A DNA stretch of 64,000 bases from Pontibacterium sinense (lineage in GTDB: Bacteria; Pseudomonadota; Gammaproteobacteria; Pseudomonadales; Balneatricaceae): NCBI RefSeq assembly GCF_015209595.1, contig NZ_JADEYS010000002.1, positions 62,001-126,000 of the forward strand, given 5' to 3'. The notes beneath the pieces were generated by a model. It had not been told where the DNA came from and did no database searches. It saw nothing but the letters and a program-made list of their open reading frames with translations. Positions 1 through 64,000 of the stretch are shown in pieces. The first letter of the stretch is position 1. Each line of letters begins with the position of its first letter. Both the position numbers and the translations under genes were made by a program.

Positions 1-758
1 GCGATGATCTGAGGCAGGGCGACGATCAGATCGGTGGTTTCGCAAAAATAGGCGGCTGAGGTGAAGTTGGGCAGACGGGTCGTTAGCTGACGCGTTCGGT
101 TTAATGTACGTAGGTAGTGATCAATAATCGCAGGACCTTCGTTGGTGATCGATACGTAACCGTGATAACAGTCCAGATACTTGTCTAAGGACAGCTCTGT
201 ATTTGCCAATGGGTGTTGGGCACTCATCATGCACACCATATGAGCGGTCGCCAGAGGCATCATTCGATATTGATCCTGCATGACAGCAGGGATTTTTCCG
301 CTCAGGGAAAAGTGAACGTCTCCTGCTTCCAATAGGTCGAAATGATTCCGCGGTTCACTTCGAATATCCAGTGTCATGTTAGGGGCATGTTCGCGTAATT
401 TTGCGAATAATTTTGGCAGAAAGGCGATCACCTCCAGATCAACCGCATAGATACGAACGGTGTCGGTGGAGGTGAGGGGGTTAAAGTTTTCTTCTGCCAC
501 TATCCGCTCAAGACTCTTCAGCAGCAACTTCAGTTCAGGCAATAGTCGTTCAGCGCGCGCACTCAGGTCATATCCATCCAACGTACGCACCAGTAGAGGA
601 TCTCCAAATGCATCACGCAGCTTCTGTAGCGCTCGGCTGACTTTGGGTTGGCTCATGTTGAGCTTTTCTGAAGCACGTGTGACATGACGTACTTCCAGCA
701 ATTCCAGCAGGATAATGAGCAGGTTCAGATCCAGGGTACGTAAATTCGGATTTCGCAT
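1..758 (-). CDS. LysR-family transcriptional regulator (partial, C-terminus outside window)
   Basis: A LysR-type DNA-binding regulator cut by the left window edge; about 252 of roughly 300 codons are visible. The ATG reads leftwards from base 758. Residues 8-66 form the winged helix-turn-helix, with the recognition segment MSQPKVSRALQKL at residues 35-47. The rest is the start of the effector-binding domain. It is transcribed divergently from the WrbA-like gene across about 107 bp, the usual arrangement for a LysR regulator and its target, so control of that gene (and perhaps the drug exporter beyond) is likely but inferred. The effector is unknown. Confidence 0.9.
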   Translation of the reverse strand, partial: MRNPNLRTLDLNLLIILLELLEVRHVTRASEKLNMSQPKVSRALQKLRDAFGDPLLVRTLDGYDLSARAERLLPELKLLLKSLERIVAEENFNPLTSTDTVRIYAVDLEVIAFLPKLFAKLREHAPNMTLDIRSEPRNHFDLLEAGDVHFSLSGKIPAVMQDQYRMMPLATAHMVCMMSAQHPLANTELSLDKYLDCYHGYVSITNEGPAIIDHYLRTLNRTRQLTTRLPNFTSAAYFCETTDLIVALPQII

Positions 759-865
759 GATGATTATCTTATTTATGCATTTTATGAATTAAGCAGGCGC
801 AGATATGCTGGCTCCACATTAAAACGATTCCTCTTGAAGAATCTGAGTATACGGAGCACAAAATT

Positions 866-1447
866 ATGTCTCAACAGGTTAAGGTCGCGGTCGCATACCA
901 CAGTGGTTTTGGTCATACCGAAGTCGTTGCACAATCGGTTGCTACAGGTGCTGAACAAGCCGGTGCGCAGGTCACGTTGGTGTCAGTCGCAGATGTGGAT
1001 GAAATTGATTGGGACACGCTGAACGAAGCTGATGCGATCATTTTCGGTAGCCCAACGTATATGGGCAGTGTCAGTGGTCCGTTCAAATCCTTTATGGATG
1101 CGAGCTCTAAGATCTGGTTCGAGGGTGGCTGGAAAAACAAAATTGCCGCGGGGTTCACCAACTCCGCATCTATGAGTGGTGACAAACTTAACACCTTGGT
1201 ACAGATGAGCATCTATGCCGCTCAGCAGGGGATGGTCTGGACGGGGCTTGCACTGCCTCCGGGGAATAACAGCAGTGAGGGCAGCCCGGAAGACCTGAAC
1301 CGTTTGGGTAGTTTCCTTGGCCTGATGACTCAGAGTAATGCGGACCAGAGTGCAGACGAGGTGCCGCCAGCATCGGATCATCGTACTGCTCAGGTATTGG
1401 GTGCACGTGTCGCAGAAGCGGCTCAGCGCTGGCAGCAACCGAGTTAA
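866..1447 (+). CDS. WrbA-like flavodoxin-fold NAD(P)H:quinone oxidoreductase / FMN reductase
   Basis: A 193-residue flavodoxin-fold protein, predicted to bind FMN and reduce quinones or other acceptors with NAD(P)H in the cytosol. The FMN-phosphate loop is seen at residues 12-19 (HSGFGHTE). The SPTYMGSVSG loop at about 62-71 and the GFTNSASMSG segment near 100 match the flavin-contacting loops of the WrbA/flavodoxin family. A GGAG ribosome site lies 9 nt before the ATG. The gene is divergent from a LysR regulator and ends before a strong hairpin. It could be any member of the NADPH-dependent FMN reductase group; the substrate cannot be read from sequence. Confidence 0.85.
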   Translation: MSQQVKVAVAYHSGFGHTEVVAQSVATGAEQAGAQVTLVSVADVDEIDWDTLNEADAIIFGSPTYMGSVSGPFKSFMDASSKIWFEGGWKNKIAAGFTNSASMSGDKLNTLVQMSIYAAQQGMVWTGLALPPGNNSSEGSPEDLNRLGSFLGLMTQSNADQSADEVPPASDHRTAQVLGARVAEAAQRWQQPS

Positions 1448-1504
1448 CCAACCGGCAGTAACGCAGACTGTCATCTGCCTGACAATCTGAGTGATGCTTG
1501 TTCT

Positions 1505-1535
1505 ACCGGGAATTGAATATTCCCGGTTTCTTCGT
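1505..1535 (+). terminator. Hairpin after the WrbA-like gene
   Basis: Perfect 9-bp arms ACCGGGAAT (1505-1513) and ATTCCCGGT (1519-1527) enclose a 5-nt loop and are followed by TTCTTCG, a weak U-tract. It sits only a few bases before the ribosome site of the exporter gene. It could end the upstream transcript or limit read-through into the exporter. Confidence 0.6.
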
Positions 1536-1552
1536 CTATATGGAGCCGCACA

Positions 1553-2770
1553 GTGCCCATCTCACGTTCTCGTTTAACATTGATGTTAGCCATGTTGGTG
1601 GCGGTTACCCCGTTGGCGATCGATATGTATTTGCCGGCCATGCAGTTGATGGCAACTGACCTGAATGCGCCCATACACCACGTGGAGTTATCGATCAGCG
1701 GATACTTATTCGGTTTTGCGTTGGGGCAGATCGGTGGTGGGACGTTGTCAGACCGGTGGGGGCGTAAACCAGCAGTGACGCTGGGATTGCTGATCTTTTC
1801 AGTGACGAGTCTTGCATTGACGCACGTTGAATCAGTAGACGCCTTACTGGTTCTTCGGGTTGTTCAGGCGTTTGGTGGTGGTATCGCTGTAGTAAACTCC
1901 TCCGCAATTGTGCGTGACCTGTATTCGGGTAACGAGATGGCGCGTGTATTGTCGATGATCGCGATGGTCATGTTGATCGCGCCATTGGTTGCTCCGTTGT
2001 TGGGTGCACTGGTCACAGAGACGCTTGGGTGGAGGGTGATCTTTCTCACGTTGGCGGTGTATGCGGGGATGGTTGGTGTTTTGTTTTTATGGAGGGTTCC
2101 AGAAAGCAGGGCGCGTCCAACTGACGGCAAACGTCCGCGTATGTTTGCTGCGTATCTGCACGTGTTTCGTCATCGAGTGGCGATGACTTATGTTCTGGTT
2201 TTGTCCTTTTCATTCAGTGGCATGTTTGCGTTTATTACCGCGGCACCGTTTGCGTATTTAGAATACTTTGAAGTGAGCCCGACGCTGTTTCCTGTTCTGT
2301 TTGGCGCTAACATCATTACGATGATGTTCTGTGGCCGCATCAATATGCGCTTGCTGAACCAATATGGCCCGGACTGTTTACTGCTTGTTGGGTTAAGTCT
2401 TCAGTCCATTGCAGGGCTGGGGCTTGTGATTGTCAGTGTATGGGATGCCGGGTTGGGAATGATGGTGGTGCTCAATATGCTGTTTGTCGGGTCTCTGGGG
2501 TTGGTCGCAGCCAATGCGACCACGGGGTGTTTACACTTTTTCCCAGAGATGAGCGCCAGTGCAAACGCGGTGATCGGTGTTGTGGAGTTTCTTATGGGGG
2601 CGCTGGTGGGGCTGATCTGGACTCAGTTACATGACCATACGTTGGTGCCAATGGCCTCGGTAATGGCCGCATGTGCCTGTTTGGGGCTGCTGTCTCTGCT
2701 GAGTATGCGTAAAATTTTCCCGCATTCGAATGATGAATCTATTTCACTCACAACCTGTATTAAGCGTTGA
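1553..2770 (+). CDS. MFS drug-resistance transporter, Bcr/CflA type
   Basis: A 405-residue inner-membrane proton-coupled exporter with about 12 hydrophobic segments. The N-terminal AIDMYLPAM stretch is typical of the Bcr/CflA (DHA1) group, and MFS motif A is present as GTLSDRWGRKP around residues 62-72. The start is a GTG with a TGGAG ribosome site 7 nt upstream. The last codon region doubles as the -35 box of the next operon's ECF promoter: the TGA stop is part of TGATCC. The substrate is unknown; homologues export chloramphenicol, bicyclomycin or sulfonamides, but this cannot be assigned here. Confidence 0.88.
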   Translation: MPISRSRLTLMLAMLVAVTPLAIDMYLPAMQLMATDLNAPIHHVELSISGYLFGFALGQIGGGTLSDRWGRKPAVTLGLLIFSVTSLALTHVESVDALLVLRVVQAFGGGIAVVNSSAIVRDLYSGNEMARVLSMIAMVMLIAPLVAPLLGALVTETLGWRVIFLTLAVYAGMVGVLFLWRVPESRARPTDGKRPRMFAAYLHVFRHRVAMTYVLVLSFSFSGMFAFITAAPFAYLEYFEVSPTLFPVLFGANIITMMFCGRINMRLLNQYGPDCLLLVGLSLQSIAGLGLVIVSVWDAGLGMMVVLNMLFVGSLGLVAANATTGCLHFFPEMSASANAVIGVVEFLMGALVGLIWTQLHDHTLVPMASVMAACACLGLLSLLSMRKIFPHSNDESISLTTCIKR

Positions 2771-2795
2771 TCCAGCACCGAGATGACCTCGTAAC
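2768..2795 (+). promoter_or_regulatory. RpoE/ChrR-type ECF promoter for the DUF2878 operon
   Basis: TGATCC (2768-2773), a 16-nt spacer, then CGTAAC (2790-2795). The same layout recurs before five other transcription units of this island. The -35 box overlaps the stop codon of the exporter gene. The expected transcript start near 2802 leaves a leader of about 54 nt before the ATG at 2856. Confidence 0.8.
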
Positions 2796-2850
2796 AGTAC
2801 ACAGTTATTCCAGCGGAGGTGATGCCAATCATCTTCGGTAACGAGGTCAT
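2783..2850. repeat. 10-bp inverted repeat around the DUF2878 leader
   Basis: ATGACCTCGT (2783-2792) and its exact reverse complement ACGAGGTCAT (2841-2850) flank the leader. The left arm overlaps the -10 box and the right arm holds the probable ribosome site. The left arm lies upstream of the expected transcript start, so if it matters it would act as a DNA site rather than an RNA hairpin. Confidence 0.5.
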
Positions 2851-2855
2851 ACACC

Positions 2856-3401
2856 ATGTTTTTCACCGGTTTGTCTCAAATTTTCTGGGTTAATCTAGTT
2901 GGTTTCCAGATGGTATGGTGGCTCAGTATATTGGGTCGCGATCACACGCAAAGCGTTATTGTCTTCCTCCTCCTAATGCACTTTATTCTCCACGCCCGTC
3001 CTGCCCATGAAGCCAAAGTGATGTTGGCGTGCAGTGCAATTGGGTACTCCGTTGATGCGGCCCTGACATTCGCCGGCGTGTTCGTGTTTTATGAGCATGG
3101 CGGCGGTGTATATATGCCACCCCTGTGGCTCTTACTCCTTTGGGTTGGGTTCAGCGCGACCTTACGTCAAAGTCTGGTGTTTTTCGTTGATAAACTGCCT
3201 TTGGCTGCTCTTTGTGGGGCGTTGGCGGGAAGCCTGACCTACGTCGCAGCGGCGAATTTGGGGGCTGTAAGCTTTGGGTATTCCGTAACTGCCACCGCAT
3301 ACCTGTTGGCAGTGATCTGGGCCGTACTTTTCCCGCTGTTACTCTGGGTCAGCGAATTGTTGGGGGAGAGTCATGCGCTTCATGATGCCACGCATGCCTG
3401 A
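2856..3401 (+). CDS. DUF2878 membrane protein
   Basis: A 181-residue integral membrane protein with about five hydrophobic segments and the PPLWLLLLWVGFSATLRQSL block characteristic of DUF2878. Its function is unknown. The family is repeatedly found beside Cfa-like, DUF1365 and chalcone-isomerase-like genes in RpoE/ChrR clusters, which suggests a role in membrane lipid modification or protection under photo-oxidative stress (inference). It is the first gene of an operon driven by a clear ECF promoter, and it overlaps the next gene by 29 nt, suggesting translational coupling. Confidence 0.8.
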   Translation: MFFTGLSQIFWVNLVGFQMVWWLSILGRDHTQSVIVFLLLMHFILHARPAHEAKVMLACSAIGYSVDAALTFAGVFVFYEHGGGVYMPPLWLLLLWVGFSATLRQSLVFFVDKLPLAALCGALAGSLTYVAAANLGAVSFGYSVTATAYLLAVIWAVLFPLLLWVSELLGESHALHDATHA

Positions 3402-3915
3402 CATTCATGTAGGCGCCCGATTTTCAATCGCAGTACTGATATGTCTCAGCCTATTCACGTTGACGGCAATGTCGGCGCAAGAACTGCCGCAGCAATACAA
3501 GCCCGTGGGTTCTGCCACGCTACGTGTGCTTTGGTTTGATGTGTATGCTGCGGAGTTACGCAGCCCTGATGGCATATATTCTGCGATGAAAGGACCGTTG
3601 CTGCTCAAGCTGACCTATCTCAGAGACATCAAGCGACAGAAGCTGCTGGATGAAACCTCCGCACAAATGAAGTCGGTAGATCCCGAACTTCGAATGTATT
3701 GGCTTAGTCAGTTGGAGCAGATCTGGCCGGATATAGGGAAGGGTGATCAACTGTCGTTCTATCTGGATCCTCGAGGGTTAGGACATTTTTACTTTAACGA
3801 AGGTTATATCGGGTCGGTTAATGATAGTCGCTTTGGGATTGAGTTTATCGGCATCTGGCTCGCAGAGGACAGCAGTTACCCTGATCTGGCACGCAAGCTG
3901 AGGGGAGAACTGTAA
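3373..3915 (+). CDS. Chalcone-isomerase-like secreted protein
   Basis: A 180-residue protein with an N-terminal signal peptide ending near residue 35 (LTAMSAQE) and a body of the bacterial chalcone isomerase-like family. The segments YKPVGSATLRVLWFDVYAAE and LKLTYLRDIKRQKLLDET are typical. The fold is shared with fatty-acid-binding relatives of plant chalcone isomerase; no flavonoid role is implied. A purine-rich GGGGGAGAG precedes the ATG. It sits between DUF2878 and a small lipoprotein gene in a lipid-themed operon, so binding or handling of an acyl chain in the periplasm is a reasonable but unproven guess. Confidence 0.8.
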   Translation: MRFMMPRMPDIHVGARFSIAVLICLSLFTLTAMSAQELPQQYKPVGSATLRVLWFDVYAAELRSPDGIYSAMKGPLLLKLTYLRDIKRQKLLDETSAQMKSVDPELRMYWLSQLEQIWPDIGKGDQLSFYLDPRGLGHFYFNEGYIGSVNDSRFGIEFIGIWLAEDSSYPDLARKLRGEL

Positions 3916-3916
3916 A

Positions 3917-4255
3917 ATGTTTACGTTAGGTATTGCCGTTAAGCATCGGTTGCTCATCGTGCTATTGGTGTTGGTTGGGTGCGCGTCGCCTATGCAGGGT
4001 GCGTTGTCCGATCTGTCACAGACTTGTATAACAGGGCCTTTCGCTGCAATAGTCGAACGTGGGCCCAACGTTTTATGGACTACTAAACCTCATGATTTGG
4101 CTGTAAATCTTATAGCGGAGCATAGAATTCAGTGCTGGCCGCTATCGGCGGACCTGAAGAGTATGACGCCGAGCTTTAATCCGTATGCTGAGCCGGAGGA
4201 TGAATGCCGTTATCCTGTCGTAACGGCCAATGCCAACACACAATTTATACTCTGA
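3917..4255 (+). CDS. Small putative lipoprotein, function unknown
   Basis: A 112-residue protein starting one base after the previous stop, with AGGGGAG upstream. Residues 9-21 are hydrophobic and end in a lipobox-like VLVGC with Cys near residue 22, predicting an outer- or inner-membrane lipoprotein. The mature part has several Cys (in LSQTCITG, RIQCWPL, EDECRYP) that could form disulfides. I do not recognise the family. Its place in the operon suggests a helper of the chalcone-isomerase-like protein or of an envelope lipid step. Confidence 0.6.
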   Translation: MFTLGIAVKHRLLIVLLVLVGCASPMQGALSDLSQTCITGPFAAIVERGPNVLWTTKPHDLAVNLIAEHRIQCWPLSADLKSMTPSFNPYAEPEDECRYPVVTANANTQFIL

Positions 4256-4293
4256 TTGATCCGTTTTCACGTAGCACCGTACAACCAAGTGTT

Positions 4294-5097
4294 ATGAATA
4301 CACATATCTCTGCACAGCAAACCCACCAAAAGCTGCCATGGACACGCGCGTGGGTAACCGGCGCGGGACGTGGCATTGGCGCCGCTATAGCTGCTGAGCT
4401 TTGTCACGGTGGCGTCGATGTTTATGCATCGGCTCGATCTGAAGAGGCGCTTATTCAGTTAGCGTCAGATCTCGGGCAATGTCGAGGCTCAATCACTCCA
4501 ATCCCTCTCGATATTTGCGACGATACCCAGATTCGCGCACTCACTGAATCCTGGCAACAAACTGATAGCTGGCCCGATCTGGTAATATTGAATGCAGGCA
4601 CACATGATCCGTTTCCAGCGAGAGAACTAACCGCGCAGCGCAGTATCCAGTTACTCAATACCAATCTCAATGGCACACTTAACTGTCTTGAGCCCGTTCT
4701 TAAGCATTATATCGATCAGGATCGGGGGCAGATTGCGATCATGGCATCGGTTGCGGGATATCGCGGATTGCCAACAGCGGCGGCATACGGTGCCAGCAAG
4801 GCTGCTCTGATCAATTTATGTGAAGCACTGCGGCTTGATCTGGCGGGGAGTAACGTTAAGTTGCAGGTGATCTGTCCAGGTTTTGTCCGCACGCCTCTCA
4901 CCGATAAAAACACCTTTAGCATGCCAGCATTGATGGAGCCGGAAGACGCGGCAAAAGAGGTCATTGGTGGTTTACAGTGTGAATGTTTCGAGATTACTTT
5001 CCCTAAGCGGTTTGTGTACTGGTTAAAACTGCTGCGCATTTTGCCATACAGCTGGTATTTTAAACTGGTCGAAAAAGCCACCCGCACAGGAAAGTAG
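4294..5097 (+). CDS. Short-chain dehydrogenase/reductase
   Basis: A classical SDR of 267 residues. The NAD(P)-binding glycine motif is TGAGRGIG near residues 20-27, and the catalytic Tyr-Lys pair lies in YGASKAALINL. The chosen ATG at 4294 avoids a 52-nt overlap with the lipoprotein gene that a longer in-frame start at 4204 would need. The tail is basic and hydrophobic (FVYWLKLLRILPYSWYFKLV), consistent with membrane association and a lipid-like substrate. It is the fourth gene of the ECF-driven operon; the next gene starts 5 nt after its stop. Substrate unknown. Confidence 0.88.
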   Translation: MNTHISAQQTHQKLPWTRAWVTGAGRGIGAAIAAELCHGGVDVYASARSEEALIQLASDLGQCRGSITPIPLDICDDTQIRALTESWQQTDSWPDLVILNAGTHDPFPARELTAQRSIQLLNTNLNGTLNCLEPVLKHYIDQDRGQIAIMASVAGYRGLPTAAAYGASKAALINLCEALRLDLAGSNVKLQVICPGFVRTPLTDKNTFSMPALMEPEDAAKEVIGGLQCECFEITFPKRFVYWLKLLRILPYSWYFKLVEKATRTGK

Positions 5098-5102
5098 CGA
5101 TT

Positions 5103-5591
5103 ATGTCTTTAGAGCAGACACCGTCAAAGACGTTTACGCCTGTATCATCCGCCGACATCGAATCCAGTCTACGGTGTTATGCCGATGTACTGGCATCCCT
5201 CACGGTTGAGTCATTACCGGCGTTAGTTGCGCTGACCAGTGAGCAGATCCGGTTCAGTGACCCGTTTCACAGGATTGAAGGACAGGATCACTTTAGGGCA
5301 ATCATGCAGGATATGTTTACCCGGCTTGATGGGGTGTGTTTTTGCGTGCATCAGGTGGCACCGGTTGCCAATGAGACTATGCGAGGTGGTTTCTTATACT
5401 GGACGTTTACCGCCAGCAGTAAATTAACAGGAACCTTTAGTTTTGACGGTACCAGCTGTATAGAGCTGGATGCAGAAGGCTTGGTTCAGGTACACGAAGA
5501 CTACTGGGACAGTGCAGCGTTGTATCGCCATATACCCGGTTTGGGGTTGTTGTTCAGATGGCTGCAACGCAAAGCGGCCTGTCAGATGTGA
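5103..5591 (+). CDS. NTF2-like (SnoaL-type) protein
   Basis: A 162-residue protein of the nuclear-transport-factor-2 / SnoaL-like superfamily. The LTSEQIRFSDPFHRIEG segment and the C-terminal EDYWD-like stretch VHEDYWDSAALYRH are typical. NTF2-like proteins bind or isomerise small hydrophobic molecules or act as accessory subunits. It follows the SDR by 5 nt and is probably co-transcribed. It recurs with SDR, DUF2878 and Cfa genes in related clusters. No catalytic residues can be assigned with confidence. Confidence 0.75.
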   Translation: MSLEQTPSKTFTPVSSADIESSLRCYADVLASLTVESLPALVALTSEQIRFSDPFHRIEGQDHFRAIMQDMFTRLDGVCFCVHQVAPVANETMRGGFLYWTFTASSKLTGTFSFDGTSCIELDAEGLVQVHEDYWDSAALYRHIPGLGLLFRWLQRKAACQM

Positions 5592-5653
5592 TCTATTCCT
5601 CGTAACTTAGGCGATTCACTGTACTTCATCTCCCATCCTCCTTAAGAATATAC

Positions 5654-6121
5654 ATGCAGATTAGACACTATCAGGAAGCGGATGCGCGTGAAATTACGAC
5701 TCTGTTTCATGACTCGGTCCATGCCATTGACCGACGACTTTATACGGATCAAGCGCTTGAAGCCTGGTCTCCCACGCCGCCGGACTATGAACACTGGCGG
5801 GCACGCCTTACGCTCAAAAAACCATTTGTTGCAGATATCAACGGTCAGATTGTCGGTTTTATCGAATTAGATACCGATGGTCATATCGATTGCCTGTACG
5901 TCCATAAAGATTATCAGCGGCAGGGTATTGGCCAGTCACTGCTGAAACACTTGTGTGATATTGCGAAACATAGAGGGTATGAGCGGTTATATGTGGAGGT
6001 CAGCAAAGCTGCAAAACCCCTATTTGATGCCTTGGGTTTCGAGACTCTGGGTGTAAATCAGATTGAGCGGAGGGGATCTGTATTGACGAATTTTAGTATG
6101 CAGTATTTTCTGAAGCCCTGA
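5654..6121 (+). CDS. GNAT family N-acetyltransferase
   Basis: A 155-residue acetyl-CoA-dependent acyltransferase. The acetyl-CoA loop is seen as RQGIGQSLL around residues 94-102, preceded by the LYVHKDYQ strand. The closing YVEVSKAAKPLFDALGFE segment is the usual GNAT motif B. It lies 62 nt after the NTF2-like gene on the same strand, so it may be the last gene of the ECF operon or independent. No ECF promoter with the 16-nt spacer is found directly before it. Substrate unknown. Confidence 0.85.
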   Translation: MQIRHYQEADAREITTLFHDSVHAIDRRLYTDQALEAWSPTPPDYEHWRARLTLKKPFVADINGQIVGFIELDTDGHIDCLYVHKDYQRQGIGQSLLKHLCDIAKHRGYERLYVEVSKAAKPLFDALGFETLGVNQIERRGSVLTNFSMQYFLKP

Positions 6122-6134
6122 AGCCCTGAAGCCC
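6111..6134 (+). repeat. Three tandem copies of TGAAGCCC
   Basis: The octamer TGAAGCCC occurs three times without gaps across the stop codon of the GNAT gene. It probably arose by slippage. An in-frame effect on the protein is limited because the TGA of the second copy is the stop. Confidence 0.7.
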
Positions 6135-6137
6135 AGA

Positions 6138-6151
6138 GGATCCTAGGATCC
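6138..6151. repeat. 14-bp perfect palindrome
   Basis: GGATCCTAGGATCC is a perfect palindrome just downstream of the GNAT stop. It may be part of the transcription end or a protein-binding site; nothing decides between these. Confidence 0.5.
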
Positions 6152-6162
6152 CGAAGCGATAA

Positions 6163-6191
6163 GGCTAAGTAACGCGTTCTACGTCTTAGCC
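6163..6191. terminator. Candidate hairpin between convergent GNAT and cfa genes
   Basis: GGCTAAG (6163-6169) pairs with CTTAGCC (6185-6191) around a 15-nt loop. It sits between two convergent genes, where a bidirectional terminator is expected, but no T-run follows. Confidence 0.4.
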
Positions 6192-6213
6192 CTGTGTCTA
6201 TTGATGAGATCTA

Positions 6214-7446
6214 TCACTTCACATCTGCACGCTTCAGCTGATACAAACCGACGTTGATACTGCCCTGATCGAACCCGCCTTCACAGTAAGCCAGATAGTA
6301 GCGCCACAAACGGTAGAACCGTTCGTCAAACCCCTGCGATTTAATTGTGTTCCAGCGGGTTTCAAACGCATCGCGCCAGTGACGTAAGGTGTGGGCATAG
6401 TCTGGTCCGAAAAGCAGCTTCTGTTCTAACTTGAAACCATGCAACTCAAACTTGTCTTGCAGCGCTTCGATACTCGGTAACATTCCCCCCGGGAAGACAT
6501 ATCGTTGGATGAAGTCGGCCTGTTTGCGATAGGTTTGGAAGCGTTCGTCATCAATCGTAATCACTTGCAGAACGACGTTACCCCCGGGCTTCAATATGCG
6601 TTTCAGCGTCTTGAAATAGGTATCCCAGTGGGCTTCGCCAACGGCTTCAAACATTTCGATCGAGACGATACCATCGTATTGATGGTTCAGGTCACGGTAG
6701 TCGGTGAGGCTTAAATTCACTTTTTTGTCTAACGCCGCGTTACGAATTCGGGCTTTAGCCCAGGCTAATTGTTCCTGAGACAGCGTAACGCCGTGCACAT
6801 CAAGGTCGTGCTCAACGGCGGCCTGTTCAGCAAAACCGCCCCAGCCGCAGCCGATCTCTGCGATATGATCACCGGGACTGGCATTTAGCATCTCCAGAAT
6901 TCGGGCATATTTGTTGCGCTGTGCATCTTCCAGCGGTTGAGTGGGTTGCTCAAAAAGGGCGGCAGAATACGTCATCCCCGGATCAAGCCACTCTTTATAA
7001 AAGTTATTTCCCAGATCGTAGTGGGCGGCAATATTGCGTTTACTGCCTTGTTTGCTGTTATCTCGTTGCCGGTGATAAAGGTTGTGCAGTACACCAGTAA
7101 AGAATTGAGCTTTTGCCATTGAGGAGAGAGCGTCTTCGTAGCTGAGCGCCCAGTGAATGAGCGCCGTTAGGTCAGGGCTATCCCATTCTCCTGCCAGATA
7201 CCCTTCGGACCATCCATTCGCACCACCAAACAGCAGTCTGGCAAGCGGGCGATAACTGTGGAGTACCACAGTGGCTGCGGGCTGGTTGTTGCCAAAATGG
7301 CATTGAACGCCGCTGGGTAAAGTGAGTTGGAGACTGCCACATGTATTGTCGAGTCGCTGGTGTAAGAAACTGATCAGCTGACGTTCCAAAAGACTGGGAG
7401 CAGTCTGTTTAACGGAGGAGGAGCTTGGACAGTTAATGGCTTTCAT
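6214..7446 (-). CDS. cfa: Cyclopropane-fatty-acyl-phospholipid synthase family methyltransferase
   Basis: A 410-residue SAM-dependent enzyme that methylates unsaturated acyl chains in membrane phospholipids, giving cyclopropane or, in the related UfaM branch, methylated precursors of furan fatty acids. The SAM site is AEIGCGWGGFAEQA, preceded by the family block DPGMTYSAALFEQP. The C-terminus LWRYYLAYCEGGF is also typical. The ATG at 7446 is preferred to an upstream in-frame start, because it overlaps the end of the DUF1365 gene by 14 nt and suits coupled translation. It is the last gene of an ECF-driven operon. Whether the product is cyclopropane or furan-type lipid cannot be told by eye. 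Confidence 0.92.
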   Translation of the reverse strand: MKAINCPSSSSVKQTAPSLLERQLISFLHQRLDNTCGSLQLTLPSGVQCHFGNNQPAATVVLHSYRPLARLLFGGANGWSEGYLAGEWDSPDLTALIHWALSYEDALSSMAKAQFFTGVLHNLYHRQRDNSKQGSKRNIAAHYDLGNNFYKEWLDPGMTYSAALFEQPTQPLEDAQRNKYARILEMLNASPGDHIAEIGCGWGGFAEQAAVEHDLDVHGVTLSQEQLAWAKARIRNAALDKKVNLSLTDYRDLNHQYDGIVSIEMFEAVGEAHWDTYFKTLKRILKPGGNVVLQVITIDDERFQTYRKQADFIQRYVFPGGMLPSIEALQDKFELHGFKLEQKLLFGPDYAHTLRHWRDAFETRWNTIKSQGFDERFYRLWRYYLAYCEGGFDQGSINVGLYQLKRADVK

Positions 7447-8239
7447 GATGGATAACTCCGTGTTTGTCCTGCCAGCTGATGCTGTAGTGTTCGCCCGGTG
7501 TACGGGGCTGGATTTTGACATTCTTGCGCCACAGGCGAAGGGCTTCCCAGTGGATCGCAGTCATCACTTTCAGTGTCATCAATGGATATCTGATAAATGC
7601 CTTCAGAAGGCCTGCGTCGGTCAGCGACGCATGTTTGCCACTGAACATGGCATGTAATACGGCTTTACCTGAATCCCGCTCAGTTTGTCGGATATTGACG
7701 GCAACCTTTTGTGCTGGGGGCAAGATGCGAAAGCTGTACCCGGTGTTCATAGGCATAAAGGGACTGACGTACATCTGCTTATCGCATTGTTGGCGTACGT
7801 GACCGGTTTTGTCCTGTTCTGCCGTGAGCAGATAGGTGTGTCGTTGCCCGAACGTGTTACTGACTTCGTAAAGAATGATTTCCAGCTTTGCATCGCTGTT
7901 GTAACAGAAGTACACACTGAGCGGATTGAAGGTGTAGCCCAGTATGCGTGGGTAACAGAGCAGCCGGATGTGAGCAGTCGCAGAGTTATAGCCGCGTTCC
8001 ACGAGTATCTCAGTGATCTGATCGCGTAATTTCCCAGTGCCACGCCCGTGATCCTTTTCGTGGAATGAAAAGAGATTAAAGCGGTTGAGTGAGAACAATC
8101 GATGCTGTTCATCGAGACTCTCCAGTTCATCCAAATTCAGACAGAGTGAAAATACACGGTAGATGAACCGGTGTTTTTTGGGTCTGAACCGATGATGCAT
8201 CACGACGCCTTCATACAGCGAAGAGCTGAGATCAGCCAT
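7433..8239 (-). CDS. DUF1365 family protein
   Basis: A 268-residue COG3496/DUF1365 protein. The opening LYEGVVMHHRFRPKKHRFIYRVF and the inner YPRILGYTFNPLSVYFCYN segment are diagnostic. Biochemistry is unknown; it always travels with Cfa-like and COG2907 oxidoreductase genes, and related genes in Rhodobacter belong to the RpoE regulon. It overlaps the upstream oxidoreductase gene by 8 nt and cfa by 14 nt, so the three proteins are probably made together and act on the same lipid. Confidence 0.88.
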   Translation of the reverse strand: MADLSSSLYEGVVMHHRFRPKKHRFIYRVFSLCLNLDELESLDEQHRLFSLNRFNLFSFHEKDHGRGTGKLRDQITEILVERGYNSATAHIRLLCYPRILGYTFNPLSVYFCYNSDAKLEIILYEVSNTFGQRHTYLLTAEQDKTGHVRQQCDKQMYVSPFMPMNTGYSFRILPPAQKVAVNIRQTERDSGKAVLHAMFSGKHASLTDAGLLKAFIRYPLMTLKVMTAIHWEALRLWRKNVKIQPRTPGEHYSISWQDKHGVIHHESH

Positions 8240-9608
8240 GGGCCTGTTCCTTCAGATCAGCAAAGACACCTGTAGAACTCCGAGTGGATGACACATGGAT
8301 CCGGCTGTTGGGGTCATCTAGTGTCCATGGCCGAGGAATACCGCCCAGTTGTTCCGCCACGGCAAGGCCTGCCTGAAGACCATCTTCGTGGAATCCATAG
8401 CCGAAATAAGCACCGCAGAACCAGGTGTTCTGACGACCTTGTAGTCCCCACAATAGCTTTTGAGCGGCCATCGCTTTGTTGCTGAATTGCGGATGATCAT
8501 AAAAAAAGCTGCGCAGGATACTGCCGTCAGCCGGTTCTTTATTTGGGTTAAGTGACACAAACAGAGGATGCTCGGTGTTCAACGGCTGCAGTGCGTTCAT
8601 CCAATAGCTCACGGAGACCTGATGCTCTCGCCCATCTCCGCGTTCCGCCATATAGTTCCAGCTGGACCACACCGTTTCCCGCTGTGGCATCAGCGATGCA
8701 TCGGTATGTAGAAACGCCTGATTTCTCAAATAGGGAAACTGCCCAAGTAAATGTTGTTCTTCTGCCGTGGGTTCAGCAAGCAGGCCCAGTGCTTGATCAG
8801 AGTGACACGCCAGCACCACGTCATCGTAGTATTCGCGGCGCCCGTGGATGTCTTCAATAATGACCTGATTGTTTTGTCGAAGAATACGATGGATGTGACT
8901 GTTGAGACGAATGCGATCCTGTAAAGCTTCTCCAATGCGGCTGACATAGTTACGACTTCCGCCGATCACGGTGCGCCACTGTGGACGGTCTTTCAGCTGA
9001 GCCAGACCATGGTTACTGCAAAACCGCAGGAAACTGCTGGCGGGGTATTGAAGCATCTGATCTACCGGGGTTGACCAGATAGCGGCCCCCATTGGCAACA
9101 GGTGGTCGTAAATAAATCGGTCCCCGTAGCGGTGTTGTTTGAGTAAGTCGCCCAGCGACAACATCTCAATATCCGCTTGTTGCCCCATACGCTCAGACTC
9201 GCGGTAGAAGCGCAGTAAATCACGGATCATCGACCAAAATGATGGTTTCAATAGGTTACTTTTTTGAGCAAATACGCCGCTAAGTCCTGTGCCAGAGTAT
9301 TCCAAATCCCCCTGATTGACAGAGATCGCAAAGGACATATCCGTTTCACAGGTGTTAACGCCAAGCGTGTTGAACAGCTGTACGAGATTGGGGTAGTTCA
9401 CAGGATTAAACACAATGAATCCGGTATCTACATCCACACTGTCGCCGCCGACGTCAACGGTGACAGTATGAGCATGTCCGCCGAGACGATCGTCTTTCTC
9501 ATAAAGGGTGACATCGTGTGCTTTATTCAGCAGCCACGCGCAACTGAGGCCGGTAATACCGGAACCTACAACAGCTATTTTTCGGGGGCGTATTGCAGCG
9601 ATATTCAT
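8232..9608 (-). CDS. COG2907-type NAD/FAD-binding oxidoreductase
   Basis: A FAD-dependent amine-oxidase-like oxidoreductase of about 458 residues. The dinucleotide fold is IAVVGSGITGLSCAWLL near the N-terminus, followed by YEKDDRLGGHAHTV. The C-terminal FAD motif is WFCGAYFGYGFHEDGLQAG. Two starts are possible. The ECF promoter predicts a transcript start near 9633, so ATG 9608 (25-nt leader, GGAC upstream) fits better than ATG 9620. It is the first gene of the oxidoreductase-DUF1365-cfa operon, whose family members in other bacteria act in desaturation or oxidation of methylated membrane fatty acids (role here inferred). Confidence 0.88.
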   Translation of the reverse strand: MNIAAIRPRKIAVVGSGITGLSCAWLLNKAHDVTLYEKDDRLGGHAHTVTVDVGGDSVDVDTGFIVFNPVNYPNLVQLFNTLGVNTCETDMSFAISVNQGDLEYSGTGLSGVFAQKSNLLKPSFWSMIRDLLRFYRESERMGQQADIEMLSLGDLLKQHRYGDRFIYDHLLPMGAAIWSTPVDQMLQYPASSFLRFCSNHGLAQLKDRPQWRTVIGGSRNYVSRIGEALQDRIRLNSHIHRILRQNNQVIIEDIHGRREYYDDVVLACHSDQALGLLAEPTAEEQHLLGQFPYLRNQAFLHTDASLMPQRETVWSSWNYMAERGDGREHQVSVSYWMNALQPLNTEHPLFVSLNPNKEPADGSILRSFFYDHPQFSNKAMAAQKLLWGLQGRQNTWFCGAYFGYGFHEDGLQAGLAVAEQLGGIPRPWTLDDPNSRIHVSSTRSSTGVFADLKEQAHG

Positions 9609-9639
9609 GGTTTCGTCCATAATGAGTACGTTGTTTCAT

Positions 9640-9667
9640 GTTACGCAGCCTAGACCATAAAAGATCA
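9640..9667 (-). promoter_or_regulatory. RpoE/ChrR-type ECF promoter for the oxidoreductase-DUF1365-cfa operon
   Basis: On the minus strand: TGATCT (9667-9662), a 16-nt spacer, then CGTAAC (9645-9640). Spacing and boxes match the five other sites of the island. It lies in the short region shared with the divergent sigma factor gene. Confidence 0.8.
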
Positions 9668-9722
9668 CAAAAAAATTTGAGGCCGGATTTAGCGGCTTTT
9701 ATGACCTGATAGAAAATAAAAC

Positions 9723-9750
9723 TGATCCGGTGATGCACAAGGAGCGTAGG
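9723..9750 (+). promoter_or_regulatory. Autoregulatory ECF promoter of the rpoE-chrR operon
   Basis: TGATCC (9723-9728), 16 nt, then CGTAGG (9745-9750). The last two bases of the -10 differ from the CGTAA form of most sister sites. The expected transcript start is at about 9756-9758, essentially on the ATG at 9758. Either the message is leaderless or translation starts further in, at GTG 9785. Confidence 0.65.
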
Positions 9751-9757
9751 AGAAGAT

Positions 9758-10354
9758 ATGGAAAGCAAACCGCCGGGAGATGACGTGGAAAAAGTTGTGA
9801 CAATAAACAGAGATCAGTCTGCTAGCCGGGAATGGACGCGCTTGCTTGCTCAGTTCGCTGAAACCCGTGATAAAGCAGAGTACGTTCAACTGTTCCGTCA
9901 CTTCGCTCCCAAAGTCAAAGGATACATCGTGCGTTTGGGGCTTACTGATGCAACGGCGGAAGAGTTGATGCAAGAGACGATGTTAGCGGTGTGGAATAAA
10001 GCGCATTTGTACAACCCGTCTAAGGCGGCAGCGAGTACCTGGATTTTTACACTGGCAAGAAACCAAAGCATTGATTGGATGCGTCGTCAGAAGTACCCCG
10101 AATACGAGCTGGAAGACTGGCACGTGGGTGAAGATGAAGGCGATGCGGGGGAGCAAAGTGTGCTCTCTGATCGTATGGCTGGCGCGATTAAAACGTTACC
10201 TGAAAATCAGGCGCAGGTTATACATATGTCTTTTTTTGAAGGGCGCTCTCATCAGGAGATAGCTGACCGAATAGGTATCCCCTTGGGGAGCGTGAAGTCC
10301 CGTCTCCGTTTGGCAGCGGATAAGTTGAAAACGATCTGGAGGGCTGAAGTATGA
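9758..10354 (+). CDS. rpoE: ECF sigma factor, RpoE (ChrR-controlled) type
   Basis: A 198-residue group IV sigma factor. Region 2 is seen around residues 45-115 (ETMLAVWNKAHLY, STWIFTLARNQSIDWMRRQ) and region 4 around 135-190 (HQEIADRIGIPLGSVKSRL). With a ChrR partner it should direct the response to singlet oxygen. Two starts compete: ATG 9758 with AGGAG 5 nt before it, or GTG 9785 with GGGAG (9775-9779) 5 nt before it. The promoter position favours the GTG, because the ATG would be leaderless. The next gene overlaps by ATGA, so sigma and anti-sigma are translationally coupled. Confidence 0.93.
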   Translation: MESKPPGDDVEKVVTINRDQSASREWTRLLAQFAETRDKAEYVQLFRHFAPKVKGYIVRLGLTDATAEELMQETMLAVWNKAHLYNPSKAAASTWIFTLARNQSIDWMRRQKYPEYELEDWHVGEDEGDAGEQSVLSDRMAGAIKTLPENQAQVIHMSFFEGRSHQEIADRIGIPLGSVKSRLRLAADKLKTIWRAEV

Positions 10355-11016
10355 GCATCCGTCATCATCTGGATGAAGCAACCCTGCTAAGTTACGCTGC
10401 TGGATCAATGTCTCAGGCGATGGCGCTGGTCACTGCCTGTCACTTAGTAATGTGTTCACAGTGTCGTACACGGGCACAGCAATCTGAAGCGATTGGGGGG
10501 GCTCTACTAGATAGCTTGATACCGGCCTCTGTGAATGACGATGCCCTGGCATCAGTATTGGCGGCGATTGATGCTCAAGATGAGACCGTGCAGATTCGCT
10601 CGGTTAAACCGCCATCACAGCGTCCCTCTGTAAAGTCAGATGTGCCTGCGCCACTGGCGGACTATATTGGTGAATCGTTTGATGATGTCGAGTGGAAACG
10701 CATTGTGCCCGGTGTCTATTATTTTGATCTGCCCTGCCAAAGTGGTGGTGTATCCCGTTTATTGCGGATCGCACCCGGCAAAGCGATGTTGCCACACAGC
10801 CACGACGGTAATGAGCTGACCTTGGTGTTACGTGGCTCTTTTACTGATGAAATCGGCCGTTTTGCGGCGGGTGATATTGCCGATCTGGATGATCAGATTG
10901 AACATCAACCCTTAGTGGACAGCGCCGAAGATTGTATTTGTCTGGTCGCAACGGATGCGCCACTGAAGTTTACAACCCTGTTAGGTCGCCTGGTGCAACC
11001 GATGACCGGCTTTTAA
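10351..11016 (+). CDS. chrR: ChrR-type zinc-dependent anti-sigma factor with cupin domain
   Basis: A 221-residue anti-sigma factor. The N-terminal zinc domain carries the His/Cys set expected for ZAS proteins (RHHLDEATLL at the start, then TACHLVMCSQC around residues 26-36). The C-terminal cupin from about residue 110 has the metal ligands in LPHSHDGNELTLVLRG and the later EHQP, the region needed for singlet-oxygen release of the sigma factor in Rhodobacter. It overlaps rpoE by 4 nt. The pair should be a complete stress switch controlling the promoters listed in this island. Confidence 0.92.
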   Translation: MSIRHHLDEATLLSYAAGSMSQAMALVTACHLVMCSQCRTRAQQSEAIGGALLDSLIPASVNDDALASVLAAIDAQDETVQIRSVKPPSQRPSVKSDVPAPLADYIGESFDDVEWKRIVPGVYYFDLPCQSGGVSRLLRIAPGKAMLPHSHDGNELTLVLRGSFTDEIGRFAAGDIADLDDQIEHQPLVDSAEDCICLVATDAPLKFTTLLGRLVQPMTGF

Positions 11017-11050
11017 GCTGAAGCATAAACGAATGCAGGAGAGCATCGAC

Positions 11051-12013
11051 ATGAACGATATAGCCAGCCTTTCAATTCCAGTGGGTATCAGTGCCTGTCT
11101 GTTAGGACAGAAAGTACGTTTTGATGGTGGTCACAAACGCTCTGTTTATTGTCTCAACATATTGAGCGAGTGTTTTGATTTTAAACCCTTCTGCCCGGAA
11201 GTTGCGGCAGGCCTTGGGACACCGCGTCAACCTATTCGTTTAGTGGGTGATGCCGCTGACCCACGCGCTTTAGGCACCCGGAACCCGGATCTTGATGCAA
11301 CCGATGGCTTGGCCGAGCATGCTGATTTTGTGACTGAGCACCATCCCGAACTCTGCGGTTACGTCTTGATGAAAGGCTCGCCAAGTTGCGGAATGGAGCG
11401 GGTGAAGGTCTATCACCCCAATGGTATGCCCAATGAAGCGGGTAGCGGAATTTTCGCCGCACGTTTGATGGCCAATAATCCTGCGTTACCGGTAGAGGAG
11501 GAGGGGCGTCTCAATGATGCGGTGCTACGTGAGAACTTCATTACGCGTGTCTTCGTCTATTACAACTGGCAACAAGAGGTTGCGACCGATCCGTCCGTTC
11601 ACAGCATCATCCAGTTCCACAGCCGACATAAATATCAGCTGATGGCACACTCGTATAAAGGCTACAAAGAGTTAGGACGCTATCTGGCAAGTGATGCGCC
11701 ACAACAGCCGTTGGATGAGGTGATGAATCACTACATTCTGACGTTGATGACTTTCCTGAAGGAACGTGCCAACCGTAAGAGTCACACCAATGTGTTGATG
11801 CACATTATGGGGTACATGAAGAAGGACCTTGATCAGGACACCAAACAGGATCTCCTGACCACGATCGAGGAATACCGTACACGAAAAGTACATCTGGTCG
11901 TTCCGCTGACATTGCTGAAGCACTACCTGAAACGACATGGTAATGACTATATCCTCTCCCAGGCGTATCTTGATCCTTACCCGCATGAGCTGGGACTGAG
12001 AAACTATATCTGA
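11051..12013 (+). CDS. ybgA: YbgA-like DUF523-DUF1722 protein
   Basis: A 320-residue two-domain protein. The N-terminal DUF523 part has ISACLLGQKVRFDGGHK and KGSPSCGMERVKVY, with conserved Cys that could hold an Fe-S cluster. The C-terminal DUF1722 (YbgA) part runs from about residue 190 (HSRHKYQLMAHS). ATG 11051 is chosen over 11033 because AGGAG lies 9 nt before it. It sits between chrR and the photolyase gene in one transcription unit, the usual neighbourhood of this family. Biochemical role unknown; a link to light damage repair is inferred from context. Confidence 0.88.
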   Translation: MNDIASLSIPVGISACLLGQKVRFDGGHKRSVYCLNILSECFDFKPFCPEVAAGLGTPRQPIRLVGDAADPRALGTRNPDLDATDGLAEHADFVTEHHPELCGYVLMKGSPSCGMERVKVYHPNGMPNEAGSGIFAARLMANNPALPVEEEGRLNDAVLRENFITRVFVYYNWQQEVATDPSVHSIIQFHSRHKYQLMAHSYKGYKELGRYLASDAPQQPLDEVMNHYILTLMTFLKERANRKSHTNVLMHIMGYMKKDLDQDTKQDLLTTIEEYRTRKVHLVVPLTLLKHYLKRHGNDYILSQAYLDPYPHELGLRNYI

Positions 12014-12067
12014 TCGCTTATCTACCACAGGGAGGTGGCACGATAAAACAGATCTGAAGGACATTCT

Positions 12068-13474
12068 ATGAAACTGGTTTGGTTCAGAAATGACCTGCGG
12101 GTGCGTGATAATCAAGCGCTCTACCGTGCATGTGAGGCATTCAATGGGATTCCGGTTGTTGCCGTTGCTGTACTGACTCCAGCGCAATGGTTGATGCAGG
12201 ATGAAGCGAATAGCCGTGTTCAGTTTTGGTTGGCGAACCTTCGTGAGTTGAGCAAGGATCTGGCGGCGCTGAATATCCCGTTAAAAATTCTCCGAGCGGG
12301 CAGTAACAACGAAGTGCCCGATCAACTTTTGGCTCTTGCTACAAGGCTTAACGCAGAATCCATCTACTTTAATCATGAGTATGCTGAGTATGAACAACGC
12401 CGAGACGACGCCGTTCAGATGCTTTTCCAGCAACATCAGCTAAGCGTGGAGGCTTTTCACGCCGACACGATTATTACCCCGGGTAGCGTGCGGAACAAAC
12501 AGGGACAGCCATTCAAAGTGTTTACGCCGTTTAGCAGGGCGTGGCGTGTCCGGTTCACCGATGAGTGGCCAGAAACTTTGCCCATGCCCGCGCCACAACC
12601 GCTCTGCACGGTGCAGGCTGATCCTATACCTGATGCGTTGGTGTACGACGCTCCGGTACAGAGTATCTGGCATGATCAACTCTGGCCTGCAGGGTCCGAA
12701 GAAGCCCATCAGCGTTTAGCACTTTTTGCGCAAAGCAAAGCGGCTGAGTACAAGTCCCGTCGTGATTTTCCCGCGATGGACGCAACGTCAGCGTTGTCCC
12801 CGTATCTGACTGTGGGCGCTATATCATCGAGGCAATGTCTGTCGGGGTTGAGGGCGTATTCAGGTGACCCTGAATGGTTGGATAATCATTGGACATCTGA
12901 GTTGATCTGGAGGGAATTCTATCGCCACCTGCTGGTGGATTTTCCTGAGATGAACCGGTTGTTGCCGTTTAAACCGGATGTGGAAAGTCGGCTAACCTGG
13001 TCTTCAGATGATCAGCTATTTGATGCATGGTGTCGGGGTGAAACCGGCTTTGCGCTGGTTGATGCGGGTATGAAGCAGTTGCTTGCCACGGGATGGATGC
13101 ACAATCGACTGCGTATGGTGACGGCTTCCTTTCTAACTAAACTATTGCGACAGGATTGGCGCAAAGGGGCTCGCTTCTTTATGCAACATCTTATCGATGG
13201 CGACTTTGCCTCCAACTTGGGCGGATGGCAGTGGAGTGCTTCAGTGGGTGCGGATGCCGCGCCATATTTCAGGATTTTCAGTCCTATGCGGCAAGCTGAG
13301 CGATTTGATGCCCAAGGTGAATATGTTGCACGCTGGATACCGGAGTTGGCTTCATTGAACGGTGTCCAACGTATTGATCCTATGTTTGGGGCGGGTGAGG
13401 GTCGGCCTTTGCCGATTATTGACTATGTTCACGCGCGAAGTCAGAGCCTGGATGACTATAACCAGGCCAGCTGA
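12068..13474 (+). CDS. phr: Deoxyribodipyrimidine photolyase (class I CPD type)
   Basis: A 468-residue flavoenzyme that splits UV-induced cyclobutane pyrimidine dimers using blue light. The N-terminal antenna domain opens with LVWFRNDLRVRDNQAL. The FAD domain has SELIWREFYRHLL, GETGFALVDAGMKQL, TGWMHNRLRM and the GGWQWSASVGADAAPYFRIF block typical of CPD photolyases rather than DASH cryptochromes. It lies 54 nt after ybgA in the rpoE operon, placing DNA photorepair under the singlet-oxygen sigma factor. The antenna is probably a folate (MTHF), which gives meaning to the nearby folE. Confidence 0.93.
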   Translation: MKLVWFRNDLRVRDNQALYRACEAFNGIPVVAVAVLTPAQWLMQDEANSRVQFWLANLRELSKDLAALNIPLKILRAGSNNEVPDQLLALATRLNAESIYFNHEYAEYEQRRDDAVQMLFQQHQLSVEAFHADTIITPGSVRNKQGQPFKVFTPFSRAWRVRFTDEWPETLPMPAPQPLCTVQADPIPDALVYDAPVQSIWHDQLWPAGSEEAHQRLALFAQSKAAEYKSRRDFPAMDATSALSPYLTVGAISSRQCLSGLRAYSGDPEWLDNHWTSELIWREFYRHLLVDFPEMNRLLPFKPDVESRLTWSSDDQLFDAWCRGETGFALVDAGMKQLLATGWMHNRLRMVTASFLTKLLRQDWRKGARFFMQHLIDGDFASNLGGWQWSASVGADAAPYFRIFSPMRQAERFDAQGEYVARWIPELASLNGVQRIDPMFGAGEGRPLPIIDYVHARSQSLDDYNQAS

Positions 13475-13499
13475 CCACATGTAAACCGGAGGTATCGTT

Positions 13500-13586
13500 A
13501 TGAAATTGTCCACGGATCTCAAGATTGTTCAGGTTATTGCCGTTATTGTGCTGGCGTTTACCGCAGTACACGCATATGCCGGCTAG
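13500..13586 (+). CDS. Putative 28-residue small membrane/exported peptide
   Basis: A short reading frame 25 nt downstream of phr with a near-perfect GGAGG ribosome site 7 nt before its ATG. The product is one hydrophobic helix (IVQVIAVIVLAFTAVHAYAG) after a short charged start. Two Ala-X-Ala-like sites at the end could be a signal peptidase site or just the end of a membrane helix. Strong translation signals in an otherwise gene-poor stretch argue that it is real. It would be co-transcribed with phr. Function unknown. Confidence 0.45.
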   Translation: MKLSTDLKIVQVIAVIVLAFTAVHAYAG

Positions 13587-13955
13587 AACAGAGAGTCTTA
13601 TTCGCCAATACGGAGTGCCGCATTGAAACAATTAGGTCAGGAAGAGCAGGGTAATCTGTATCAGTCGTGATCTCGCTGCGGAGCATACACTGACGTATAA
13701 CGTTGTTGGTCATCGAAAAATGGTTTGTATTTTATTGCAACTCGATGTGCAGGTGCGCGCAGATGTTAAGTCGATCTTCGAGCGTTCTGTGATCTGAGCA
13801 CCTGCGAAACTCAGGTGTTGTATGCCAGATGCGCCTCTTTAGACCCAACCTCCGAATTAACGGATAAGTTGTCGGATCCCCGTTCCTCAATCTGTATTCA
13901 AGCTATCATTCCCTTATTAGCAGTGTATGAGCTTTGTTAAATTGGGAGTGTCTCC
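13587..13955 (+). other. Gene-poor stretch between the small peptide and the MBL gene
   Basis: No complete gene is convincing here. An open frame without a good start runs from about 13636 to a TGA near 13798 and has gene-like codons (about 50 residues, ending SIFERSVI), so it may be a remnant. A weak hairpin CACCTG/CAGGTG lies at 13799-13817. No TGATC-16-CGTAA promoter precedes the MBL gene. Confidence 0.4.
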
Positions 13956-14819
13956 ATGTTTACCCGTTTGTATCGCCATCTTATTGTTTTGCTGATGTGT
14001 TTGTGTAGTTCATTTGCATTTGCGGATTACAGCATTGAAAAGATCAACGGCGACCTCTATCGATTTGTGGATGATCGGCATCGTTCAGTATTTTTGGTCA
14101 AAGATGATGGGATTCTACTGGTTGACCCACTGAATCATGATGCAGCGAGTTGGCTAAAAGCCGAACTGAAAAAACGGTTTGATAAACCCATCAAATACGT
14201 GGTGTATAGCCATAATCACGGGGACCATATCTACGGAAGTGAAGTGTTTGACGATCCTGAGACGGTGTTTGTGTCTCATGTGCTAACCAAGCAGGATATT
14301 GTTGAGACGCGGACAAAAGTGGTTGTACCGGAAATAACCTTTCAAGATCAGCTGAACCTTTCATTGGGGGATAGCGAAGTGCAGTTACGCTATCACGGTC
14401 CCAATGATGGTCGAGGGTCAATCAGCATGCTCTTTGCGCAGGAGAAAACCCTGTTTGTTGTCGACTGGGTAATAGTCGGACGGATGCCGTGGCGTAAGCT
14501 GTGGAGTTACGATATCCGGGGCATGATCAACTCCACGCGTGTAGTTTTAACGCTCGATTTCGATACGTTTGTTGGCGGCCATGCTGATATGGGGACGAAA
14601 GCAGATGTCGCGCGTTATCTGGGGTATATCGAAGCTCTTCAGGCTGCGGTAGTAGACGGTATCCATGAAGGTAAAACCATCACTGATATGAAGGAATCGA
14701 TACGACTGGATGAGTACAAAGATTTCCGTAACTACGAAGCGTGGTTGCCGTTGAATATAGAAGGTGTTTATGAGCGCCTGGTCGAAGAGTCGGGCATGGG
14801 GTGGAGGCCCGATCTTTGA
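13956..14819 (+). CDS. Secreted MBL-fold metallohydrolase
   Basis: A 287-residue metallo-beta-lactamase-fold protein with a clear signal peptide (cleavage after CSSFAFA, near residue 23), so it acts in the periplasm. The metal motif HxHxDH is YSHNHGDHIYG around residues 87-93, and later ligands sit in RYHGPNDGR, FVVDWVIVG and FVGGHADM. The family includes SoxH-like and quinoprotein-relay hydrolases; the substrate cannot be inferred. It is not a typical antibiotic-inactivating enzyme by context. It converges with the DUF393 gene. Confidence 0.85.
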   Translation: MFTRLYRHLIVLLMCLCSSFAFADYSIEKINGDLYRFVDDRHRSVFLVKDDGILLVDPLNHDAASWLKAELKKRFDKPIKYVVYSHNHGDHIYGSEVFDDPETVFVSHVLTKQDIVETRTKVVVPEITFQDQLNLSLGDSEVQLRYHGPNDGRGSISMLFAQEKTLFVVDWVIVGRMPWRKLWSYDIRGMINSTRVVLTLDFDTFVGGHADMGTKADVARYLGYIEALQAAVVDGIHEGKTITDMKESIRLDEYKDFRNYEAWLPLNIEGVYERLVEESGMGWRPDL

Positions 14820-14838
14820 GGGACAGTGCAGTGCGTGG

Positions 14839-15207
14839 TCAGTCAGGAATCTGACAGCCTTCTTTGCAGCGTGAACGGAAACGTCGACGCGCGAACCGTT
14901 GATACACTATGTCCATCAAACCTATGAGCTTGAGTCCCACGACAACCCGTGCCAGCCATCGATAATAGGGAAGCTCGCGCCAGATGACGACGAACGAATA
15001 AACACCTCGGTGCAGATCTCCATTGTGATCGGTTGTGTGCAGCCATTTCATCGCATCGCTAAACTCTATGCCACGTTTAGCCAGATTGTCTCGTTCCTGC
15101 CATATATTGCGCCAGTTCACCCGTTGATCAGTGTCCAGCCGGATATAGTGATTGATCTCCTTACGGCACAGTGGGCAGTCGCCATCGTAAAAAACTTCAG
15201 GTTTCAT
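14839..15207 (-). CDS. DUF393 (DCC-type) thioredoxin-like protein
   Basis: A 122-residue DUF393 protein with the signature DGDCPLCRKEI at residues 8-18, a CxxC pair in a thioredoxin-like setting. It is predicted to be a thiol-disulfide oxidoreductase, although substrates are unknown for the family. An AGGAG ribosome site lies 10 nt before the ATG. It has its own ECF-type promoter (TGAACC-16-CGTAAA) placed back-to-back with that of the SDR gene, giving a leader of about 41 nt. Confidence 0.85.
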   Translation of the reverse strand: MKPEVFYDGDCPLCRKEINHYIRLDTDQRVNWRNIWQERDNLAKRGIEFSDAMKWLHTTDHNGDLHRGVYSFVVIWRELPYYRWLARVVVGLKLIGLMDIVYQRFARRRFRSRCKEGCQIPD

Positions 15208-15254
15208 CGTCGCATTACTCCTATGGGTCAGCGAATTGGCTGACTGCAGATTCC

Positions 15255-15282
15255 TTTACGTGCCACTTCGATGATCGGTTCA
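15255..15282 (-). promoter_or_regulatory. ECF promoter for the DUF393 gene
   Basis: On the minus strand: TGAACC (15282-15277), 16 nt, CGTAAA (15260-15255). The -35 differs from TGATCC by one base. It shares base 15277 with the -35 of the divergent SDR promoter. Confidence 0.6.
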
Positions 15283-15299
15283 GTGCGGGTTTACGTAAG
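15272..15299 (+). promoter_or_regulatory. ECF promoter for the second SDR gene
   Basis: TGATCG (15272-15277), 16 nt, CGTAAG (15294-15299) followed by TA. This is one of the best matches in the island. The expected transcript start near 15306 gives a leader of about 23 nt with AAGGGGA as ribosome site. Confidence 0.8.
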
Positions 15300-15328
15300 T
15301 ATTGAGACAGGGGTGAAAGGGGATTTTT

Positions 15329-16090
15329 ATGATCAGTTTACAAAGTTTCGGCCGGGACTTAAACGCAGTCGTCATAGGAGGTTCTGGCGGTATTGGATCA
15401 GCACTGGTTGCGCAGCTGCTAATGTGTCCGGATGTTAAGTGCGTGACCGCCTTTTCGCGCTCTGGGATTTCGGTTGATGACGAGATGTCACGAGCGCCAT
15501 TGCGTAAGCTTGAATGCCATCCTATCGATCTGATGTCTGAGAGCAGTATCAAGGACGCGAGTGATGGGGTGTCGGAAATGACGATTGATCTGATCATCGT
15601 GGCGACAGGTATTTTACACAGCAAAGACATTCGTCCAGAAAAGAGTTTGAACGCGTTGGGGGCTGATAGCTTTAGCGCGGTCATGCAGATGAATGCGCTG
15701 GCACCGATGCTGGTTGCGAAACACTTTCTCCCGAGAATGCGCAAATCCGGAAAATCGGTATTTGTTGCGCTGTCGGCGCGGGTAGGCAGTATCTCAGATA
15801 ATCGCCTGGGCGGGTGGTATAGCTATCGGGCGAGCAAAGCGGCGTTGAATATGTTGCTTAAGACATTATCGGTAGAAAGTCATCGCACCCATCCTCAGTT
15901 AATCGTAGCGGGGTTGCATCCGGGAACGGTTGATACCGCTCTGTCCTGCCCGTTTCAGCGAAATGTGGAACCGACGAAATTGTTTAGTCCATCTCAGTCA
16001 GCAGGCTATTTGCTCGATGTTATCGATGGATTGGATCATTCAAACAGTGGCGGGGTCTTCGCGTGGAACGGCAGCCAGATTGAGGCGTAA
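15329..16090 (+). CDS. Short-chain dehydrogenase (CsgA/C-factor-like)
   Basis: A 253-residue SDR. The cofactor motif VVIGGSGGIGSALVAQLL lies at about residues 12-29 and the catalytic YRASKAALNML follows the conserved ALSARVGSISD serine block. The overall form resembles the C-factor-like SDRs often annotated in RpoE/ChrR clusters. The substrate is unknown. It is driven by its own ECF promoter and ends before a strong bidirectional terminator shared with folE. Confidence 0.88.
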   Translation: MISLQSFGRDLNAVVIGGSGGIGSALVAQLLMCPDVKCVTAFSRSGISVDDEMSRAPLRKLECHPIDLMSESSIKDASDGVSEMTIDLIIVATGILHSKDIRPEKSLNALGADSFSAVMQMNALAPMLVAKHFLPRMRKSGKSVFVALSARVGSISDNRLGGWYSYRASKAALNMLLKTLSVESHRTHPQLIVAGLHPGTVDTALSCPFQRNVEPTKLFSPSQSAGYLLDVIDGLDHSNSGGVFAWNGSQIEA

Positions 16091-16125
16091 GGGGTGGTGT
16101 ATGAAACGAAACATTGGATGCAAAT

Positions 16126-16169
16126 AAAAAGACCTTGATCTCCAACGAAGGATCATCAAGGTCTTTTTT
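16126..16169. terminator. Strong bidirectional intrinsic terminator between SDR and folE
   Basis: AAAAAGACCTTGAT (16126-16139) and ATCAAGGTCTTTTT (16155-16168) form a 14-bp arm pair with a 15-nt loop, with A and T runs on the two sides. It can end both the SDR transcript and the convergent folE transcript. Confidence 0.92.
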
Positions 16170-16184
16170 ACATCTGTGGCTGAA

Positions 16185-16823
16185 TCAGGCCAGAAATTCT
16201 GCGCGTGTGCGGTCGTTCGTTTTAAAACTACCACCGAGGGCTGTTGTGCAGGTGGACGAATTGACGTCCATCACACCGCGAGACTTCACGCAGTAATGGG
16301 TGGCTTCGATGCTAACTGCAACATTCTCTGTATCCAGCAAGGTTTGCAGTGCGATCAGAATCTGCTGAGTCAGACGTTCCTGCACTTGTGGGCGCTGTGC
16401 AAAGAAACGCACCAGTCGATTAATCTTGGATAGCCCAATGATCTTATCGCCCGGGATATAGGCGACCTTGGCCACGCCATCAATTGTTACGAAATGGTGT
16501 TCGCAGGAGCTGGTCAGGCCGATATCACGCACTTTAACCATCTCTTCTACGCTCATCTTATTGTCGATCAGACACATGGCTGGAAATGTTTCGTAGTCCA
16601 GACCCGAGAAGATCTCGTGCACGTACATTTTGGCGATACGATGAGGAGTCTCGGTCAGGCTGTCGTCGCTTAGGTCCAAGCCCAATGTGCCAAGTACTTC
16701 GGTCATCAGTCCTTTGATTCGGTCGTACTTTTGGTCACTGGTATAACCTGTCTCGATCAGCGGCGTTTCCAGACCCTTTTCGATCAATTTATTGCGTACC
16801 GCTTCTGCTTCGGGAGAAATCAT
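16185..16823 (-). CDS. folE: GTP cyclohydrolase I
   Basis: A 212-residue enzyme converting GTP to 7,8-dihydroneopterin triphosphate, the first step to tetrahydrofolate. Zinc and active-site residues are in [14 protein letters not shown] and [12 protein letters not shown], and the [12 protein letters not shown] helix is standard for FolE. On the minus strand a CGTAAG (16841-16836) lies close to the start, but no TGATC box is found 16 nt further up, so regulation by the ECF factor is uncertain. Its position in the photo-oxidative island suggests supply of the folate antenna for the photolyase or replacement of oxidised folates (inference). Confidence 0.95.
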
Positions 16824-16899
16824 TTCTAGTCCTGTCTTACGGGTGTTTCCGGCTTCTACGTATGCTGTCAGAAATTGGATTGCTGCTTTATCGGAAGAG

Positions 16900-16927
16900 T
16901 GATCTGCATCGGGCTATCTTGCGTAAT
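16900..16927 (+). promoter_or_regulatory. ECF promoter for the DUF3833 gene
   Basis: TGATCT (16900-16905), 16 nt, CGTAAT (16922-16927). It lies inside the region that a longer reading of the DUF3833 gene (TTG at 16875) would cover, so it also argues for the start at 16953. Confidence 0.75.
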
Positions 16928-16952
16928 CTTCCTAGAGCGGGGTCATGCACAG

Positions 16953-17504
16953 ATGATTGTGTTTCCCTACACACCACCACACAGTCATGACTGTTTTATT
17001 TCTGACAACTTTAAACGACACATTATACCTATGATTAACTCTACGTATGCAAATGAAGCTGAGGAATTTGATCTTTTTTCCTATTTTCAGGGAGAAACCC
17101 GAGCATGGGGCCTGTTTGAAGACCGTTTCGGCGTAGTTCGACGCCAATTTGTCGTACAGATTGTAGGTGAAATTAAGGCTGGCGAACTGACTCTAACTGA
17201 AGATTTTGCATACGCAGGTGGGATAACTGAGCAACGTATCTGGCGTATTCGCCGGACAGGAGACTGCGATTTTCGAGGGCTGTCTGAGGATATATTTGAT
17301 CAGGCGGTTGGGCATCGTGATGGGAATACGCTGTATTGGCGTTACACAATGAAAATACACATCGGTGGTCAGTGGTGGCGTGTGAAATTTGATGATCGTA
17401 TGTATATGCTGCCTGAACAGACGTTGGTGAACCGGGCCCGAGTGAGTAAATTAGGCATCACTCTGGGCACCGTATCTCTTTTTTTCAAAAAAACGAATTC
17501 GTAA
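16953..17504 (+). CDS. DUF3833 family protein
   Basis: About 183 residues with the DUF3833 core from EFDLFSYFQGETRAWGLFEDRFG through the C-terminal TLVNRARVSKLGI. Most relatives are lipoproteins, but no lipobox or signal peptide is seen here, so the protein may be cytosolic or its start misread. ATG 16953 is chosen because an ECF promoter sits just upstream (about 19-nt leader); ATG 17031 is possible too. Function unknown. It ends 1 base from the stop of the convergent oxidoreductase gene. Confidence 0.8.
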   Translation: MIVFPYTPPHSHDCFISDNFKRHIIPMINSTYANEAEEFDLFSYFQGETRAWGLFEDRFGVVRRQFVVQIVGEIKAGELTLTEDFAYAGGITEQRIWRIRRTGDCDFRGLSEDIFDQAVGHRDGNTLYWRYTMKIHIGGQWWRVKFDDRMYMLPEQTLVNRARVSKLGITLGTVSLFFKKTNS

Positions 17505-17505
17505 A

Positions 17506-18528
17506 TCAGATATCGAGCTTCGCTTCCTGGCGTGCCAGAATGTGGTCCGCTAGTGCATTGCCACTTCGCCAGGCGCTTTCACTGTCCGCGATTTTTTCCG
17601 AACCCTGTCCATGTAACCAGTCCCCACATACACCAATGCTGCTCTCTTGCCGCCATAGATAGGTTCTATCGGTATCGGACTGTTGGCGAGCATATAGCCA
17701 TCGATGAGCGCGATGCTCTTCAACATCTAGTGGCACGGACATGAGATCCTGAAAAGCTGCGAGTAACTGCTCGGCGACAGCTTCTGTCGATGCGTCCTGA
17801 TGCTCTTTGCTCCAGTCGCTATTGGCTTCTATTGTCCAGATTTCTGCACGTTGCGCACAACTCCTCCCAGGTTTTGCGCTATCTTTGATCGCGCGCGCCA
17901 AAATCGGGTGGTCTCCCTCCAATAAACCCGCGTTTAGACCGGATGGCGTATTCAGTGTTACAACGAGCATCCAGGCAGGTAAGGTTTGTACGGTTGCAGC
18001 ACGTTCTGCATAGCGCGGAACGGCTTCAAGCAGCGGAGCTGCCTGAGGTGCAGGTGTTGCGACAACAACATGATCAAAGTGGCCCACCGCGTTACCTGAT
18101 TCATCTCTGACAACAACACCTTGCGTTTCTGGCCAGATATACCCGATACGGGTGGAGGTGATGAGTTTCGCACCTTGCAACAACGCTCGGGTCAACGCAC
18201 TCTGACGGGGTGTTGCCGTATACATCGTCTTGGTATTGAGTTTATGGCCTGCGAAGTCAGTAATCTGAGGTTGCCAGCCAATCAGCTCGGGTTGAAAACT
18301 CAGCCATTTACGAAACTCAGGACTGACGGCATCAAAAAACGGAGCGCCTAAATCAGCACTGTTATTACCCATTCGGCAGCCTGCGTGACGGCCGCCTGTG
18401 CCGCGGCTTTTATCAAATACGGTGACTTTATATCCCTGAATCAGCATCCTTCGGGCAAATACTGCCCCTGCCAAACCGGCCCCGATTACAGCGATATGTC
18501 TTTCCTTGGTGGTGTCCTTCGAATTCAT
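17506..18528 (-). CDS. Renalase-like NAD(P)/FAD-dependent oxidoreductase (COG3380)
   Basis: A 340-residue flavoprotein. The FAD fold is IAVIGAGLAGAVFARRML at residues 13-30, followed by VFDKSRGTGGRHAGCRM, the hallmark of the COG3380/renalase-like group. The end has GVCGDWLHGQGSEKIADSE. It is distinct from the COG2907 enzyme near 9000. Substrate unknown; renalases oxidise isomeric forms of NAD(P)H. No 16-nt-spaced ECF promoter was found in its upstream 150 bp, so membership of the regulon is only positional. Confidence 0.85.
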   Translation of the reverse strand: MNSKDTTKERHIAVIGAGLAGAVFARRMLIQGYKVTVFDKSRGTGGRHAGCRMGNNSADLGAPFFDAVSPEFRKWLSFQPELIGWQPQITDFAGHKLNTKTMYTATPRQSALTRALLQGAKLITSTRIGYIWPETQGVVVRDESGNAVGHFDHVVVATPAPQAAPLLEAVPRYAERAATVQTLPAWMLVVTLNTPSGLNAGLLEGDHPILARAIKDSAKPGRSCAQRAEIWTIEANSDWSKEHQDASTEAVAEQLLAAFQDLMSVPLDVEEHRAHRWLYARQQSDTDRTYLWRQESSIGVCGDWLHGQGSEKIADSESAWRSGNALADHILARQEAKLDI

Positions 18529-18874
18529 TTGATCCTCAATGTCTTTCGGGTCACTTCTGTCTACTAGTCCATAGTAGGGCGCGAAGGTTACAGTCCTGCA
18601 GCGTTAGTTCAAGTGACTACGCTCAAGATTTTGTAATTTTATTAGGCTTTTCTAATGGAACTCTTACGACGTATATAGCAGGTCAGATCATTGATGTAAG
18701 TTATTGTATGGTAAGGATGAAGCCCAAATTGATCGATAAAGGTATTAGGTGAGTTCTTTCTGATGTAGTAGTTTCAGGTAGCAGGGAAAAGCAATATAGT
18801 AATCCGTACAACAAAGAGGGACTCTTCCTTAAGCCGAAGGGAACGACTACGCGCTGGGGTTCCGAGGACATTTC
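18529..18874. other. Intergenic region before the large kinase-like gene
   Basis: About 346 bp between two divergent genes, AT-rich around 18600-18720. It should hold both promoters, but I see no boxes good enough to call, and no convincing small gene or RNA. Confidence 0.5.
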
Positions 18875-21800
18875 ATGGTGCACACTCGCTCATCTTCGAT
18901 TTTATCGGATGACTATCTACAGCTAACCCCTGTAGGAAAAGAACAAGATCAGACTGTATTTGAGCGCTCCTACCTACATCGGTTGCCCCCTTTTGAAGTT
19001 GCTGCCGCACTCAAAAATGAAAACCATATACTGAGTTACCTAAATGGCAGTGGCGCGCCGTATTTGCATGCATCTGAAGTGAATAGCCGTGATACAAAAA
19101 CGCTTCTGCGCACCGAGTGTCGCATACCGCTCAATGAGCTTTCACCGTTGCAGCTGTCACTTCGTCAGCGGTTAAAAATTGCGGTCAGCATGGCGAGAGC
19201 GTTGTGTGAAATCCACGAAAGAGATGTTCTGCACCTGGCCCTGCGTCCCGCAACATTTTTGTTTAGTGCTGATTTTGAACGCGCAGTGTTGTTAGATTTT
19301 TGTTCGGCCCGGCATGTGCCGAAAAATACTGCGGATTTGACCGGTTTTCGGCCAGTTATGGCTAAGCCTCATTTTTTAGCCCCGGAACAGGGTTATCAGT
19401 TTTCTCATACGCTAGACCGGCGTACGGATCTATATGCTTTCGGGTGTGTGCTGTATTGGTTGTTCTGCGGTGAGGCCCCGTTTTATGGGTTGAACGATGA
19501 TAATGCGATCGGATATGCGCAGATCGCCCAGCCGTTGATCATTGATATCAAAACGGGCGTATCGGAAGAACCTGATGCACGTATAGAGAGGATGAGCACA
19601 GCACTGAGTGCCGTTTTAAGTGCATTGTTAGAAAAGGAGCCATCCAACCGTTACCAGAGCTGCCCGGGGATGTTGGCTGATTTGCAAGCCGTACTCGCGT
19701 ACGTGCCAGAGCAAGGGGCTTTTAGTATTCGAGGTCAGGATTGTTCCGACTGTTTGTATATCCCGCAGCGCTTATATGGGCGTAATGTAGAAACACAAGC
19801 GTTAATGCAGGCGTTTCAGCGGGTAGCGAAGGGGTCTTCGGAAGCGTTTCTGATTGCGGGATACTCTGGCGTCGGAAAATCAGCGGTGGTAAATGAAGTA
19901 CGATTGCCTGTCTTGCAGTCCAATGGCTTGTTTGTGACCGGTAAGTTTGATCAGTATCGGGGCGGTACACCCTACAGTGCAATTGAACAGGCATTTAGTC
20001 AGTTTATTCGTACTTTGTTGGCATTACCTGATATTGAAGTGGAGACGTGGCGTGATCGATTAGAGATTGCGTTGAAGCCTAATGCACAAGTGCTGATCGA
20101 TATTCTACCGGACTTGGGGTGTTTATTGGGGCCTCAGCCAGAACCGGTCCCTCTCGGGGCTGAGGAGCAACAGAATCGCTTTAACCGAGTATTTTTGCAA
20201 TTTGTGCGGGTAATTTGTACAGCTCACAAACCACTGGTCGTATTTATTGATGATTTGCAGTGGGCCGATCTGGCAAGCATCAATCTGTTACGCATGCTGA
20301 TGATGGACACGGAAAATCGTTATTGTCTTTTGTTGGGGGCGTATCGGAACAATGAAGTCGATGACCGACACCCGTTTAGCCGCATACTGCAAGATCTCAT
20401 GGCAGAGCAAAGTCGGCTCAGCCAGATTGATTTAAAGCCTTTGCCGCTGAGGGCTTTGCATGAGGTTATGCGAGATACTCTTGGGCTGCCTTTGGCGCAG
20501 ATTCAGTCCCTCGGCGATCTGGTGTATCAGAAAACTGCAGGTAATCCGTTTTTCTTCCGCCAGTTTCTGCATGAGCTGTATCAGCAGGAGTTATTGGTCT
20601 TCGATTACAGTCAGAATCGCTGGCGTTGGTCCGAGTCAGATATTGAAAGGCAAGCCAGCACGGACAACGTGATTGATCTGATGATCGCAAAAATTGGGCG
20701 TTTACCGCAGAAAACCCAGCGCGCACTCATGCAGGCATCATGTATCGGAGCGCGTTTCCCGACTGACCTGGTGACTGAGGTCGATACGGCGAATACCACG
20801 TTGGATGAGATCCTGAAGCCTGCATTGGATATGGGGCTCATACAGCATGTGCATAACATGCAGGGCAGGCCTACTAAAGGCGAGCTCAGTTTCCTGCATG
20901 ATCGGGTTCAGCAGGCTGCGTATTCCATGTTGGATGAACAGGATCGTATGCAGTTGCATTACCGCATCGGGTGCCTGTTGTTGGAACGGTTTGCGGAGAT
21001 TGATGAAGATACTGCAGATCACCGCTGTTTCGATCTGGTTTCCCATTTCAATTGCGCCTTAGCGTTACTGAATGAACAGCAACGTGAACAGGTGATGGCG
21101 CTCAATCTTCAAGCTGCAAAGAAAGCGAAGTCTACCTCGGCTTACAAAATTGCGAATGAATATCTGGAGTATTTCTTTGAACTAGCACAATCGTCCAGTT
21201 TAGTGGCTCAGAGCGTCTTGTTTGATGCTGAACTGGAGAGACTGGAGTGTCTCTATCTTGCCGGTGAATATGAGTGTGCAGAACGGCTGCGTCCCTCGCT
21301 GGAAGGGCGCGGAGAGAACGTAGATCAAACAGCGCGTGTGCATGTTGTTTTGATCACTCAGTACACCCGAGTCGGCCAGTTGGACAAAGCCATTACCCAA
21401 GCTCAGTATGCGCTGAGGGATCTGAATTATCCGATGCCCGTTGAACCCACGATGGATGATGTCTGCGCGGCCATCGAATCTGTTCAGCAGTTGTTGTCAG
21501 AAACTTCATTTCATCAGCTGAGTCAAAAAACACCGATTTCCAACAAGAAGGTTCTCCTTCAGCTCGATATTCTGATGGCTATGCAGCCATGCTGTTATAA
21601 CTCTGGATCGTTATTGTTTCCGCTGACCATTCTTGGCTTGCTGCGTTTGACTTTGACTGAGGGCAACAGCCAGCACTCGTCTTACGTATATATGATGTAC
21701 GGTCTCATGTGCACCAAGGTACTCAAAGATTACGACACGGCATTTGAAGCGGCAAAATATTCCCGCATCGTGGGGGAGTCTTTTCCTGCGAGCCCGCTAA

Positions 21801-24163
21801 TTGAGGGGCGTTTACAGATGATGCTAAGTAATTTTGTCCTGCCATGGCAGCAGCCGTTGATGTTGAGTAGCCATGTGAGGGATGCCGCTTACCATCAATG
21901 TCTAGAGCAGGGCGATTATTATTGGGGTGTGCACACGTATATCTTTGGTTTCTATGCTGATCTGATGGTGTGTAGCAGTGTGGAAACATTGCTACATCGA
22001 ACGGAACAAGTCTCAATCACCTGTGAAAGGATTAAGCAACCTGCACAGGTATATCTGAGTACCTTGCAATGCAATCTGCTGAAAGTGCTCTCGGGTGAGT
22101 TGGATAATCAGCATTCCTTGGATCATGTGTCCGGTTATGAGGCTGAAGCACAGGCGTATTACGTAGAAACCAACTATATGTGTGGGCGTTATGATCGATT
22201 GCTGGGGCGTCTCTTGCAGAGTTACCTGTTTGGCAACTATGAGGAGGCATTGAAGGTATCGTTGTCGGTTGAACTGACGCCTGCAGATTTGGACGAAGGT
22301 ATTTTTCATGAAGCAGTGTACACCCAGTTCAACCTGTTGGCGCTGCTAGCACTAAAACAGGTTCGGCCCGATGCAGTACGAGAACAGTGGCAAAGCTGGT
22401 TTGACCAACACTGGACGTTGTTGCAACGGTGGTATGCAATGAACGCCGACAATTTCGCACCAGGCTATTATCTGGTGAGCGCAGAACTTGCCGCACTTGA
22501 AGGCAAAGAGATCAACGCGTTAGACGCGTTTGAGCGGGCTATCCTCAGCGCCCGGGATGGTGGTTTTGCGTTATGGCAAGCACTGGCAAATGAGCGGATG
22601 GGTAAATACCGGATTAGCTGCAAGCAAAGTACGTTGGGTAAAGCGTACCTGGAAGAATCGATCAGCCTTTATCATGGTTGGGGGGCGGGAGCAAAAGCCG
22701 CTGAGCTAGAGTGTTTTGTGCGTACCCTGAGTCCTGAACACGTTATCTCTGCGGGGCATCGCTACGACCTGCACTTGATCAGTACAGCGACACAGGAGTT
22801 GTCCCGGTTGCTAGGCGAGGGGGAACTTTCTCAGCGGATGTTAAGCTGGGCGACGAAGGTCTCGGGTGCGCAGCATGCCGCATTGTATATGTGGACTGAT
22901 CAGGGGTGGTCGCTGAAAAATGTACAGCAAAACGGTGTGGATTTGGATCCGATCGCGGATGTGCCAATCATGCCGGTAGCCATGTTGAATTATTGCCGGA
23001 ACAGTCAATCGGTGCTGATTCTGGACGATGCCTTGAACAAAGGTGACTTTGTGCTTGATCCATATGTCACCCTCTCTGGTAGTCGCTCCGTGCTGCTTAT
23101 CCCGCTTTATCATCATGATCGGTTAATCAGTGTCTTGCATTTGGATCATCGCGATACACGTAATCTATTTACCGCACAGCGTTTGAGGGTGTTGGAATTA
23201 CTTAGCAACCAATTCGCCAGTAGTTACCACAATAGTGTGTTGTATGGGCAATTGCAGACTCACAACACGGTGCTGGAAAATGTAGTGCAGAGCAGAACCC
23301 ATGAGTTACGGCAAAAATCTGATCATTTGGAAGCGGTGCTGGATGCGTTACCAATTCCTTATGTTATGACACGAGAAGAAGGTTCGATTATCGAGTGCAA
23401 TACGCTCTTTATGAGACATTTCGGGCTGACGCATGACGCCATAAGCAAAACGGATGTTAGTACCTTCTACGCCGATCCAAAGGATCGTAAAAGAATGCTA
23501 GAGGAGTTGTCTGATCAGGGGCAGGTGATCGGTTTTGAATGTCAGCTCCAAACCCTGCAGGGGGAACGCTGTTGGGGCTTATTCTCGGCAACTTACATTG
23601 ATGTGAATGATGAGCGTCGGATCTTTGCTGCGGTCAGTGATATTTCTGAGCGCAAAGCGTTGGAACACCAATTGTTGGAACAGGCCAACACGGATCCACT
23701 AACGGGTGTTTATAATCGAAGGGCGCTACTCAGTCTAGGCAACCAGTTGCGCAATGGATCCGATGAGAAACCACTGTGTATTGCTATGATCGATCTAGAT
23801 CATTTCAAACACCTTAATGATACCTATGGGCATGTTGCGGGTGATCACGTATTAAAAGCGTTTACTGAGGCTGTTCAGCGAGAGCTGCGAGAAGCTGATC
23901 TGTTCGGAAGGCTGGGTGGGGAAGAGTTTGCAGTGATCCTGCCCGACCTTGATTTGGAGCGTGCAGCGATTGTCTTGGAGCGCATACGGATGATGACCGA
24001 AATGTTGGTTGTCGCATTTGATCAGCGGGAAATGCGCTTAACGATGAGCGCCGGGCTGGCGTGTTGGCACACAAGTGAAACTATGACTGATGTGCTTGGT
24101 CGGGCTGACTTGTGCTTATATGATGCGAAGCAATCGGGTCGCAATCAGATCAAAGCAGACTAG
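18875..24163 (+). CDS. Giant pseudokinase-AAA ATPase-GAF-PAS-GGDEF signalling protein
   Basis: A 1762-residue cytosolic multi-domain protein. Residues 1-275 have a Ser/Thr-kinase fold, but the catalytic loop reads HLALRPATF (His120) with the essential Asp missing, and DFG is DFC at 141-143, so it is probably a pseudokinase. An AAA/STAND ATPase follows: Walker A AGYSGVGKS near 325-334 and Walker B VVFIDDLQWAD near 455-465. Then come a long helical (TPR-like) region to about 1260, GAF about 1275-1440, a coiled coil, PAS about 1480-1580 and an intact GGDEF domain: GGEEF at 1681-1685 with inhibitory-site READ at 1672-1675. It should make c-di-GMP under control of an unknown signal. It is a single gene, not in an obvious operon. 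Confidence 0.92.
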   Translation: MVHTRSSSILSDDYLQLTPVGKEQDQTVFERSYLHRLPPFEVAAALKNENHILSYLNGSGAPYLHASEVNSRDTKTLLRTECRIPLNELSPLQLSLRQRLKIAVSMARALCEIHERDVLHLALRPATFLFSADFERAVLLDFCSARHVPKNTADLTGFRPVMAKPHFLAPEQGYQFSHTLDRRTDLYAFGCVLYWLFCGEAPFYGLNDDNAIGYAQIAQPLIIDIKTGVSEEPDARIERMSTALSAVLSALLEKEPSNRYQSCPGMLADLQAVLAYVPEQGAFSIRGQDCSDCLYIPQRLYGRNVETQALMQAFQRVAKGSSEAFLIAGYSGVGKSAVVNEVRLPVLQSNGLFVTGKFDQYRGGTPYSAIEQAFSQFIRTLLALPDIEVETWRDRLEIALKPNAQVLIDILPDLGCLLGPQPEPVPLGAEEQQNRFNRVFLQFVRVICTAHKPLVVFIDDLQWADLASINLLRMLMMDTENRYCLLLGAYRNNEVDDRHPFSRILQDLMAEQSRLSQIDLKPLPLRALHEVMRDTLGLPLAQIQSLGDLVYQKTAGNPFFFRQFLHELYQQELLVFDYSQNRWRWSESDIERQASTDNVIDLMIAKIGRLPQKTQRALMQASCIGARFPTDLVTEVDTANTTLDEILKPALDMGLIQHVHNMQGRPTKGELSFLHDRVQQAAYSMLDEQDRMQLHYRIGCLLLERFAEIDEDTADHRCFDLVSHFNCALALLNEQQREQVMALNLQAAKKAKSTSAYKIANEYLEYFFELAQSSSLVAQSVLFDAELERLECLYLAGEYECAERLRPSLEGRGENVDQTARVHVVLITQYTRVGQLDKAITQAQYALRDLNYPMPVEPTMDDVCAAIESVQQLLSETSFHQLSQKTPISNKKVLLQLDILMAMQPCCYNSGSLLFPLTILGLLRLTLTEGNSQHSSYVYMMYGLMCTKVLKDYDTAFEAAKYSRIVGESFPASPLIEGRLQMMLSNFVLPWQQPLMLSSHVRDAAYHQCLEQGDYYWGVHTYIFGFYADLMVCSSVETLLHRTEQVSITCERIKQPAQVYLSTLQCNLLKVLSGELDNQHSLDHVSGYEAEAQAYYVETNYMCGRYDRLLGRLLQSYLFGNYEEALKVSLSVELTPADLDEGIFHEAVYTQFNLLALLALKQVRPDAVREQWQSWFDQHWTLLQRWYAMNADNFAPGYYLVSAELAALEGKEINALDAFERAILSARDGGFALWQALANERMGKYRISCKQSTLGKAYLEESISLYHGWGAGAKAAELECFVRTLSPEHVISAGHRYDLHLISTATQELSRLLGEGELSQRMLSWATKVSGAQHAALYMWTDQGWSLKNVQQNGVDLDPIADVPIMPVAMLNYCRNSQSVLILDDALNKGDFVLDPYVTLSGSRSVLLIPLYHHDRLISVLHLDHRDTRNLFTAQRLRVLELLSNQFASSYHNSVLYGQLQTHNTVLENVVQSRTHELRQKSDHLEAVLDALPIPYVMTREEGSIIECNTLFMRHFGLTHDAISKTDVSTFYADPKDRKRMLEELSDQGQVIGFECQLQTLQGERCWGLFSATYIDVNDERRIFAAVSDISERKALEHQLLEQANTDPLTGVYNRRALLSLGNQLRNGSDEKPLCIAMIDLDHFKHLNDTYGHVAGDHVLKAFTEAVQRELREADLFGRLGGEEFAVILPDLDLERAAIVLERIRMMTEMLVVAFDQREMRLTMSAGLACWHTSETMTDVLGRADLCLYDAKQSGRNQIKAD

Positions 24164-24310
24164 ACTGTACGGACGATAGAAGTATTGGCCTTGCGCCATA
24201 TGCTCTCTTCTAGCCGGCTGGCAGAAAGATCTGGTCTTACATTGTTGCTCCGAGTCATCCCGAAGCATCATGTCTTTTTATTATCCTCGTGACTCTGAAT
24301 GATATTTTTA

Positions 24311-24337
24311 GTCGCATATGTCGCATATGTCGTATAA
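24311..24337 (+). repeat. Tandem 9-bp repeats upstream of the HTH-receiver gene
   Basis: GTCGCATAT (24311-24319), GTCGCATAT (24320-24328) and the variant GTCGTATAA (24329-24337) stand in tandem about 50 bp before the ATG. They overlap or precede the promoter region and could be operator sites, perhaps for the DNA-binding protein encoded next. Confidence 0.5.
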
Positions 24338-24385
24338 CTAGTCTACGCTTCAATGAAGCAAAACGTAGCAGGGTTGAATTGACCT

Positions 24386-24952
24386 ATGAGAACACTCACA
24401 ACCGGTGATATTGCAAAATTCTGTGATGTTAACCAACGCACGGTTATTCGGTGGCTGGATAAGGGCGTCTTAAAAGGCTTTAAGCTACCAGGGCGTGGCA
24501 ATAATCGCGTGAAACTGGATGACTTCGTCAGCTTTTTAAAGCAGAACGGAATGCCAATTCCCGAGCAGCTTGCGGAAGACGCTCAACCGAAGGTGCTTGT
24601 CGTAGATGACGAACTTGCAATTGCTAATGCCATCCGCCGTACGCTGAAGCCTTTGGATGTGAGTATAGAGATTGCGAACGGCGGCTTTGAAGCGGGCAGT
24701 CAGCTGATGATGCTAAAGCCCGACCTGATGACCCTTGACCTGAGTATGCCGGGCATGAACGGATTTGATGTAATCAAGTTTGTTCGCAGCACTGAAGAGA
24801 TCGCAAATACGCAAATTCTTGTCATTTCTGCACTGAATGAAATAGAGCTTGGTAAAGCGATTGAGCTGGGTGCGAACGGCGCACTCTCAAAGCCTTTCGA
24901 TAATGATATTTTGCGTCAGGCAGTGTCTGATTTACTGTCGATCAAAGCCTAA
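24386..24952 (+). CDS. Response regulator with N-terminal MerR/excisionase-like HTH
   Basis: A 188-residue protein with the domain order reversed from most regulators. Residues 5-60 are an excisionase/MerR-like winged HTH (DVNQRTVIRWLDKGVLKGFK), and residues 69-188 are a receiver domain with acidic DDE, phospho-acceptor Asp118 in TLDLSMPG and the conserved Lys in ALSKPFD. It should be a phosphorylation-controlled DNA-binding protein. It is the first gene of a run with a periplasmic binding protein, a histidine kinase and a second regulator, so that kinase is the probable phosphodonor (inference). Confidence 0.88.
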   Translation: MRTLTTGDIAKFCDVNQRTVIRWLDKGVLKGFKLPGRGNNRVKLDDFVSFLKQNGMPIPEQLAEDAQPKVLVVDDELAIANAIRRTLKPLDVSIEIANGGFEAGSQLMMLKPDLMTLDLSMPGMNGFDVIKFVRSTEEIANTQILVISALNEIELGKAIELGANGALSKPFDNDILRQAVSDLLSIKA

Positions 24953-24975
24953 AGCAACCCCAAGGATAGGTGATA

Positions 24976-25821
24976 ATGGTTATGAAAACTGTCGTAAAGA
25001 AAATTCTAGGCGCAACGTTGGTTTCTGGCGCGGTTGCTATGGCCGCCGTGCCGGTACAGGCGGAAACCCTAACATTTGGGATTGTACCCCAGCAGTCTGC
25101 GAAAAAATTGGCCCGCCTGTGGACCCCGATCTTCAAGCACCTGAGTAAAAAAACAGGCACCACTATTCGGTTTGCGACTGCCCAGAATATTCCAACATTC
25201 GAAAAAAGGATGCGTGCGGGAGAATATGATGTGGCTTACATGAACCCATATCACTATACGGTGTTCAGCCAAAAACCAGGTTATGACGCGATTGCCCGCC
25301 AGAAAGACAAACGAATTAAGGGAATTGTCGTTGTTCGTAAAGACAGTCCTTTGAAAACCCTCGCTGAATTGGATCAGAAAAAACTGGCTTTCCCGTCTCC
25401 AGCCGCGTTTGCTGCGAGCGTGTTGCCGCGTGCCAAAATGGAACAGGAAGGGATGAACATTGAACCTAAATACGTTTCGTCCCATGACTCTGTCTATCTG
25501 AGTGTTTCAAAAGGTTTCTTTGTGGCTGGTGGCGGTGTGATGCGAACGTTTAATAACACAACGCCTGAAGTTCGCGAGCAGCTACGCGTGTTATGGAGTA
25601 CTCCAACGTATACACCACATGCTATTGCGGTGCATCCACGCGTGAAACCGGAAACTGTCGCTAAACTGAAGCAAGCCTTGCTGGAGATGAATACGGATCC
25701 AAGCGGCCAAAGCCTACTCAAAACGATCAACTTTAAGGGCTTAGAGTTGGCGGAAAACGGCGACTGGGATGATGTGCGAGGGCTGAACATACGCTTGTTG
25801 GATAACCTGCTTGCGCAATAA
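24976..25821 (+). CDS. PhnD-like periplasmic substrate-binding protein
   Basis: About 281 residues with a signal peptide (cleavage after AAVPVQA, about residue 29). The body is a phosphate/phosphite/phosphonate-type binding protein: LTFGIVPQQSAKKLARLW, AYMNPYHYTVFSQ and the VSSHDSVYLSV block. ATG 24976 is preferred, with AAGGA 8 nt before it; GTG 24970 and ATG 24982 are alternatives. No permease or ATPase gene is nearby. It is followed 26 nt later by a membrane histidine kinase, so it probably serves as a ligand sensor rather than a transporter part. The ligand may be an oxyanion or an organic compound. Confidence 0.85.
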   Translation: MVMKTVVKKILGATLVSGAVAMAAVPVQAETLTFGIVPQQSAKKLARLWTPIFKHLSKKTGTTIRFATAQNIPTFEKRMRAGEYDVAYMNPYHYTVFSQKPGYDAIARQKDKRIKGIVVVRKDSPLKTLAELDQKKLAFPSPAAFAASVLPRAKMEQEGMNIEPKYVSSHDSVYLSVSKGFFVAGGGVMRTFNNTTPEVREQLRVLWSTPTYTPHAIAVHPRVKPETVAKLKQALLEMNTDPSGQSLLKTINFKGLELAENGDWDDVRGLNIRLLDNLLAQ

Positions 25822-25847
25822 GGGATTAGCTTTTTCAGGAGTGTTTG

Positions 25848-27470
25848 GTGTCACTGCGTCTTAAAACCATTTTAGGTATCGCCACAATTGAGGCGATTCT
25901 GCTGATATTACTGGTGTCTATGACGCTGGATTACCTTCGTAGTACGAACTACGAAGGTATGGTTAAGCGTGCTTCCACCACAGCAACACTGTTCGCAACC
26001 ACCAGCAAAGATGCCATCCTTTCCTATGATCTGGCGTCACTCGACGCCTTTGTTACAGAAGTCATGCGTAATCCTGATTTGGTGTATGCACGTGTGCTTG
26101 GTCCCGAGGGTGAATTGTTTGCACAAGCGGGGGATGCCGAAGCGCTCGCGCGCCCATTTCAGGTGGATTTGGATGTCCCATCGGTAAGCGATGGGATATT
26201 TGATACGCGCGCAGAAGTATTTGAAGGCGGAGAGAATTACGGACAGGTGCAGATGGGGCTGGATATCAGCAGCATGAATGCGAAGATTGAAGAGGCACAG
26301 AAATGGAGTGCCGCGTTAGCCGCTATTGAGATGGGCTTAGTGGCGTTATTCTCATTCTTATTAGGCGCCTATCTGACGGGGCAATTAAAAGTACTGCGTG
26401 GCGCTGCACGTGATATATCCCAAGGCAATCTGGATGTTGAACTGCCGGTTCGAGGCAGTGATGAAATCGCTGATGTAACCCGTGCATTTAACAAAATGGC
26501 TTCTAATTTACGTGATGCTAGTGCCCGGAGAGATCAGTTTGAGCAACAGTTGCGCAGCCTGAATCAATCGTTGGAAAGCCGTGTAAAAGAACGCACAGAA
26601 GATTTGATCAATAAAAATCAGGATCTGGAAAGTGCGAACCGTGAGATTAAAGACACGCAGGCTAAGCTGCTTCAGTCTGAAAAGATGGCCTCTGTGGGCG
26701 TACTGGCTGCGGGTGTTGCGCATGAGATCAATAACCCGGTGGGTTATGTTCTGAGTAATATTAAAACCTTAGAAGGATATGTTGTTACCTATCAGGTCTT
26801 GCTAGAACAATATCAGCTATTGGCGGCGTTAACGGATGATCAAGCTCGCGCGAAGAAAATGTCCGAAATCGAGGCGTATGCGCAAGCTCAGGATCTGGAC
26901 TTTATTCGTGATGATTTGGAGGGGCTGCTTAAGGACTCTCTGGAAGGCGCTGAACGTGTCAGGGATATTGTTCGTGGCCTCAAAGACTTCTCGCACGTTG
27001 ACCAAACTGAGGATTTTCGCCCTCATGACATGAACGAATGTATCCGTACTACCCTGAAGATGGTTGATAACCAGCTTAAATATCACTGCAAAGTGATAAC
27101 CGATTTGGCGGACTTGCCTAAAAGTTACTGTTCTCCAGGGAAGATTAACCAAGTTATTTTGAATTTGCTGGTGAATGCGGGGCAGGCTATAGAGGACAAA
27201 GGCGCTATCAAGGTGACGTCTCACTTTGATGGTAGTCATATTGAGATTCGGGTAACGGATAACGGAAAGGGCATAGAAAAGGGTGCGATCGAAAAGTTAT
27301 TTGATCCTTTCTATACCACAAAACCTGTGGGCGAGGGCACAGGCCTTGGGCTGGCAATCTCATATGGCATAGTAAAAGAACACCAAGGCGACATTCTCGT
27401 ACAAAGTAAACCGGGTGCAGGGACCAGCTTTTCGCTGGTATTTCCATTACTGCAACATGCACCTGCTTAA
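25848..27470 (+). CDS. Membrane sensor histidine kinase
   Basis: About 540 residues: transmembrane helix near 6-26, a periplasmic sensor of about 125 residues, a second helix near 153-175, HAMP (GQLKVLRGAARDISQGNLDVE), a coiled coil, HisKA with phospho-acceptor His292 in AAGVAHEINNP and an HATPase domain with DNGKGI and GEGTGLGLAI motifs. GTG 25848 is preferred over TTG 25845 because CAGGAG is then 6 nt upstream. The gene sits between the binding-protein gene and a response regulator gene. The binding protein probably docks on the periplasmic domain. The kinase core is close in sequence to that of the H-NOX-linked kinase near 37000. Confidence 0.92.
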   Translation: MSLRLKTILGIATIEAILLILLVSMTLDYLRSTNYEGMVKRASTTATLFATTSKDAILSYDLASLDAFVTEVMRNPDLVYARVLGPEGELFAQAGDAEALARPFQVDLDVPSVSDGIFDTRAEVFEGGENYGQVQMGLDISSMNAKIEEAQKWSAALAAIEMGLVALFSFLLGAYLTGQLKVLRGAARDISQGNLDVELPVRGSDEIADVTRAFNKMASNLRDASARRDQFEQQLRSLNQSLESRVKERTEDLINKNQDLESANREIKDTQAKLLQSEKMASVGVLAAGVAHEINNPVGYVLSNIKTLEGYVVTYQVLLEQYQLLAALTDDQARAKKMSEIEAYAQAQDLDFIRDDLEGLLKDSLEGAERVRDIVRGLKDFSHVDQTEDFRPHDMNECIRTTLKMVDNQLKYHCKVITDLADLPKSYCSPGKINQVILNLLVNAGQAIEDKGAIKVTSHFDGSHIEIRVTDNGKGIEKGAIEKLFDPFYTTKPVGEGTGLGLAISYGIVKEHQGDILVQSKPGAGTSFSLVFPLLQHAPA

Positions 27471-27513
27471 GCGCATTAATGCCGACGCGGCGACAAAGAT
27501 GGAGTGTTAATTG

Positions 27514-28797
27514 ATGGATTATTCTGCGCATACGTTGATGCTAGTCGATGATGAAAGCCAGATTCTAAAAGCACTGACACGCGTTGTGCGTCCGCTGAAG
27601 TGTAAGGTTATTGCGCATGAATCAGCTGTGGCCGCGCTCGAAGAACTTCAAACAACATCTGTCGATCTGATCATCAGCGATATGCGTATGCCGGAGATGA
27701 GCGGAGAGGTTTTTCTTGAACAGGTTGCAGAACAGTGGCCAGACACTGAACGTATTGTTATGACAGGATACGCAGACCTACAGGCCTCCATCGATGCGAT
27801 CAATCGGGGGAGAATAAGCCGTTTTATGGCGAAGCCCTGGAGCGATGAAGAAGTTACGAAGGTTGTGCGCAAAGGATTCGAGTTAGCGAGTTTACGCCGC
27901 AGGAACGAAGAGCTACAGGCACTGACAGAGCAGAAAAACCAAGAGCTGGCGCAGCTGAATAAATCATTGGAAACAAAAGTGCTGGCACGTACGGAGCAAT
28001 TGCGTGCTGTTAATGATGGATTGAAGAACAGTTATCGCTCCGTTGTACGAATGTTTTCTACGCTGACTGCACGTCGTTTGGGGATGAAAGCCAGTGATAA
28101 CAACCAGAATCTGAATCGGCTTTTGCTGGGTGTGGCAAAAGCGTGCGGCGTTGAAGGTGCTGAGCTGAAGCAGCTTTATTACGCTTGGCAGCTGCGTAAT
28201 ATCGGTAAGCTTAGCCTAAGCGATGATTTGCTTTTTAAGCCTTATGTTGAGTTACCCGCGGATAAGCAGCGACAGTTTCAAAATCATCCTATTCTCGCTC
28301 AAGCCGCAACGTTACTGGTGAAACCGCTCTATCCGGCCGGAAATATTATTGTTCAGCACAAAGAATATCTGGACGGAACGGGTTACCCACGCGGACTTAA
28401 GAATCCAGAGATAACAAAGCCTGCGCGAATTTTATGTGTGGTAAATGATTACATTGAACTGATTGCCGGTACCTATCAAGAGCGCGCATATAGTACGAAT
28501 GAGGCGTTAAATTTCCTGAAAAATTACGCTACTGAGAAATATGATGATGACGTTGTGAACACGCTAGAGCGTGTTGTCCGGGTGTTGTCCAAAGAAGGTG
28601 ATATAAACCAGGATGACTGCATCGGAAGTAAAGACCTCCAGGTGGGAATGACTTTGAGTCGTGATCTGATTAGTCGTCAGGGTATCTTGCTGCTAAGTGC
28701 CGGTCAGGTCATTGACGATACCGTTGTCGAGCGTGTGCGGGAGATTGAATTTAATCTCGAAGAACAGTTTGAAATGTATGTTCACAACAAAAAATAG
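27514..28797 (+). CDS. Response regulator with degenerate HD-GYP output domain
   Basis: About 427 residues: receiver domain (Asp56 in IISDMRMPEMSG, Lys in MAKPW), a coiled coil at about 130-175 and an HD-GYP-like domain. The metal-binding HD pair is replaced by Arg228-Asn229 (LRNIGK), while the NHP histidine and the DGTGYPRGL motif near 288-295 survive. Loss of HD predicts no c-di-GMP phosphodiesterase activity; a regulatory role by protein contact is likely, as proposed for HnoD in Shewanella. The C-terminal 60 residues (LQVGMTLSRDLI..) match those of the regulator near 35000. It ends the binding protein-kinase operon. Confidence 0.88.
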   Translation: MDYSAHTLMLVDDESQILKALTRVVRPLKCKVIAHESAVAALEELQTTSVDLIISDMRMPEMSGEVFLEQVAEQWPDTERIVMTGYADLQASIDAINRGRISRFMAKPWSDEEVTKVVRKGFELASLRRRNEELQALTEQKNQELAQLNKSLETKVLARTEQLRAVNDGLKNSYRSVVRMFSTLTARRLGMKASDNNQNLNRLLLGVAKACGVEGAELKQLYYAWQLRNIGKLSLSDDLLFKPYVELPADKQRQFQNHPILAQAATLLVKPLYPAGNIIVQHKEYLDGTGYPRGLKNPEITKPARILCVVNDYIELIAGTYQERAYSTNEALNFLKNYATEKYDDDVVNTLERVVRVLSKEGDINQDDCIGSKDLQVGMTLSRDLISRQGILLLSAGQVIDDTVVERVREIEFNLEEQFEMYVHNKK

Positions 28798-29008
28798 TAT
28801 TTACTGATTTTGTGCCTTAATTGGTACTTGATGGGTATTTTATTGAATGAGAATGCATTCAATTTGTATGTTGAGTTAAATCAATAACTCTTCGGTTTCG
28901 TAAACATTTAAGTCTTCGTGTTGTAATACTTTCGGCTATAGTCTGTTTTTCAGAAAGCCTTGTTTAACCTGAGTAGGTTTCAAGGCGTAGTTTTCAGAAA
29001 TCGCGATT

Positions 29009-29626
29009 ATGGCCGCTCATACCTATAGTTATTTTGTTGTTGCTGCAGTTATTGCTGCCCGATTGGAAAAAGCAACACGTATTGCCCGACATCTATCCAT
29101 CACTGCTAGCAACGCTCGCGCGTTGGCCTTTCGTGCTGGGGAAGGTGCGTCGGGGTTTCGACCCCTTACGGATTATATCCATCGCTTGGCTGATCTAACT
29201 GTTAGCTCTTCCAGTCGTATCAACCATCTTGCTTCTGAACTAAGTCGTACTGCTGCAGAAAAAGAACGTGCCGAACGCGCTTTAAGACACTTTGTCGACG
29301 TTGGTGAACGAGCGAAAGACTCTCCGTTTATTGACAGCTTGCAACCTGTATTCGAGCGTACAAGTCAGCGCCAGTGTGTGTTGAGGGACGCATATAACAG
29401 CCAGATCAAGCTCCTGACATCTGAACTCGATACGTTGGAGGGCGAGTTACGGGCGGCGGGTGTGCTCGCCACCATGTCCAGAGTCGAGGCGTTGCAGGCA
29501 GATGGCGTATATCAGCAAGCATTGAATAATGTCGCTGACAATGTGGAAAGTGTGACCGCGTCTATTAAAAAGCATATCCAGTCGTCCCAGACACTCGTCC
29601 AGCAGTTAACGCAGGAATTATCATGA
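29009..29626 (+). CDS. Soluble MCP-tip-like coiled-coil protein, partner of the diiron protein
   Basis: A 205-residue, mostly helical protein without membrane segments. Residues 25-75 align in register with the hairpin tip of chemoreceptors: SNARALAFRAGEGASGF resembles the [17 protein letters not shown] tip, followed by an LADLTVSSSSRI-type helix. The central residues that contact CheA/CheW are partly changed. The rest is coiled coil. Its stop overlaps the next start (ATGA), so it is translationally coupled to the ODP-like diiron protein. In Treponema an ODP protein works with a soluble MCP as an oxygen/iron sensor, so the same kind of pair is proposed here (inference). Confidence 0.7.
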   Translation: MAAHTYSYFVVAAVIAARLEKATRIARHLSITASNARALAFRAGEGASGFRPLTDYIHRLADLTVSSSSRINHLASELSRTAAEKERAERALRHFVDVGERAKDSPFIDSLQPVFERTSQRQCVLRDAYNSQIKLLTSELDTLEGELRAAGVLATMSRVEALQADGVYQQALNNVADNVESVTASIKKHIQSSQTLVQQLTQELS

Positions 29627-30369
29627 AAACCCACACGCTTTACGACGGTGATTCGCATCGCTGGTTGATGTTTGGGCGCGATCCGAACAAGCCGGAAAAA
29701 ATCATTGATACCAACCAATATATGGTCATTACGAAAGATAATGCGCTGTTGATGGATCCCGGTGGGATCGAGCTTTTTTCGGCAATGTTAACCACTGTAA
29801 TAAAGCAGGTACCGGTCGATAAAATCACCCATATTTTTGCGTCTCATCAGGATCCAGATATTATCTCGTCATTGGGGCTGTGGGATCAGGCCCTGCAAGA
29901 TGCGACGTTACATTCTCCCTGGATCTGGGAAAGCTTTATTCGCCATTTTGGCATGCAGAACATCAACTTCAATGCGATCGCAGATGAAGGCGGAAGTCTT
30001 ACGTTGGACGACGTGAAATTGGTGTTTATTCCCGCTCACTATCTGCACTCATCAGGTAACTTCAATGTCTTTGATCCGCAAACAGGGATTCTAATGTCCG
30101 GCGATATTGGGGCAGCAATAGAGGCTGACGATGCCCCGATGTTTGTGGACGATTTCGAGTCTCATATTCCCAGAATGAAACTGTTCCACCAGCGTTGGAT
30201 GCCCTCCAATGAGGCCAAGAATGATTGGGTGGAGCGGGTGCGTGAGCTTGATGTGAAAATGCTTTGTCCGCAGCATGGTCGGATATTCAAAGGAGACGAT
30301 GTTGGTCGTTTTCTCGATTGGTTCGAAGGTCTGGAAGTCGGGCTAACCGGAGCGCGCCTTCGTCAGTAA
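29623..30369 (+). CDS. ODP-like MBL-fold diiron oxygen-sensor protein
   Basis: A 248-residue MBL-fold protein related to the diiron domain of flavodiiron proteins but without a flavodoxin domain. Metal-ligand candidates are His75, Asp77 and Asp79 in SHQDPD (the HxxxD form seen in oxygen-binding diiron proteins), His142 in HYLHSSGNF, Asp161 in SGDIGA and His218 in CPQHGRIF. The second His of the hydrolase motif HxHxDH is missing, which argues against a hydrolase. It should bind O2 or report iron/redox state in the cytosol. It is coupled to the MCP-like gene and convergent with an HDOD response regulator 39 bp away. Confidence 0.82.
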   Translation: MKTHTLYDGDSHRWLMFGRDPNKPEKIIDTNQYMVITKDNALLMDPGGIELFSAMLTTVIKQVPVDKITHIFASHQDPDIISSLGLWDQALQDATLHSPWIWESFIRHFGMQNINFNAIADEGGSLTLDDVKLVFIPAHYLHSSGNFNVFDPQTGILMSGDIGAAIEADDAPMFVDDFESHIPRMKLFHQRWMPSNEAKNDWVERVRELDVKMLCPQHGRIFKGDDVGRFLDWFEGLEVGLTGARLRQ

Positions 30370-30408
30370 GAGATGTTGAAGGAATGGCAAGGCTACCAGA
30401 AGTAGCCT

Positions 30409-31536
30409 TTATTGATTGGCCGTATCAGCCTGAAGATATTGTTCGACTTGTTCAAGCATTCCCGCGTCCCTTAACAGGGATTGATTTAGGCCTGAATCTG
30501 CTGCGAGTGGATCGCCCCCGATCTGATGCGCGTGATTGATCACGGTTGACGCGTGTAAGCGCAGCGTCATCGGTTTTATCTTGTGAGCGTTCTCCGGGTG
30601 CAGCTGATAGAGTACGGCGACAACGGTGTCCGAATCAAACCCCCATAGCTTAAGCAGATACGCGCTGATGACTGCATTGCGTTCGGAATTACCGGTCTCG
30701 CCTGAGATCAAACCACCAACGTTGTGTAGCATGCCTAGCACATAATGGTGATCAGCTTCGGCACGTGACAGTTTCATCTCCTGAGACAGTGTGCGCATGA
30801 TGCCGGCAACATGCTCAGCCTGTCGACAGAGCTGCTCGTGTTCGTAGGTATTATTGGAACTGTCTTGCCTGAAGATACCTGCACAGAGCACCAAATTTTT
30901 GATCATGCCTTGTCCTAAACGTACGACTGCATCGATAGCACTCGTAGCGGGTGTCGCAAAGCCAAAAAAGGCGGAGTTGGCGAGCTGCAGGATTTTGCTG
31001 AGGATTGCAGTGTCTTGCGTAATGATTTCGGCGATGCGTTCGCTATCAGGTTCGTCAGTCTGATTTAAATAAGATACCAATGCCTTATATACAGCAGGGA
31101 GGACAGGCAGGCTATCGATGCAGCCGATTTGTTCCCTTAGGTGCAGTGGAATGGGCAGTTCACGCAAACATTGTGCGGCATGAAGTGCATCAATCAGGCC
31201 TTCCATTTCAAACGGCTTTGGCAGCATCAGATGGGCTACACCGACCGCGGGTACCGCTTTGTCAGTATCGGTTTCGCCACTCAGTAAGATACGTACGGCG
31301 AGAGGGCATTGTTGCCTAACGTGACCCAGAAACTCGATACCATCCATTCGTGGCATACGTTTGTCACTCACGACGACCCAGGGTGAAAGCGTGTCGAGCT
31401 GTCTAAGTGCGTCTTCAGGGCATTGTTCAAAAACTAGCTCCCAATCTCTGAAGTGCCTGCGCAGATTGCGATGCAGAGAACGTAGAGCACTGCTTTCGTC
31501 GTCGAGAAAAAGAACTTTTGGTTTGTCTGGCGTCAC
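30409..31536 (-). CDS. Response regulator with HDOD output domain
   Basis: A 375-residue regulator: receiver domain at 1-125 (phospho-acceptor Asp in VVVSDKRMPRMDG, Lys in LPKPFE) and an HDOD domain from about 135 (SLPVLPAVYKALVSYL, ILSKILQLANSAFFG). HDOD domains lack a catalytic HD and act in signalling scaffolds. The start is GTG with GGAG 8 nt upstream. It begins 14 nt after the stop of the GGDEF-EAL regulator on the same strand, so the two are one operon. Confidence 0.88.
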   Translation of the reverse strand: MTPDKPKVLFLDDESSALRSLHRNLRRHFRDWELVFEQCPEDALRQLDTLSPWVVVSDKRMPRMDGIEFLGHVRQQCPLAVRILLSGETDTDKAVPAVGVAHLMLPKPFEMEGLIDALHAAQCLRELPIPLHLREQIGCIDSLPVLPAVYKALVSYLNQTDEPDSERIAEIITQDTAILSKILQLANSAFFGFATPATSAIDAVVRLGQGMIKNLVLCAGIFRQDSSNNTYEHEQLCRQAEHVAGIMRTLSQEMKLSRAEADHHYVLGMLHNVGGLISGETGNSERNAVISAYLLKLWGFDSDTVVAVLYQLHPENAHKIKPMTLRLHASTVINHAHQIGGDPLAADSGLNQSLLRDAGMLEQVEQYLQADTANQ

Positions 31537-31550
31537 AATACAGGCTCCGA

Positions 31551-33578
31551 TTACTCAACCGCAAAAGCAGGTAAGGCGAGATTATAGTTATTATCGATCA
31601 ACGGCTGGTTCTCCAGTAGCATCCTGAATTTGTCAGGTGATACAGGAGGGCTGATAAAGTACCCCTGCACTTCGTCGCAGTTCAGTGATTTAAGCAGTTC
31701 GAATTGTGTCTGAGTTTCGACACCTTCAGCCACGACCTGCATACCCAGATCATGGGACATGCGAATCACATTTCGTACTAGGTTGTATCTTTCCTTACTT
31801 TCTTCCAGGTCAACTACAAAGGAGCGATCGATTTTTAGCGTATCAACGGGTAGTCGGCTTAGATAGTTCAGCGAAGAATAACCGGTGCCGAAATCATCAA
31901 GCGCTAGCCGGATGCCTATGGACTTTAATTCGTGCAAAAGACTAAGACTGTGATCGATATCTTGCATCAGAAACGTTTCGGTAACTTCCAGCTCAAGCAA
32001 AGTTGGGTCAATTCCTGATGTCCGGATAATGCTGCGCACCGTGTCGAGTAGTCCGTCTTCCTGTAACTGGCGGCCGGATAAGTTAACAGCAAGGAGAAAG
32101 GAGGGGAGGCCATCTAATTGCCAGAACTTACTTTGTGTTGCAGCGGTTGCCAGCACCCATTCCCCAATCGCTTCAATCAGCCCATTGTCTTCTGCCATGG
32201 GAATGAAGGTTGCCGGGGATATCATCCCCAGGGTTTGGTGTTTCCAGCGCAATAAGCTTTCGGCTCCAAGAATCCGTCCGTTAGAGAATGACACTTTAGG
32301 TTGATACACCACGGAGAACTCATTTCGTTCCAGAGCGCGATAGAGGTCGCTCTGGATAGTCATCAATTCGTTATTCCGTTTATTCATCTCGGGCTTATAG
32401 CGCGGATAAATATAGCGGCCACGGCGTTTGGAATAGGACGCTGCTGCCTGAGCGTTCTGTAAGAGATCTTCAGGGCAGCGGCCGTCTACAGGGGCTATGG
32501 CATAGGCAACACTGAATGAGATATACACCTGTCGGTTAGCGAAGGTGATTGGGTTTTCGAATACCTTGAGTAGTTGATTAATCAGCGTGAGGGTTTCTTC
32601 ATCGCTACTTATGCCGGGAATTGCCAATACAAACTCATCGCCGGTGATACGGCCAACATAGGATCCTGCGGGTTTATGTTCAATCAGTTTGTGGGCAACT
32701 TCCGCCAGTAACTTATCGGCTTCTTGATAGCCTAAGCTGTCGTTAAATGTTTTGAAGCGATTTACGTCCATGTAGATAAGGCAGGCCGATGGCAGGGGCG
32801 TGCATTGATCCGTTTCTTTATCAGGTAATATCCATTCTGAAAGGCGTCGGATGATTTCACTGCGATGAAGCAGATGTTTTACGCCGAGACCTCCATTGTG
32901 CGATTTCTGTCGAACGCTGAGAATCCAGAGGCTGTTCGCCGTTGGGCGGCAGGCCAGCTCGAATATGTTGTCTTCGTACACCAGTTCGGTCTGGGTTTCG
33001 CTATTCAGGCAGAGTTGCTCTATCTGCCGTGGCGAGACGGCATGTAAAAATTCACTAATCGGCTGCCTCAAAACATCGTTTTCAGATGCGCAGCAGAGAT
33101 CACAGGCAGCAGGATTAAGGTGGGAAACGATCCCTTGTGCATTAATTTCAAATAGGGCTTCGTCACTTTCCCATACCATACGTGTCAGGCCGTGCTGCTT
33201 TTGCAACGTTGCCCAGTGCTCAAACGCCATCTCTATTTGTGCGATTAGCGCAGTGTCATCCCAGGGTTTGTGAAGAAACTTATAGGCAGTCCCGCTGTTC
33301 AGTATGCTTGTGACCGACTCCAAATCTGCATATCCACTCAGGACGAGGCCAACAATATGGGGATGTTCCTCTTTAACCCTAAGTAACAACTCCCCACCGG
33401 TCATATAGGGCATTCGAAAATCTGAAAGTACGACCTGAATGTCATTTTGTGACAAAACAGCAAGCGCTTCTTTACCCGAATTTGCGGTATGCACCGTAAA
33501 CCCTGCTCGCCTTAGAAGGCGGTTAAGTGCACGCAATATAGCGGCTTCATCATCAACTAATAAAATCGATTTCAGCAT
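31551..33578 (-). CDS. Response regulator with PAS-like, degenerate GGDEF and EAL domains
   Basis: A 675-residue protein: receiver 1-120 (Asp53 in VLSDFRMPY, Lys in LHKPW), a PAS-like segment 130-220, GGDEF-like 260-395 and EAL 405-650. The cyclase signature reads TGDEF (312-316) instead of GGDEF, so cyclase activity is doubtful. The EAL domain keeps Glu440 (ESLLRW), the DDFGTGYSSL loop and LEVTETFLM, so it should hydrolyse c-di-GMP. It is divergent from the H-NOX operon and could be the EAL effector of that network, like HnoB in Shewanella (inference). It is followed by the HDOD regulator in the same operon. Confidence 0.9.
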   Translation of the reverse strand: MLKSILLVDDEAAILRALNRLLRRAGFTVHTANSGKEALAVLSQNDIQVVLSDFRMPYMTGGELLLRVKEEHPHIVGLVLSGYADLESVTSILNSGTAYKFLHKPWDDTALIAQIEMAFEHWATLQKQHGLTRMVWESDEALFEINAQGIVSHLNPAACDLCCASENDVLRQPISEFLHAVSPRQIEQLCLNSETQTELVYEDNIFELACRPTANSLWILSVRQKSHNGGLGVKHLLHRSEIIRRLSEWILPDKETDQCTPLPSACLIYMDVNRFKTFNDSLGYQEADKLLAEVAHKLIEHKPAGSYVGRITGDEFVLAIPGISSDEETLTLINQLLKVFENPITFANRQVYISFSVAYAIAPVDGRCPEDLLQNAQAAASYSKRRGRYIYPRYKPEMNKRNNELMTIQSDLYRALERNEFSVVYQPKVSFSNGRILGAESLLRWKHQTLGMISPATFIPMAEDNGLIEAIGEWVLATAATQSKFWQLDGLPSFLLAVNLSGRQLQEDGLLDTVRSIIRTSGIDPTLLELEVTETFLMQDIDHSLSLLHELKSIGIRLALDDFGTGYSSLNYLSRLPVDTLKIDRSFVVDLEESKERYNLVRNVIRMSHDLGMQVVAEGVETQTQFELLKSLNCDEVQGYFISPPVSPDKFRMLLENQPLIDNNYNLALPAFAVE

Positions 33579-34177
33579 GGTTCAAACCTTGAACATGAAT
33601 GATGTTAAGTACGAAAGTCTGATCAGTGTTGGGGGGTGCATTTAGGCAATGTAGTGTAAGAGGGCAGTGAGTATCAGGAACGGGCGATCCATAAAGTAGC
33701 GGTGCTAGGGAAGCTACATCCATGTTTATCAACAACGACACGAAGATCTCCTCTATCTTCAGACACAGGCCCTTATGGCCGTGTCACTTCTGATGCAACA
33801 GCCCCGCTGTGTGGGCTGTTTATCATCCATGTTGAACGTTTCATTCAGCGTAGCACCATATTGTCTTTTTGTCCGCGACTTGGCGGGTATTGTGTTGATT
33901 TGTCTCATAAAAACCTCCTGTCCTTCGGCCTTAGAAAGGTTCCGGTTTGGTAATCGGTCTGATGTCGTTCTTGTTTTTTATGATTTTTAGTTCGCTTTAA
34001 AAACAATAAGATAAAGAATAATCCTGATAAATATTTGTTTGAAATCTTGAAGATGATTCAAGCATAGACTATTTTCATACCAATGCGACATTTGTGACAT
34101 TGTTGTCTTAGTGGACATTTTTGAATGCTCGCACTTTAAGATGTGTTGAGTGGGAAACTTTGGTGGAGATCTTTCGG
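33579..34177. other. Regulatory gap between divergent EAL and degenerate HD-GYP regulator genes
   Basis: About 600 bp. Short open frames around 33700-33990 have no ribosome sites or recognisable products. The segment 33990-34080 is AT-rich. GACAT recurs at 34087, 34096 and 34114, which is a 9-bp phase, just before the next gene. It probably carries divergent promoters; no sigma-specific boxes were certain. Confidence 0.5.
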
Positions 34178-35524
34178 ATGGAGCAACTAGCAGAGACGGC
34201 ACCCTCAGATAGTGCAGGCTTTGTGGCTAATCAGAAGATAAAGATTCTGTGTGTTGATGATGAAGCAAGTGTTCTCAGTTCCTTGAAACGCGTGTTGCGC
34301 GGAGCGTCATACCAGTTTTTCTCAGCGAGCTGTGCCAGGGACGGTCTTTTTATACTCAAAAACCAGCCGGTTGATATCGTTATATCTGATATGCGTATGC
34401 CGGAAGTGAACGGAGCTGAATTTCTTTCAGATGTGGCCAGCCAATACCCTAACTGTGTGCGGATATTGCTCACAGGTTATTCGGATATCGAATCCACTAT
34501 ACAGGCAGTCAATGAAGGTCAGATTCATCGTTACATGCGTAAGCCCTGGAACAACGAAGACCTGATTCTAACCGTTAGTCAAGCTGTTGAACGGGCGCGA
34601 TTGCAGTCGGAAAACACACGCTTGCTATCTCAGGTTGAGAAGCAAAATCAGTTGCTTATGAATATGAATGCCGGGTTGGAGAATAAGGTTCAGCAGCGAA
34701 CAAAGCAGATTCGGTTGGCAATGGGAAAATTGCATAAAGCGAACCTCCAGGCCAATGACAATCTAAAGTCTACGATCCGCGTGTTTTATAACCTGATCAG
34801 CCTTAACCCACATCTTGGTGGCCGTATTGCTGTAGAAGTTGGTGAACTTTGCAAATTGCTTGCGACGCGGATGAACTTAACCAAGCGGGAAATAAGAGCG
34901 ATCCACTTATCTGGCTTGTTGTACGAGTTGGGGCTTCTGGGTTCTGATGATGAATTGCTGAATAAACCGGTTTATGAACTATCTCCTGACGAGTTGAACC
35001 GATATCGCAAACATCCGGCTCAGGCTTATATAGCGCTGGCCCCAGCGACGGGTCTGCAAGATGTAGCGACGATTATCAAATATCAGTATGAAGCCTATGA
35101 CGGCACGGGGCTGCCGGACCGGTTGTCAGGTACGGATATTCCCGTGGGTGCGCGAATTTTGGCCATTGCGAGAGATTACATTCTCTCGGTGCATGGTCGG
35201 TTACGAAAGGGACGAAGCAGTGTTGATGGGGCCTTGCGTCGACTTGAAATGAACGCTGATAGGGAATATGACAGCTGTATAGTAATGAAACTTGGCGATG
35301 TACTTCCATGCCTGCAACAGGATGTGCTGGGGCAGGATGAATGGGTAGTATCGATAAAGCAGCTGCGTGTCGGGATGCAGTTGTCGAGAAACTTATTTAA
35401 CGACAACGACATACTCTTGCTGCCGGAAGGACATAGATTCACGAATGAGACGGTAAGACGTCTGCAGTCATTTGAACAAACTGATCAACAGTTGTTGGAG
35501 ATTTACGTTTTCAACAACGAGTGA
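34178..35524 (+). CDS. Response regulator with degenerate HD-GYP domain (HnoD-like)
   Basis: About 448 residues. Receiver domain 20-140 (Asp71 in IVISDMRMPE, Lys in MRKPW), a coiled coil at 140-185 and a degenerate HD-GYP domain. HD is replaced by Tyr249-Glu250 (LLYELGLLG), the HHE motif is YQYEAYDG and GYP reads GLP (309-313). Catalysis is therefore unlikely. ATG 34178 is chosen (GGAG 9 nt upstream) over a TTG at 34121. It is the first gene of the H-NOX operon and a paralogue of the regulator at 27514. In Shewanella the H-NOX kinase phosphorylates such a protein (HnoD), which modulates an EAL enzyme. Confidence 0.88.
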   Translation: MEQLAETAPSDSAGFVANQKIKILCVDDEASVLSSLKRVLRGASYQFFSASCARDGLFILKNQPVDIVISDMRMPEVNGAEFLSDVASQYPNCVRILLTGYSDIESTIQAVNEGQIHRYMRKPWNNEDLILTVSQAVERARLQSENTRLLSQVEKQNQLLMNMNAGLENKVQQRTKQIRLAMGKLHKANLQANDNLKSTIRVFYNLISLNPHLGGRIAVEVGELCKLLATRMNLTKREIRAIHLSGLLYELGLLGSDDELLNKPVYELSPDELNRYRKHPAQAYIALAPATGLQDVATIIKYQYEAYDGTGLPDRLSGTDIPVGARILAIARDYILSVHGRLRKGRSSVDGALRRLEMNADREYDSCIVMKLGDVLPCLQQDVLGQDEWVVSIKQLRVGMQLSRNLFNDNDILLLPEGHRFTNETVRRLQSFEQTDQQLLEIYVFNNE

Positions 35525-35534
35525 GGTATTCAAA

Positions 35535-36038
35535 ATGATAAAGACAGTGATGATTATTGATGATGAAGCTCAGGTGCTAAAGTCTCTGCAGAGAATGCTG
35601 GGGCGCAGTGGGTGGCAGGTCATAACATTCGTTAATCCTGCGGATGCGTTGGAGTTTGCTCGCCATCGTATTGTTCCTTTAGTCATTACTGATTTTCGCA
35701 TGCCTAAGATGACAGGGACTGAATTTCTTCAAACTTTGGAGGCAATTCAACCCGTATCCTATAAGATAATGCTGAGTGCTCATGCGTCCCGTCATGACAT
35801 TGTCCAGGCAGTTGCGTCGGTCGGGGTCCATTGTTTTATGGAAAAACCGTGGAAAAGCAGTCGATTGCTTGAGGAGCTAAATGCGGGGTTGGAGTATTTT
35901 CGACTGATGCTGAGAGCTGAGTACATGCATAATAAGGATATGATGTCGCCAGAACAGTTTGGGCTTTGGTACAACGCTTTGCTAAAGAAAATTGACCCGA
36001 GTGTCGCGCTTGGATCCGATAGGGCAGAGAGGACTTGA
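35535..36038 (+). CDS. Receiver-domain-only response regulator
   Basis: A 167-residue protein: receiver domain 1-120 with acidic DDE, phospho-acceptor Asp in LVITDFRMPKMTG and Lys in MEKPWK, then a short helical tail without a known output domain. ATG 35535 follows the previous stop by 10 nt with a GAGG ribosome site. It lies between the degenerate HD-GYP regulator and the H-NOX gene, so it is probably a target or phosphate sink of the H-NOX-linked kinase. Confidence 0.85.
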   Translation: MIKTVMIIDDEAQVLKSLQRMLGRSGWQVITFVNPADALEFARHRIVPLVITDFRMPKMTGTEFLQTLEAIQPVSYKIMLSAHASRHDIVQAVASVGVHCFMEKPWKSSRLLEELNAGLEYFRLMLRAEYMHNKDMMSPEQFGLWYNALLKKIDPSVALGSDRAERT

Positions 36039-36114
36039 GCTGTTGGGCTTAATCGATTTTACTGACTGGAACGTGATGTAGAGGCATTTTGTCTTTTCTG
36101 TAAGGAGGCGGGTG

Positions 36115-36660
36115 ATGAAAGGTGTTGTTTTCAATGTGCTCGAAGATATGGTTATCAACCAGTGTGGGATGCAAACCTGGAATGACGTATTGGATGAGCA
36201 AGTCTCTGCGACGGGTATTTATACTGCAGGAGAAAGCTATCCTGATGAGGAGTTGCTTGGTCTTGTTGAATCAGTGGCGGCTAAATTAGAGATGCCGATT
36301 GGAGAGGTCATTGGCGCCTTTGGCGTGTATATGTTCCACCAGTTGGCTGAAAGGTATCCAGTATTCCTTGAGCAGTCGGATAATTTACGAGACTTTCTGA
36401 TCAGTGTGGAGTCGGTCATTCACATCGAGGTGTGTAAGCTTTACGAGAGCCCTAACCTGCCATCGTTCTCTTATGATGAAAGTCGTGACGATCAACTTAT
36501 TATGCAGTACACCTCACCGCGAAAACTCTGTGTATTGGCTGAGGGACTTATAATGGGGGCATCGGAGTACTATAAAACGCCGGTTGAGATTGACCATCCG
36601 GTGTGTATGCATAAAGGTTCAGACCACTGTGACTTAGTGATTAGGTTTAATCATGGCTAG
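36115..36660 (+). CDS. H-NOX heme nitric-oxide sensor
   Basis: A 181-residue heme NO/oxygen-binding protein. The proximal heme ligand is His103 (SVIHIEVCKLY) and the heme-propionate motif YxSxR is Tyr132-Ser134-Arg136. The distal region near 140 is non-polar (CVLAEGL), favouring NO over O2 binding. ATG 36115 has a perfect AAGGAGG 6 nt upstream, and MKGVVFNVLE is the family's usual beginning. It overlaps the histidine kinase gene by 8 nt. In homologous systems NO-bound H-NOX inhibits the kinase and so alters c-di-GMP-linked biofilm behaviour. Confidence 0.95.
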   Translation: MKGVVFNVLEDMVINQCGMQTWNDVLDEQVSATGIYTAGESYPDEELLGLVESVAAKLEMPIGEVIGAFGVYMFHQLAERYPVFLEQSDNLRDFLISVESVIHIEVCKLYESPNLPSFSYDESRDDQLIMQYTSPRKLCVLAEGLIMGASEYYKTPVEIDHPVCMHKGSDHCDLVIRFNHG

Positions 36661-37645
36661 CAGCGATAATCCATATGAGGTTGCGTATACGAGAGAGAGA
36701 AGTGCGCGGCTGAAGGCTGAACAGTTGCTCGAGGATAAAGCAAGAGAGCTTTATTTCAAGAATCAAAAGCTTGAGGAAAGTTACAAACAGCTAAAGCAGC
36801 AACAAGCGCTGACGATGCAAAATGAAAAGCTGGCGACATTGGGTACTCTGTCAGCAGGCGTCGCTCATGAAATTAATAACCCACTAGCTTTTGTTCTGAG
36901 TAACCTCGAGAGCTTACCAGTCTACAAACAGGCTTTTATGCAGTTGCTGAAGTTCAATCAGGGCTGTATCAATGATTCCAGTATGCCCTCCCAGTTCAGG
37001 GAGGAACTGAAGCAGCTTATAGAAAGAGAAGATCTTGAATTTCTGTCTGAGGATATGTCAGGCCTGATTGACGATACGGTTGAAGGTATTCAGCGTGTTA
37101 AGGAGATTGTGCAGAACTTGCGTAGCTTCTCGCGAACTCAAGGTAGCGATTACGTTGAGGCAGATTTGCTGGAAGGCATTAGTAGTACAATTAAGCTGCT
37201 TAATGCGGAGCTAAAAAACTCAGTAACATTAAAACTTGATTTAGATCCGTTGCCTCGCATCGTCTGTAATCCTAATCAGCTAAATCAGGTATTTCTCAAT
37301 CTGATTATGAATGCGAAACATGCGTTGGCTGACAGCAGTAAACCTCTTATCAAGGTAACGACAAGCGTATGTGATGAGATCATCCATATCCGGATCGCAG
37401 ATAATGGATGCGGTATGCCACCAGAAGTCCTGAAAGAAATATTTGTTCCGTTTTATACGACGAAGCCGATAGGACAGGGAACCGGTATGGGGTTGGCTAT
37501 TGCGTATGGGATTGTTAGAGATCATGGAGGAAAGATCAACGTACGCAGTCAAGTAGGGCGTGGGACTGTGTTTGATGTAGAGCTGCCGGTGTCGTCTGAT
37601 ATGCGAAAAACTGATACTGATCGGATTGGCACTGCCGACGTATAA
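36653..37645 (+). CDS. Cytosolic histidine kinase linked to H-NOX (HnoK-like)
   Basis: A 330-residue soluble kinase without sensor domain: coiled coil 1-60, HisKA with His72 in SAGVAHEINNP, and HATPase with ADNGCGMPPEVL and GQGTGMGLAIAYG. It overlaps the H-NOX gene by 8 nt, so it is co-translated with its sensor. Its kinase core resembles that of the membrane kinase at 25848. Predicted targets are the receiver proteins at 34178 and 35535 and perhaps the EAL regulator transcribed divergently. It ends 4 bp from the convergent MarR gene. Confidence 0.92.
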   Translation: MASSDNPYEVAYTRERSARLKAEQLLEDKARELYFKNQKLEESYKQLKQQQALTMQNEKLATLGTLSAGVAHEINNPLAFVLSNLESLPVYKQAFMQLLKFNQGCINDSSMPSQFREELKQLIEREDLEFLSEDMSGLIDDTVEGIQRVKEIVQNLRSFSRTQGSDYVEADLLEGISSTIKLLNAELKNSVTLKLDLDPLPRIVCNPNQLNQVFLNLIMNAKHALADSSKPLIKVTTSVCDEIIHIRIADNGCGMPPEVLKEIFVPFYTTKPIGQGTGMGLAIAYGIVRDHGGKINVRSQVGRGTVFDVELPVSSDMRKTDTDRIGTADV

Positions 37646-37649
37646 GTGC

Positions 37650-38174
37650 TCAGGAGTCTGGGTCTTTCTCTTCGTTCAGATACGCAGGAACATCTGTGCG
37701 TAGTGTTCGATCCAGTTGGCCGATATCAAGCAGTGGAGCTGCATCGATATGTTGAGCGTTCAGGATGTGGGCGATACGTTCAAGGGATGCGACAATCATT
37801 GATTGTTCCCATGTGTTCATATCGTCAAACTGGCGTACAAACGTATCTTGTTGCGTCGTAGGGGAGCCTTTTAGTAGCTCCAGACCCGATTCGGTCAATT
37901 CAATCCAGACCTTTCTTTTATCTTCCGTGCCTCGAACGCGGGAGACGTAGTCTTTCTTCTCTAAACGATCAAGAATACTGGTAATGGTTGCTTGTGCCAG
38001 CCCCATCTCTTTTGCCAAATTGCCTGCGATCATCGGTGCCTGATCGCGCAGGGTTTTCATAGTTAGCAGTTGAGGTGGTGTCAGGCCTGTGCTGCGACTG
38101 ATATGTTTGTCGTGCAGGTCGGTTGCTCGAATGATCTGTCGTAGCATGATCAGAACCTGTTGGCTTTTTTCCAT
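37650..38174 (-). CDS. MarR-family transcriptional regulator
   Basis: A winged-helix MarR regulator of 174 residues from ATG 38174. The HTH and wing are seen in TPPQLLTMKTLRD, NLAKEMGLAQATITSILDRL and the basic wing RVRGTEDKRKVW. The extra C-terminal tail of about 30 residues (DRTLRTDVPAYLNEE) is unusual. It lies downstream of a betaine-type transporter operon on the same strand, separated by a hairpin. Regulation of that operon, as with EctR/OpuR-type MarR proteins, is a fair inference. Confidence 0.88.
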   Translation of the reverse strand: MEKSQQVLIMLRQIIRATDLHDKHISRSTGLTPPQLLTMKTLRDQAPMIAGNLAKEMGLAQATITSILDRLEKKDYVSRVRGTEDKRKVWIELTESGLELLKGSPTTQQDTFVRQFDDMNTWEQSMIVASLERIAHILNAQHIDAAPLLDIGQLDRTLRTDVPAYLNEEKDPDS

Positions 38175-38320
38175 TGTATAGTCCGTATGGAGGCAAGATC
38201 GATTCGCTTTGTAGTGAAATAATGCTCGGATAGCCCTTGTGGAGTGTACATCAAGGGTATGTGGGATCATCTCTGACTGGGCGAAGTGAATGTCTGGCTG
38301 GTCGTGCTGGAAAGTGAAAT

Positions 38321-38340
38321 AGTGCCCCGGCTGGGGCACT
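38321..38340 (-). terminator. Hairpin downstream of proX
   Basis: AGTGCCCC (38321-38328) and GGGGCACT (38333-38340) form an 8-bp stem with a 4-nt loop 15 bp after the proX stop. On the minus strand the stem is followed by ATTTCACTTT. It probably ends the transporter transcript or reduces read-through into marR. Confidence 0.7.
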
Positions 38341-38355
38341 AATAATATCTGTGCG

Positions 38356-39363
38356 TTATTTAGCGGCTTTACGAGCCTGTTCTAGCCAGCCGTTAAATGT
38401 TGCCTGGTGCGCACTAATCCAGCCATCAGCGTGACGTTCGATCTCACGTGCACTTTTTTCACCGTCGCGCATACGGCGGTTCTGTGCAGAGATGTCGTTT
38501 GCAGGCAGTTTCATGATCGCAAACAGAGTCGCAGCAGCAGGGTTTTCCTGTGCAAATTTCAGATTCGCAACGATACGCTGGTTGTTGACCTGGAAGCCGT
38601 AGTTAGAGCCATCTGGCAGCTCGGTGCTCATGCCCGCCATACCGCCCGGAAGGGAAGAATATGGAACCTGCAGCCAAGTAACGTCTTTACCCGGTACCAT
38701 TACGCCACTGACCCAGTAAGGAGTCCAAGTGTAATACAGTACAGGTTTTCCGCTTTTTTGACGTGTGATCGTATCAGCGATAATTGCTGAGTATGAACCT
38801 TGGTTGTGGGTGACTGTGTCGCGCAGTCCGAACTCGTCAAGTTGATGTTCGATAACCTTTTCGCAGCCCCAGCCAGGGTTACAGCCAGATAGATCTGCTT
38901 TACCGTCACCGTTGGAATCAAACAGTTTAGCCAGCTTAGGGTCTTTCAGCTGCTGAATATTTTTGATGCCGTATTTGTCAGCAGTTGCTTTATCAATCAG
39001 GTAACCCTGCAGTGCACCGCCGGAATATACGCCCTGACGGAACAGTTTCTCATCGCCACCAGCGTTGGCGTAGAAATCTGTGTGCATTGGGTCCCAGTGG
39101 TCGGCCATGAAAGTTGCGTCGCCGTTAGACAGTGCGACGTGTCCAGTTGCGTACTCAACTTCCTTAATAGGCTTAACATCGTAGCCGAGTGATTCCAGTG
39201 CGCGCATCACTAGGACGGTCTGGAACGTTTCTTCGGCGATAGAGGATTTGATTGGTTGTACTTCAACTCCTTTGCCTGGCATATCAGCAGCAAATGCATG
39301 GCTGGTCATTGTCAGGGTGCCGACTGCGAGTGCAGCGGTCAGTTTTTTATTTTTGAACAACAT
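38356..39363 (-). CDS. proX: Glycine betaine/choline-type ABC transporter, substrate-binding protein
   Basis: A 335-residue periplasmic protein with a signal peptide ([18 protein letters not shown]). The QAT-family ligand-binding body has [21 protein letters not shown]-type and [11 protein letters not shown] segments carrying the aromatic residues that cage quaternary amines. The start is ATG 39363 with a GGAG site. It is the last gene of a proV-proW-proX-type operon for osmoprotectant uptake. Betaine and related zwitterions are the likely ligands; exact specificity is not readable. Confidence 0.9.
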
Positions 39364-39406
39364 GTGATCTCCATTGTTGTTTTGCCGATGAGTCGGTGAA
39401 ATTAAT

Positions 39407-40516
39407 TTATTGGGCGCTTTTGTTTTTAGAGCGACGTCGTTTTTGTTGCTCACCCAAAGATTGTGTCAGGCGGTCGAGAATGATCGCTAAAAGGACGATA
39501 CCCAGTCCGCCCACGGCAGCCAGGCCCATATCCAGACGACCAATACCACGTAGAACCATTTGCCCCAACCCTCCTACGGCGATCATGGAGGCGATTACCA
39601 CCATGGACAGGGTCAGCATCAGTGTCTGGTTAATGCCTGCCATAATGGTTGGCATGGCCAGAGGCAGCTGAACGCGGAACAGAAGCTGGCTTTTATTGGC
39701 ACCAAATGATGTTGCTGCTTCGATCAGGTCCTCTGGCACTTGTCGAATGCCGAGGTTGGTCAAACGAATGAGTGGGGGCAGTGCGAAAATGATTGTTACA
39801 ACGACACCGGGAACGTTGCCGATACCGAATAGCATTACGATCGGCACCAGATAAACAAATGCGGGTGTGGTTTGCATGGCATCGAGGACGGGGCGGAATA
39901 TACGCAATGCCGTGTCGCTGCGTGATAGCCAGATACCTGTCGGTAATCCGATTAGTACGCAGAAAAAGACCGAGGTAATGACCAGTGACAGGGTAACCAT
40001 CGCTTCCTGCCACGCACCGATAAAGCCAACAATCGACAGTGATATTACGGTCGCAATAGCCAGGCCGCGGCCAGAGGCTTTCAGCGCCATTAGCGCGAAT
40101 AGCGCAATAATTAGAAAATCGGGGGCCGCCTGAAGTAGAGACTCAACGCCGGTCAGTGTAGCGTCAATAGGTACTCGAATTGATTGGAAAACCGGACGAA
40201 AGTTCTCGACCAGTGACATCAAGGCACTGTCGACCCACGTATCCAGCGGGATGACTGCTTCTTGAAACGGGTGCATCCAATCAATGGCTTGATCTTCTAC
40301 CTGGGGCTGAGCGCTGCTGAGCCAGTCTGCGCCGCTGTTAGAGGTTTCTTCTGCAGGTGCAGAATTCCAGGCATTCGCAGCATCAGATGTGCTTTCTTCA
40401 GTCTGGGCACCCCATGGATTAGCAGACTCTGCTTGTGCGGCCGTTTCGTTTGCAGACGTCGCTGATGAGGTGTCTGCTGTGTTTTCGGCTGTTGTAGCCC
40501 AAGGATTATCCGCCAT
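39407..40516 (-). CDS. proW: Glycine betaine-type ABC transporter, permease with long N-terminal extension
   Basis: About 369 residues. The first 75 are hydrophilic and Ala/Ser/Thr/Glu-rich with three spaced NPW/NAW motifs (DNPWA, ANPWG, ANAWN). Then comes a ProW-type permease with about six membrane helices and the EAA loop ([23 protein letters not shown]). ATG 40516 overlaps the end of proV by 11 nt, supporting this start. The extension is longer and more repetitive than in E. coli ProW; its role is unknown. Confidence 0.9.
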
Positions 40517-41711
40517 GAGTAACAACTCCTTCTGAATCCAGTGTGTTGAGCAGGTGCGCGCGAGTAATGACGCCCAGATAGATACCTTCATCGTTAATGA
40601 CAGGTAAACCATAAGGGGTGGAGGCCACGGTGCTGATAATATCGTTCAGGCTTTCAGTTGCCTTGATGGTTCTGACATCGCTCAGCATCGCAGCAGCGAT
40701 TGATCCGTCATTCTCGTACTGGCTTTGAAGGCTGTCTGGGGTGACGATACCGGAGAATGTTTTGTTCTTACCCAAAACATAACCCCAGTCGCGGTCATAG
40801 TCGCTGAGACGTTTAATGGCTGAGCGTACGCCTGAGGTCTCTTTTTCGATAATCGTAACCTGGTGTTTGGTTGCGATGTCGCCCGCTGTCAGGACGTTGC
40901 TCACATCTACATCGCGGAAGAACGCACGGACATAATCATCGGCCGGATTCTTAAGGATTTCATCGGGTGTTCCAACCTGAACGACGCGACCGCCTTCCAT
41001 GATTGCGATTCGATCACCGATACGCATTGCTTCATCGAGATCGTGAGAGATAAATACGATGGTCCGTTTCTGGTCAGCCTGAAGCTTAACCAGCTCGTCC
41101 TGCATTTCGGTTCTAATCAGTGGATCAAGCGCGGAAAACGCTTCATCCATCAACAATACTTCAGGATCGTTCGCCAGTGCGCGAGCGAGGCCTACACGTT
41201 GCTGCATGCCGCCAGATAGCTCATCAGGGTAGCTCTCGCTGTAGGCTTCCAGGCCGACCTGACGCAGGGCTTCCAGAGCGCGCTCTTCGCGTTGTGATTT
41301 GCTGGTGCCGGAGAGTTCTAAACCAAAGCATACATTTTCCAGTACGCTCATATGTGGCATCAGTGCGAAAGATTGGAACACCATGCTTATCGCGTTGCGA
41401 CGAACTTGGATCAGTTCGTCATTGCTGAGTTTGGCAATATCAACGTTATTTAGAAGAATCTCTCCCGCAGTGGGCTCGATTAAGCGGTTAAGCATGCGTA
41501 CTAGCGTTGATTTTCCAGAACCAGACAGGCCCATGATGACGAATATTTCACCTTCATGGATATCAAAGGAGGCATTGTTGACACCCACGTTCTGACCGGT
41601 AGCGGCAAGAATTTCTTCCTTGGTACTGCCGTTACGCAACATCTCCAAAGACTTACGGCTGTCCTCGCCGAAGATCTTACAGACGTCTTTTATGCTTAAT
41701 TTTACTGTCAT
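40506..41711 (-). CDS. proV: Glycine betaine-type ABC transporter, ATPase with CBS domains
   Basis: A 401-residue ATPase: Walker [11 protein letters not shown], signature [14 protein letters not shown], Walker [13 protein letters not shown] and H-loop ISHDLDEA, then a C-terminal pair of CBS-type repeats ([11 protein letters not shown].., [18 protein letters not shown]). CBS domains in this family sense ionic strength. It begins the operon proV-proW-proX. Upstream lie three phased CGAAA elements and an inverted repeat that may be operators. Confidence 0.93.
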
Positions 41712-42336
41712 GATTGTCCTGAAGTTCCTTTCTCACAAGATGCGTTTAAGTGTTGTATCTATGTTCCTTAAGATCACGCGGTTGGAGCGCCGTGTGTTGC
41801 TAAGAGACGTAGTGCAGAAATTTCATTCTGCGATGTCGGCATCGTCTTGAGGGTTTTGATCCATGATGCAATCAAAATAGATCGTTTGGAAAAATATATC
41901 GAAAATCAAAATAATATTTCGAAAGTTGCTTTGCTTTCACGAAATATCTAGAACGCTACTCATGCAAAAACGGTATGCGTTAGAGCACGGGTCCGGGCCA
42001 ATATTTGCCGATATTCAGCGCACATAGGCGGTGTGACTTGATGGGGTAGGTGAATAGCATTCGTTTAAATACTTCATGCTTATAAGTAAATTTGCTTAGA
42101 ATCATAAACTAATTTTCAGCAGCGTGATAGATAAATGCCACACGGATCAATAGGTTGTAGTGTGTAGAAGTGGTACGAACGGCCGTAGAACTATAATCTG
42201 CATACAATAAATGCTTTGGACCATGCCAATTAGTAGTAAATCCTCTACATTTTTAGGATCATCCATGCTAAACACATGTGTAATCAACGAATTGCCGACC
42301 TTATCGTGCCAGCTGATGGCTTTGGAATTGAAGTAG
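41712..42336. other. Long divergent promoter region between proV and the GGDEF-EAL gene
   Basis: About 625 bp, AT-rich, without a convincing gene. It holds the inverted repeat TTTTGAT (41854-41860) / ATCAAAA (41871-41877) and, from 41896 to 41948, three CGAAA elements exactly 20 bp apart. The rest (41950-42336) shows nothing I can name. Confidence 0.6.
41896..41948. promoter_or_regulatory. Three phased CGAAA elements, candidate operator array for proVWX
   Basis: CGAAA begins at 41900, 41920 and 41940. The middle copy is part of the palindrome TTTCGAAA (41917-41924), and all are set in AT-rich flanks (ATATCGAAAAT, ATTTCGAAAG, ACGAAATATC). The even 20-bp phase puts the sites on about one face of the helix, as in cooperative repressor binding. 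The downstream MarR protein is a candidate binder. Confidence 0.5.
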
Positions 42337-44637
42337 ATGGATACAGCCAGTTTTTCGGCGCTGCTCAACAACGCAATCCTATTACTGGGCTTGGGAGTGA
42401 TATACGACACTCTGGGGTTACGCAGCATATCTAACCGTATATTGCGTGACAGTTTGTCCGGTGTGTTAGTGGGTGCAATAGGCATTGCAGTTATGTCTAC
42501 TCCGTGGGAGTTGGAGCCCGGGATATTCTTTGATTCACGGTGGGTGTTGCTGAGTTTATGTGGCCTGTTTTTTGGGTGGCGTACCACACTGATCGCTGTT
42601 GTTATGACCGTTGCCTATCGGTTATATCAAGGTGGTGGCGGTGCCATTGTGGGTTCACTCGTGATTCTTTCGACCTCTGCGGTGGGGCTTCTCTGGCGTT
42701 ACTGCTCAAACCGTTTCAACTGGTCTTTAAGTTGGTGGCGTCTCTATCTGTTTGGTCTGGTTGTAGAACTCACGGTTGGCGCTTGTCTATTCCTCATGCC
42801 GACGGAAATGCATGCTGCGATTTTTACCAAAGTTGTGCCGCCTATTATCGTTATTTTCCCATTCGGTACGTTGTTTATGGCGCTTATATTACGTCGTCAG
42901 CGAGATCGGCGTATGGCAGAGAAAGCGTTACGAGAGAGCGAGGCAATGTTGAACCGAGAACGCGGTTTATTGCGTGGCTTGATTGACGCGATCCCTGACC
43001 TTGTTTTCGTCAAAAACACGGATCGTGAATATGTAAGCTGCAATAAGGCATTTGAAGCGTTTACCGATTCTTCTGAAATGGAGTTGCGCGAGAAAAACGA
43101 TCTGCAGTTGTTTGCACCGCAAGTAGCGGAACTTGTGAGGCAGAAAGATATGGAAATTATGTCGACCGGTGAGGCTCAGTCATATGAGTGCACATCCTAT
43201 TACCCAGATGGTCGAGAGGTGGTACTGGATGTGTACAAGGCGCCTTTTTACGGTCTTGATGGAACATTATACGGTGTCATGGGAATCAGCCGTGATATTA
43301 CGGATAAGCGCGCAGCCGATGAAATGATATGGAAACAGGCCAATTTCGATGCGCTGACCGGGCTGCCCAACCGCAATATGATGCGTGACCGCATGGCGCA
43401 GGAGATGAAAAAGGTTTCGCGTGAGGGCCAGCGAATGGCCTTAATGTTCCTCGACCTGGATCGCTTTAAAGAGGTAAACGATACATTAGGCCATGATATG
43501 GGTGACATTCTTCTGGTCGAGGCCGCGAAACGCATTCGGGATGCGGTTCGCAGTTCAGATACGGTGGCGCGTCAGGGCGGTGATGAGTTTACCGTGATAT
43601 TAGGTGAACTGGACGAGATCGATTGTGTTGAGCGGGTCGCACTTAATATTATTTCAGCACTGGCTGAACCCTTTGATCTGTCGGGTGATACGGCGTACAT
43701 CACAGCGAGTATCGGCGTGACATTTTTCCCTGATGATGCGCCCAGTATTGACCAGCTGCTAAAGAATGCCGATCAGGCAATGTATGCGGCAAAGAATAAT
43801 GGTCGTAATCGATACTCCTACTTTACGCCATCTATGCATCAGGCCGCCTTGAATCGTGTTCAATTAGGAAAAGATCTGCGAATTGCGTTGGAGAAAGAGC
43901 AGTTTAGCGTCAGTTATCAGCCCATCGTGGAGCTGGCGTCAGGCTCAATCAAAAAAGCTGAAGCGTTAATCCGTTGGCAACATCCTCAAAGAGGATTTGT
44001 TTCACCTGTTGAGTTTATTGCTGTTGCTGAGGAAACCGGTCGCATTCTTGAAATTGGAGACTGGGTGTTTCGTGAGGCTGCACGTCAGGTGACTCAATGG
44101 CGTGAAACAATCGATAAGGATTTTCAGGTGTCGGTGAATACCTCTCCCGTGCAGTTTCTGGAAGAGGCATGCAAACCGGAAATATGGATAAGTGCCCTGG
44201 AACGTTTAGGGCTGCCAGGATCAGCGCTGACGGTGGAAATTACTGAAGGACTCTTGATGGATTCAGGGCCTGAGGTGAGCCGTAAACTGTTAATGTTCAG
44301 AGATGCTGATGTTCAGGTAGCACTGGATGACTTTGGAACAGGTTATTCATCACTTGCATACCTGCGTCGATTTGATATCGATTATCTCAAGATCGACAAA
44401 GCATTTGTTAGCAGTCTGACGGCCGAATCGGACGATATGGCGCTTTGTGAAGCGATTATCGTGATGGCGCATAAACTCGGCATCAAGGTGATCGCTGAAG
44501 GTATTGAAACGGAAGAGCAAAAAGCATTACTGACCAGTGTAGGTTGTGACTACGGACAGGGTTATTACTTTGCGCGTCCAATGACAGCTCAACTGTTTGA
44601 TGATTATTACCAGCAGAGAACCTTTGAGGGAATGTAG
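42337..44637 (+). CDS. Membrane GGDEF-EAL protein with 5TM-LYT-like sensor and PAS
   Basis: A 766-residue c-di-GMP enzyme. Residues 1-185 hold about five or six membrane helices resembling the 5TM-LYT sensor (FDSRWVLLSLCGLFFGWRTT). A PAS domain follows at about 210-325, GGDEF 335-495 and EAL 510-760. GGDEF is intact (414-418) with RSSD inhibitory site five residues before it. EAL is intact (Glu542, EALIRW; DDFGTGYSSLAYL). Both making and breaking c-di-GMP are possible. It is a single gene, convergent with the MATE gene 4 bp away. Confidence 0.92.
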   Translation: MDTASFSALLNNAILLLGLGVIYDTLGLRSISNRILRDSLSGVLVGAIGIAVMSTPWELEPGIFFDSRWVLLSLCGLFFGWRTTLIAVVMTVAYRLYQGGGGAIVGSLVILSTSAVGLLWRYCSNRFNWSLSWWRLYLFGLVVELTVGACLFLMPTEMHAAIFTKVVPPIIVIFPFGTLFMALILRRQRDRRMAEKALRESEAMLNRERGLLRGLIDAIPDLVFVKNTDREYVSCNKAFEAFTDSSEMELREKNDLQLFAPQVAELVRQKDMEIMSTGEAQSYECTSYYPDGREVVLDVYKAPFYGLDGTLYGVMGISRDITDKRAADEMIWKQANFDALTGLPNRNMMRDRMAQEMKKVSREGQRMALMFLDLDRFKEVNDTLGHDMGDILLVEAAKRIRDAVRSSDTVARQGGDEFTVILGELDEIDCVERVALNIISALAEPFDLSGDTAYITASIGVTFFPDDAPSIDQLLKNADQAMYAAKNNGRNRYSYFTPSMHQAALNRVQLGKDLRIALEKEQFSVSYQPIVELASGSIKKAEALIRWQHPQRGFVSPVEFIAVAEETGRILEIGDWVFREAARQVTQWRETIDKDFQVSVNTSPVQFLEEACKPEIWISALERLGLPGSALTVEITEGLLMDSGPEVSRKLLMFRDADVQVALDDFGTGYSSLAYLRRFDIDYLKIDKAFVSSLTAESDDMALCEAIIVMAHKLGIKVIAEGIETEEQKALLTSVGCDYGQGYYFARPMTAQLFDDYYQQRTFEGM

Positions 44638-44641
44638 CGGT

Positions 44642-46000
44642 TTAATCGCAGGTTATGGTTCTGCTGCGCCAAACAAGTCTGCGAGCCAGCATTGCAGCAG
44701 CTATCGTTAATGCGATCACTAGCGCAATCCAGAATCCCTGAGGCCCCATCGCGGGGACTAGCAGGTCAGTTCTGGCCAGAATAACGCCAAGTGGTAAACC
44801 AACTACCCAATAGGCTATAAACACGATTAAAAGTGGGATGTTGGTGTCTTTGTAACCGCGTAAAGCGCCAGCACAAGACACTTGGATAGCATCTGAAAAT
44901 TGGAAAATTGCCGCAATTCCAATCAGGCTGACAGCGATCTCGATGATCTCCGGGCTATCTGTATAGAGCGATACAATGTGTGGTGCAAACAAAACCATGG
45001 TTGTTGCGCTCACGGCGGCGAAGCCGATGGTTATCATTACACCTGTTGCCGCACTATAACGGGCACCAGAGTTTTCCTTTGCGCCGAGTCGGTGTCCAAC
45101 ACGAATTGTTAGTGCCATAGAGATACTGAGTGGGATCATAAAAATCATCCCCGTGAAACTCAGTGTAACTTGGTGAGCGCCCACAATAACTTCGCCTAAA
45201 TCGGCAAGTAGTAACGCGATAATCGCAAACATACTGACCTCAATAAGCAGTGCCATCCCAATCGGTAATCCTAGGCGTAGAAAGTGTCCAAGCGCAGGAG
45301 CGGTGGGTAGCAGAGAACCCTGAAATAGATCGCACTCAGTGAATGTCACGCTGCGACGAAGATATAAAATCCCGGCACCTAAGGTTAGCCACATTACAAT
45401 CGCCGTTGCCCAACCACAGCCCACACCACCGAGCTCAGGTAAGCCAAGCTTGCCATAAATCAGCACGTAGTTGAGGGGGATGTTGGCCAGCAAACCCAAT
45501 ATTGCGATTTTCATGATGGGGCGTGTTTTACCAAAGCCTTCTGAAAAACTACGTATCACCTGATACAAGAGAATGGCCGGAAAACCCCAGGATATTGCTT
45601 TTAAGTACGCATCTGTTTTTGCTGCTAATGCCGGATCGACGGCCATCCAGTGCAGCAGTGGGAGGGTGTTGTGCAGGAGCAACACTGAGACCAAGCCGAG
45701 TACCAGGGCAATGACTGCGCCTTGGGTGAGTACCTCGCGGGTACGCGTTAGCTGGCTTGCGCCAACAAAGTGAGCAACCAGCGGTGTGGTGGCCATCAAT
45801 ACGCCTGAGGCTGCCAGAAAGATGGGTAGCCAGATGCTAGAGCCAACGGCGATGGCTGCTAGATCTTGTGGGCCGTACCGTCCAGACATTAGCGTGTCTA
45901 CGAATCCCATACCGGTTTGGGAGACTTGAGCAACAATAATTGGCCAACCAATTACAAGCAATTGGCGGACCTCTGCCCACCGGTCATTGTACTTTTTCAT
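44642..46000 (-). CDS. MATE family efflux transporter (NorM-like)
   Basis: A 452-residue membrane protein with about 12 helices in two homologous halves. The N-terminal VRQLLVIGWPIIVAQVSQTG and MGFVDTLMSGRYGPQDLAAI segments, and PLVAHFVGA, are typical of NorM-type Na+- or H+-coupled exporters of cationic drugs and dyes. No regulator is adjacent. Substrate unknown. Confidence 0.92.
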   Translation of the reverse strand: MKKYNDRWAEVRQLLVIGWPIIVAQVSQTGMGFVDTLMSGRYGPQDLAAIAVGSSIWLPIFLAASGVLMATTPLVAHFVGASQLTRTREVLTQGAVIALVLGLVSVLLLHNTLPLLHWMAVDPALAAKTDAYLKAISWGFPAILLYQVIRSFSEGFGKTRPIMKIAILGLLANIPLNYVLIYGKLGLPELGGVGCGWATAIVMWLTLGAGILYLRRSVTFTECDLFQGSLLPTAPALGHFLRLGLPIGMALLIEVSMFAIIALLLADLGEVIVGAHQVTLSFTGMIFMIPLSISMALTIRVGHRLGAKENSGARYSAATGVMITIGFAAVSATTMVLFAPHIVSLYTDSPEIIEIAVSLIGIAAIFQFSDAIQVSCAGALRGYKDTNIPLLIVFIAYWVVGLPLGVILARTDLLVPAMGPQGFWIALVIALTIAAAMLARRLVWRSRTITCD

Positions 46001-46325
46001 ATCAGGCGAGGTCGTTGAGAGAGTGTTGAGCTTCAGATCTGAAAAATGCCCATAGAGGGCTGGTGCCGTGTATGACTGAAAAAGAATTAGGCAGGTTTGG
46101 ATTGCGGTTGCAGATGATATTCAAGTGCGTAGTCAGGTTGATAGAGTAAACCGAGTGGCGCGTCTTACAAAAGAGGCTATGTTGCATAAATTCCCTGTTT
46201 ACACGCCTGACAGTAGTCTGGGCTAAGTTCCGATCGATAGAGATCATGAGACTATGCTCATGTCATTTTCCACGAAGCATAGAGCCAGTTGCAGCAGAGT
46301 GCAACGACTCTGGAGCCCCTGCGAA
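46001..46325. other. Intergenic region between the lipoprotein and MATE genes
   Basis: About 325 bp. A possible hairpin GTTGCA/TGCAAC lies near 46288-46305. An 81-codon minus-strand frame (46247-46002) has no ribosome site or family resemblance and is not called. The MATE promoter is presumably here. Confidence 0.45.
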
Positions 46326-46339
46326 TTATTGCGCAGGGG
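46316..46339 (-). terminator. Hairpin spanning the lipoprotein stop codon
   Basis: CCCCTGCG (46316-46323) and CGCAGGGG (46332-46339) make an 8-bp GC-rich stem whose 8-nt loop contains the TAA stop of the lipoprotein gene. A terminator starting inside a coding sequence is unusual but possible; there is no clear T-run. Confidence 0.45.
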
Positions 46340-47057
46340 TTGCTTGAGAAAGTTGACTGGAATCAGTCTCTGATTGGGGGAGTAGCTTGATCAAATTGCG
46401 TGCAGACGCTTCAACCACCGTTGTGAAGTTGATGACTTTTTCACTGCTGGTTTCTTCAGCAACGATAAGCTCCTCAACACCTTCCCAGGCTATGGAACCG
46501 GTCGATGTGTCCCAGATCTGAATGAACATGCGTATATCCGCATGCTTAGTCTGAAACAGCCGATAACCGAGAAGACTGAAACGGCCTCTGCTGCCTTGGT
46601 TGAAGCTTGCAAGATTCAGCTGTATCACATAACGGGCGTTTACCGCATCGCCAATCTCTCCGAGTATTTGACGGCTAAAAATCCCCGTACTTTGGTAATC
46701 CTCAAACATCTGTTTGTAGTCACGGGCAAGGCCTGCGTTATTGATGGCACCTAACGCATGAGGCAGTGAGACCTGACGGATATCAGGACGTTCCTGCTGC
46801 AATACGCGACCAACGATAAAAGCCAGAGCCTGCTTATCTTCCTCACGGCCTGATACGGTGGAGGGGCTCATAAAAGCCAACCCGTTCTGTTTCAGATCTT
46901 TGGGGGAGAGGTTGATTGCAAGATGTTGTGCAGTTGAATGATTTTGATGAACGGAACAAGCGGTAATGAACCCGAACATCAGCGAAACGGCTATAACTCG
47001 TAGGATCCGGCAGTCCGGTCTTAAGAGCGGGGGCGTTCTTCTACTTCGTCTGTCCAT
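46326..47057 (-). CDS. Putative lipoprotein, function unknown
   Basis: A 243-residue protein with a basic N-terminus, a hydrophobic stretch and a lipobox-like FITAC (Cys near residue 34). The mature part has YVIQLNLASFNQG and FIQIWDTSTGSIAWEGVEELIV, which recall CsgG/LpoB-like or DUF-type outer-membrane lipoproteins with a repeated strand pattern, but I cannot name the family. It is divergent from the DUF6351-like hydrolase gene across 160 bp. Confidence 0.7.
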   Translation of the reverse strand: MDRRSRRTPPLLRPDCRILRVIAVSLMFGFITACSVHQNHSTAQHLAINLSPKDLKQNGLAFMSPSTVSGREEDKQALAFIVGRVLQQERPDIRQVSLPHALGAINNAGLARDYKQMFEDYQSTGIFSRQILGEIGDAVNARYVIQLNLASFNQGSRGRFSLLGYRLFQTKHADIRMFIQIWDTSTGSIAWEGVEELIVAEETSSEKVINFTTVVEASARNLIKLLPQSETDSSQLSQATPAQ

Positions 47058-47218
47058 CGGTCTGTTTCCATCGAATAGAGAGGTCTGCCTAGTGTTGTGC
47101 AGAGGCAGGGCATATTAAAAAGTGTAGATCGTTTCTGAGAATTTGATCAATCTGCGATCAAAGTTGTGACTTTGGGCACTATATTGAATGTACAAATGTC
47201 ATTCAGGATGCTTCGTGT

Positions 47219-49516
47219 ATGCAGAGACGAACGAGTGTCTGGCGGTTTGTAGGCAGAGCGACGGCCCTGCTGTTGTGTCTGTTAGCCGTGACAATACTAC
47301 TGAGTTATAGCGCATTAAGTATGCTTATAGACCGACCCGCCGTGAATAATCCCGTGGTGGGTGTGCCGCCGGGTATGAATACTGCGTCTAGTATTCCACC
47401 CTATCGTGGGCCGCACCCGCGCATAGCATCGCGCCCGCTTGATACCTACTCATATCCAATTCAGGTGGGTGATGTAGGTCCGCATGAAACGTTATATGCC
47501 GGGCCTGCTCAGTACCCTTTCTATTGCCGAACTGAGGATTCAGAACTCGGACAGCCACTGGTCGATAATCAACACCATATCGGAGTTCCTGTCTTCAAAG
47601 AGGTCAACGGGAGAAAAACGGCTCAAATTATCGGCTACAGCAAAGACTGCTTGCTTCCCACACGTGTCGGTTACTTTTACAACAAACGAGGCACCGATCA
47701 GTTCTTTCCGCTTGAGGATGCCGGAGAGGATATCGCTGAAATTGTAGTGAATGGTGTATCCACTGAATTTATTGTGCGTGTGGAAACAGGGACAATAAAT
47801 CGGTTTATATACATGTTGGCTGCAATCACTAGTCGTGACCGTGCTGAATCCTCGATGCCTGAGCAGGTAGATAGTACGCTGTGGAATCAGCGCCTGATAT
47901 ATCAATTTAGGGGCGGCGTTGGTATTGGCAAGGTTCAGGGGCGCCTTTCTCAGAGGGGGTTGCTTAAGAGGCGCATAGAGCAATTACGTTTAGGCTACGC
48001 AATTGCGTACTCAACGGCCAATCAAACCACTAATCACTATAATATCTGGCTTGCGGAAGAAACAGCTATGCGGGTCAAACGGCAGTTCATTGCACGTTAT
48101 GGGGAGCCAGAATACACCGTTGGCATAGGCGGTTCAGGCGGTGCTATCCAGCAATATCTGTTGGCACAAAATTTACCGGGTTTGCTTGATGCAGCGATTC
48201 CTCTGTATGCCTATCCCGATATGATCACACAAACGCACTATGTGTTTGATTGTGAGCTGTTGGAATACTACTTTGATGTGCTGGCCAGTCATAATCCACG
48301 TTGGCGAGACTGGTCTCAACGCAGCCTTATTGAAGGTCTGAATGCCAGTGAAACTTCGTTTAATATGCGATCGCTGTTATACGACATTGCGTTGCTGGTG
48401 CGTCAGAGGTCTCCTCATCTGAATTCCGGCAGCAATGAATGTGTGCGTGCCTGGCGAGGCTTAACGCCTTTAGTGAACAATCCCAAATATTTGTATCATG
48501 CAGGTCGTTACAGTCGGCGGGTTCTTGAACAAGGGCACTGGAGTTACTGGGATGATATGAAGCATATGCTCGGAACGGATTCTCAGGGGTATGCGCGTCA
48601 GACATGGGATAATGTTGGGGTTCAGTATGGGTTGGGTGCACTGCAGGATGAACGCCTGACACCGGAAGAGTTTTTGCATCTGAATGCAAATATCGGGAGT
48701 TGGAAGCCCGCTGGCAAGATGGCACCGGAACGGTACTGGAAATTGGGCGGTATCGGTGGCATGGCGGGACTGCTGAATTTCTCCCCTTGGGGTCAGCATA
48801 ATATGCGTTTAAGCCCCGATAAGGGGAATACACCGGCGAAGCGCGGAGTAGGTGACTTGCAAGCAATTGAGGCCGCCTACAGATCGGGACAGGTTTTCAT
48901 TGGATTAGCGAAAATCCCTATTATCGATCTACGTCATTACTTAGATGATGCATTGGATATGCATCACAGTTTTGCTTCGTTTTCTGCGCGCCAGAGGCTT
49001 CTCGATGGGCAGGGTAGCGCTGAGAATCAGCTGATTTGGATGACACGTCGTCCTCATGATCCCGTGCCTGATGCGTTTCTGGTGATTGAGCGTTGGATGG
49101 AGAATATGATGAAATCACCGTCACTAAGTGTTGGTGAAAGCCGTCCCGAAGGGGCCGAAGACCGGTGTTACGATGAAGAAGGTGAGCTGATTGCTTCTGG
49201 TCCCACGGTTTGGGATGGTGATTGGAATCAGCGCTCACGTGGTGTTTGCTATCGCCAGTATCCACCCTTTAAAGATTCCCGAATGGTGGCAGGTGCGCCA
49301 ATAAGCGGGGAACTATTCAAATGCCAGCGCCAAACAGTAGGGCAGGCCATTGAGTCGGGTGTATACGGTGACATCGACATGCGTCCCTATCTATTAGAGC
49401 TGCAGCGCGTATTTCCAACAGGAGTCTGTGACTACCGCTTACCGGATAAAGGTAAGCCTGTTAACTTGTTGCAGCGGGATGGGGCATTGAGGTCTGGTAC
49501 ATTAAGGTTGCCGTGA
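47219..49516 (+). CDS. DUF6351-like secreted alpha/beta-hydrolase
   Basis: A 765-residue protein with an N-terminal membrane anchor or uncleaved signal (residues 12-35) and a large exported domain. The likely nucleophile elbow is IGGSGGAIQQY with Ser306. The region before it (NRFIYMLAAIT, FRGGVGIGKVQG) and the long Cys-containing C-terminus agree with DUF6351 proteins, which resemble large esterases. It is convergent with the PHA synthase gene and shares its terminator. A link to PHA-oligomer or other ester hydrolysis is speculative. Substrate unknown. Confidence 0.7.
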   Translation: MQRRTSVWRFVGRATALLLCLLAVTILLSYSALSMLIDRPAVNNPVVGVPPGMNTASSIPPYRGPHPRIASRPLDTYSYPIQVGDVGPHETLYAGPAQYPFYCRTEDSELGQPLVDNQHHIGVPVFKEVNGRKTAQIIGYSKDCLLPTRVGYFYNKRGTDQFFPLEDAGEDIAEIVVNGVSTEFIVRVETGTINRFIYMLAAITSRDRAESSMPEQVDSTLWNQRLIYQFRGGVGIGKVQGRLSQRGLLKRRIEQLRLGYAIAYSTANQTTNHYNIWLAEETAMRVKRQFIARYGEPEYTVGIGGSGGAIQQYLLAQNLPGLLDAAIPLYAYPDMITQTHYVFDCELLEYYFDVLASHNPRWRDWSQRSLIEGLNASETSFNMRSLLYDIALLVRQRSPHLNSGSNECVRAWRGLTPLVNNPKYLYHAGRYSRRVLEQGHWSYWDDMKHMLGTDSQGYARQTWDNVGVQYGLGALQDERLTPEEFLHLNANIGSWKPAGKMAPERYWKLGGIGGMAGLLNFSPWGQHNMRLSPDKGNTPAKRGVGDLQAIEAAYRSGQVFIGLAKIPIIDLRHYLDDALDMHHSFASFSARQRLLDGQGSAENQLIWMTRRPHDPVPDAFLVIERWMENMMKSPSLSVGESRPEGAEDRCYDEEGELIASGPTVWDGDWNQRSRGVCYRQYPPFKDSRMVAGAPISGELFKCQRQTVGQAIESGVYGDIDMRPYLLELQRVFPTGVCDYRLPDKGKPVNLLQRDGALRSGTLRLP

Positions 49517-49523
49517 GAGGCAT

Positions 49524-49553
49524 AAAAAAACCGGAGCTTATGCTCCGGTTTTT
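49524..49553. terminator. Strong bidirectional terminator between the DUF6351-like gene and phaC
   Basis: CCGGAGC (49531-49537) and GCTCCGG (49542-49548) around a 4-nt loop, flanked by a run of seven A and a run of five T. It ends both convergent transcripts. Confidence 0.93.
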
Positions 49554-49570
49554 AATTAGTCAGCCATTAA

Positions 49571-51313
49571 TCAGGCTTCACGTGCTTTCACGTAACGACC
49601 CGGAGCTGGCTCGATCTCGGCATATTCAGCACTACCGCATGCGGCTGGTGCTTCAACTTTCTTGCCGCCACGACGCTTAACCCACTCAGACCAGTGAGGC
49701 CACCAAGAGCCTTCCTGCTTCTCAGCAGTTTCCAGCCAGTGGTCAGCACCGTTACCCAGTTCACCTTTGGTCCAGTAGCTACGACGGTTTTTGGATGCTG
49801 GGTTAATAACACCTGCAACGTGACCGCTCGCACCCAGTACAAACTCAATGTTGCCTTTAAACAGCTCAGTACCTGTAAAGGTGCCTTTCCAAGGTGCAAT
49901 GTGGTCTTCGATCGCGGACAGGAAGTAAACAGGGATTTTAACTTTACCCAGATCGATTTTCTCACCGCAAATTGTCAGGCCATCCTTTTCAGCCAGTTTG
50001 TTTTCCAGATACATCTTATTGATGTAGTAGGTGTACATGCTGGCAGGCAGGTTTGTCGAATCACCATTCCAGTAGAGAATATCGAATGGAGGTGGTGTCT
50101 GACCTTTCAGGTAGTTGTTAACAACGTAAGACCAGATCAGATCATTGGAGCGCAACATGTTGAAAGATGTTGCCAGCTCACGACCGTTAAGGATGCCGTT
50201 GCTATTAACCTTGTTTTCCAGACGTTTAACTTGCTGCTCGTCGATGAAGACGCACAGGTCACCTGGATCCTGGAAGTCGGTCAGTGTGGTCAGGAAGGTA
50301 GCGGATGCTACAGGAGTCTGTTTGCGCGCTGCCAGCACTGCGAGGGAGCTAGACAGCAGAGTACCACCGATACACCATGCGACGGCGTTCAGCTTTTCAG
50401 TACCCGCGATGCTATTAACAACTTCCACTGCTTTCAGGACGCCGTCACCTACATAGTCATCCCAGCTGATGTGGCTTTGTTCAGCGGTCGGGTTCAACCA
50501 GGATACCAGGAAGGTGTTCTGGCCCTGATCAACGCAGTATTTAACAAACGAGTTATGCGGCTGTAGATCAAGGATGTAGAACTTGTTGATGCACGGAGGC
50601 ACGATCAGCGTAGGGCGTTCAGCAACTTGCTCGCATGTCGGCTTATAGTGAATCAGCTGGAACATTTCGTTCTCAAATACAACGGAGCCTTCGGTCATCG
50701 CCAGGTTTTCACCCAGGTTGAACGCGCTCTCGTCAGTCATTGAGATACGACCTTTATCCAGATCGCCTAGCAGGTTTTTCAGGCCGTTAACCAGGCTCTC
50801 ACCTTTGGTTTCCATTGCCTGCTGCAGAACTTCGGGGTTGGTCATTGCGAAGTTGGTTGGAGACATCGCATCGATATACTGCTGCGTGTAGAACTCCAGT
50901 TGTTTCTGCTGATTGTCAGACAGGTTGGCTTTAGAAGCCATATCGTTCAGCAGGTTGGAGGTCAGCAGGTAAGACTGCTTAATGTAATCAAATACAGGGT
51001 TCTGAGACCACTCGTCAGCCTGGAAGCGACGATCACCGCGTGGCGGCTCAGCGACCGGATTAGTTGTGGCGTTGCCGGAGAGCAGGTTTTTCCAGAGATT
51101 CATCTGGCTGGTCTGGTAATCTGTAATTGCGCGAACCCATACAGATGGGTCTTCCCAGGAGCGGGTCGCCAGATCAGTCCAAGACTGTGTGAAGGAACTG
51201 AGAATGTCATCACCGCCAGTGGCAGAGAACATCTCCAGAACTTTTTGCGTCTCCTTGTTTACGTAGTCGATAAACTCTTGCGGGTTGGAGGGCATGCTGC
51301 TTTTGTTTTCCAT
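49571..51313 (-). CDS. phaC: Class I polyhydroxyalkanoate synthase
   Basis: A 580-residue enzyme that polymerises hydroxyacyl-CoA into storage polyester granules. The lipase-box cysteine is Cys314 in AWCIGGTLL; the first position is Ala where most class I enzymes have Gly. The catalytic Asp and His are in LSAIEDHIAPWKGT and GASGHVAGVINP. The length is typical of class I enzymes. ATG 51313 (MENKSSMPSN) is preferred over an upstream frame extension at 51361. No phaA, phaB or phasin gene is adjacent, so the pathway genes lie elsewhere. It is convergent with the DUF6351-like hydrolase. Confidence 0.95.
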   Translation of the reverse strand: MENKSSMPSNPQEFIDYVNKETQKVLEMFSATGGDDILSSFTQSWTDLATRSWEDPSVWVRAITDYQTSQMNLWKNLLSGNATTNPVAEPPRGDRRFQADEWSQNPVFDYIKQSYLLTSNLLNDMASKANLSDNQQKQLEFYTQQYIDAMSPTNFAMTNPEVLQQAMETKGESLVNGLKNLLGDLDKGRISMTDESAFNLGENLAMTEGSVVFENEMFQLIHYKPTCEQVAERPTLIVPPCINKFYILDLQPHNSFVKYCVDQGQNTFLVSWLNPTAEQSHISWDDYVGDGVLKAVEVVNSIAGTEKLNAVAWCIGGTLLSSSLAVLAARKQTPVASATFLTTLTDFQDPGDLCVFIDEQQVKRLENKVNSNGILNGRELATSFNMLRSNDLIWSYVVNNYLKGQTPPPFDILYWNGDSTNLPASMYTYYINKMYLENKLAEKDGLTICGEKIDLGKVKIPVYFLSAIEDHIAPWKGTFTGTELFKGNIEFVLGASGHVAGVINPASKNRRSYWTKGELGNGADHWLETAEKQEGSWWPHWSEWVKRRGGKKVEAPAACGSAEYAEIEPAPGRYVKAREA

Positions 51314-51462
51314 AAATACGCCTTTTATAGTGCCGATCCGCCTGCCTGAAATGCGGTGCACAACAGATAGAACTGACGGACTTTGTCTGCGTCATTCCCG
51401 AGACAGAGCTGGAAATATTTATAACCCGTTACTACATGGGTAGCGCCACTCAGTAAGCTGAA

Positions 51463-52974
51463 TCAGCGCTGGCCAGATCCATCTATCGAATGACGTTCCT
51501 CAATCATGTCATCGATATATTGCAGTATTTTGTAACTTTCTTCTTCTGCATTCCGCATAGCGTCAACGATCTTTTCGCGAACTTCAGCATGTTTCTGCCA
51601 ATTTTCGTCGCGTAAAGATACTGCCTGCTGTACAGCATGGTGCACTGCCGCATGAGGAAGTTCAAGTGCTTGGTAACTAGACGTATGTCGAAACTCCTCT
51701 TGTCCAAAGCCCTCGTAATACCACTTTCCGAGGCGGCATTCGGTGTGAGTTGTTGATATTGCAGCAATTTCTGGGTCTCGGTTCTCGCTGGTATCTAAAG
51801 CAAGATAACCGTTTTGTTTGAAGATAACGTGGTCAGCTTTTGCCAAAGAGCCAAATGTTCGGTCCTTCGCATACGAAACATAACGTTTAGTATCTTCTGC
51901 AGAAGAGGCAATTTCTGAAAACTGGTGGCGGAAATCTTCAATTTTTTCGGTGACTTCGGAGGCTGCGCGGGTGGATGATTCTGATTGCTCAACCATCTCT
52001 TGTACGCGCTGGCTAAAGCTGTCGATGGTTTGGCTAACATCAATGGCTGCTTCTTTAGTGCGATTTGAGAGGGCTTTAACCTCATCAGCTACAACAGCAA
52101 ATCCGCGACCTTGTTCTCCGGCGCGAGCGGCCTCGATGGCTGCATTTAATGCAAGTAGGCTGGTTTGGTCTGCGATGTCGGTAATTATCGACAGTGACTC
52201 GGTTACCCGTTTGCTGTCTTGCTCCAGCTGGTGGATGACGCTGCTAACGGATTCGATGTTACCGCTGATATTTTCTAACGATGTGGCCATCGCATTAACA
52301 GCGCTTTGGCTATTATCTGCCACTTCGCCGTTGCGCGTCGCAATTCCTTCTACTTGAGCCATTTCATCCGATATCTTGACCAGATCTGCCTGTGTTAGCT
52401 TCAGGTTACGTATCAGGTGGCCCGTATTGAGGTTGTGAAGCTCTGAGTGCAGGGCGTTGGCGGCCAGAAACTCTTGTCCGGCCTGCATCTTCTCTAAGGA
52501 CTCATTGATTCTGATAAGGGACTGGCGCAATTGGCCGGGCAAGCCTTTGTACAGTGCCAGTCTGTCATAGTTGCCTTCAGATACATGCTTAAAGCAGGAG
52601 TCCACTTCGCGGAGGTACGACTCTACCCGGTCGAGTAGATCATTGAGTTCCCAGGCGACCATGCCCACTTCCCCTAAGCCTGCCATGCGGGTGATACGGC
52701 CGCTAAGGTTGCCTTTGTTCGCCTCTTTTAGGGTGAAAAATATACGTTCCAGGCCGTCAATGGCATGGCTGTGGCTAACGTATGTGTAGATCCCCAAGCC
52801 GATGGCAAACCCCAACGGTATCAGAAGCCACCAATACAAGCCGCTGGTCAGTATTACGGTCAGGCAGGTTGCTGCCGTGAGTATAGGAATGGATGAAGAA
52901 ATAATTAAATTGCGGGTACGCAGCATAGGGATGCCCTGGCTGGTACCGTTCTGGTAATTTTTTTGTTTATTCAT
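51463..52974 (-). CDS. Methyl-accepting chemotaxis protein with C-terminal CZB domain
   Basis: A 503-residue chemoreceptor. Two membrane helices lie near residues 25-65, with almost no periplasmic loop. Next come a HAMP-like linker and a signalling hairpin with the tip [24 protein letters not shown]-terminal CZB zinc-binding domain has the HxxxCxLGxWYxxG motif ([14 protein letters not shown]). CZB domains sense zinc or hypochlorous acid. It starts 12 nt after an Aer-like PAS gene, so the pair probably forms a split energy-taxis receptor. Confidence 0.92.
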
Positions 52975-52986
52975 ATCGGCTACAGA

Positions 52987-53511
52987 CTACTTATCCAGAC
53001 TCATGACCAGGTCATTGTAGGTGGTACCCATTGCATCAAGTTTTTCCTGTAACAAGCGTGTTGACGCGTCAGGTCCATCTTTTGCACCGGCACGGGCTTC
53101 CAATTCAAGCATCTCTTTATAGATGGGGGCTAAGGCTGCGATAGCCTGATCGCTGGGCTTGCGGCGCACAGAGTAATATCCGACAATCCGGCCTCTTTCG
53201 TCGTAGTCAGGCGTGACGTTGGCAAATACCCAGTAGTAGGCACCGCTTTTGCACATGTTTTTGACGTAGCCGAAAAACTCCTCGCCGTCTTGGAGGGTTT
53301 GCCACAGAAACCGAAATACGCCGCGTGGCATGTCTGGGTGACGAACAATGTTGTGCTGTTTTCCAAGCAGTTCAGCTTCACTGTATCCAGCGATATGCAT
53401 AAAGACCCGGTTACAGTAGGTAATAATTCCTTTTGTATCGGTTTTGCTAACGATGAACTCGTCATCCCCAAGGCGAATTTCTCGATCAATCGGCGTTATA
53501 CTAGGCTTCAT
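52987..53511 (-). CDS. Aer-like PAS domain protein
   Basis: A 174-residue soluble protein made of an Aer-type PAS domain. YCNRVFMHIAGYSEAELLG, HNIVRHPDMPRG and FRFLWQTLQDGEEFFGYVKN are the FAD-binding Aer signatures. In E. coli Aer this PAS is fused to the receptor; here it is a separate protein encoded just before an MCP whose periplasmic domain is missing. It should sense redox or oxygen through FAD. GGAAGGGA precedes the ATG. Confidence 0.9.
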   Translation of the reverse strand: MKPSITPIDREIRLGDDEFIVSKTDTKGIITYCNRVFMHIAGYSEAELLGKQHNIVRHPDMPRGVFRFLWQTLQDGEEFFGYVKNMCKSGAYYWVFANVTPDYDERGRIVGYYSVRRKPSDQAIAALAPIYKEMLELEARAGAKDGPDASTRLLQEKLDAMGTTYNDLVMSLDK

Positions 53512-53602
53512 TTTTCCCTTCCGCTCAACCGGTGGTACGGCTACAGTGCCGGCATCGGAGCTTTAAACCTACAGATTGTAAGCATATTTTCAGGTGATTT
53601 GA

Positions 53603-53863
53603 ATGAGAGAGATGTTGCTAATGAGCACCTTGGGGTGCCATTTGTGTGATGTGGCAGCAGAAATACTGATCCACCATATGGATCCGGCGCGGTTTGTTGT
53701 GGATGTCGTTGATATCGCAGAAGACGATGCGTTGATGGAAAAGTACGCAGTACGCATCCCTGTATTAGTTGATGAAGTGTCGGGTCGGGAGCTGGGTTGG
53801 CCATTCGATCAGGCGCAGTTAGGCGAATTTATTGCCGGATTGCCTGCCGATATGGGTGAGTAG
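53603..53863 (+). CDS. Glutaredoxin-like protein (DUF836 type)
   Basis: An 86-residue thioredoxin-fold protein with the active-site CHLC (residues 12-15) and the cis-proline segment VRIPVLVD. The family reduces disulfides or mixed disulfides with glutathione in the cytosol. It is divergent from the PAS-MCP operon and convergent with tatD. Confidence 0.85.
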   Translation: MREMLLMSTLGCHLCDVAAEILIHHMDPARFVVDVVDIAEDDALMEKYAVRIPVLVDEVSGRELGWPFDQAQLGEFIAGLPADMGE

Positions 53864-53882
53864 TGCTGGATGTTGAGATCGT

Positions 53883-53903
53883 TCCCGGCAGTGGCTACCG
53901 GGA
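53883..53903. terminator. Candidate hairpin between glutaredoxin-like gene and tatD
   Basis: TCCCGG (53883-53888) pairs with CCGGGA (53898-53903) around a 9-nt loop. It lies between convergent genes; the T-run is weak. Confidence 0.45.
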
Positions 53904-53908
53904 TTGCT

Positions 53909-54700
53909 TTAGAGATTAAAAAAACGCTGGGTGTTTGCCACTGTTTCTGCGCTGAGTTGCTCTTCTGGCTTATCCAGTAACGTAGCGACTTTTCGGGCAA
54001 TGTGTGGCAGGTGATAAGGCTCATTGCGACGGGATTTAGGTTTGGGCTTGATATCTCTTGGCAATAAATAGGGCGCATCCGTTTCCAGCATCAGTCGTTC
54101 AGCAGGAATATCTTTTAATAGCGGATGAAGGTGGGTCCCACGACGTTCATCGCAAATCCATCCTGTAATGCCAATATGGAGATCCAGATCCAGGTACCCG
54201 TACAGGGCCTCTTTTTCTCCGGTAAAGCAGTGAGCTACCGCGTTGCTGATTTGGTCCCGATAGGACTTCAGCATCTCAAATTGTGTCTTAAAGGCGTCTC
54301 GTTCATGCAGAAAAAGGGGAAGCCCTGACTCAGCGGCAAGCTCTAGTTGCACTTCAAATGCTTTGATCTGTTGTTCGGGCGTAGAAAAGTTTCGATTGAA
54401 GTCTAACCCGGTTTCTCCCACCGCGACAACGCAAGGCTCTTTATACAGATCTCGCAGAGTGTCTGCGGTGGCTGTCGTAAAGCTTTTCGCGTCATGTGGA
54501 TGCACGCCGGCAGTACAGTAAAGTAAGTCGCTATATTGCTGACAAAGCTTAACCGCTTGCTCACTTCCATCGATGGCGGTCCCTGTGACCACCATTTTTC
54601 CGACACCCTGATCAACTGCCCGTTTAAGCACGGCCTCTATATCGTTTCGAAAAGAGGAATCGGTCAGATTAAGGCCGATATCGATCCATTGCGTTTGCAT
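53909..54700 (-). CDS. tatD: TatD-family metal-dependent hydrolase/DNase
   Basis: A 263-residue TIM-barrel hydrolase. WIDIGLNLTDSSF opens the protein in TatD style, and metal ligands appear in VGETGLDFNR, LFLHERDAF, HCFTGEKE and LETDAPYLLPRD. TatD proteins are 3'-5' exonucleases linked to DNA repair and oxidative damage. ATG 54700 (MQTQWIDIG) is chosen over 54769, which would start only 3 bp from the slt stop and add an unusual N-terminus. It follows slt on the same strand. Confidence 0.92.
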   Translation of the reverse strand: MQTQWIDIGLNLTDSSFRNDIEAVLKRAVDQGVGKMVVTGTAIDGSEQAVKLCQQYSDLLYCTAGVHPHDAKSFTTATADTLRDLYKEPCVVAVGETGLDFNRNFSTPEQQIKAFEVQLELAAESGLPLFLHERDAFKTQFEMLKSYRDQISNAVAHCFTGEKEALYGYLDLDLHIGITGWICDERRGTHLHPLLKDIPAERLMLETDAPYLLPRDIKPKPKSRRNEPYHLPHIARKVATLLDKPEEQLSAETVANTQRFFNL

Positions 54701-54771
54701 CAGTGACAAATCCGGTTGCTGGCTAAAGTCGGGCGGGATTATACGGAGGCCAGCAGAAGCTGGCCACACCG

Positions 54772-56724
54772 CTACAGGGATTTGGGTTTTTCGGGTTTAG
54801 CGTTCAGCGCGAGTAGCTTTTCTTCATGCTCGCTGAGTAAACTGCCGTTTCTGCCAGACATTCGGTCATAAATCACCCGAAAAGCCAGCACGTTTTGAAC
54901 ATAGCGACGCGTTTCTTTAAACGGAATTGTTTCAATCCAGATATCGAGCGGTAGGTGGCCGCGGTCATTGAGCCATTTTTTTACCCGATGCGGACCTGCG
55001 TTATATGCGGCAGTTGCATAGGCTTTGTTGTTGCCAAAAAGATTATACATCTCTCCCAGATAGGCGGTCCCTAAGGCGATGTTTATCTGTGGTTGGTTTA
55101 GCTGACTCAGACGCTTATAGGAAATTTTGTGTTTCTTAGCAGTCAGTTTGGCGGTGCCTGGCATTAATTGCATCAGGCCGCGGGCACCAGCATGAGAACG
55201 GGCGTTTTTGAGAAACGCACTTTCCTGACGTGCGATCGCGAGTGGCCATGTCAGGTCGATCTTGCGCAGCTCTGCGTTTTGCTCGAACAGTTGTTTATGA
55301 GGGGCGGGGAAGCGAATCATCAGTTCATCCCATTCTCGGGTTGAGATCGCTGCGTTGATGGCCCGGTTGTGCCAGCCCCAGCTCAGTGCAAGATAGCCTG
55401 CCATCAATTTCTGATCTTTGGTCAGGTTTTTTTCTACACGTCGCCATTCACGGTTCGCATCTACAATGCGATTCAACAGGAACAGTTCTCGTGCCCGAAT
55501 GAGGCCGGGAATTGATTCCAGTTTCACCAATGCAGGTTTTTGCAGTGGAATGGTTTGTTTGTTGAGTGCGAAGGGTTGGTTGTTCAGCTCCGCAGCAAGA
55601 AACCCATAAAAGCTGCGTTCTTGTGACAGTGTGCTCAGAGGCTGCTTTAGCGGAGCCTTTAGACTGAGTTGACGATTGGCAACCGTATTCCAGTAAAGCC
55701 AGCGATCAGACTTTTGTTTGGCGTCAGGCAGCTGAAGGATGTACCGATTAACAGACTTCCAGTCTTGCTTACTAAGAGCGACCCGGATACGCCATTCAGT
55801 AACCTCCTCAATTTTGAAGAAGGGATCCAGTTTCTGAATCAGAGGTTCGGCCTTCGCATCGAAGTTTGCCGCCAAGCGCAGCGCGAGCGTGCGGTTGAGT
55901 TTATCGACGTAACTTTGTTCAGTTTTGGCGAGGGTCTTGCGTTGTTTTAGCCATGAATTGGTGGCTGCAACGCGATCTCTACGTGACCAGCTTTTATAAG
56001 CGTATTGGAGTGTCACTGCCCGCGCTTCGCCAGACAGTTGCTTTGTCGTCAGTGTGTCAGCGAGATCAGGTGATTGGCGAATCTTCCAGAACAGTTCAAT
56101 TTGCTTTTTTTGAGCAGGATCGGTTACTGAGCGTTCGATGTAGCGAGCGAGCGTAACGTTACCCTTGCCAGCAGCCATCCAGAAACGGGTTGACGCCATA
56201 TCGGATGTTGGTTGCCCTGTTTTTTTCCATGCGTCAAACAATGGGTTGCAGTCGTCTTTCTGAGAGTGTCCAACGAGCCATAACGTTTTTGCCGCTTTTA
56301 GTGCTGCTTTCTTCTCGCCGCTGTTCAGGCGGGCTACCTGTAAACGGCAGCTATACAGGTCGTTGTATACCGGTTTTTGGGCGTAGGCAGTTTTATAGTC
56401 CGCCCAGCGTTTGTTCTTGAATAAGTGTGACAACCACGCGCGATTTAAACGATAGGCCAAAGGGGTATCTGAATACTGTTTGGTAAACGCAGTGATTTGG
56501 CCTTGATTGGTTTTACCCAACTGTTTTCGGAGTAGTTCGAACTCCAGGTAGGGGTAAAGCGGGTAATCGGCCAGCACGCCTTTTTGTTGGTCAAGAGTGG
56601 TGAGCGTGCCCATCTCTATGAGCTTGTGACTGGCTAAGAACTGGGTGCGTTGCTGATCGATCGTAACAGCCTGGCTTGTCTGACTGGTGACAAGCAGGGA
56701 GAGGCACAGAGCCAATGTTCGCAT
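54772..56724 (-). CDS. slt: Soluble lytic murein transglycosylase
   Basis: A 650-residue periplasmic enzyme that cleaves peptidoglycan to 1,6-anhydro-muropeptides. It has a signal peptide (LALCLSLLVTSQTSQA), a long alpha-superhelical U-domain and a C-terminal goose-lysozyme-like GH23 domain with the catalytic Glu in IARQESAFLKNARS, then GARGLMQLMPGTAK and YLGEMYNLFG. ATG 56724 is used because the signal peptide begins there. tatD follows 71 nt downstream. Confidence 0.94.
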   Translation of the reverse strand: MRTLALCLSLLVTSQTSQAVTIDQQRTQFLASHKLIEMGTLTTLDQQKGVLADYPLYPYLEFELLRKQLGKTNQGQITAFTKQYSDTPLAYRLNRAWLSHLFKNKRWADYKTAYAQKPVYNDLYSCRLQVARLNSGEKKAALKAAKTLWLVGHSQKDDCNPLFDAWKKTGQPTSDMASTRFWMAAGKGNVTLARYIERSVTDPAQKKQIELFWKIRQSPDLADTLTTKQLSGEARAVTLQYAYKSWSRRDRVAATNSWLKQRKTLAKTEQSYVDKLNRTLALRLAANFDAKAEPLIQKLDPFFKIEEVTEWRIRVALSKQDWKSVNRYILQLPDAKQKSDRWLYWNTVANRQLSLKAPLKQPLSTLSQERSFYGFLAAELNNQPFALNKQTIPLQKPALVKLESIPGLIRARELFLLNRIVDANREWRRVEKNLTKDQKLMAGYLALSWGWHNRAINAAISTREWDELMIRFPAPHKQLFEQNAELRKIDLTWPLAIARQESAFLKNARSHAGARGLMQLMPGTAKLTAKKHKISYKRLSQLNQPQINIALGTAYLGEMYNLFGNNKAYATAAYNAGPHRVKKWLNDRGHLPLDIWIETIPFKETRRYVQNVLAFRVIYDRMSGRNGSLLSEHEEKLLALNAKPEKPKSL

Positions 56725-56996
56725 TAGGGCTTCCTTATGCTGCAGTGTGGTCCGCATGACGTATTGAGTATAACCACATCCGGATATATTGCGGTGTAAT
56801 CCGGCACTCCTGATATCTAACCCGCTGATTGCCCAGCCAGTCCTTAGTGTTTGCTCAGCCGGAATAGTTCAGATGATGGGCTAAGTCTGTATATCTTTAT
56901 ACGGCAGTGGGGCTATGTTTTTAAATCATTTTTTCACTGAATGAGTGTATTTCAAGTAGAATATGCGCTCTTAAGAAAAGTAGACCAGAGAGTACT

Positions 56997-58901
56997 ATGC
57001 CCCTTATTCGTCTCGATAAAGTTTCTGTAGCCTTCGGCGCAAAACCGCTAATGGATCAAATCGACTTTCAGATTGATCCTGGCGAGCGTGTGGCGTTGGT
57101 TGGATTGAACGGCGCAGGCAAATCTACATTGCTGAAAGTCATTGGTGGCCATCAGAGTACGGATAGTGGTGAATTCTGGTGTGACCCGGCATGCCGGATT
57201 GCTGAATTGCCACAGGCAATGCCTGCTGCAGATGAGCGTACAGTACGACAGGTCGTCAGTGAAGGACTGGCTGATGTTGTTCGTTTGCGTGAAGCATACG
57301 ATGAGCTGGCGTCGCAGGCTGATGGCGCGGATCTCGCGAAACTGGAAGTGTTGCAGCATCAGATTGAAGCTAGAGACGGCTGGCATCTGGAGCAGCGTGT
57401 TCAGAAAATACTGGAACGTCTGGACCTGCCAGGCGACAAGTTAATGTCTCAGCTGTCCGGTGGTTGGCGTCGTCGTGCTGCGCTGGGCGCTGCGCTGGTT
57501 CAGGAGCCTCAGCTGCTTTTGCTGGATGAGCCAACCAACCATCTGGACATCGAAACCATCGAGTGGCTTGAGCAGCAATTGATGTCCTTTACCGGCGGTT
57601 TGTTGTTTATTTCCCATGACCGCGCATTGGTTGAGAAGTTATCGACACGTATCGTTGAGTTGGACCGTGGTCAGCTCACTTCATTCCCCGGCTCTTATAC
57701 CACTTACCTCGTGCAAAAAGAGAAGTTGCTGGAGGAAGAGGAGCGCCACAATGCCTTGTTTGATAAACGGTTAGCGCAAGAGGAAACTTGGATTCGTCAG
57801 GGTATCAAGGCGCGCCGTACCCGTAATGAGGGCCGTGTGCGTGCGCTCAAAGCGATGCGCAACGAGCGTTCCGATCGACGTAATCGTCAGGGCAAAGCAA
57901 ACTTTAACCTTGAAGAGGCAAAGAAGAGCGGCAAGATTGTTGCTGAGCTGACGGGGGTGTCGCATGCATATGATGGTCGCAGTCTAATTTCTAATCTGGA
58001 TTTCATGCTGCAACGTGGGGACCGTGTTGGATTGATCGGACCGAACGGCGCGGGTAAAAGTACGTTGCTCAATATTTTGTTGGGCAAGCTTGAGCCTGAG
58101 AATGGAACGGTGCGTGTTGGTACGAATCTGAAGGTTGCCTATTTCGATCAGTTGCGTAGCCAGCTTGATATGGAAAAAAGTGTGATGGATAACATCGCAC
58201 AAGGCCGTGAAAGCATAGAGCTGAATGGGCGTCAGCGACATCTGATCAGCTATTTGGGTGATTTCTTGTTTGCGCCTGAGCGTGCTCGAACGCCGGTTAA
58301 GGCATTGTCTGGTGGTGAATGTAACCGTGTCATGCTGGCTAAATTGTTTAGTCAGCCTGCCAATATTCTGGTGCTCGATGAGCCAACCAACGACCTGGAT
58401 ATTGAAACACTGGAGTTGTTAGAAGAGATTTTGCTTGATTTCGATGGCACCGTCCTGCTCGTGAGTCATGACCGGTCTTTCCTCGACAACGTTGTCACCA
58501 GCACGTTGGCATTTGAAGGTCAGGGCTATGTGCGTGAGTATGTTGGTGGTTACAACGATTGGTTGCGTCAGCGACCGGAGCAGACAGCCCTTACGAAGGG
58601 GAAATCCCAGGCCAAAGCTGTAGACAGCAAACCTGAAGCAGTGGCTACGCCAGAACCGGCAGCGAAAAACAAGAAGAAGCTCAGTTACAAATTGCAGCGG
58701 GAGCTTGATGGTCTGCCAGCACTAATGGAAGCGGCTGAGCAGGCTCTGGAATCGTTGCAAGAGGAGACGGCTGCCGCGGATTTCTATCAGCAGGACCATC
58801 AAGTGGTGACTGATAAGCTTGCGGCCTTGCAGGCGCAAGAGCAAAAAGTTGAAGAGCTGATGGAGCGTTGGGTCGAACTGGAAGCGATGCAGGAAGACTG
58901 A
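56997..58901 (+). CDS. uup: ABC-F ATPase Uup
   Basis: A 634-residue soluble ABC-F protein with two ATPase domains: Walker A GLNGAGKSTLLK and GPNGAGKSTLLN, signatures LSGGWRRRAALG and LSGGECNRVMLA, and Walker B LLLLDEPTNHLD and ILVLDEPTNDLD. A P-site tRNA-interaction linker lies between them. The C-terminal Lys-rich coiled coil (KKLSYKLQRELDGLP..) identifies Uup. Uup acts on ribosomes and limits replication-transcription trouble and precise transposon excision. A possible sigma-70 site (TTCACT 56933, TAGAAT 56957, 18-nt spacer) precedes it. Confidence 0.93.
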   Translation: MPLIRLDKVSVAFGAKPLMDQIDFQIDPGERVALVGLNGAGKSTLLKVIGGHQSTDSGEFWCDPACRIAELPQAMPAADERTVRQVVSEGLADVVRLREAYDELASQADGADLAKLEVLQHQIEARDGWHLEQRVQKILERLDLPGDKLMSQLSGGWRRRAALGAALVQEPQLLLLDEPTNHLDIETIEWLEQQLMSFTGGLLFISHDRALVEKLSTRIVELDRGQLTSFPGSYTTYLVQKEKLLEEEERHNALFDKRLAQEETWIRQGIKARRTRNEGRVRALKAMRNERSDRRNRQGKANFNLEEAKKSGKIVAELTGVSHAYDGRSLISNLDFMLQRGDRVGLIGPNGAGKSTLLNILLGKLEPENGTVRVGTNLKVAYFDQLRSQLDMEKSVMDNIAQGRESIELNGRQRHLISYLGDFLFAPERARTPVKALSGGECNRVMLAKLFSQPANILVLDEPTNDLDIETLELLEEILLDFDGTVLLVSHDRSFLDNVVTSTLAFEGQGYVREYVGGYNDWLRQRPEQTALTKGKSQAKAVDSKPEAVATPEPAAKNKKKLSYKLQRELDGLPALMEAAEQALESLQEETAAADFYQQDHQVVTDKLAALQAQEQKVEELMERWVELEAMQED

Positions 58902-58944
58902 ATCATTCCACCGGTCCCTGTAGCTGGGGAGCAAATTTGATAGT

Positions 58945-58971
58945 AATACGGGAGGCAAAGCCTCCCGTATT
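58945..58971. terminator. Hairpin between uup and usp
   Basis: AATACGGGAGGC (58945-58956) and GCCTCCCGTATT (58960-58971) form a 12-bp perfect stem with a 3-nt loop between convergent genes. The A/T ends are short, but the stem is very stable. Confidence 0.85.
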
Positions 58972-58991
58972 ATGAAATGAAGCGGAAAGCG

Positions 58992-59438
58992 TTACTCTTT
59001 TTCTGCGTCCTTCACGCGGACTGCCAGCACATCACAGTTCGCTCCGTGTAATACACTATTCGCGGTGGAGCCGAGCAGCAGGGCTAAGCCGTGGCGCCCA
59101 TGGCTACCAACGATGATCAGGTCGATCTCTTTCTCTTGGGCAAGTCGGTGGATTTCGGTTTCTGTGTGTCCTGTAATAACCAGTTGCTGTGCCACAGGAT
59201 AATCCAGTCTTTCAGAGTACTTTTGCAGACGGCTGTGAGCGTGATCATCTAACTGTTCCTGAATGGTGGTCAGATCCATCGGCACGTCGCCACCGTAGGC
59301 GAAACTCAGCGGTTCAATTACATGTAAAAGATAGAGCTCTGCCGAGTTAGCAGATGCGATATCCCGTGCTTTGTCGATCAGCTGATCGCATTCAGCAGAG
59401 AGGTCTAGTGCAAGAAGAATTTTTCCATACAGGCTCAT
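58992..59438 (-). CDS. Universal stress protein (UspA family)
   Basis: A 148-residue UspA-domain protein. The ATP-binding pattern Gx2Gx9G(S/T) is seen in GSHGRHGLALLLGSTAN near the C-terminus, and the N-terminal KILLALDLSAECD is typical. It is probably induced by starvation or stress. It is single in the window, divergent from a small membrane protein gene and convergent with uup. Confidence 0.92.
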   Translation of the reverse strand: MSLYGKILLALDLSAECDQLIDKARDIASANSAELYLLHVIEPLSFAYGGDVPMDLTTIQEQLDDHAHSRLQKYSERLDYPVAQQLVITGHTETEIHRLAQEKEIDLIIVGSHGRHGLALLLGSTANSVLHGANCDVLAVRVKDAEKE

Positions 59439-59535
59439 TGTCGCATTCCTTCTGTTTGGCTCACTTAGAGAGTAGCATAGGGCCCGCCGCTAGGGTGGCA
59501 GAGACCTTGATCACCATCAACAACGGAGAGTTTTC

Positions 59536-60042
59536 ATGAAGTGGGCAATCATCATTCTGGTTATGCTATCACTGCTTGGTTCAATTATGTGGGTTATGCC
59601 AACACCTCGGCAGCGTTTTCAAGCCGAGTTACGTGCAAAAGCAAAGCCTTTGGGATTTCAGGTCCAGATGGTGAGGTTGACCGCACCTCGAGCAAAAGGG
59701 GAAACCGAGGAGGGTCAGTCTTCTGTTATGGCTTACCGGTTGCCACGTTTGAATGTTGATAAAAAAACAGCAAATACCATTGTTCCTTGGCATGCATTTA
59801 GGGTCGAATCAATTGCGAATACTGGGCTGCCGGAAGGGTGGAGCTGGGGGTTCGGTGAAAATGTCCTCAGTGATGAAGCGTTGGCATTGCTAAAAGATAT
59901 GATCGATATATTGCCCGCGGGTGTGTCATCAATCGAATCTACTCCAATTCACGCGACTGTGCATTGGGATGAAAATGGCAGCATTGAAGATCTGGAACTG
60001 ATAAAAGGGCAGTTGGATCGTATTTTGGAAGCCAGAATCTGA
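59536..60042 (+). CDS. Hypothetical single-pass membrane protein
   Basis: A 168-residue protein with an N-terminal membrane helix (residues 4-20) and a soluble domain containing WHAFRVESIANTGLPEGWSW and VHWDENGSIEDLELIKGQL. GGAG lies upstream of the ATG. I do not recognise a family. The region around it (uup, usp, DUF1653) is housekeeping in character, so an envelope-related small protein is likely. Function unknown. Confidence 0.65.
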   Translation: MKWAIIILVMLSLLGSIMWVMPTPRQRFQAELRAKAKPLGFQVQMVRLTAPRAKGETEEGQSSVMAYRLPRLNVDKKTANTIVPWHAFRVESIANTGLPEGWSWGFGENVLSDEALALLKDMIDILPAGVSSIESTPIHATVHWDENGSIEDLELIKGQLDRILEARI

Positions 60043-60101
60043 TCTCTGAGCTGCATGGCGCCTCGCCAGGTGTCTCTCAACGCAATTTAATAGGAATCAA
60101 A

Positions 60102-60332
60102 ATGACGCAAAATTACTTACCTGAACCCGGCCGATATAAGCATTACAAAGGCTCAGAGTACGAAGTGCTGCATTGCGCGCGTCATTCTGAAACGGAGGAG
60201 TGGCTTGTCGTCTACAGACAGTGTTATGGCGATGAGGGTATCTGGGTGCGGCCGCTAGCCATGTTCTGCGAGCAGGTGATCCTGGATAGTGGTGAGAAAG
60301 TCGAACGTTTTAAGGCGATAGACGTCAACTAG
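60102..60332 (+). CDS. DUF1653 family protein
   Basis: A 76-residue DUF1653 protein: GRYKHYKGSEYEVLHCARHSE, then LVVYRQCYGDEGIWVRPLAMF, are the family blocks. Function is unknown; it is a widespread small cytosolic protein. It lies 59 nt after the membrane protein gene and ends 2 bp from the convergent gene. Confidence 0.9.
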   Translation: MTQNYLPEPGRYKHYKGSEYEVLHCARHSETEEWLVVYRQCYGDEGIWVRPLAMFCEQVILDSGEKVERFKAIDVN

Positions 60333-60334
60333 CG

Positions 60335-61039
60335 TCACATCAACTTATCAATACTGTCAGCCAGGGTGCCGCGTCCGTGATTGCGCTTTGGCTGAATCTT
60401 CTCAATTTCATGGTTGACCTTTTCTAGCCGGGCTTGCCTGTCCTGATGGGAAATTGCGCCTTTCAACAGAATAGCTTTCGCGTGTTTATAGTGAGACAGC
60501 GCAGTGTTTTTGTCACCTTGTAAAAGCAGGTTGTTTCCCTGAGTCAAATGAGCGTCGGCAACGACGGTGACTTTCAGTAAATGAAGGTCTCGGCGATAGC
60601 TTTTTGCGAGTGCTGGACTAATCTTTCCAGCATATGCCATCTGTAAAACGAGCTTTTCGACAAAATTTATATAAATTTGCACGCGTTTGAGTGCGCGGTC
60701 GCTGTCGAGTATTTGGTTTGCTGGCAGAGACTGGTCAGCGTCCTCTTTTAGCTGGGTCATCGATGCCAGCAGATCAGAGTCAGGGGCGAGCATTGCAATC
60801 TCATCGTACATCGCCATCGCATGAACGTTGAGTTTGTCGATGATCTCAGGGTTGCAGTCGATTTCACGCAGAACTTTCAGGGAGGTGAAAACGGTCTCAG
60901 ACTGCTGTCTAAGCCAGTTTAGACGGTGCTCCTTGGCTTCGGCTTGCTGCTCACGAGTCGAGATCAGATAGTTGACTGTGATGGCAACTATACCGACGAC
61001 GCAGATTAAAATGACATACAGCAAATTGTCTTGAAGCAT
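60335..61039 (-). CDS. Hypothetical membrane-anchored helical protein
   Basis: A 234-residue protein with one N-terminal membrane helix (LYVILICVVGIVAITVNYLI) and an otherwise helical, charged cytosolic or periplasmic domain ending in basic residues (QPKRNHGRG). LLLQGDKNTALSHYKHAKAIL resembles a TPR-type helix pair. It is divergent from topA. No known family could be assigned by eye. Confidence 0.7.
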   Translation of the reverse strand: MLQDNLLYVILICVVGIVAITVNYLISTREQQAEAKEHRLNWLRQQSETVFTSLKVLREIDCNPEIIDKLNVHAMAMYDEIAMLAPDSDLLASMTQLKEDADQSLPANQILDSDRALKRVQIYINFVEKLVLQMAYAGKISPALAKSYRRDLHLLKVTVVADAHLTQGNNLLLQGDKNTALSHYKHAKAILLKGAISHQDRQARLEKVNHEIEKIQPKRNHGRGTLADSIDKLM

Positions 61040-61161
61040 AGAAATATTCTTATGAACCAGCCGTTATAAATTGTTGTAAAAATCAGCCGAATTGTCCCTT
61101 TAATATGGGGTTCGGTAAAGTGTATTAGCCTAATTAAACGAACGAAAAAACGAATTCTTTC

Positions 61162-61192
61162 TTGACCGAACCATTTTCAGTACTTATATAAT
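61162..61192 (+). promoter_or_regulatory. Sigma-70 promoter of topA
   Basis: TTGACC (61162-61167) with TTATAT (61185-61190, 17-nt spacer) or TATAAT (61187-61192, 19-nt spacer). It is located about 50 bp before the topA ATG. Confidence 0.65.
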
Positions 61193-61239
61193 GCACCGAA
61201 ATTAAGTTTATAGCCGTTCGCCCGAAGGATCATACCCGT

Positions 61240-63903
61240 ATGGGAAAGTCTCTGGTAATAGTCGAGTCACCAGCCAAAGCCAAGACCATTAATAAATATC
61301 TTGGTAATCAGTACGTTGTTAAATCAAGTGTAGGTCATATTCGAGACCTGCCGACGAGTGGCAGCGGCCCTAAAAGCGATCCAAAAGAACGCGCGCGTCA
61401 GGCAGCGTTAACCCGGAAGATGAATCCGGATGAGAAAGCTATCTATAAAAAGCGTAAAGCAAAGGCGCAGTTAATTACCCGAATGGGTGTTGATCCCGAA
61501 AATGATTGGGAAGCGGCTTACGATATTCTGCCCGGAAAAGAAAAGGTCGTAGATGAGTTACGCCGCTTGGCAAAGTCTGCTGATCAGATCTATCTCGCGA
61601 CCGATTTGGACCGCGAGGGGGAAGCGATAGCATGGCATTTGCGTGAAGCCATTGGTGGCGATGAAACGCGATACAGTCGCGTGGTATTCAATGAGATAAC
61701 CAAGAAAGCGATCCAGAACGCCTTTGAAGCGCCGTCAGCGCTCGATATGGATCGTGTGAATGCCCAGCAGGCGCGTCGCTTCCTCGACCGTGTGGTGGGT
61801 TATATGGTGTCTCCGCTGCTATGGGAAAAAATTGCACGTGGTCTGTCTGCCGGTCGTGTGCAGTCTGTTGCTGTACGTTTGGTCGTCGAGCGTGAGCGAG
61901 AGATTCGGGCGTTTATTCCGGAAGAGTTCTGGGAAATGCATGCCGATACCGCGACGGATGCGGGAGAGGCGCTGCGCCTTCAGGTCGCAAAAGTAGGTGG
62001 TAAAGAATTCCGACCGGGATCTGAAGCCGAAACCACAGCGCACCTGAACACATTGAAGGCAAGTGCTTTCAGTGTCTTGAAGCGCGAGGATCGCCCGACA
62101 ACCAGCAAGCCGTCTGCGCCGTTTATTACTTCTACGCTACAGCAGGCAGCAAGTACCCGAATGGGGTTTGGCGTTAAGAAAACGATGATGCTGGCTCAGC
62201 GCCTCTATGAGGCGGGTTACATCACCTATATGCGTACGGACTCCACCAACTTGAGTGGCGAAGCCGTTGAGGCATGTCGCGGTTATATTCAGAAGCACTA
62301 CGGCGATGATTATCTGCCGGGTGAGGCAATTCGTTACTCCAGCAAGGAGGGGGCGCAGGAAGCGCACGAGGCCATTCGACCTTCCGATGTAACGGTGCCT
62401 CCAACATCGCTGACAGGTATGGATCGTGATGCTGAACGCCTGTATGACCTCATTCGTTGCCAGTTTATTGCGTGTCAGATGACACCTGCGCAGTACACCA
62501 GCTCACGTATTATCGTAACGGCGGGTGACTTTGAGCTGCGAACTAAGGGGCGTATTTTGCGCTTTGATGGTTACACGCGCGTACTGGCTGCCCGTGGTAA
62601 GGGCGATGAAGATGTGATCTTGCCGGATGTGAAGGCAGGTGAAACGCTGATCCTGTCTGAATTGACACCGAAGCAGCATTTCACTAAGCCAACTGCTCGC
62701 TTTACCGAAGCAAGCCTGGTTAAAGAGCTTGAAAAGCGTGGGATTGGTCGTCCGTCAACTTACGCATCTATTATTTCCACCATTCAGGATCGTGGTTACG
62801 TCGAAGTGCAGAACCGTCGTTTTTATGCGCAAAAAATGGGTGACATTGTTACCGAGCGTCTGACGGAAAACTTCACCGACCTGATGGACTATAGCTTTAC
62901 TGCGCGCATGGAAGAGTCATTGGATGACATCGCCAGCGGAAGCGCAGATTGGAAAGAGCTGCTGGGGCGTTTCTACGAAGGCTTTGTTCGCCGACTGGAT
63001 GAAGCGCAGAGTGCCGAAGGCGGGATGCGTCCGAATGACCCAACTGACACCGATATTGAGTGCCCGGATTGTGGTCGTAACATGATGATCCGTACAGGTA
63101 GTACTGGTGTGTTCCTTGGGTGTTCTGGATATAGTCTGCCACCGAAAGAACGTTGTAAGTGCACGATCAATCTGGTGCCTGGGGATGAGGTTGTTAGCGT
63201 TGATGGCGATGAGGAAGAAGAGTCCCGCATTCTGCGAAACAAGCATCGCTGCAAGTTGTGTGATGCAGCGATGGACTCTTACCTGATTGATGCGAGCCGT
63301 AAGTTGCATGTTTGCGGTAATAATCCCGACTGTTCAGGTTTTGAGGTTGAGGGCGGTGAATTCCGCTTGAAAGGTTATGATGGCCCAAGTATCGAATGCG
63401 ACAAGTGTGGCAATGAGATGCAGCTCAAGACAGGTCGTTTCGGTAAGTTCTTTGGCTGTACGAACTCAGAGTGTAAGAATACCCGCAAACTGCTGAAGAG
63501 CGGTGAACCTGCGCCACCTAAAATGGACCCAGTGCCTATGCCTGAGTTGCAGTGTGAAAAGGTAGAAGACACCTACATTCTGCGAGATGGCGCCAGTGGT
63601 TTGTTCCTGGCTGCGAGTCAGTTCCCTAAAAATCGTGAAACACGTGCACCAAAAGTGTCCGAGATCATTCCTCATCAGAGTGAGATTGATCCAAAATATA
63701 GCTTCCTGTTTTCAGCGCCTGTGAAGGATGCTGAGGGTAATCCGGCAATTATTCGATATAGCCGTAAAACCAAAGAGCAGTACGTAATGAGTGAGGTGGA
63801 AAGTAAAGCCACTGGCTGGAAGGCATATTACGTCGACGGTAAATGGGTTGAGGAACAGCCTAAGCCGAAGAAAGCTGCGAAGAAAACCACGAAGAAAAAG
63901 TAA
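61240..63903 (+). CDS. topA: DNA topoisomerase I
   Basis: An 887-residue type IA topoisomerase that relaxes negative supercoils. The TOPRIM domain begins [19 protein letters not shown] with the acidic [15 protein letters not shown]. The catalytic tyrosine is in [14 protein letters not shown]. Three or more C-terminal zinc-ribbon motifs ([43 protein letters not shown]) follow, then a Lys-rich tail. It has the length and architecture of gammaproteobacterial TopA. Confidence 0.97.
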
Positions 63904-63928
63904 ACCTGTATAGGTTCAGGGGAAGTTG

Positions 63929-64000
63929 ATGAGCGGTATCTATCTGGCACGGACTAACCAGAAACTGAATTTTTCACGTATTCATATTGAGGCGTTGAAA
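63929..64000 (+). CDS. DUF6586-like protein (partial, cut by window end)
   Basis: The first 24 codons after ATG 63929 read MSGIYLARTNQKLNFSRIHI and continue off the window. The ARTNQKL start resembles DUF6586 proteins that follow topA in Pseudomonas. GGGGAAG lies 6 nt before the ATG. Only the beginning is visible, so the identification is tentative. Confidence 0.6.
   Translation, partial: MSGIYLARTNQKLNFSRIHIEALK

Follow-up and report, generated by a model that had tools for sequence, protein, structure and literature searches.

We consider it probable that two adjacent genes of Pontibacterium sinense encode a chemosensory input module, in which a diiron protein of the ODP family is combined with a fused, diverged double receptor tip that would dock at CheA/CheW and shift CheA activity. 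The genes lie within a stretch of 64,000 nucleotides, referred to as the window, from a host assembly of 4.6 Mb in 52 contigs. The upstream gene (29009..29626, forward strand) encodes P0001, a soluble MCP-tip-like protein of 205 aa for which profiles, Pfam and PDB searches and AF2 models indicate two tandem hairpins. The downstream gene (29623..30369, forward strand) encodes P0002, an ODP-family MBL-fold protein of 248 aa and a putative non-haem diiron O2/Fe sensor, as judged from its Pfam and PDB matches. The ends of the two ORFs have the four nucleotides ATGA in common (29623-29626). The locus had come to attention through a prediction made from the DNA alone; the ORF positions, lengths and overlap given there were borne out, and the motif that it singled out, NARALAFRAGEGASGF, is indeed residues 35-50 of P0001. 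The original observation is confirmed, and its interpretation as a whole is partly supported. Three near relatives of the genome carry a name: one Oceanospirillaceae MAG, one uncultured Marinobacterium and one Neptuniibacter MAG. A reading of P0001 as a spurious ORF or pseudogene was ruled out by its conservation across the order and the class.

The two genes are strictly associated. Searches driven by the helical protein P0001 found an ODP gene directly downstream at 3/3 loci in one search, at 11/11 strong matches among 144 relatives, and at 23/23 matches of at least 40 bits in 369 genomes of the class, the last figure taking in the window pair and the second pair of genome G747. The window, G003 and G004 each occur twice in the three lists, which together hold 34 distinct family members, each of them directly upstream of an ODP gene (34/34), which is the result of the search for the gene pair across genomes that had been proposed as a check. 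The second and weaker tip match of G747 (40 bits) also has an ODP gene next downstream, so the pairing rule is unbroken. G562 and G747 each have a second ODP that is more divergent, and these too are paired. Eight of the 17 weaker class-wide matches were fetched (L160-L167), and all eight were ordinary MCPs. One further pair, in Pseudoalteromonas xiamenensis, came from a search of plasmids. Public annotation names the P. xiamenensis partner a "chemotaxis protein" and that of Shewanella aestuarii a "hypothetical protein", and both proteins match the family profile. The S. aestuarii pair is carried on the 231-kb plasmid pPN3F2_1 (L193), in the vicinity of an ISNCY transposase and a gene for a nitrate/nitrite transporter, and this location indicates that mobile DNA can carry the pair. 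At another locus (L076 5923-8292, genome G097), a fusion of ammonium transporter, histidine kinase and receiver is encoded directly downstream of the pair.

The association was also followed from the ODP side, where one search gave an ODP match in 102 genomes and loci from 30 of these were examined. ODPs scoring at least 290 bits against the profile of the paired proteins had a tip-like gene upstream, recognized weakly (17 bits) in G241 (L113), while those scoring 245 bits or less had no upstream tip, with the exception of G427, in which a weak tip-like ORF (13 bits) accompanies a broken ODP frame. In a tree of 39 paired ODPs (including that of G241) and 32 unpaired ODPs (including that of G427), the paired proteins were monophyletic with a support of 1.0. 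Pairwise distances among tip proteins and among their ODPs were correlated over 38 members (Pearson 0.91, Spearman 0.77), with 0/2000 permutations as high, a correlated divergence that would also follow from shared descent. Of the 38 pairs measured, one has its genes 88 nt apart and the other 37 have spacings between -4 and +32 nt, and 13 of the 38 have a 4-nt overlap; L002, L110, L147, L195 and L224 are left out of this count.

P0002 matches the Pfam ODP family (PF19583) with an E value of 1.3e-73 and 247.4 bits, where the curated cut-off is 27.2, and the solved ODPs 6qrq and 6qnm with E values of 6.2e-61 and 5.5e-59; the flavodiiron NO reductase 1ycf is matched at 5.5e-6. The putative metal-ligand motif H75-Q-D77-P-D79 (29845..29859, forward strand) aligns with the H-x-E-x-D of 1ycf, and the ODP alignment gives H142 (30046..30048), D161 (30103..30105) and H218 (30274..30276, all on the forward strand) as further putative iron ligands. 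These six residues are kept in 39/39 paired and 32/32 unpaired ODPs, that is, in all 71 compared. P0002 has the set H-x-D-x-D, H, D, H of the diiron ODPs and does not have the second His of the hydrolases. The Pfam match, the solved relatives and the full ligand set all support the earlier identification of an ODP-type diiron protein. By sequence, P0002 is a member of the ODP family, and we infer that it would bind metal and O2. The paired ODPs carry in addition a clade signature, R19-D20 ... D29-T30 (29677..29712, forward strand), found by aligning paired with unpaired proteins. Each of these four residues is present in 39/39 paired ODPs, while in the unpaired ones D29 is found in 1/32 and T30 in 2/32, and at site 19 Arg is absent from the five residues listed, which cover 29 of the 32 rows.

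Upstream of the pair, at 28871..28884, the sequence TTGAGTTAAATCAA reads as a candidate FNR/ANR/DNR-like box and thus as a candidate oxygen- or NO-responsive promoter element. It agrees at 9 of 10 positions with what we take to be the FNR/ANR/DNR consensus and precedes the start codon of P0001 by 138 nt. Ten of 38 tip genes have an upstream box with at least 9/10 consensus positions, compared with 0.75 expected from Markov resampling; for the tips the region scanned extended 60 nt into the gene, and all ten matches fell between -148 and -71. At the same threshold boxes were found for 8 of 30 unpaired ODPs and for 13 of 269 neighbourhood ORFs, the latter being ORFs of at least 200 aa with the pairs' own genes included. 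As a mark of the pair the box was rejected as unspecific, since unpaired ODPs have it equally often (8/30 versus 10/38). Such boxes fit an oxygen- or NO-linked role of ODPs in general.

P0001 is related to the MCPs at a distance that single-sequence searches barely span. Its match to the Pfam family MCPsignal (PF00015) has an E value of 4.4e-4 and 20.6 bits, below the cut-off of 34.6, and its matches to MCPs in the PDB have E values of 0.0025-0.0055. Seven of 12 relatives of P0001 match the Pfam MCP family at an E value of 0.01 or lower (the best at 1.2e-5), and a family profile built from 12 relatives matches 3g6b, the soluble receptor of Thermotoga, with an E value of 5e-9. Two different stretches of the profile, 19-138 (E value 1.2e-6) and 89-186 (E value 0.004), map onto one and the same tip in 3g6b. 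We also built separate profiles of the two halves from 38 relatives and used them to score 20 of the 29 MCPs found in the genome of P. sinense. The N-half profile gave 29-46 bits on all 20, with reversed MCPs at 5 or lower, and the C-half profile gave 20-35 bits on all 20, with reversed MCPs at 7 or lower. A chance coiled-coil likeness was ruled out by these reversed-sequence controls and by those for four divergent relatives given below.

Comparison of the profiles by hhalign placed both halves in one register with the MCPs and with each other, at probabilities of 86% for the N half with the MCPs, 23% for the C half with the MCPs and 12% for the two halves, which are low for the second half. 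Half models built without L114 recovered both halves in the expected order in four divergent relatives at 12-37 bits, with reversed sequences at 3.7 or lower; among these four, an MCP profile gave a clear match in L114 only. In the rows inspected for single members of the family, the MCP profile located tip 1 in register but not tip 2. By its sequence P0001 is a distant relative of the MCPs, MCP-derived though outside the ordinary MCPs by its Pfam score, and on balance we read it as a tandem duplication of an MCP tip in which the C half is a second, diverged tip. The kinship of the helical protein with MCP tips, which the original prediction had proposed, is supported by the 3g6b match and by the scores on all 20 MCPs tested from its own genome, and the protein is, as claimed there, a soluble MCP homologue with neither membrane nor ligand domains. 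The further description of the MCP part as shorter missed what the profiles indicate, namely that P0001 carries two tips.

The AF2 model of P0001 (pLDDT 77.2, pTM 0.65) has helices at residues 8-47, 50-101, 108-161 and 166-204, with predicted turns at 48-49, 102-107 and 162-165. A Neptuniibacter relative that is 52% identical was modelled (86.5, 0.76) with helices at 2-43, 46-97, 104-157 and 162-200, the third of them interrupted at 145; the alignments used for the two models held 4 sequences each. The last two helices of P0001, H108-161 and H166-204, form the second hairpin, residues 108-204 (29330..29620, forward strand), which agrees with the C-half profile. Foldseek searches with both models gave no match at an E value of 0.001 or lower. 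Among the best 50 matches listed, the highest TM scores belonged to 6z0c, a single-chain four-helix bundle (0.51-0.71 over all chains), the best 6z0c scores among the matches listed being 0.66/0.71 for the P0001 model and 0.64/0.64 for that of the relative; the MCP 2ch7 was rank 23 among the matches listed in the first search. The models suggest that P0001 would fold as a four-helix pseudo-dimer of two hairpins, and an up-down-up-down bundle of this kind would bring the two tips together at the same end, which is the arrangement in an MCP dimer.

The residues expected at an MCP tip are distributed over the two halves. Tip 1, residues 35-50, NARALAFRAGEGASGF (29111..29158, forward strand), keeps the Asn, Arg, Gly and Gly-Phe of MCPs, with N35 in 38/38 relatives, R42 in 32/38, G44 in 38/38, G49 in 34/38 and F50 in 34/38, while at residue 39, the place of the MCP tip Glu, Glu is found in 0/38. 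Tip 2, residues 148-165, RAAGVLATMSRVEALQAD (29450..29503, forward strand), aligns to the 3g6b tip and keeps the MCP Glu as E160 (34/38), together with S157 (29/38) and R158 (30/38); the Asn is at its matching place in 9/38, and Asn and Arg are often missing. In 20/20 MCPs from the same genome, the tip places are occupied by N, E, R, G, G and F. The residues of the N381/E385/R388 type, which we take to be the E. coli Tsr numbers of the tip residues, are thus not combined in one hairpin of P0001: N and R are in the first half and E is in the second. According to work on E. coli Tsr, the tip residues act as trimer contacts. The CheA/CheW-contacting residues had been described as altered, which is real, and the alignment of 38 relatives indicates that they are divided between the halves and not simply lost. 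Because tip 1 is always without the Glu and tip 2 is often without the Asn and Arg, contacts with CheA/CheW may be lost; the conservation of N35, R42, G44, G49-F50 and E160 suggests that tip contacts are kept. P0001 is probably a natural single-chain MCP-tip "pseudo-dimer" with its contact residues split between the halves.

Genomic context links some of the pairs to chemotaxis genes. The second pair of G747 is inside a chemosensory operon (L195 8236-18999) with the order cheA-mcp-mcp-cheW-cheB-tip-ODP-cheR and also a STAS gene, in which cheA encodes Hpt, H-kinase_dim, HATPase and CheW domains, the MCPs have the domain orders NIT-HAMP-MCP and Tll0287-HAMP-MCP, and 4-nt overlaps join tip to ODP and ODP to cheR. 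In G769 a cluster of the order cheA-cheW-mcp-cheW-STAS-cheR-cheD-cheB-mcp, with two cheW genes, is followed on the same strand by a 319-aa gene, the tip gene and the ODP gene; about 1.8 kb with the 319-aa ATPase-like gene lies between cluster and pair, and the cluster is also followed by a gene for a hybrid PAS histidine kinase (L226 3453-10501 and L175 88-7889). Among the 22 neighbourhoods of pairs outside the genus that were scanned for che genes, made up of 20 plus L195 and L224, these two alone contain them. Pairs lying in and beside che clusters point to CheA, and not to the HDOD/EAL genes next to the window pair, as the target; this location of pairs and the strict conservation of the pair had been missed in the original prediction. 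MCP genes (E value of 1e-10 or lower) occur in 5 of 20 pair neighbourhoods, which says little because the genomes carry up to 39 MCPs.

CheW and MCP domains were present in all 17 genomes tested (16 with the pair, and G427). A CheA dimerisation domain was found in 10 of 11 tip-bearing relatives and in 108 of 133 others, so that co-occurrence with CheA shows no enrichment and was set aside as uninformative. In G098 the pair is present and the CheA dimerisation domain was searched for and not found, an absence that may reflect deletion or assembly error. A run of flagellar genes in this genome is truncated beside parA and cheW genes: at L187 11306-12596 a truncated gene, presumably fliG-like, abuts a presumably parA-like gene, and deletion or misassembly could have removed cheA there.

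The window pair itself is set within a cluster of H-NOX, two-component and c-di-GMP genes identified by Pfam (24386..37645), which we regard as context outside the module. The cluster encodes an HTH-RR, a PhnD-like protein, a HAMP-HK, an RR-HD-GYP, an RR-HDOD, an RR-PAS-GGDEF-EAL, a second RR-HD-GYP, an RR, an H-NOX and an HK. The PhnD-like periplasmic binding protein (24970-25821) adjoins the HAMP histidine kinase and is perhaps its ligand-binding partner. At the edge of the cluster (18875-24163) is a gene whose 1762-aa product combines Ser/Thr kinase, AAA, GAF, PAS and GGDEF domains. The association of the pair with this cluster is not conserved. In G004 pair and cluster are laid out as in the window, while in the congener G003 the cluster is present with about 80 nt only at the site of the pair (L190), and the pair is located elsewhere (L067), abutting an EAL protein. 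The cluster of G002 contains a 121-residue ODP remnant without its N-terminal part and without a tip gene (L086 8192-8557), which we interpret as decay of the pair in place. Outside the genus, a scan of 20 pair neighbourhoods with the proteins of the window found a GGDEF gene adjacent to the pair in one and about 5 kb away in one more.

Taken in order, the steps of the mechanism that we favour would be as follows. The ODP, a cytoplasmic non-haem diiron protein, would sense O2 and/or Fe(II) by changing its state and would act on its dedicated double-tip partner. That partner would be a soluble receptor cut down to the signalling tip, with the two hairpins of an MCP dimer fused in one chain and diverged, and would dock at the CheA/CheW array as a ready-made dimer tip, shifting CheA output according to the iron or oxygen state of the ODP. 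A physical contact between P0001 and P0002 would be expected from this scheme, and the steps from metal chemistry to CheA control are modelled on Treponema denticola as described in passages of PMC7666581. Such a pair may let swimming bacteria steer by their internal oxygen or iron. A more specific version is possible and, in our estimate, doubtful: in an asymmetric one-chain dimer, one hairpin would permanently present the face for the trimer axis or the partner, the other would permanently present the face for CheA/CheW, and the ODP would clamp this plug of fixed polarity into ordinary arrays. If so, nature would have separated genetically two roles that are normally united in each MCP subunit.

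Three other readings were weighed against this one. The tip protein might act as a cap or decoy that binds CheW or receptor tips and damps or dissolves arrays in one ODP state, and does not act on CheA as a receptor would. The division of the tip residues between the halves fits such a role, as do the modelled helices of P0001, whose 39-54 residues would seem to offer no space for methylation or for control by a HAMP domain, and the report, in passages of PMC7666581, that T. denticola CheA becomes more ordered on loss of the ODP. We judge it unlikely in view of the strong conservation of the tip 1 residues and E160, from which it appears that the tip contacts are kept. The suggestion that came with the original prediction, that the pair feeds oxygen or iron state into the neighbouring HDOD/EAL/H-NOX regulators and thereby into c-di-GMP signalling, could draw on the position of the window pair between RR-HD-GYP and RR-HDOD/EAL genes of the H-NOX cluster, on the same layout in G004, and on the EAL protein that the G003 pair abuts. 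Coupling to these neighbours was not supported, and we hold it to be quite unlikely: the cluster occurs without the pair (L190) or with the ODP remnant alone (L086), GGDEF genes are near 2/20 pairs outside the genus, and the conserved partner is an MCP tip and no output enzyme. That an ODP can serve c-di-GMP enzymes elsewhere is indicated by ODP-GGDEF fusions identified by Pfam in two genomes, at L083 8504-10351 (G053, 615 aa) and L084 8654-10396 (G041, 580 aa), which from their domains are apparent oxygen- or iron-sensing diguanylate cyclases in the same bacterial family.

The remaining possibility is that the ODP is an enzyme, either an O2, peroxide or NO reductase or an iron store, and that the helical protein is a mere scaffold with no function in taxis. 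The relatedness of P0002 to flavodiiron NO/O2 reductases, through the match to 1ycf, speaks for catalysis, and so does the enrichment of FNR-like boxes upstream of ODP genes, paired or not. We consider it very unlikely, as no flavodoxin or rubredoxin partner was found among ten pair neighbours or the window cluster genes scanned, and as the partner derives from MCP tips and two genomes carry the pair within or next to a che cluster. The ten neighbours scanned had no function in common.

Our preferred reading, an ODP that signals through a double receptor tip, can be compared with several known systems. The original description of an ODP with a soluble MCP is reportedly that of a PNAS study of 2019. 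In T. denticola the ODP TDE2498 is coupled to TDE2496, an MCP homologue that has no transmembrane or sensing modules and can modulate CheA (described in passages of PMC7666581), so the analogy with Treponema that accompanied the original prediction holds. As in Treponema, the ODP gene of the pair is coupled to a soluble MCP homologue that has no sensor; the partner here is a 205-aa double tip that falls below the MCP cut-off. The paired gammaproteobacterial ODPs form a clade of their own among those compared, marked by R19-D20/D29-T30, in a tree that holds no T. denticola ODP. The best solved match of the family profile is the soluble receptor of Thermotoga maritima, 3g6b/3g67, of 213 residues, which we take to be Tm14; it has one tip, to which both halves of P0001 align.

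Natural soluble single-chain MCP signalling domains have been noted in Rhodospirillum centenum and a handful of others, with their function given as unknown, and an engineered single-chain Tsr~Tsr supports chemotaxis (both from passages of PMC4692393). P0001 is like these in having two MCP hairpins, as predicted, in one chain with no membrane part; by description, it is set apart from the natural ones by its short length, its diverged halves and the binding of its gene to an ODP gene. The DosM protein of F9 arrays has two tandem signalling domains, mostly without a sensory domain, and goes with CheW3 and two-layered cytoplasmic arrays (passages of PMC9321776). P0001 shares with DosM the two tandem signalling domains; in P0001 the predicted turn at 102-107 would bring the tips to the same end of the protein, and the partner is an ODP. 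The neighbours in the window (H-NOX, HK, RR-EAL, RR-HD-GYP) resemble the H-NOX/HnoK/c-di-GMP network, of which the pair is no fixed part. H-NOX/HnoK/c-di-GMP two-component networks are a known signalling arrangement.

The subunits of a receptor dimer sit differently in arrays, one toward the trimer axis and one toward the CheA/CheW side, and single-chain receptors have been made in the laboratory as a tool for telling the two apart (PMC4692393). The roles of the subunits are hard to separate because those of an MCP dimer are identical; if our reading is true, a natural, short and asymmetric single-chain tip with its own oxygen or iron sensor would be a ready handle on them. ODP-based sensing would then also reach a wide range of Gammaproteobacteria, in which the receptor partner can escape standard domain cut-offs. 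No report of the exact module of an ODP and a double tip was found in the open-access literature searched. ODPs with a soluble MCP and single-chain MCP domains are both already known, and what looks new is the short, asymmetric, ODP-bound single-chain form.
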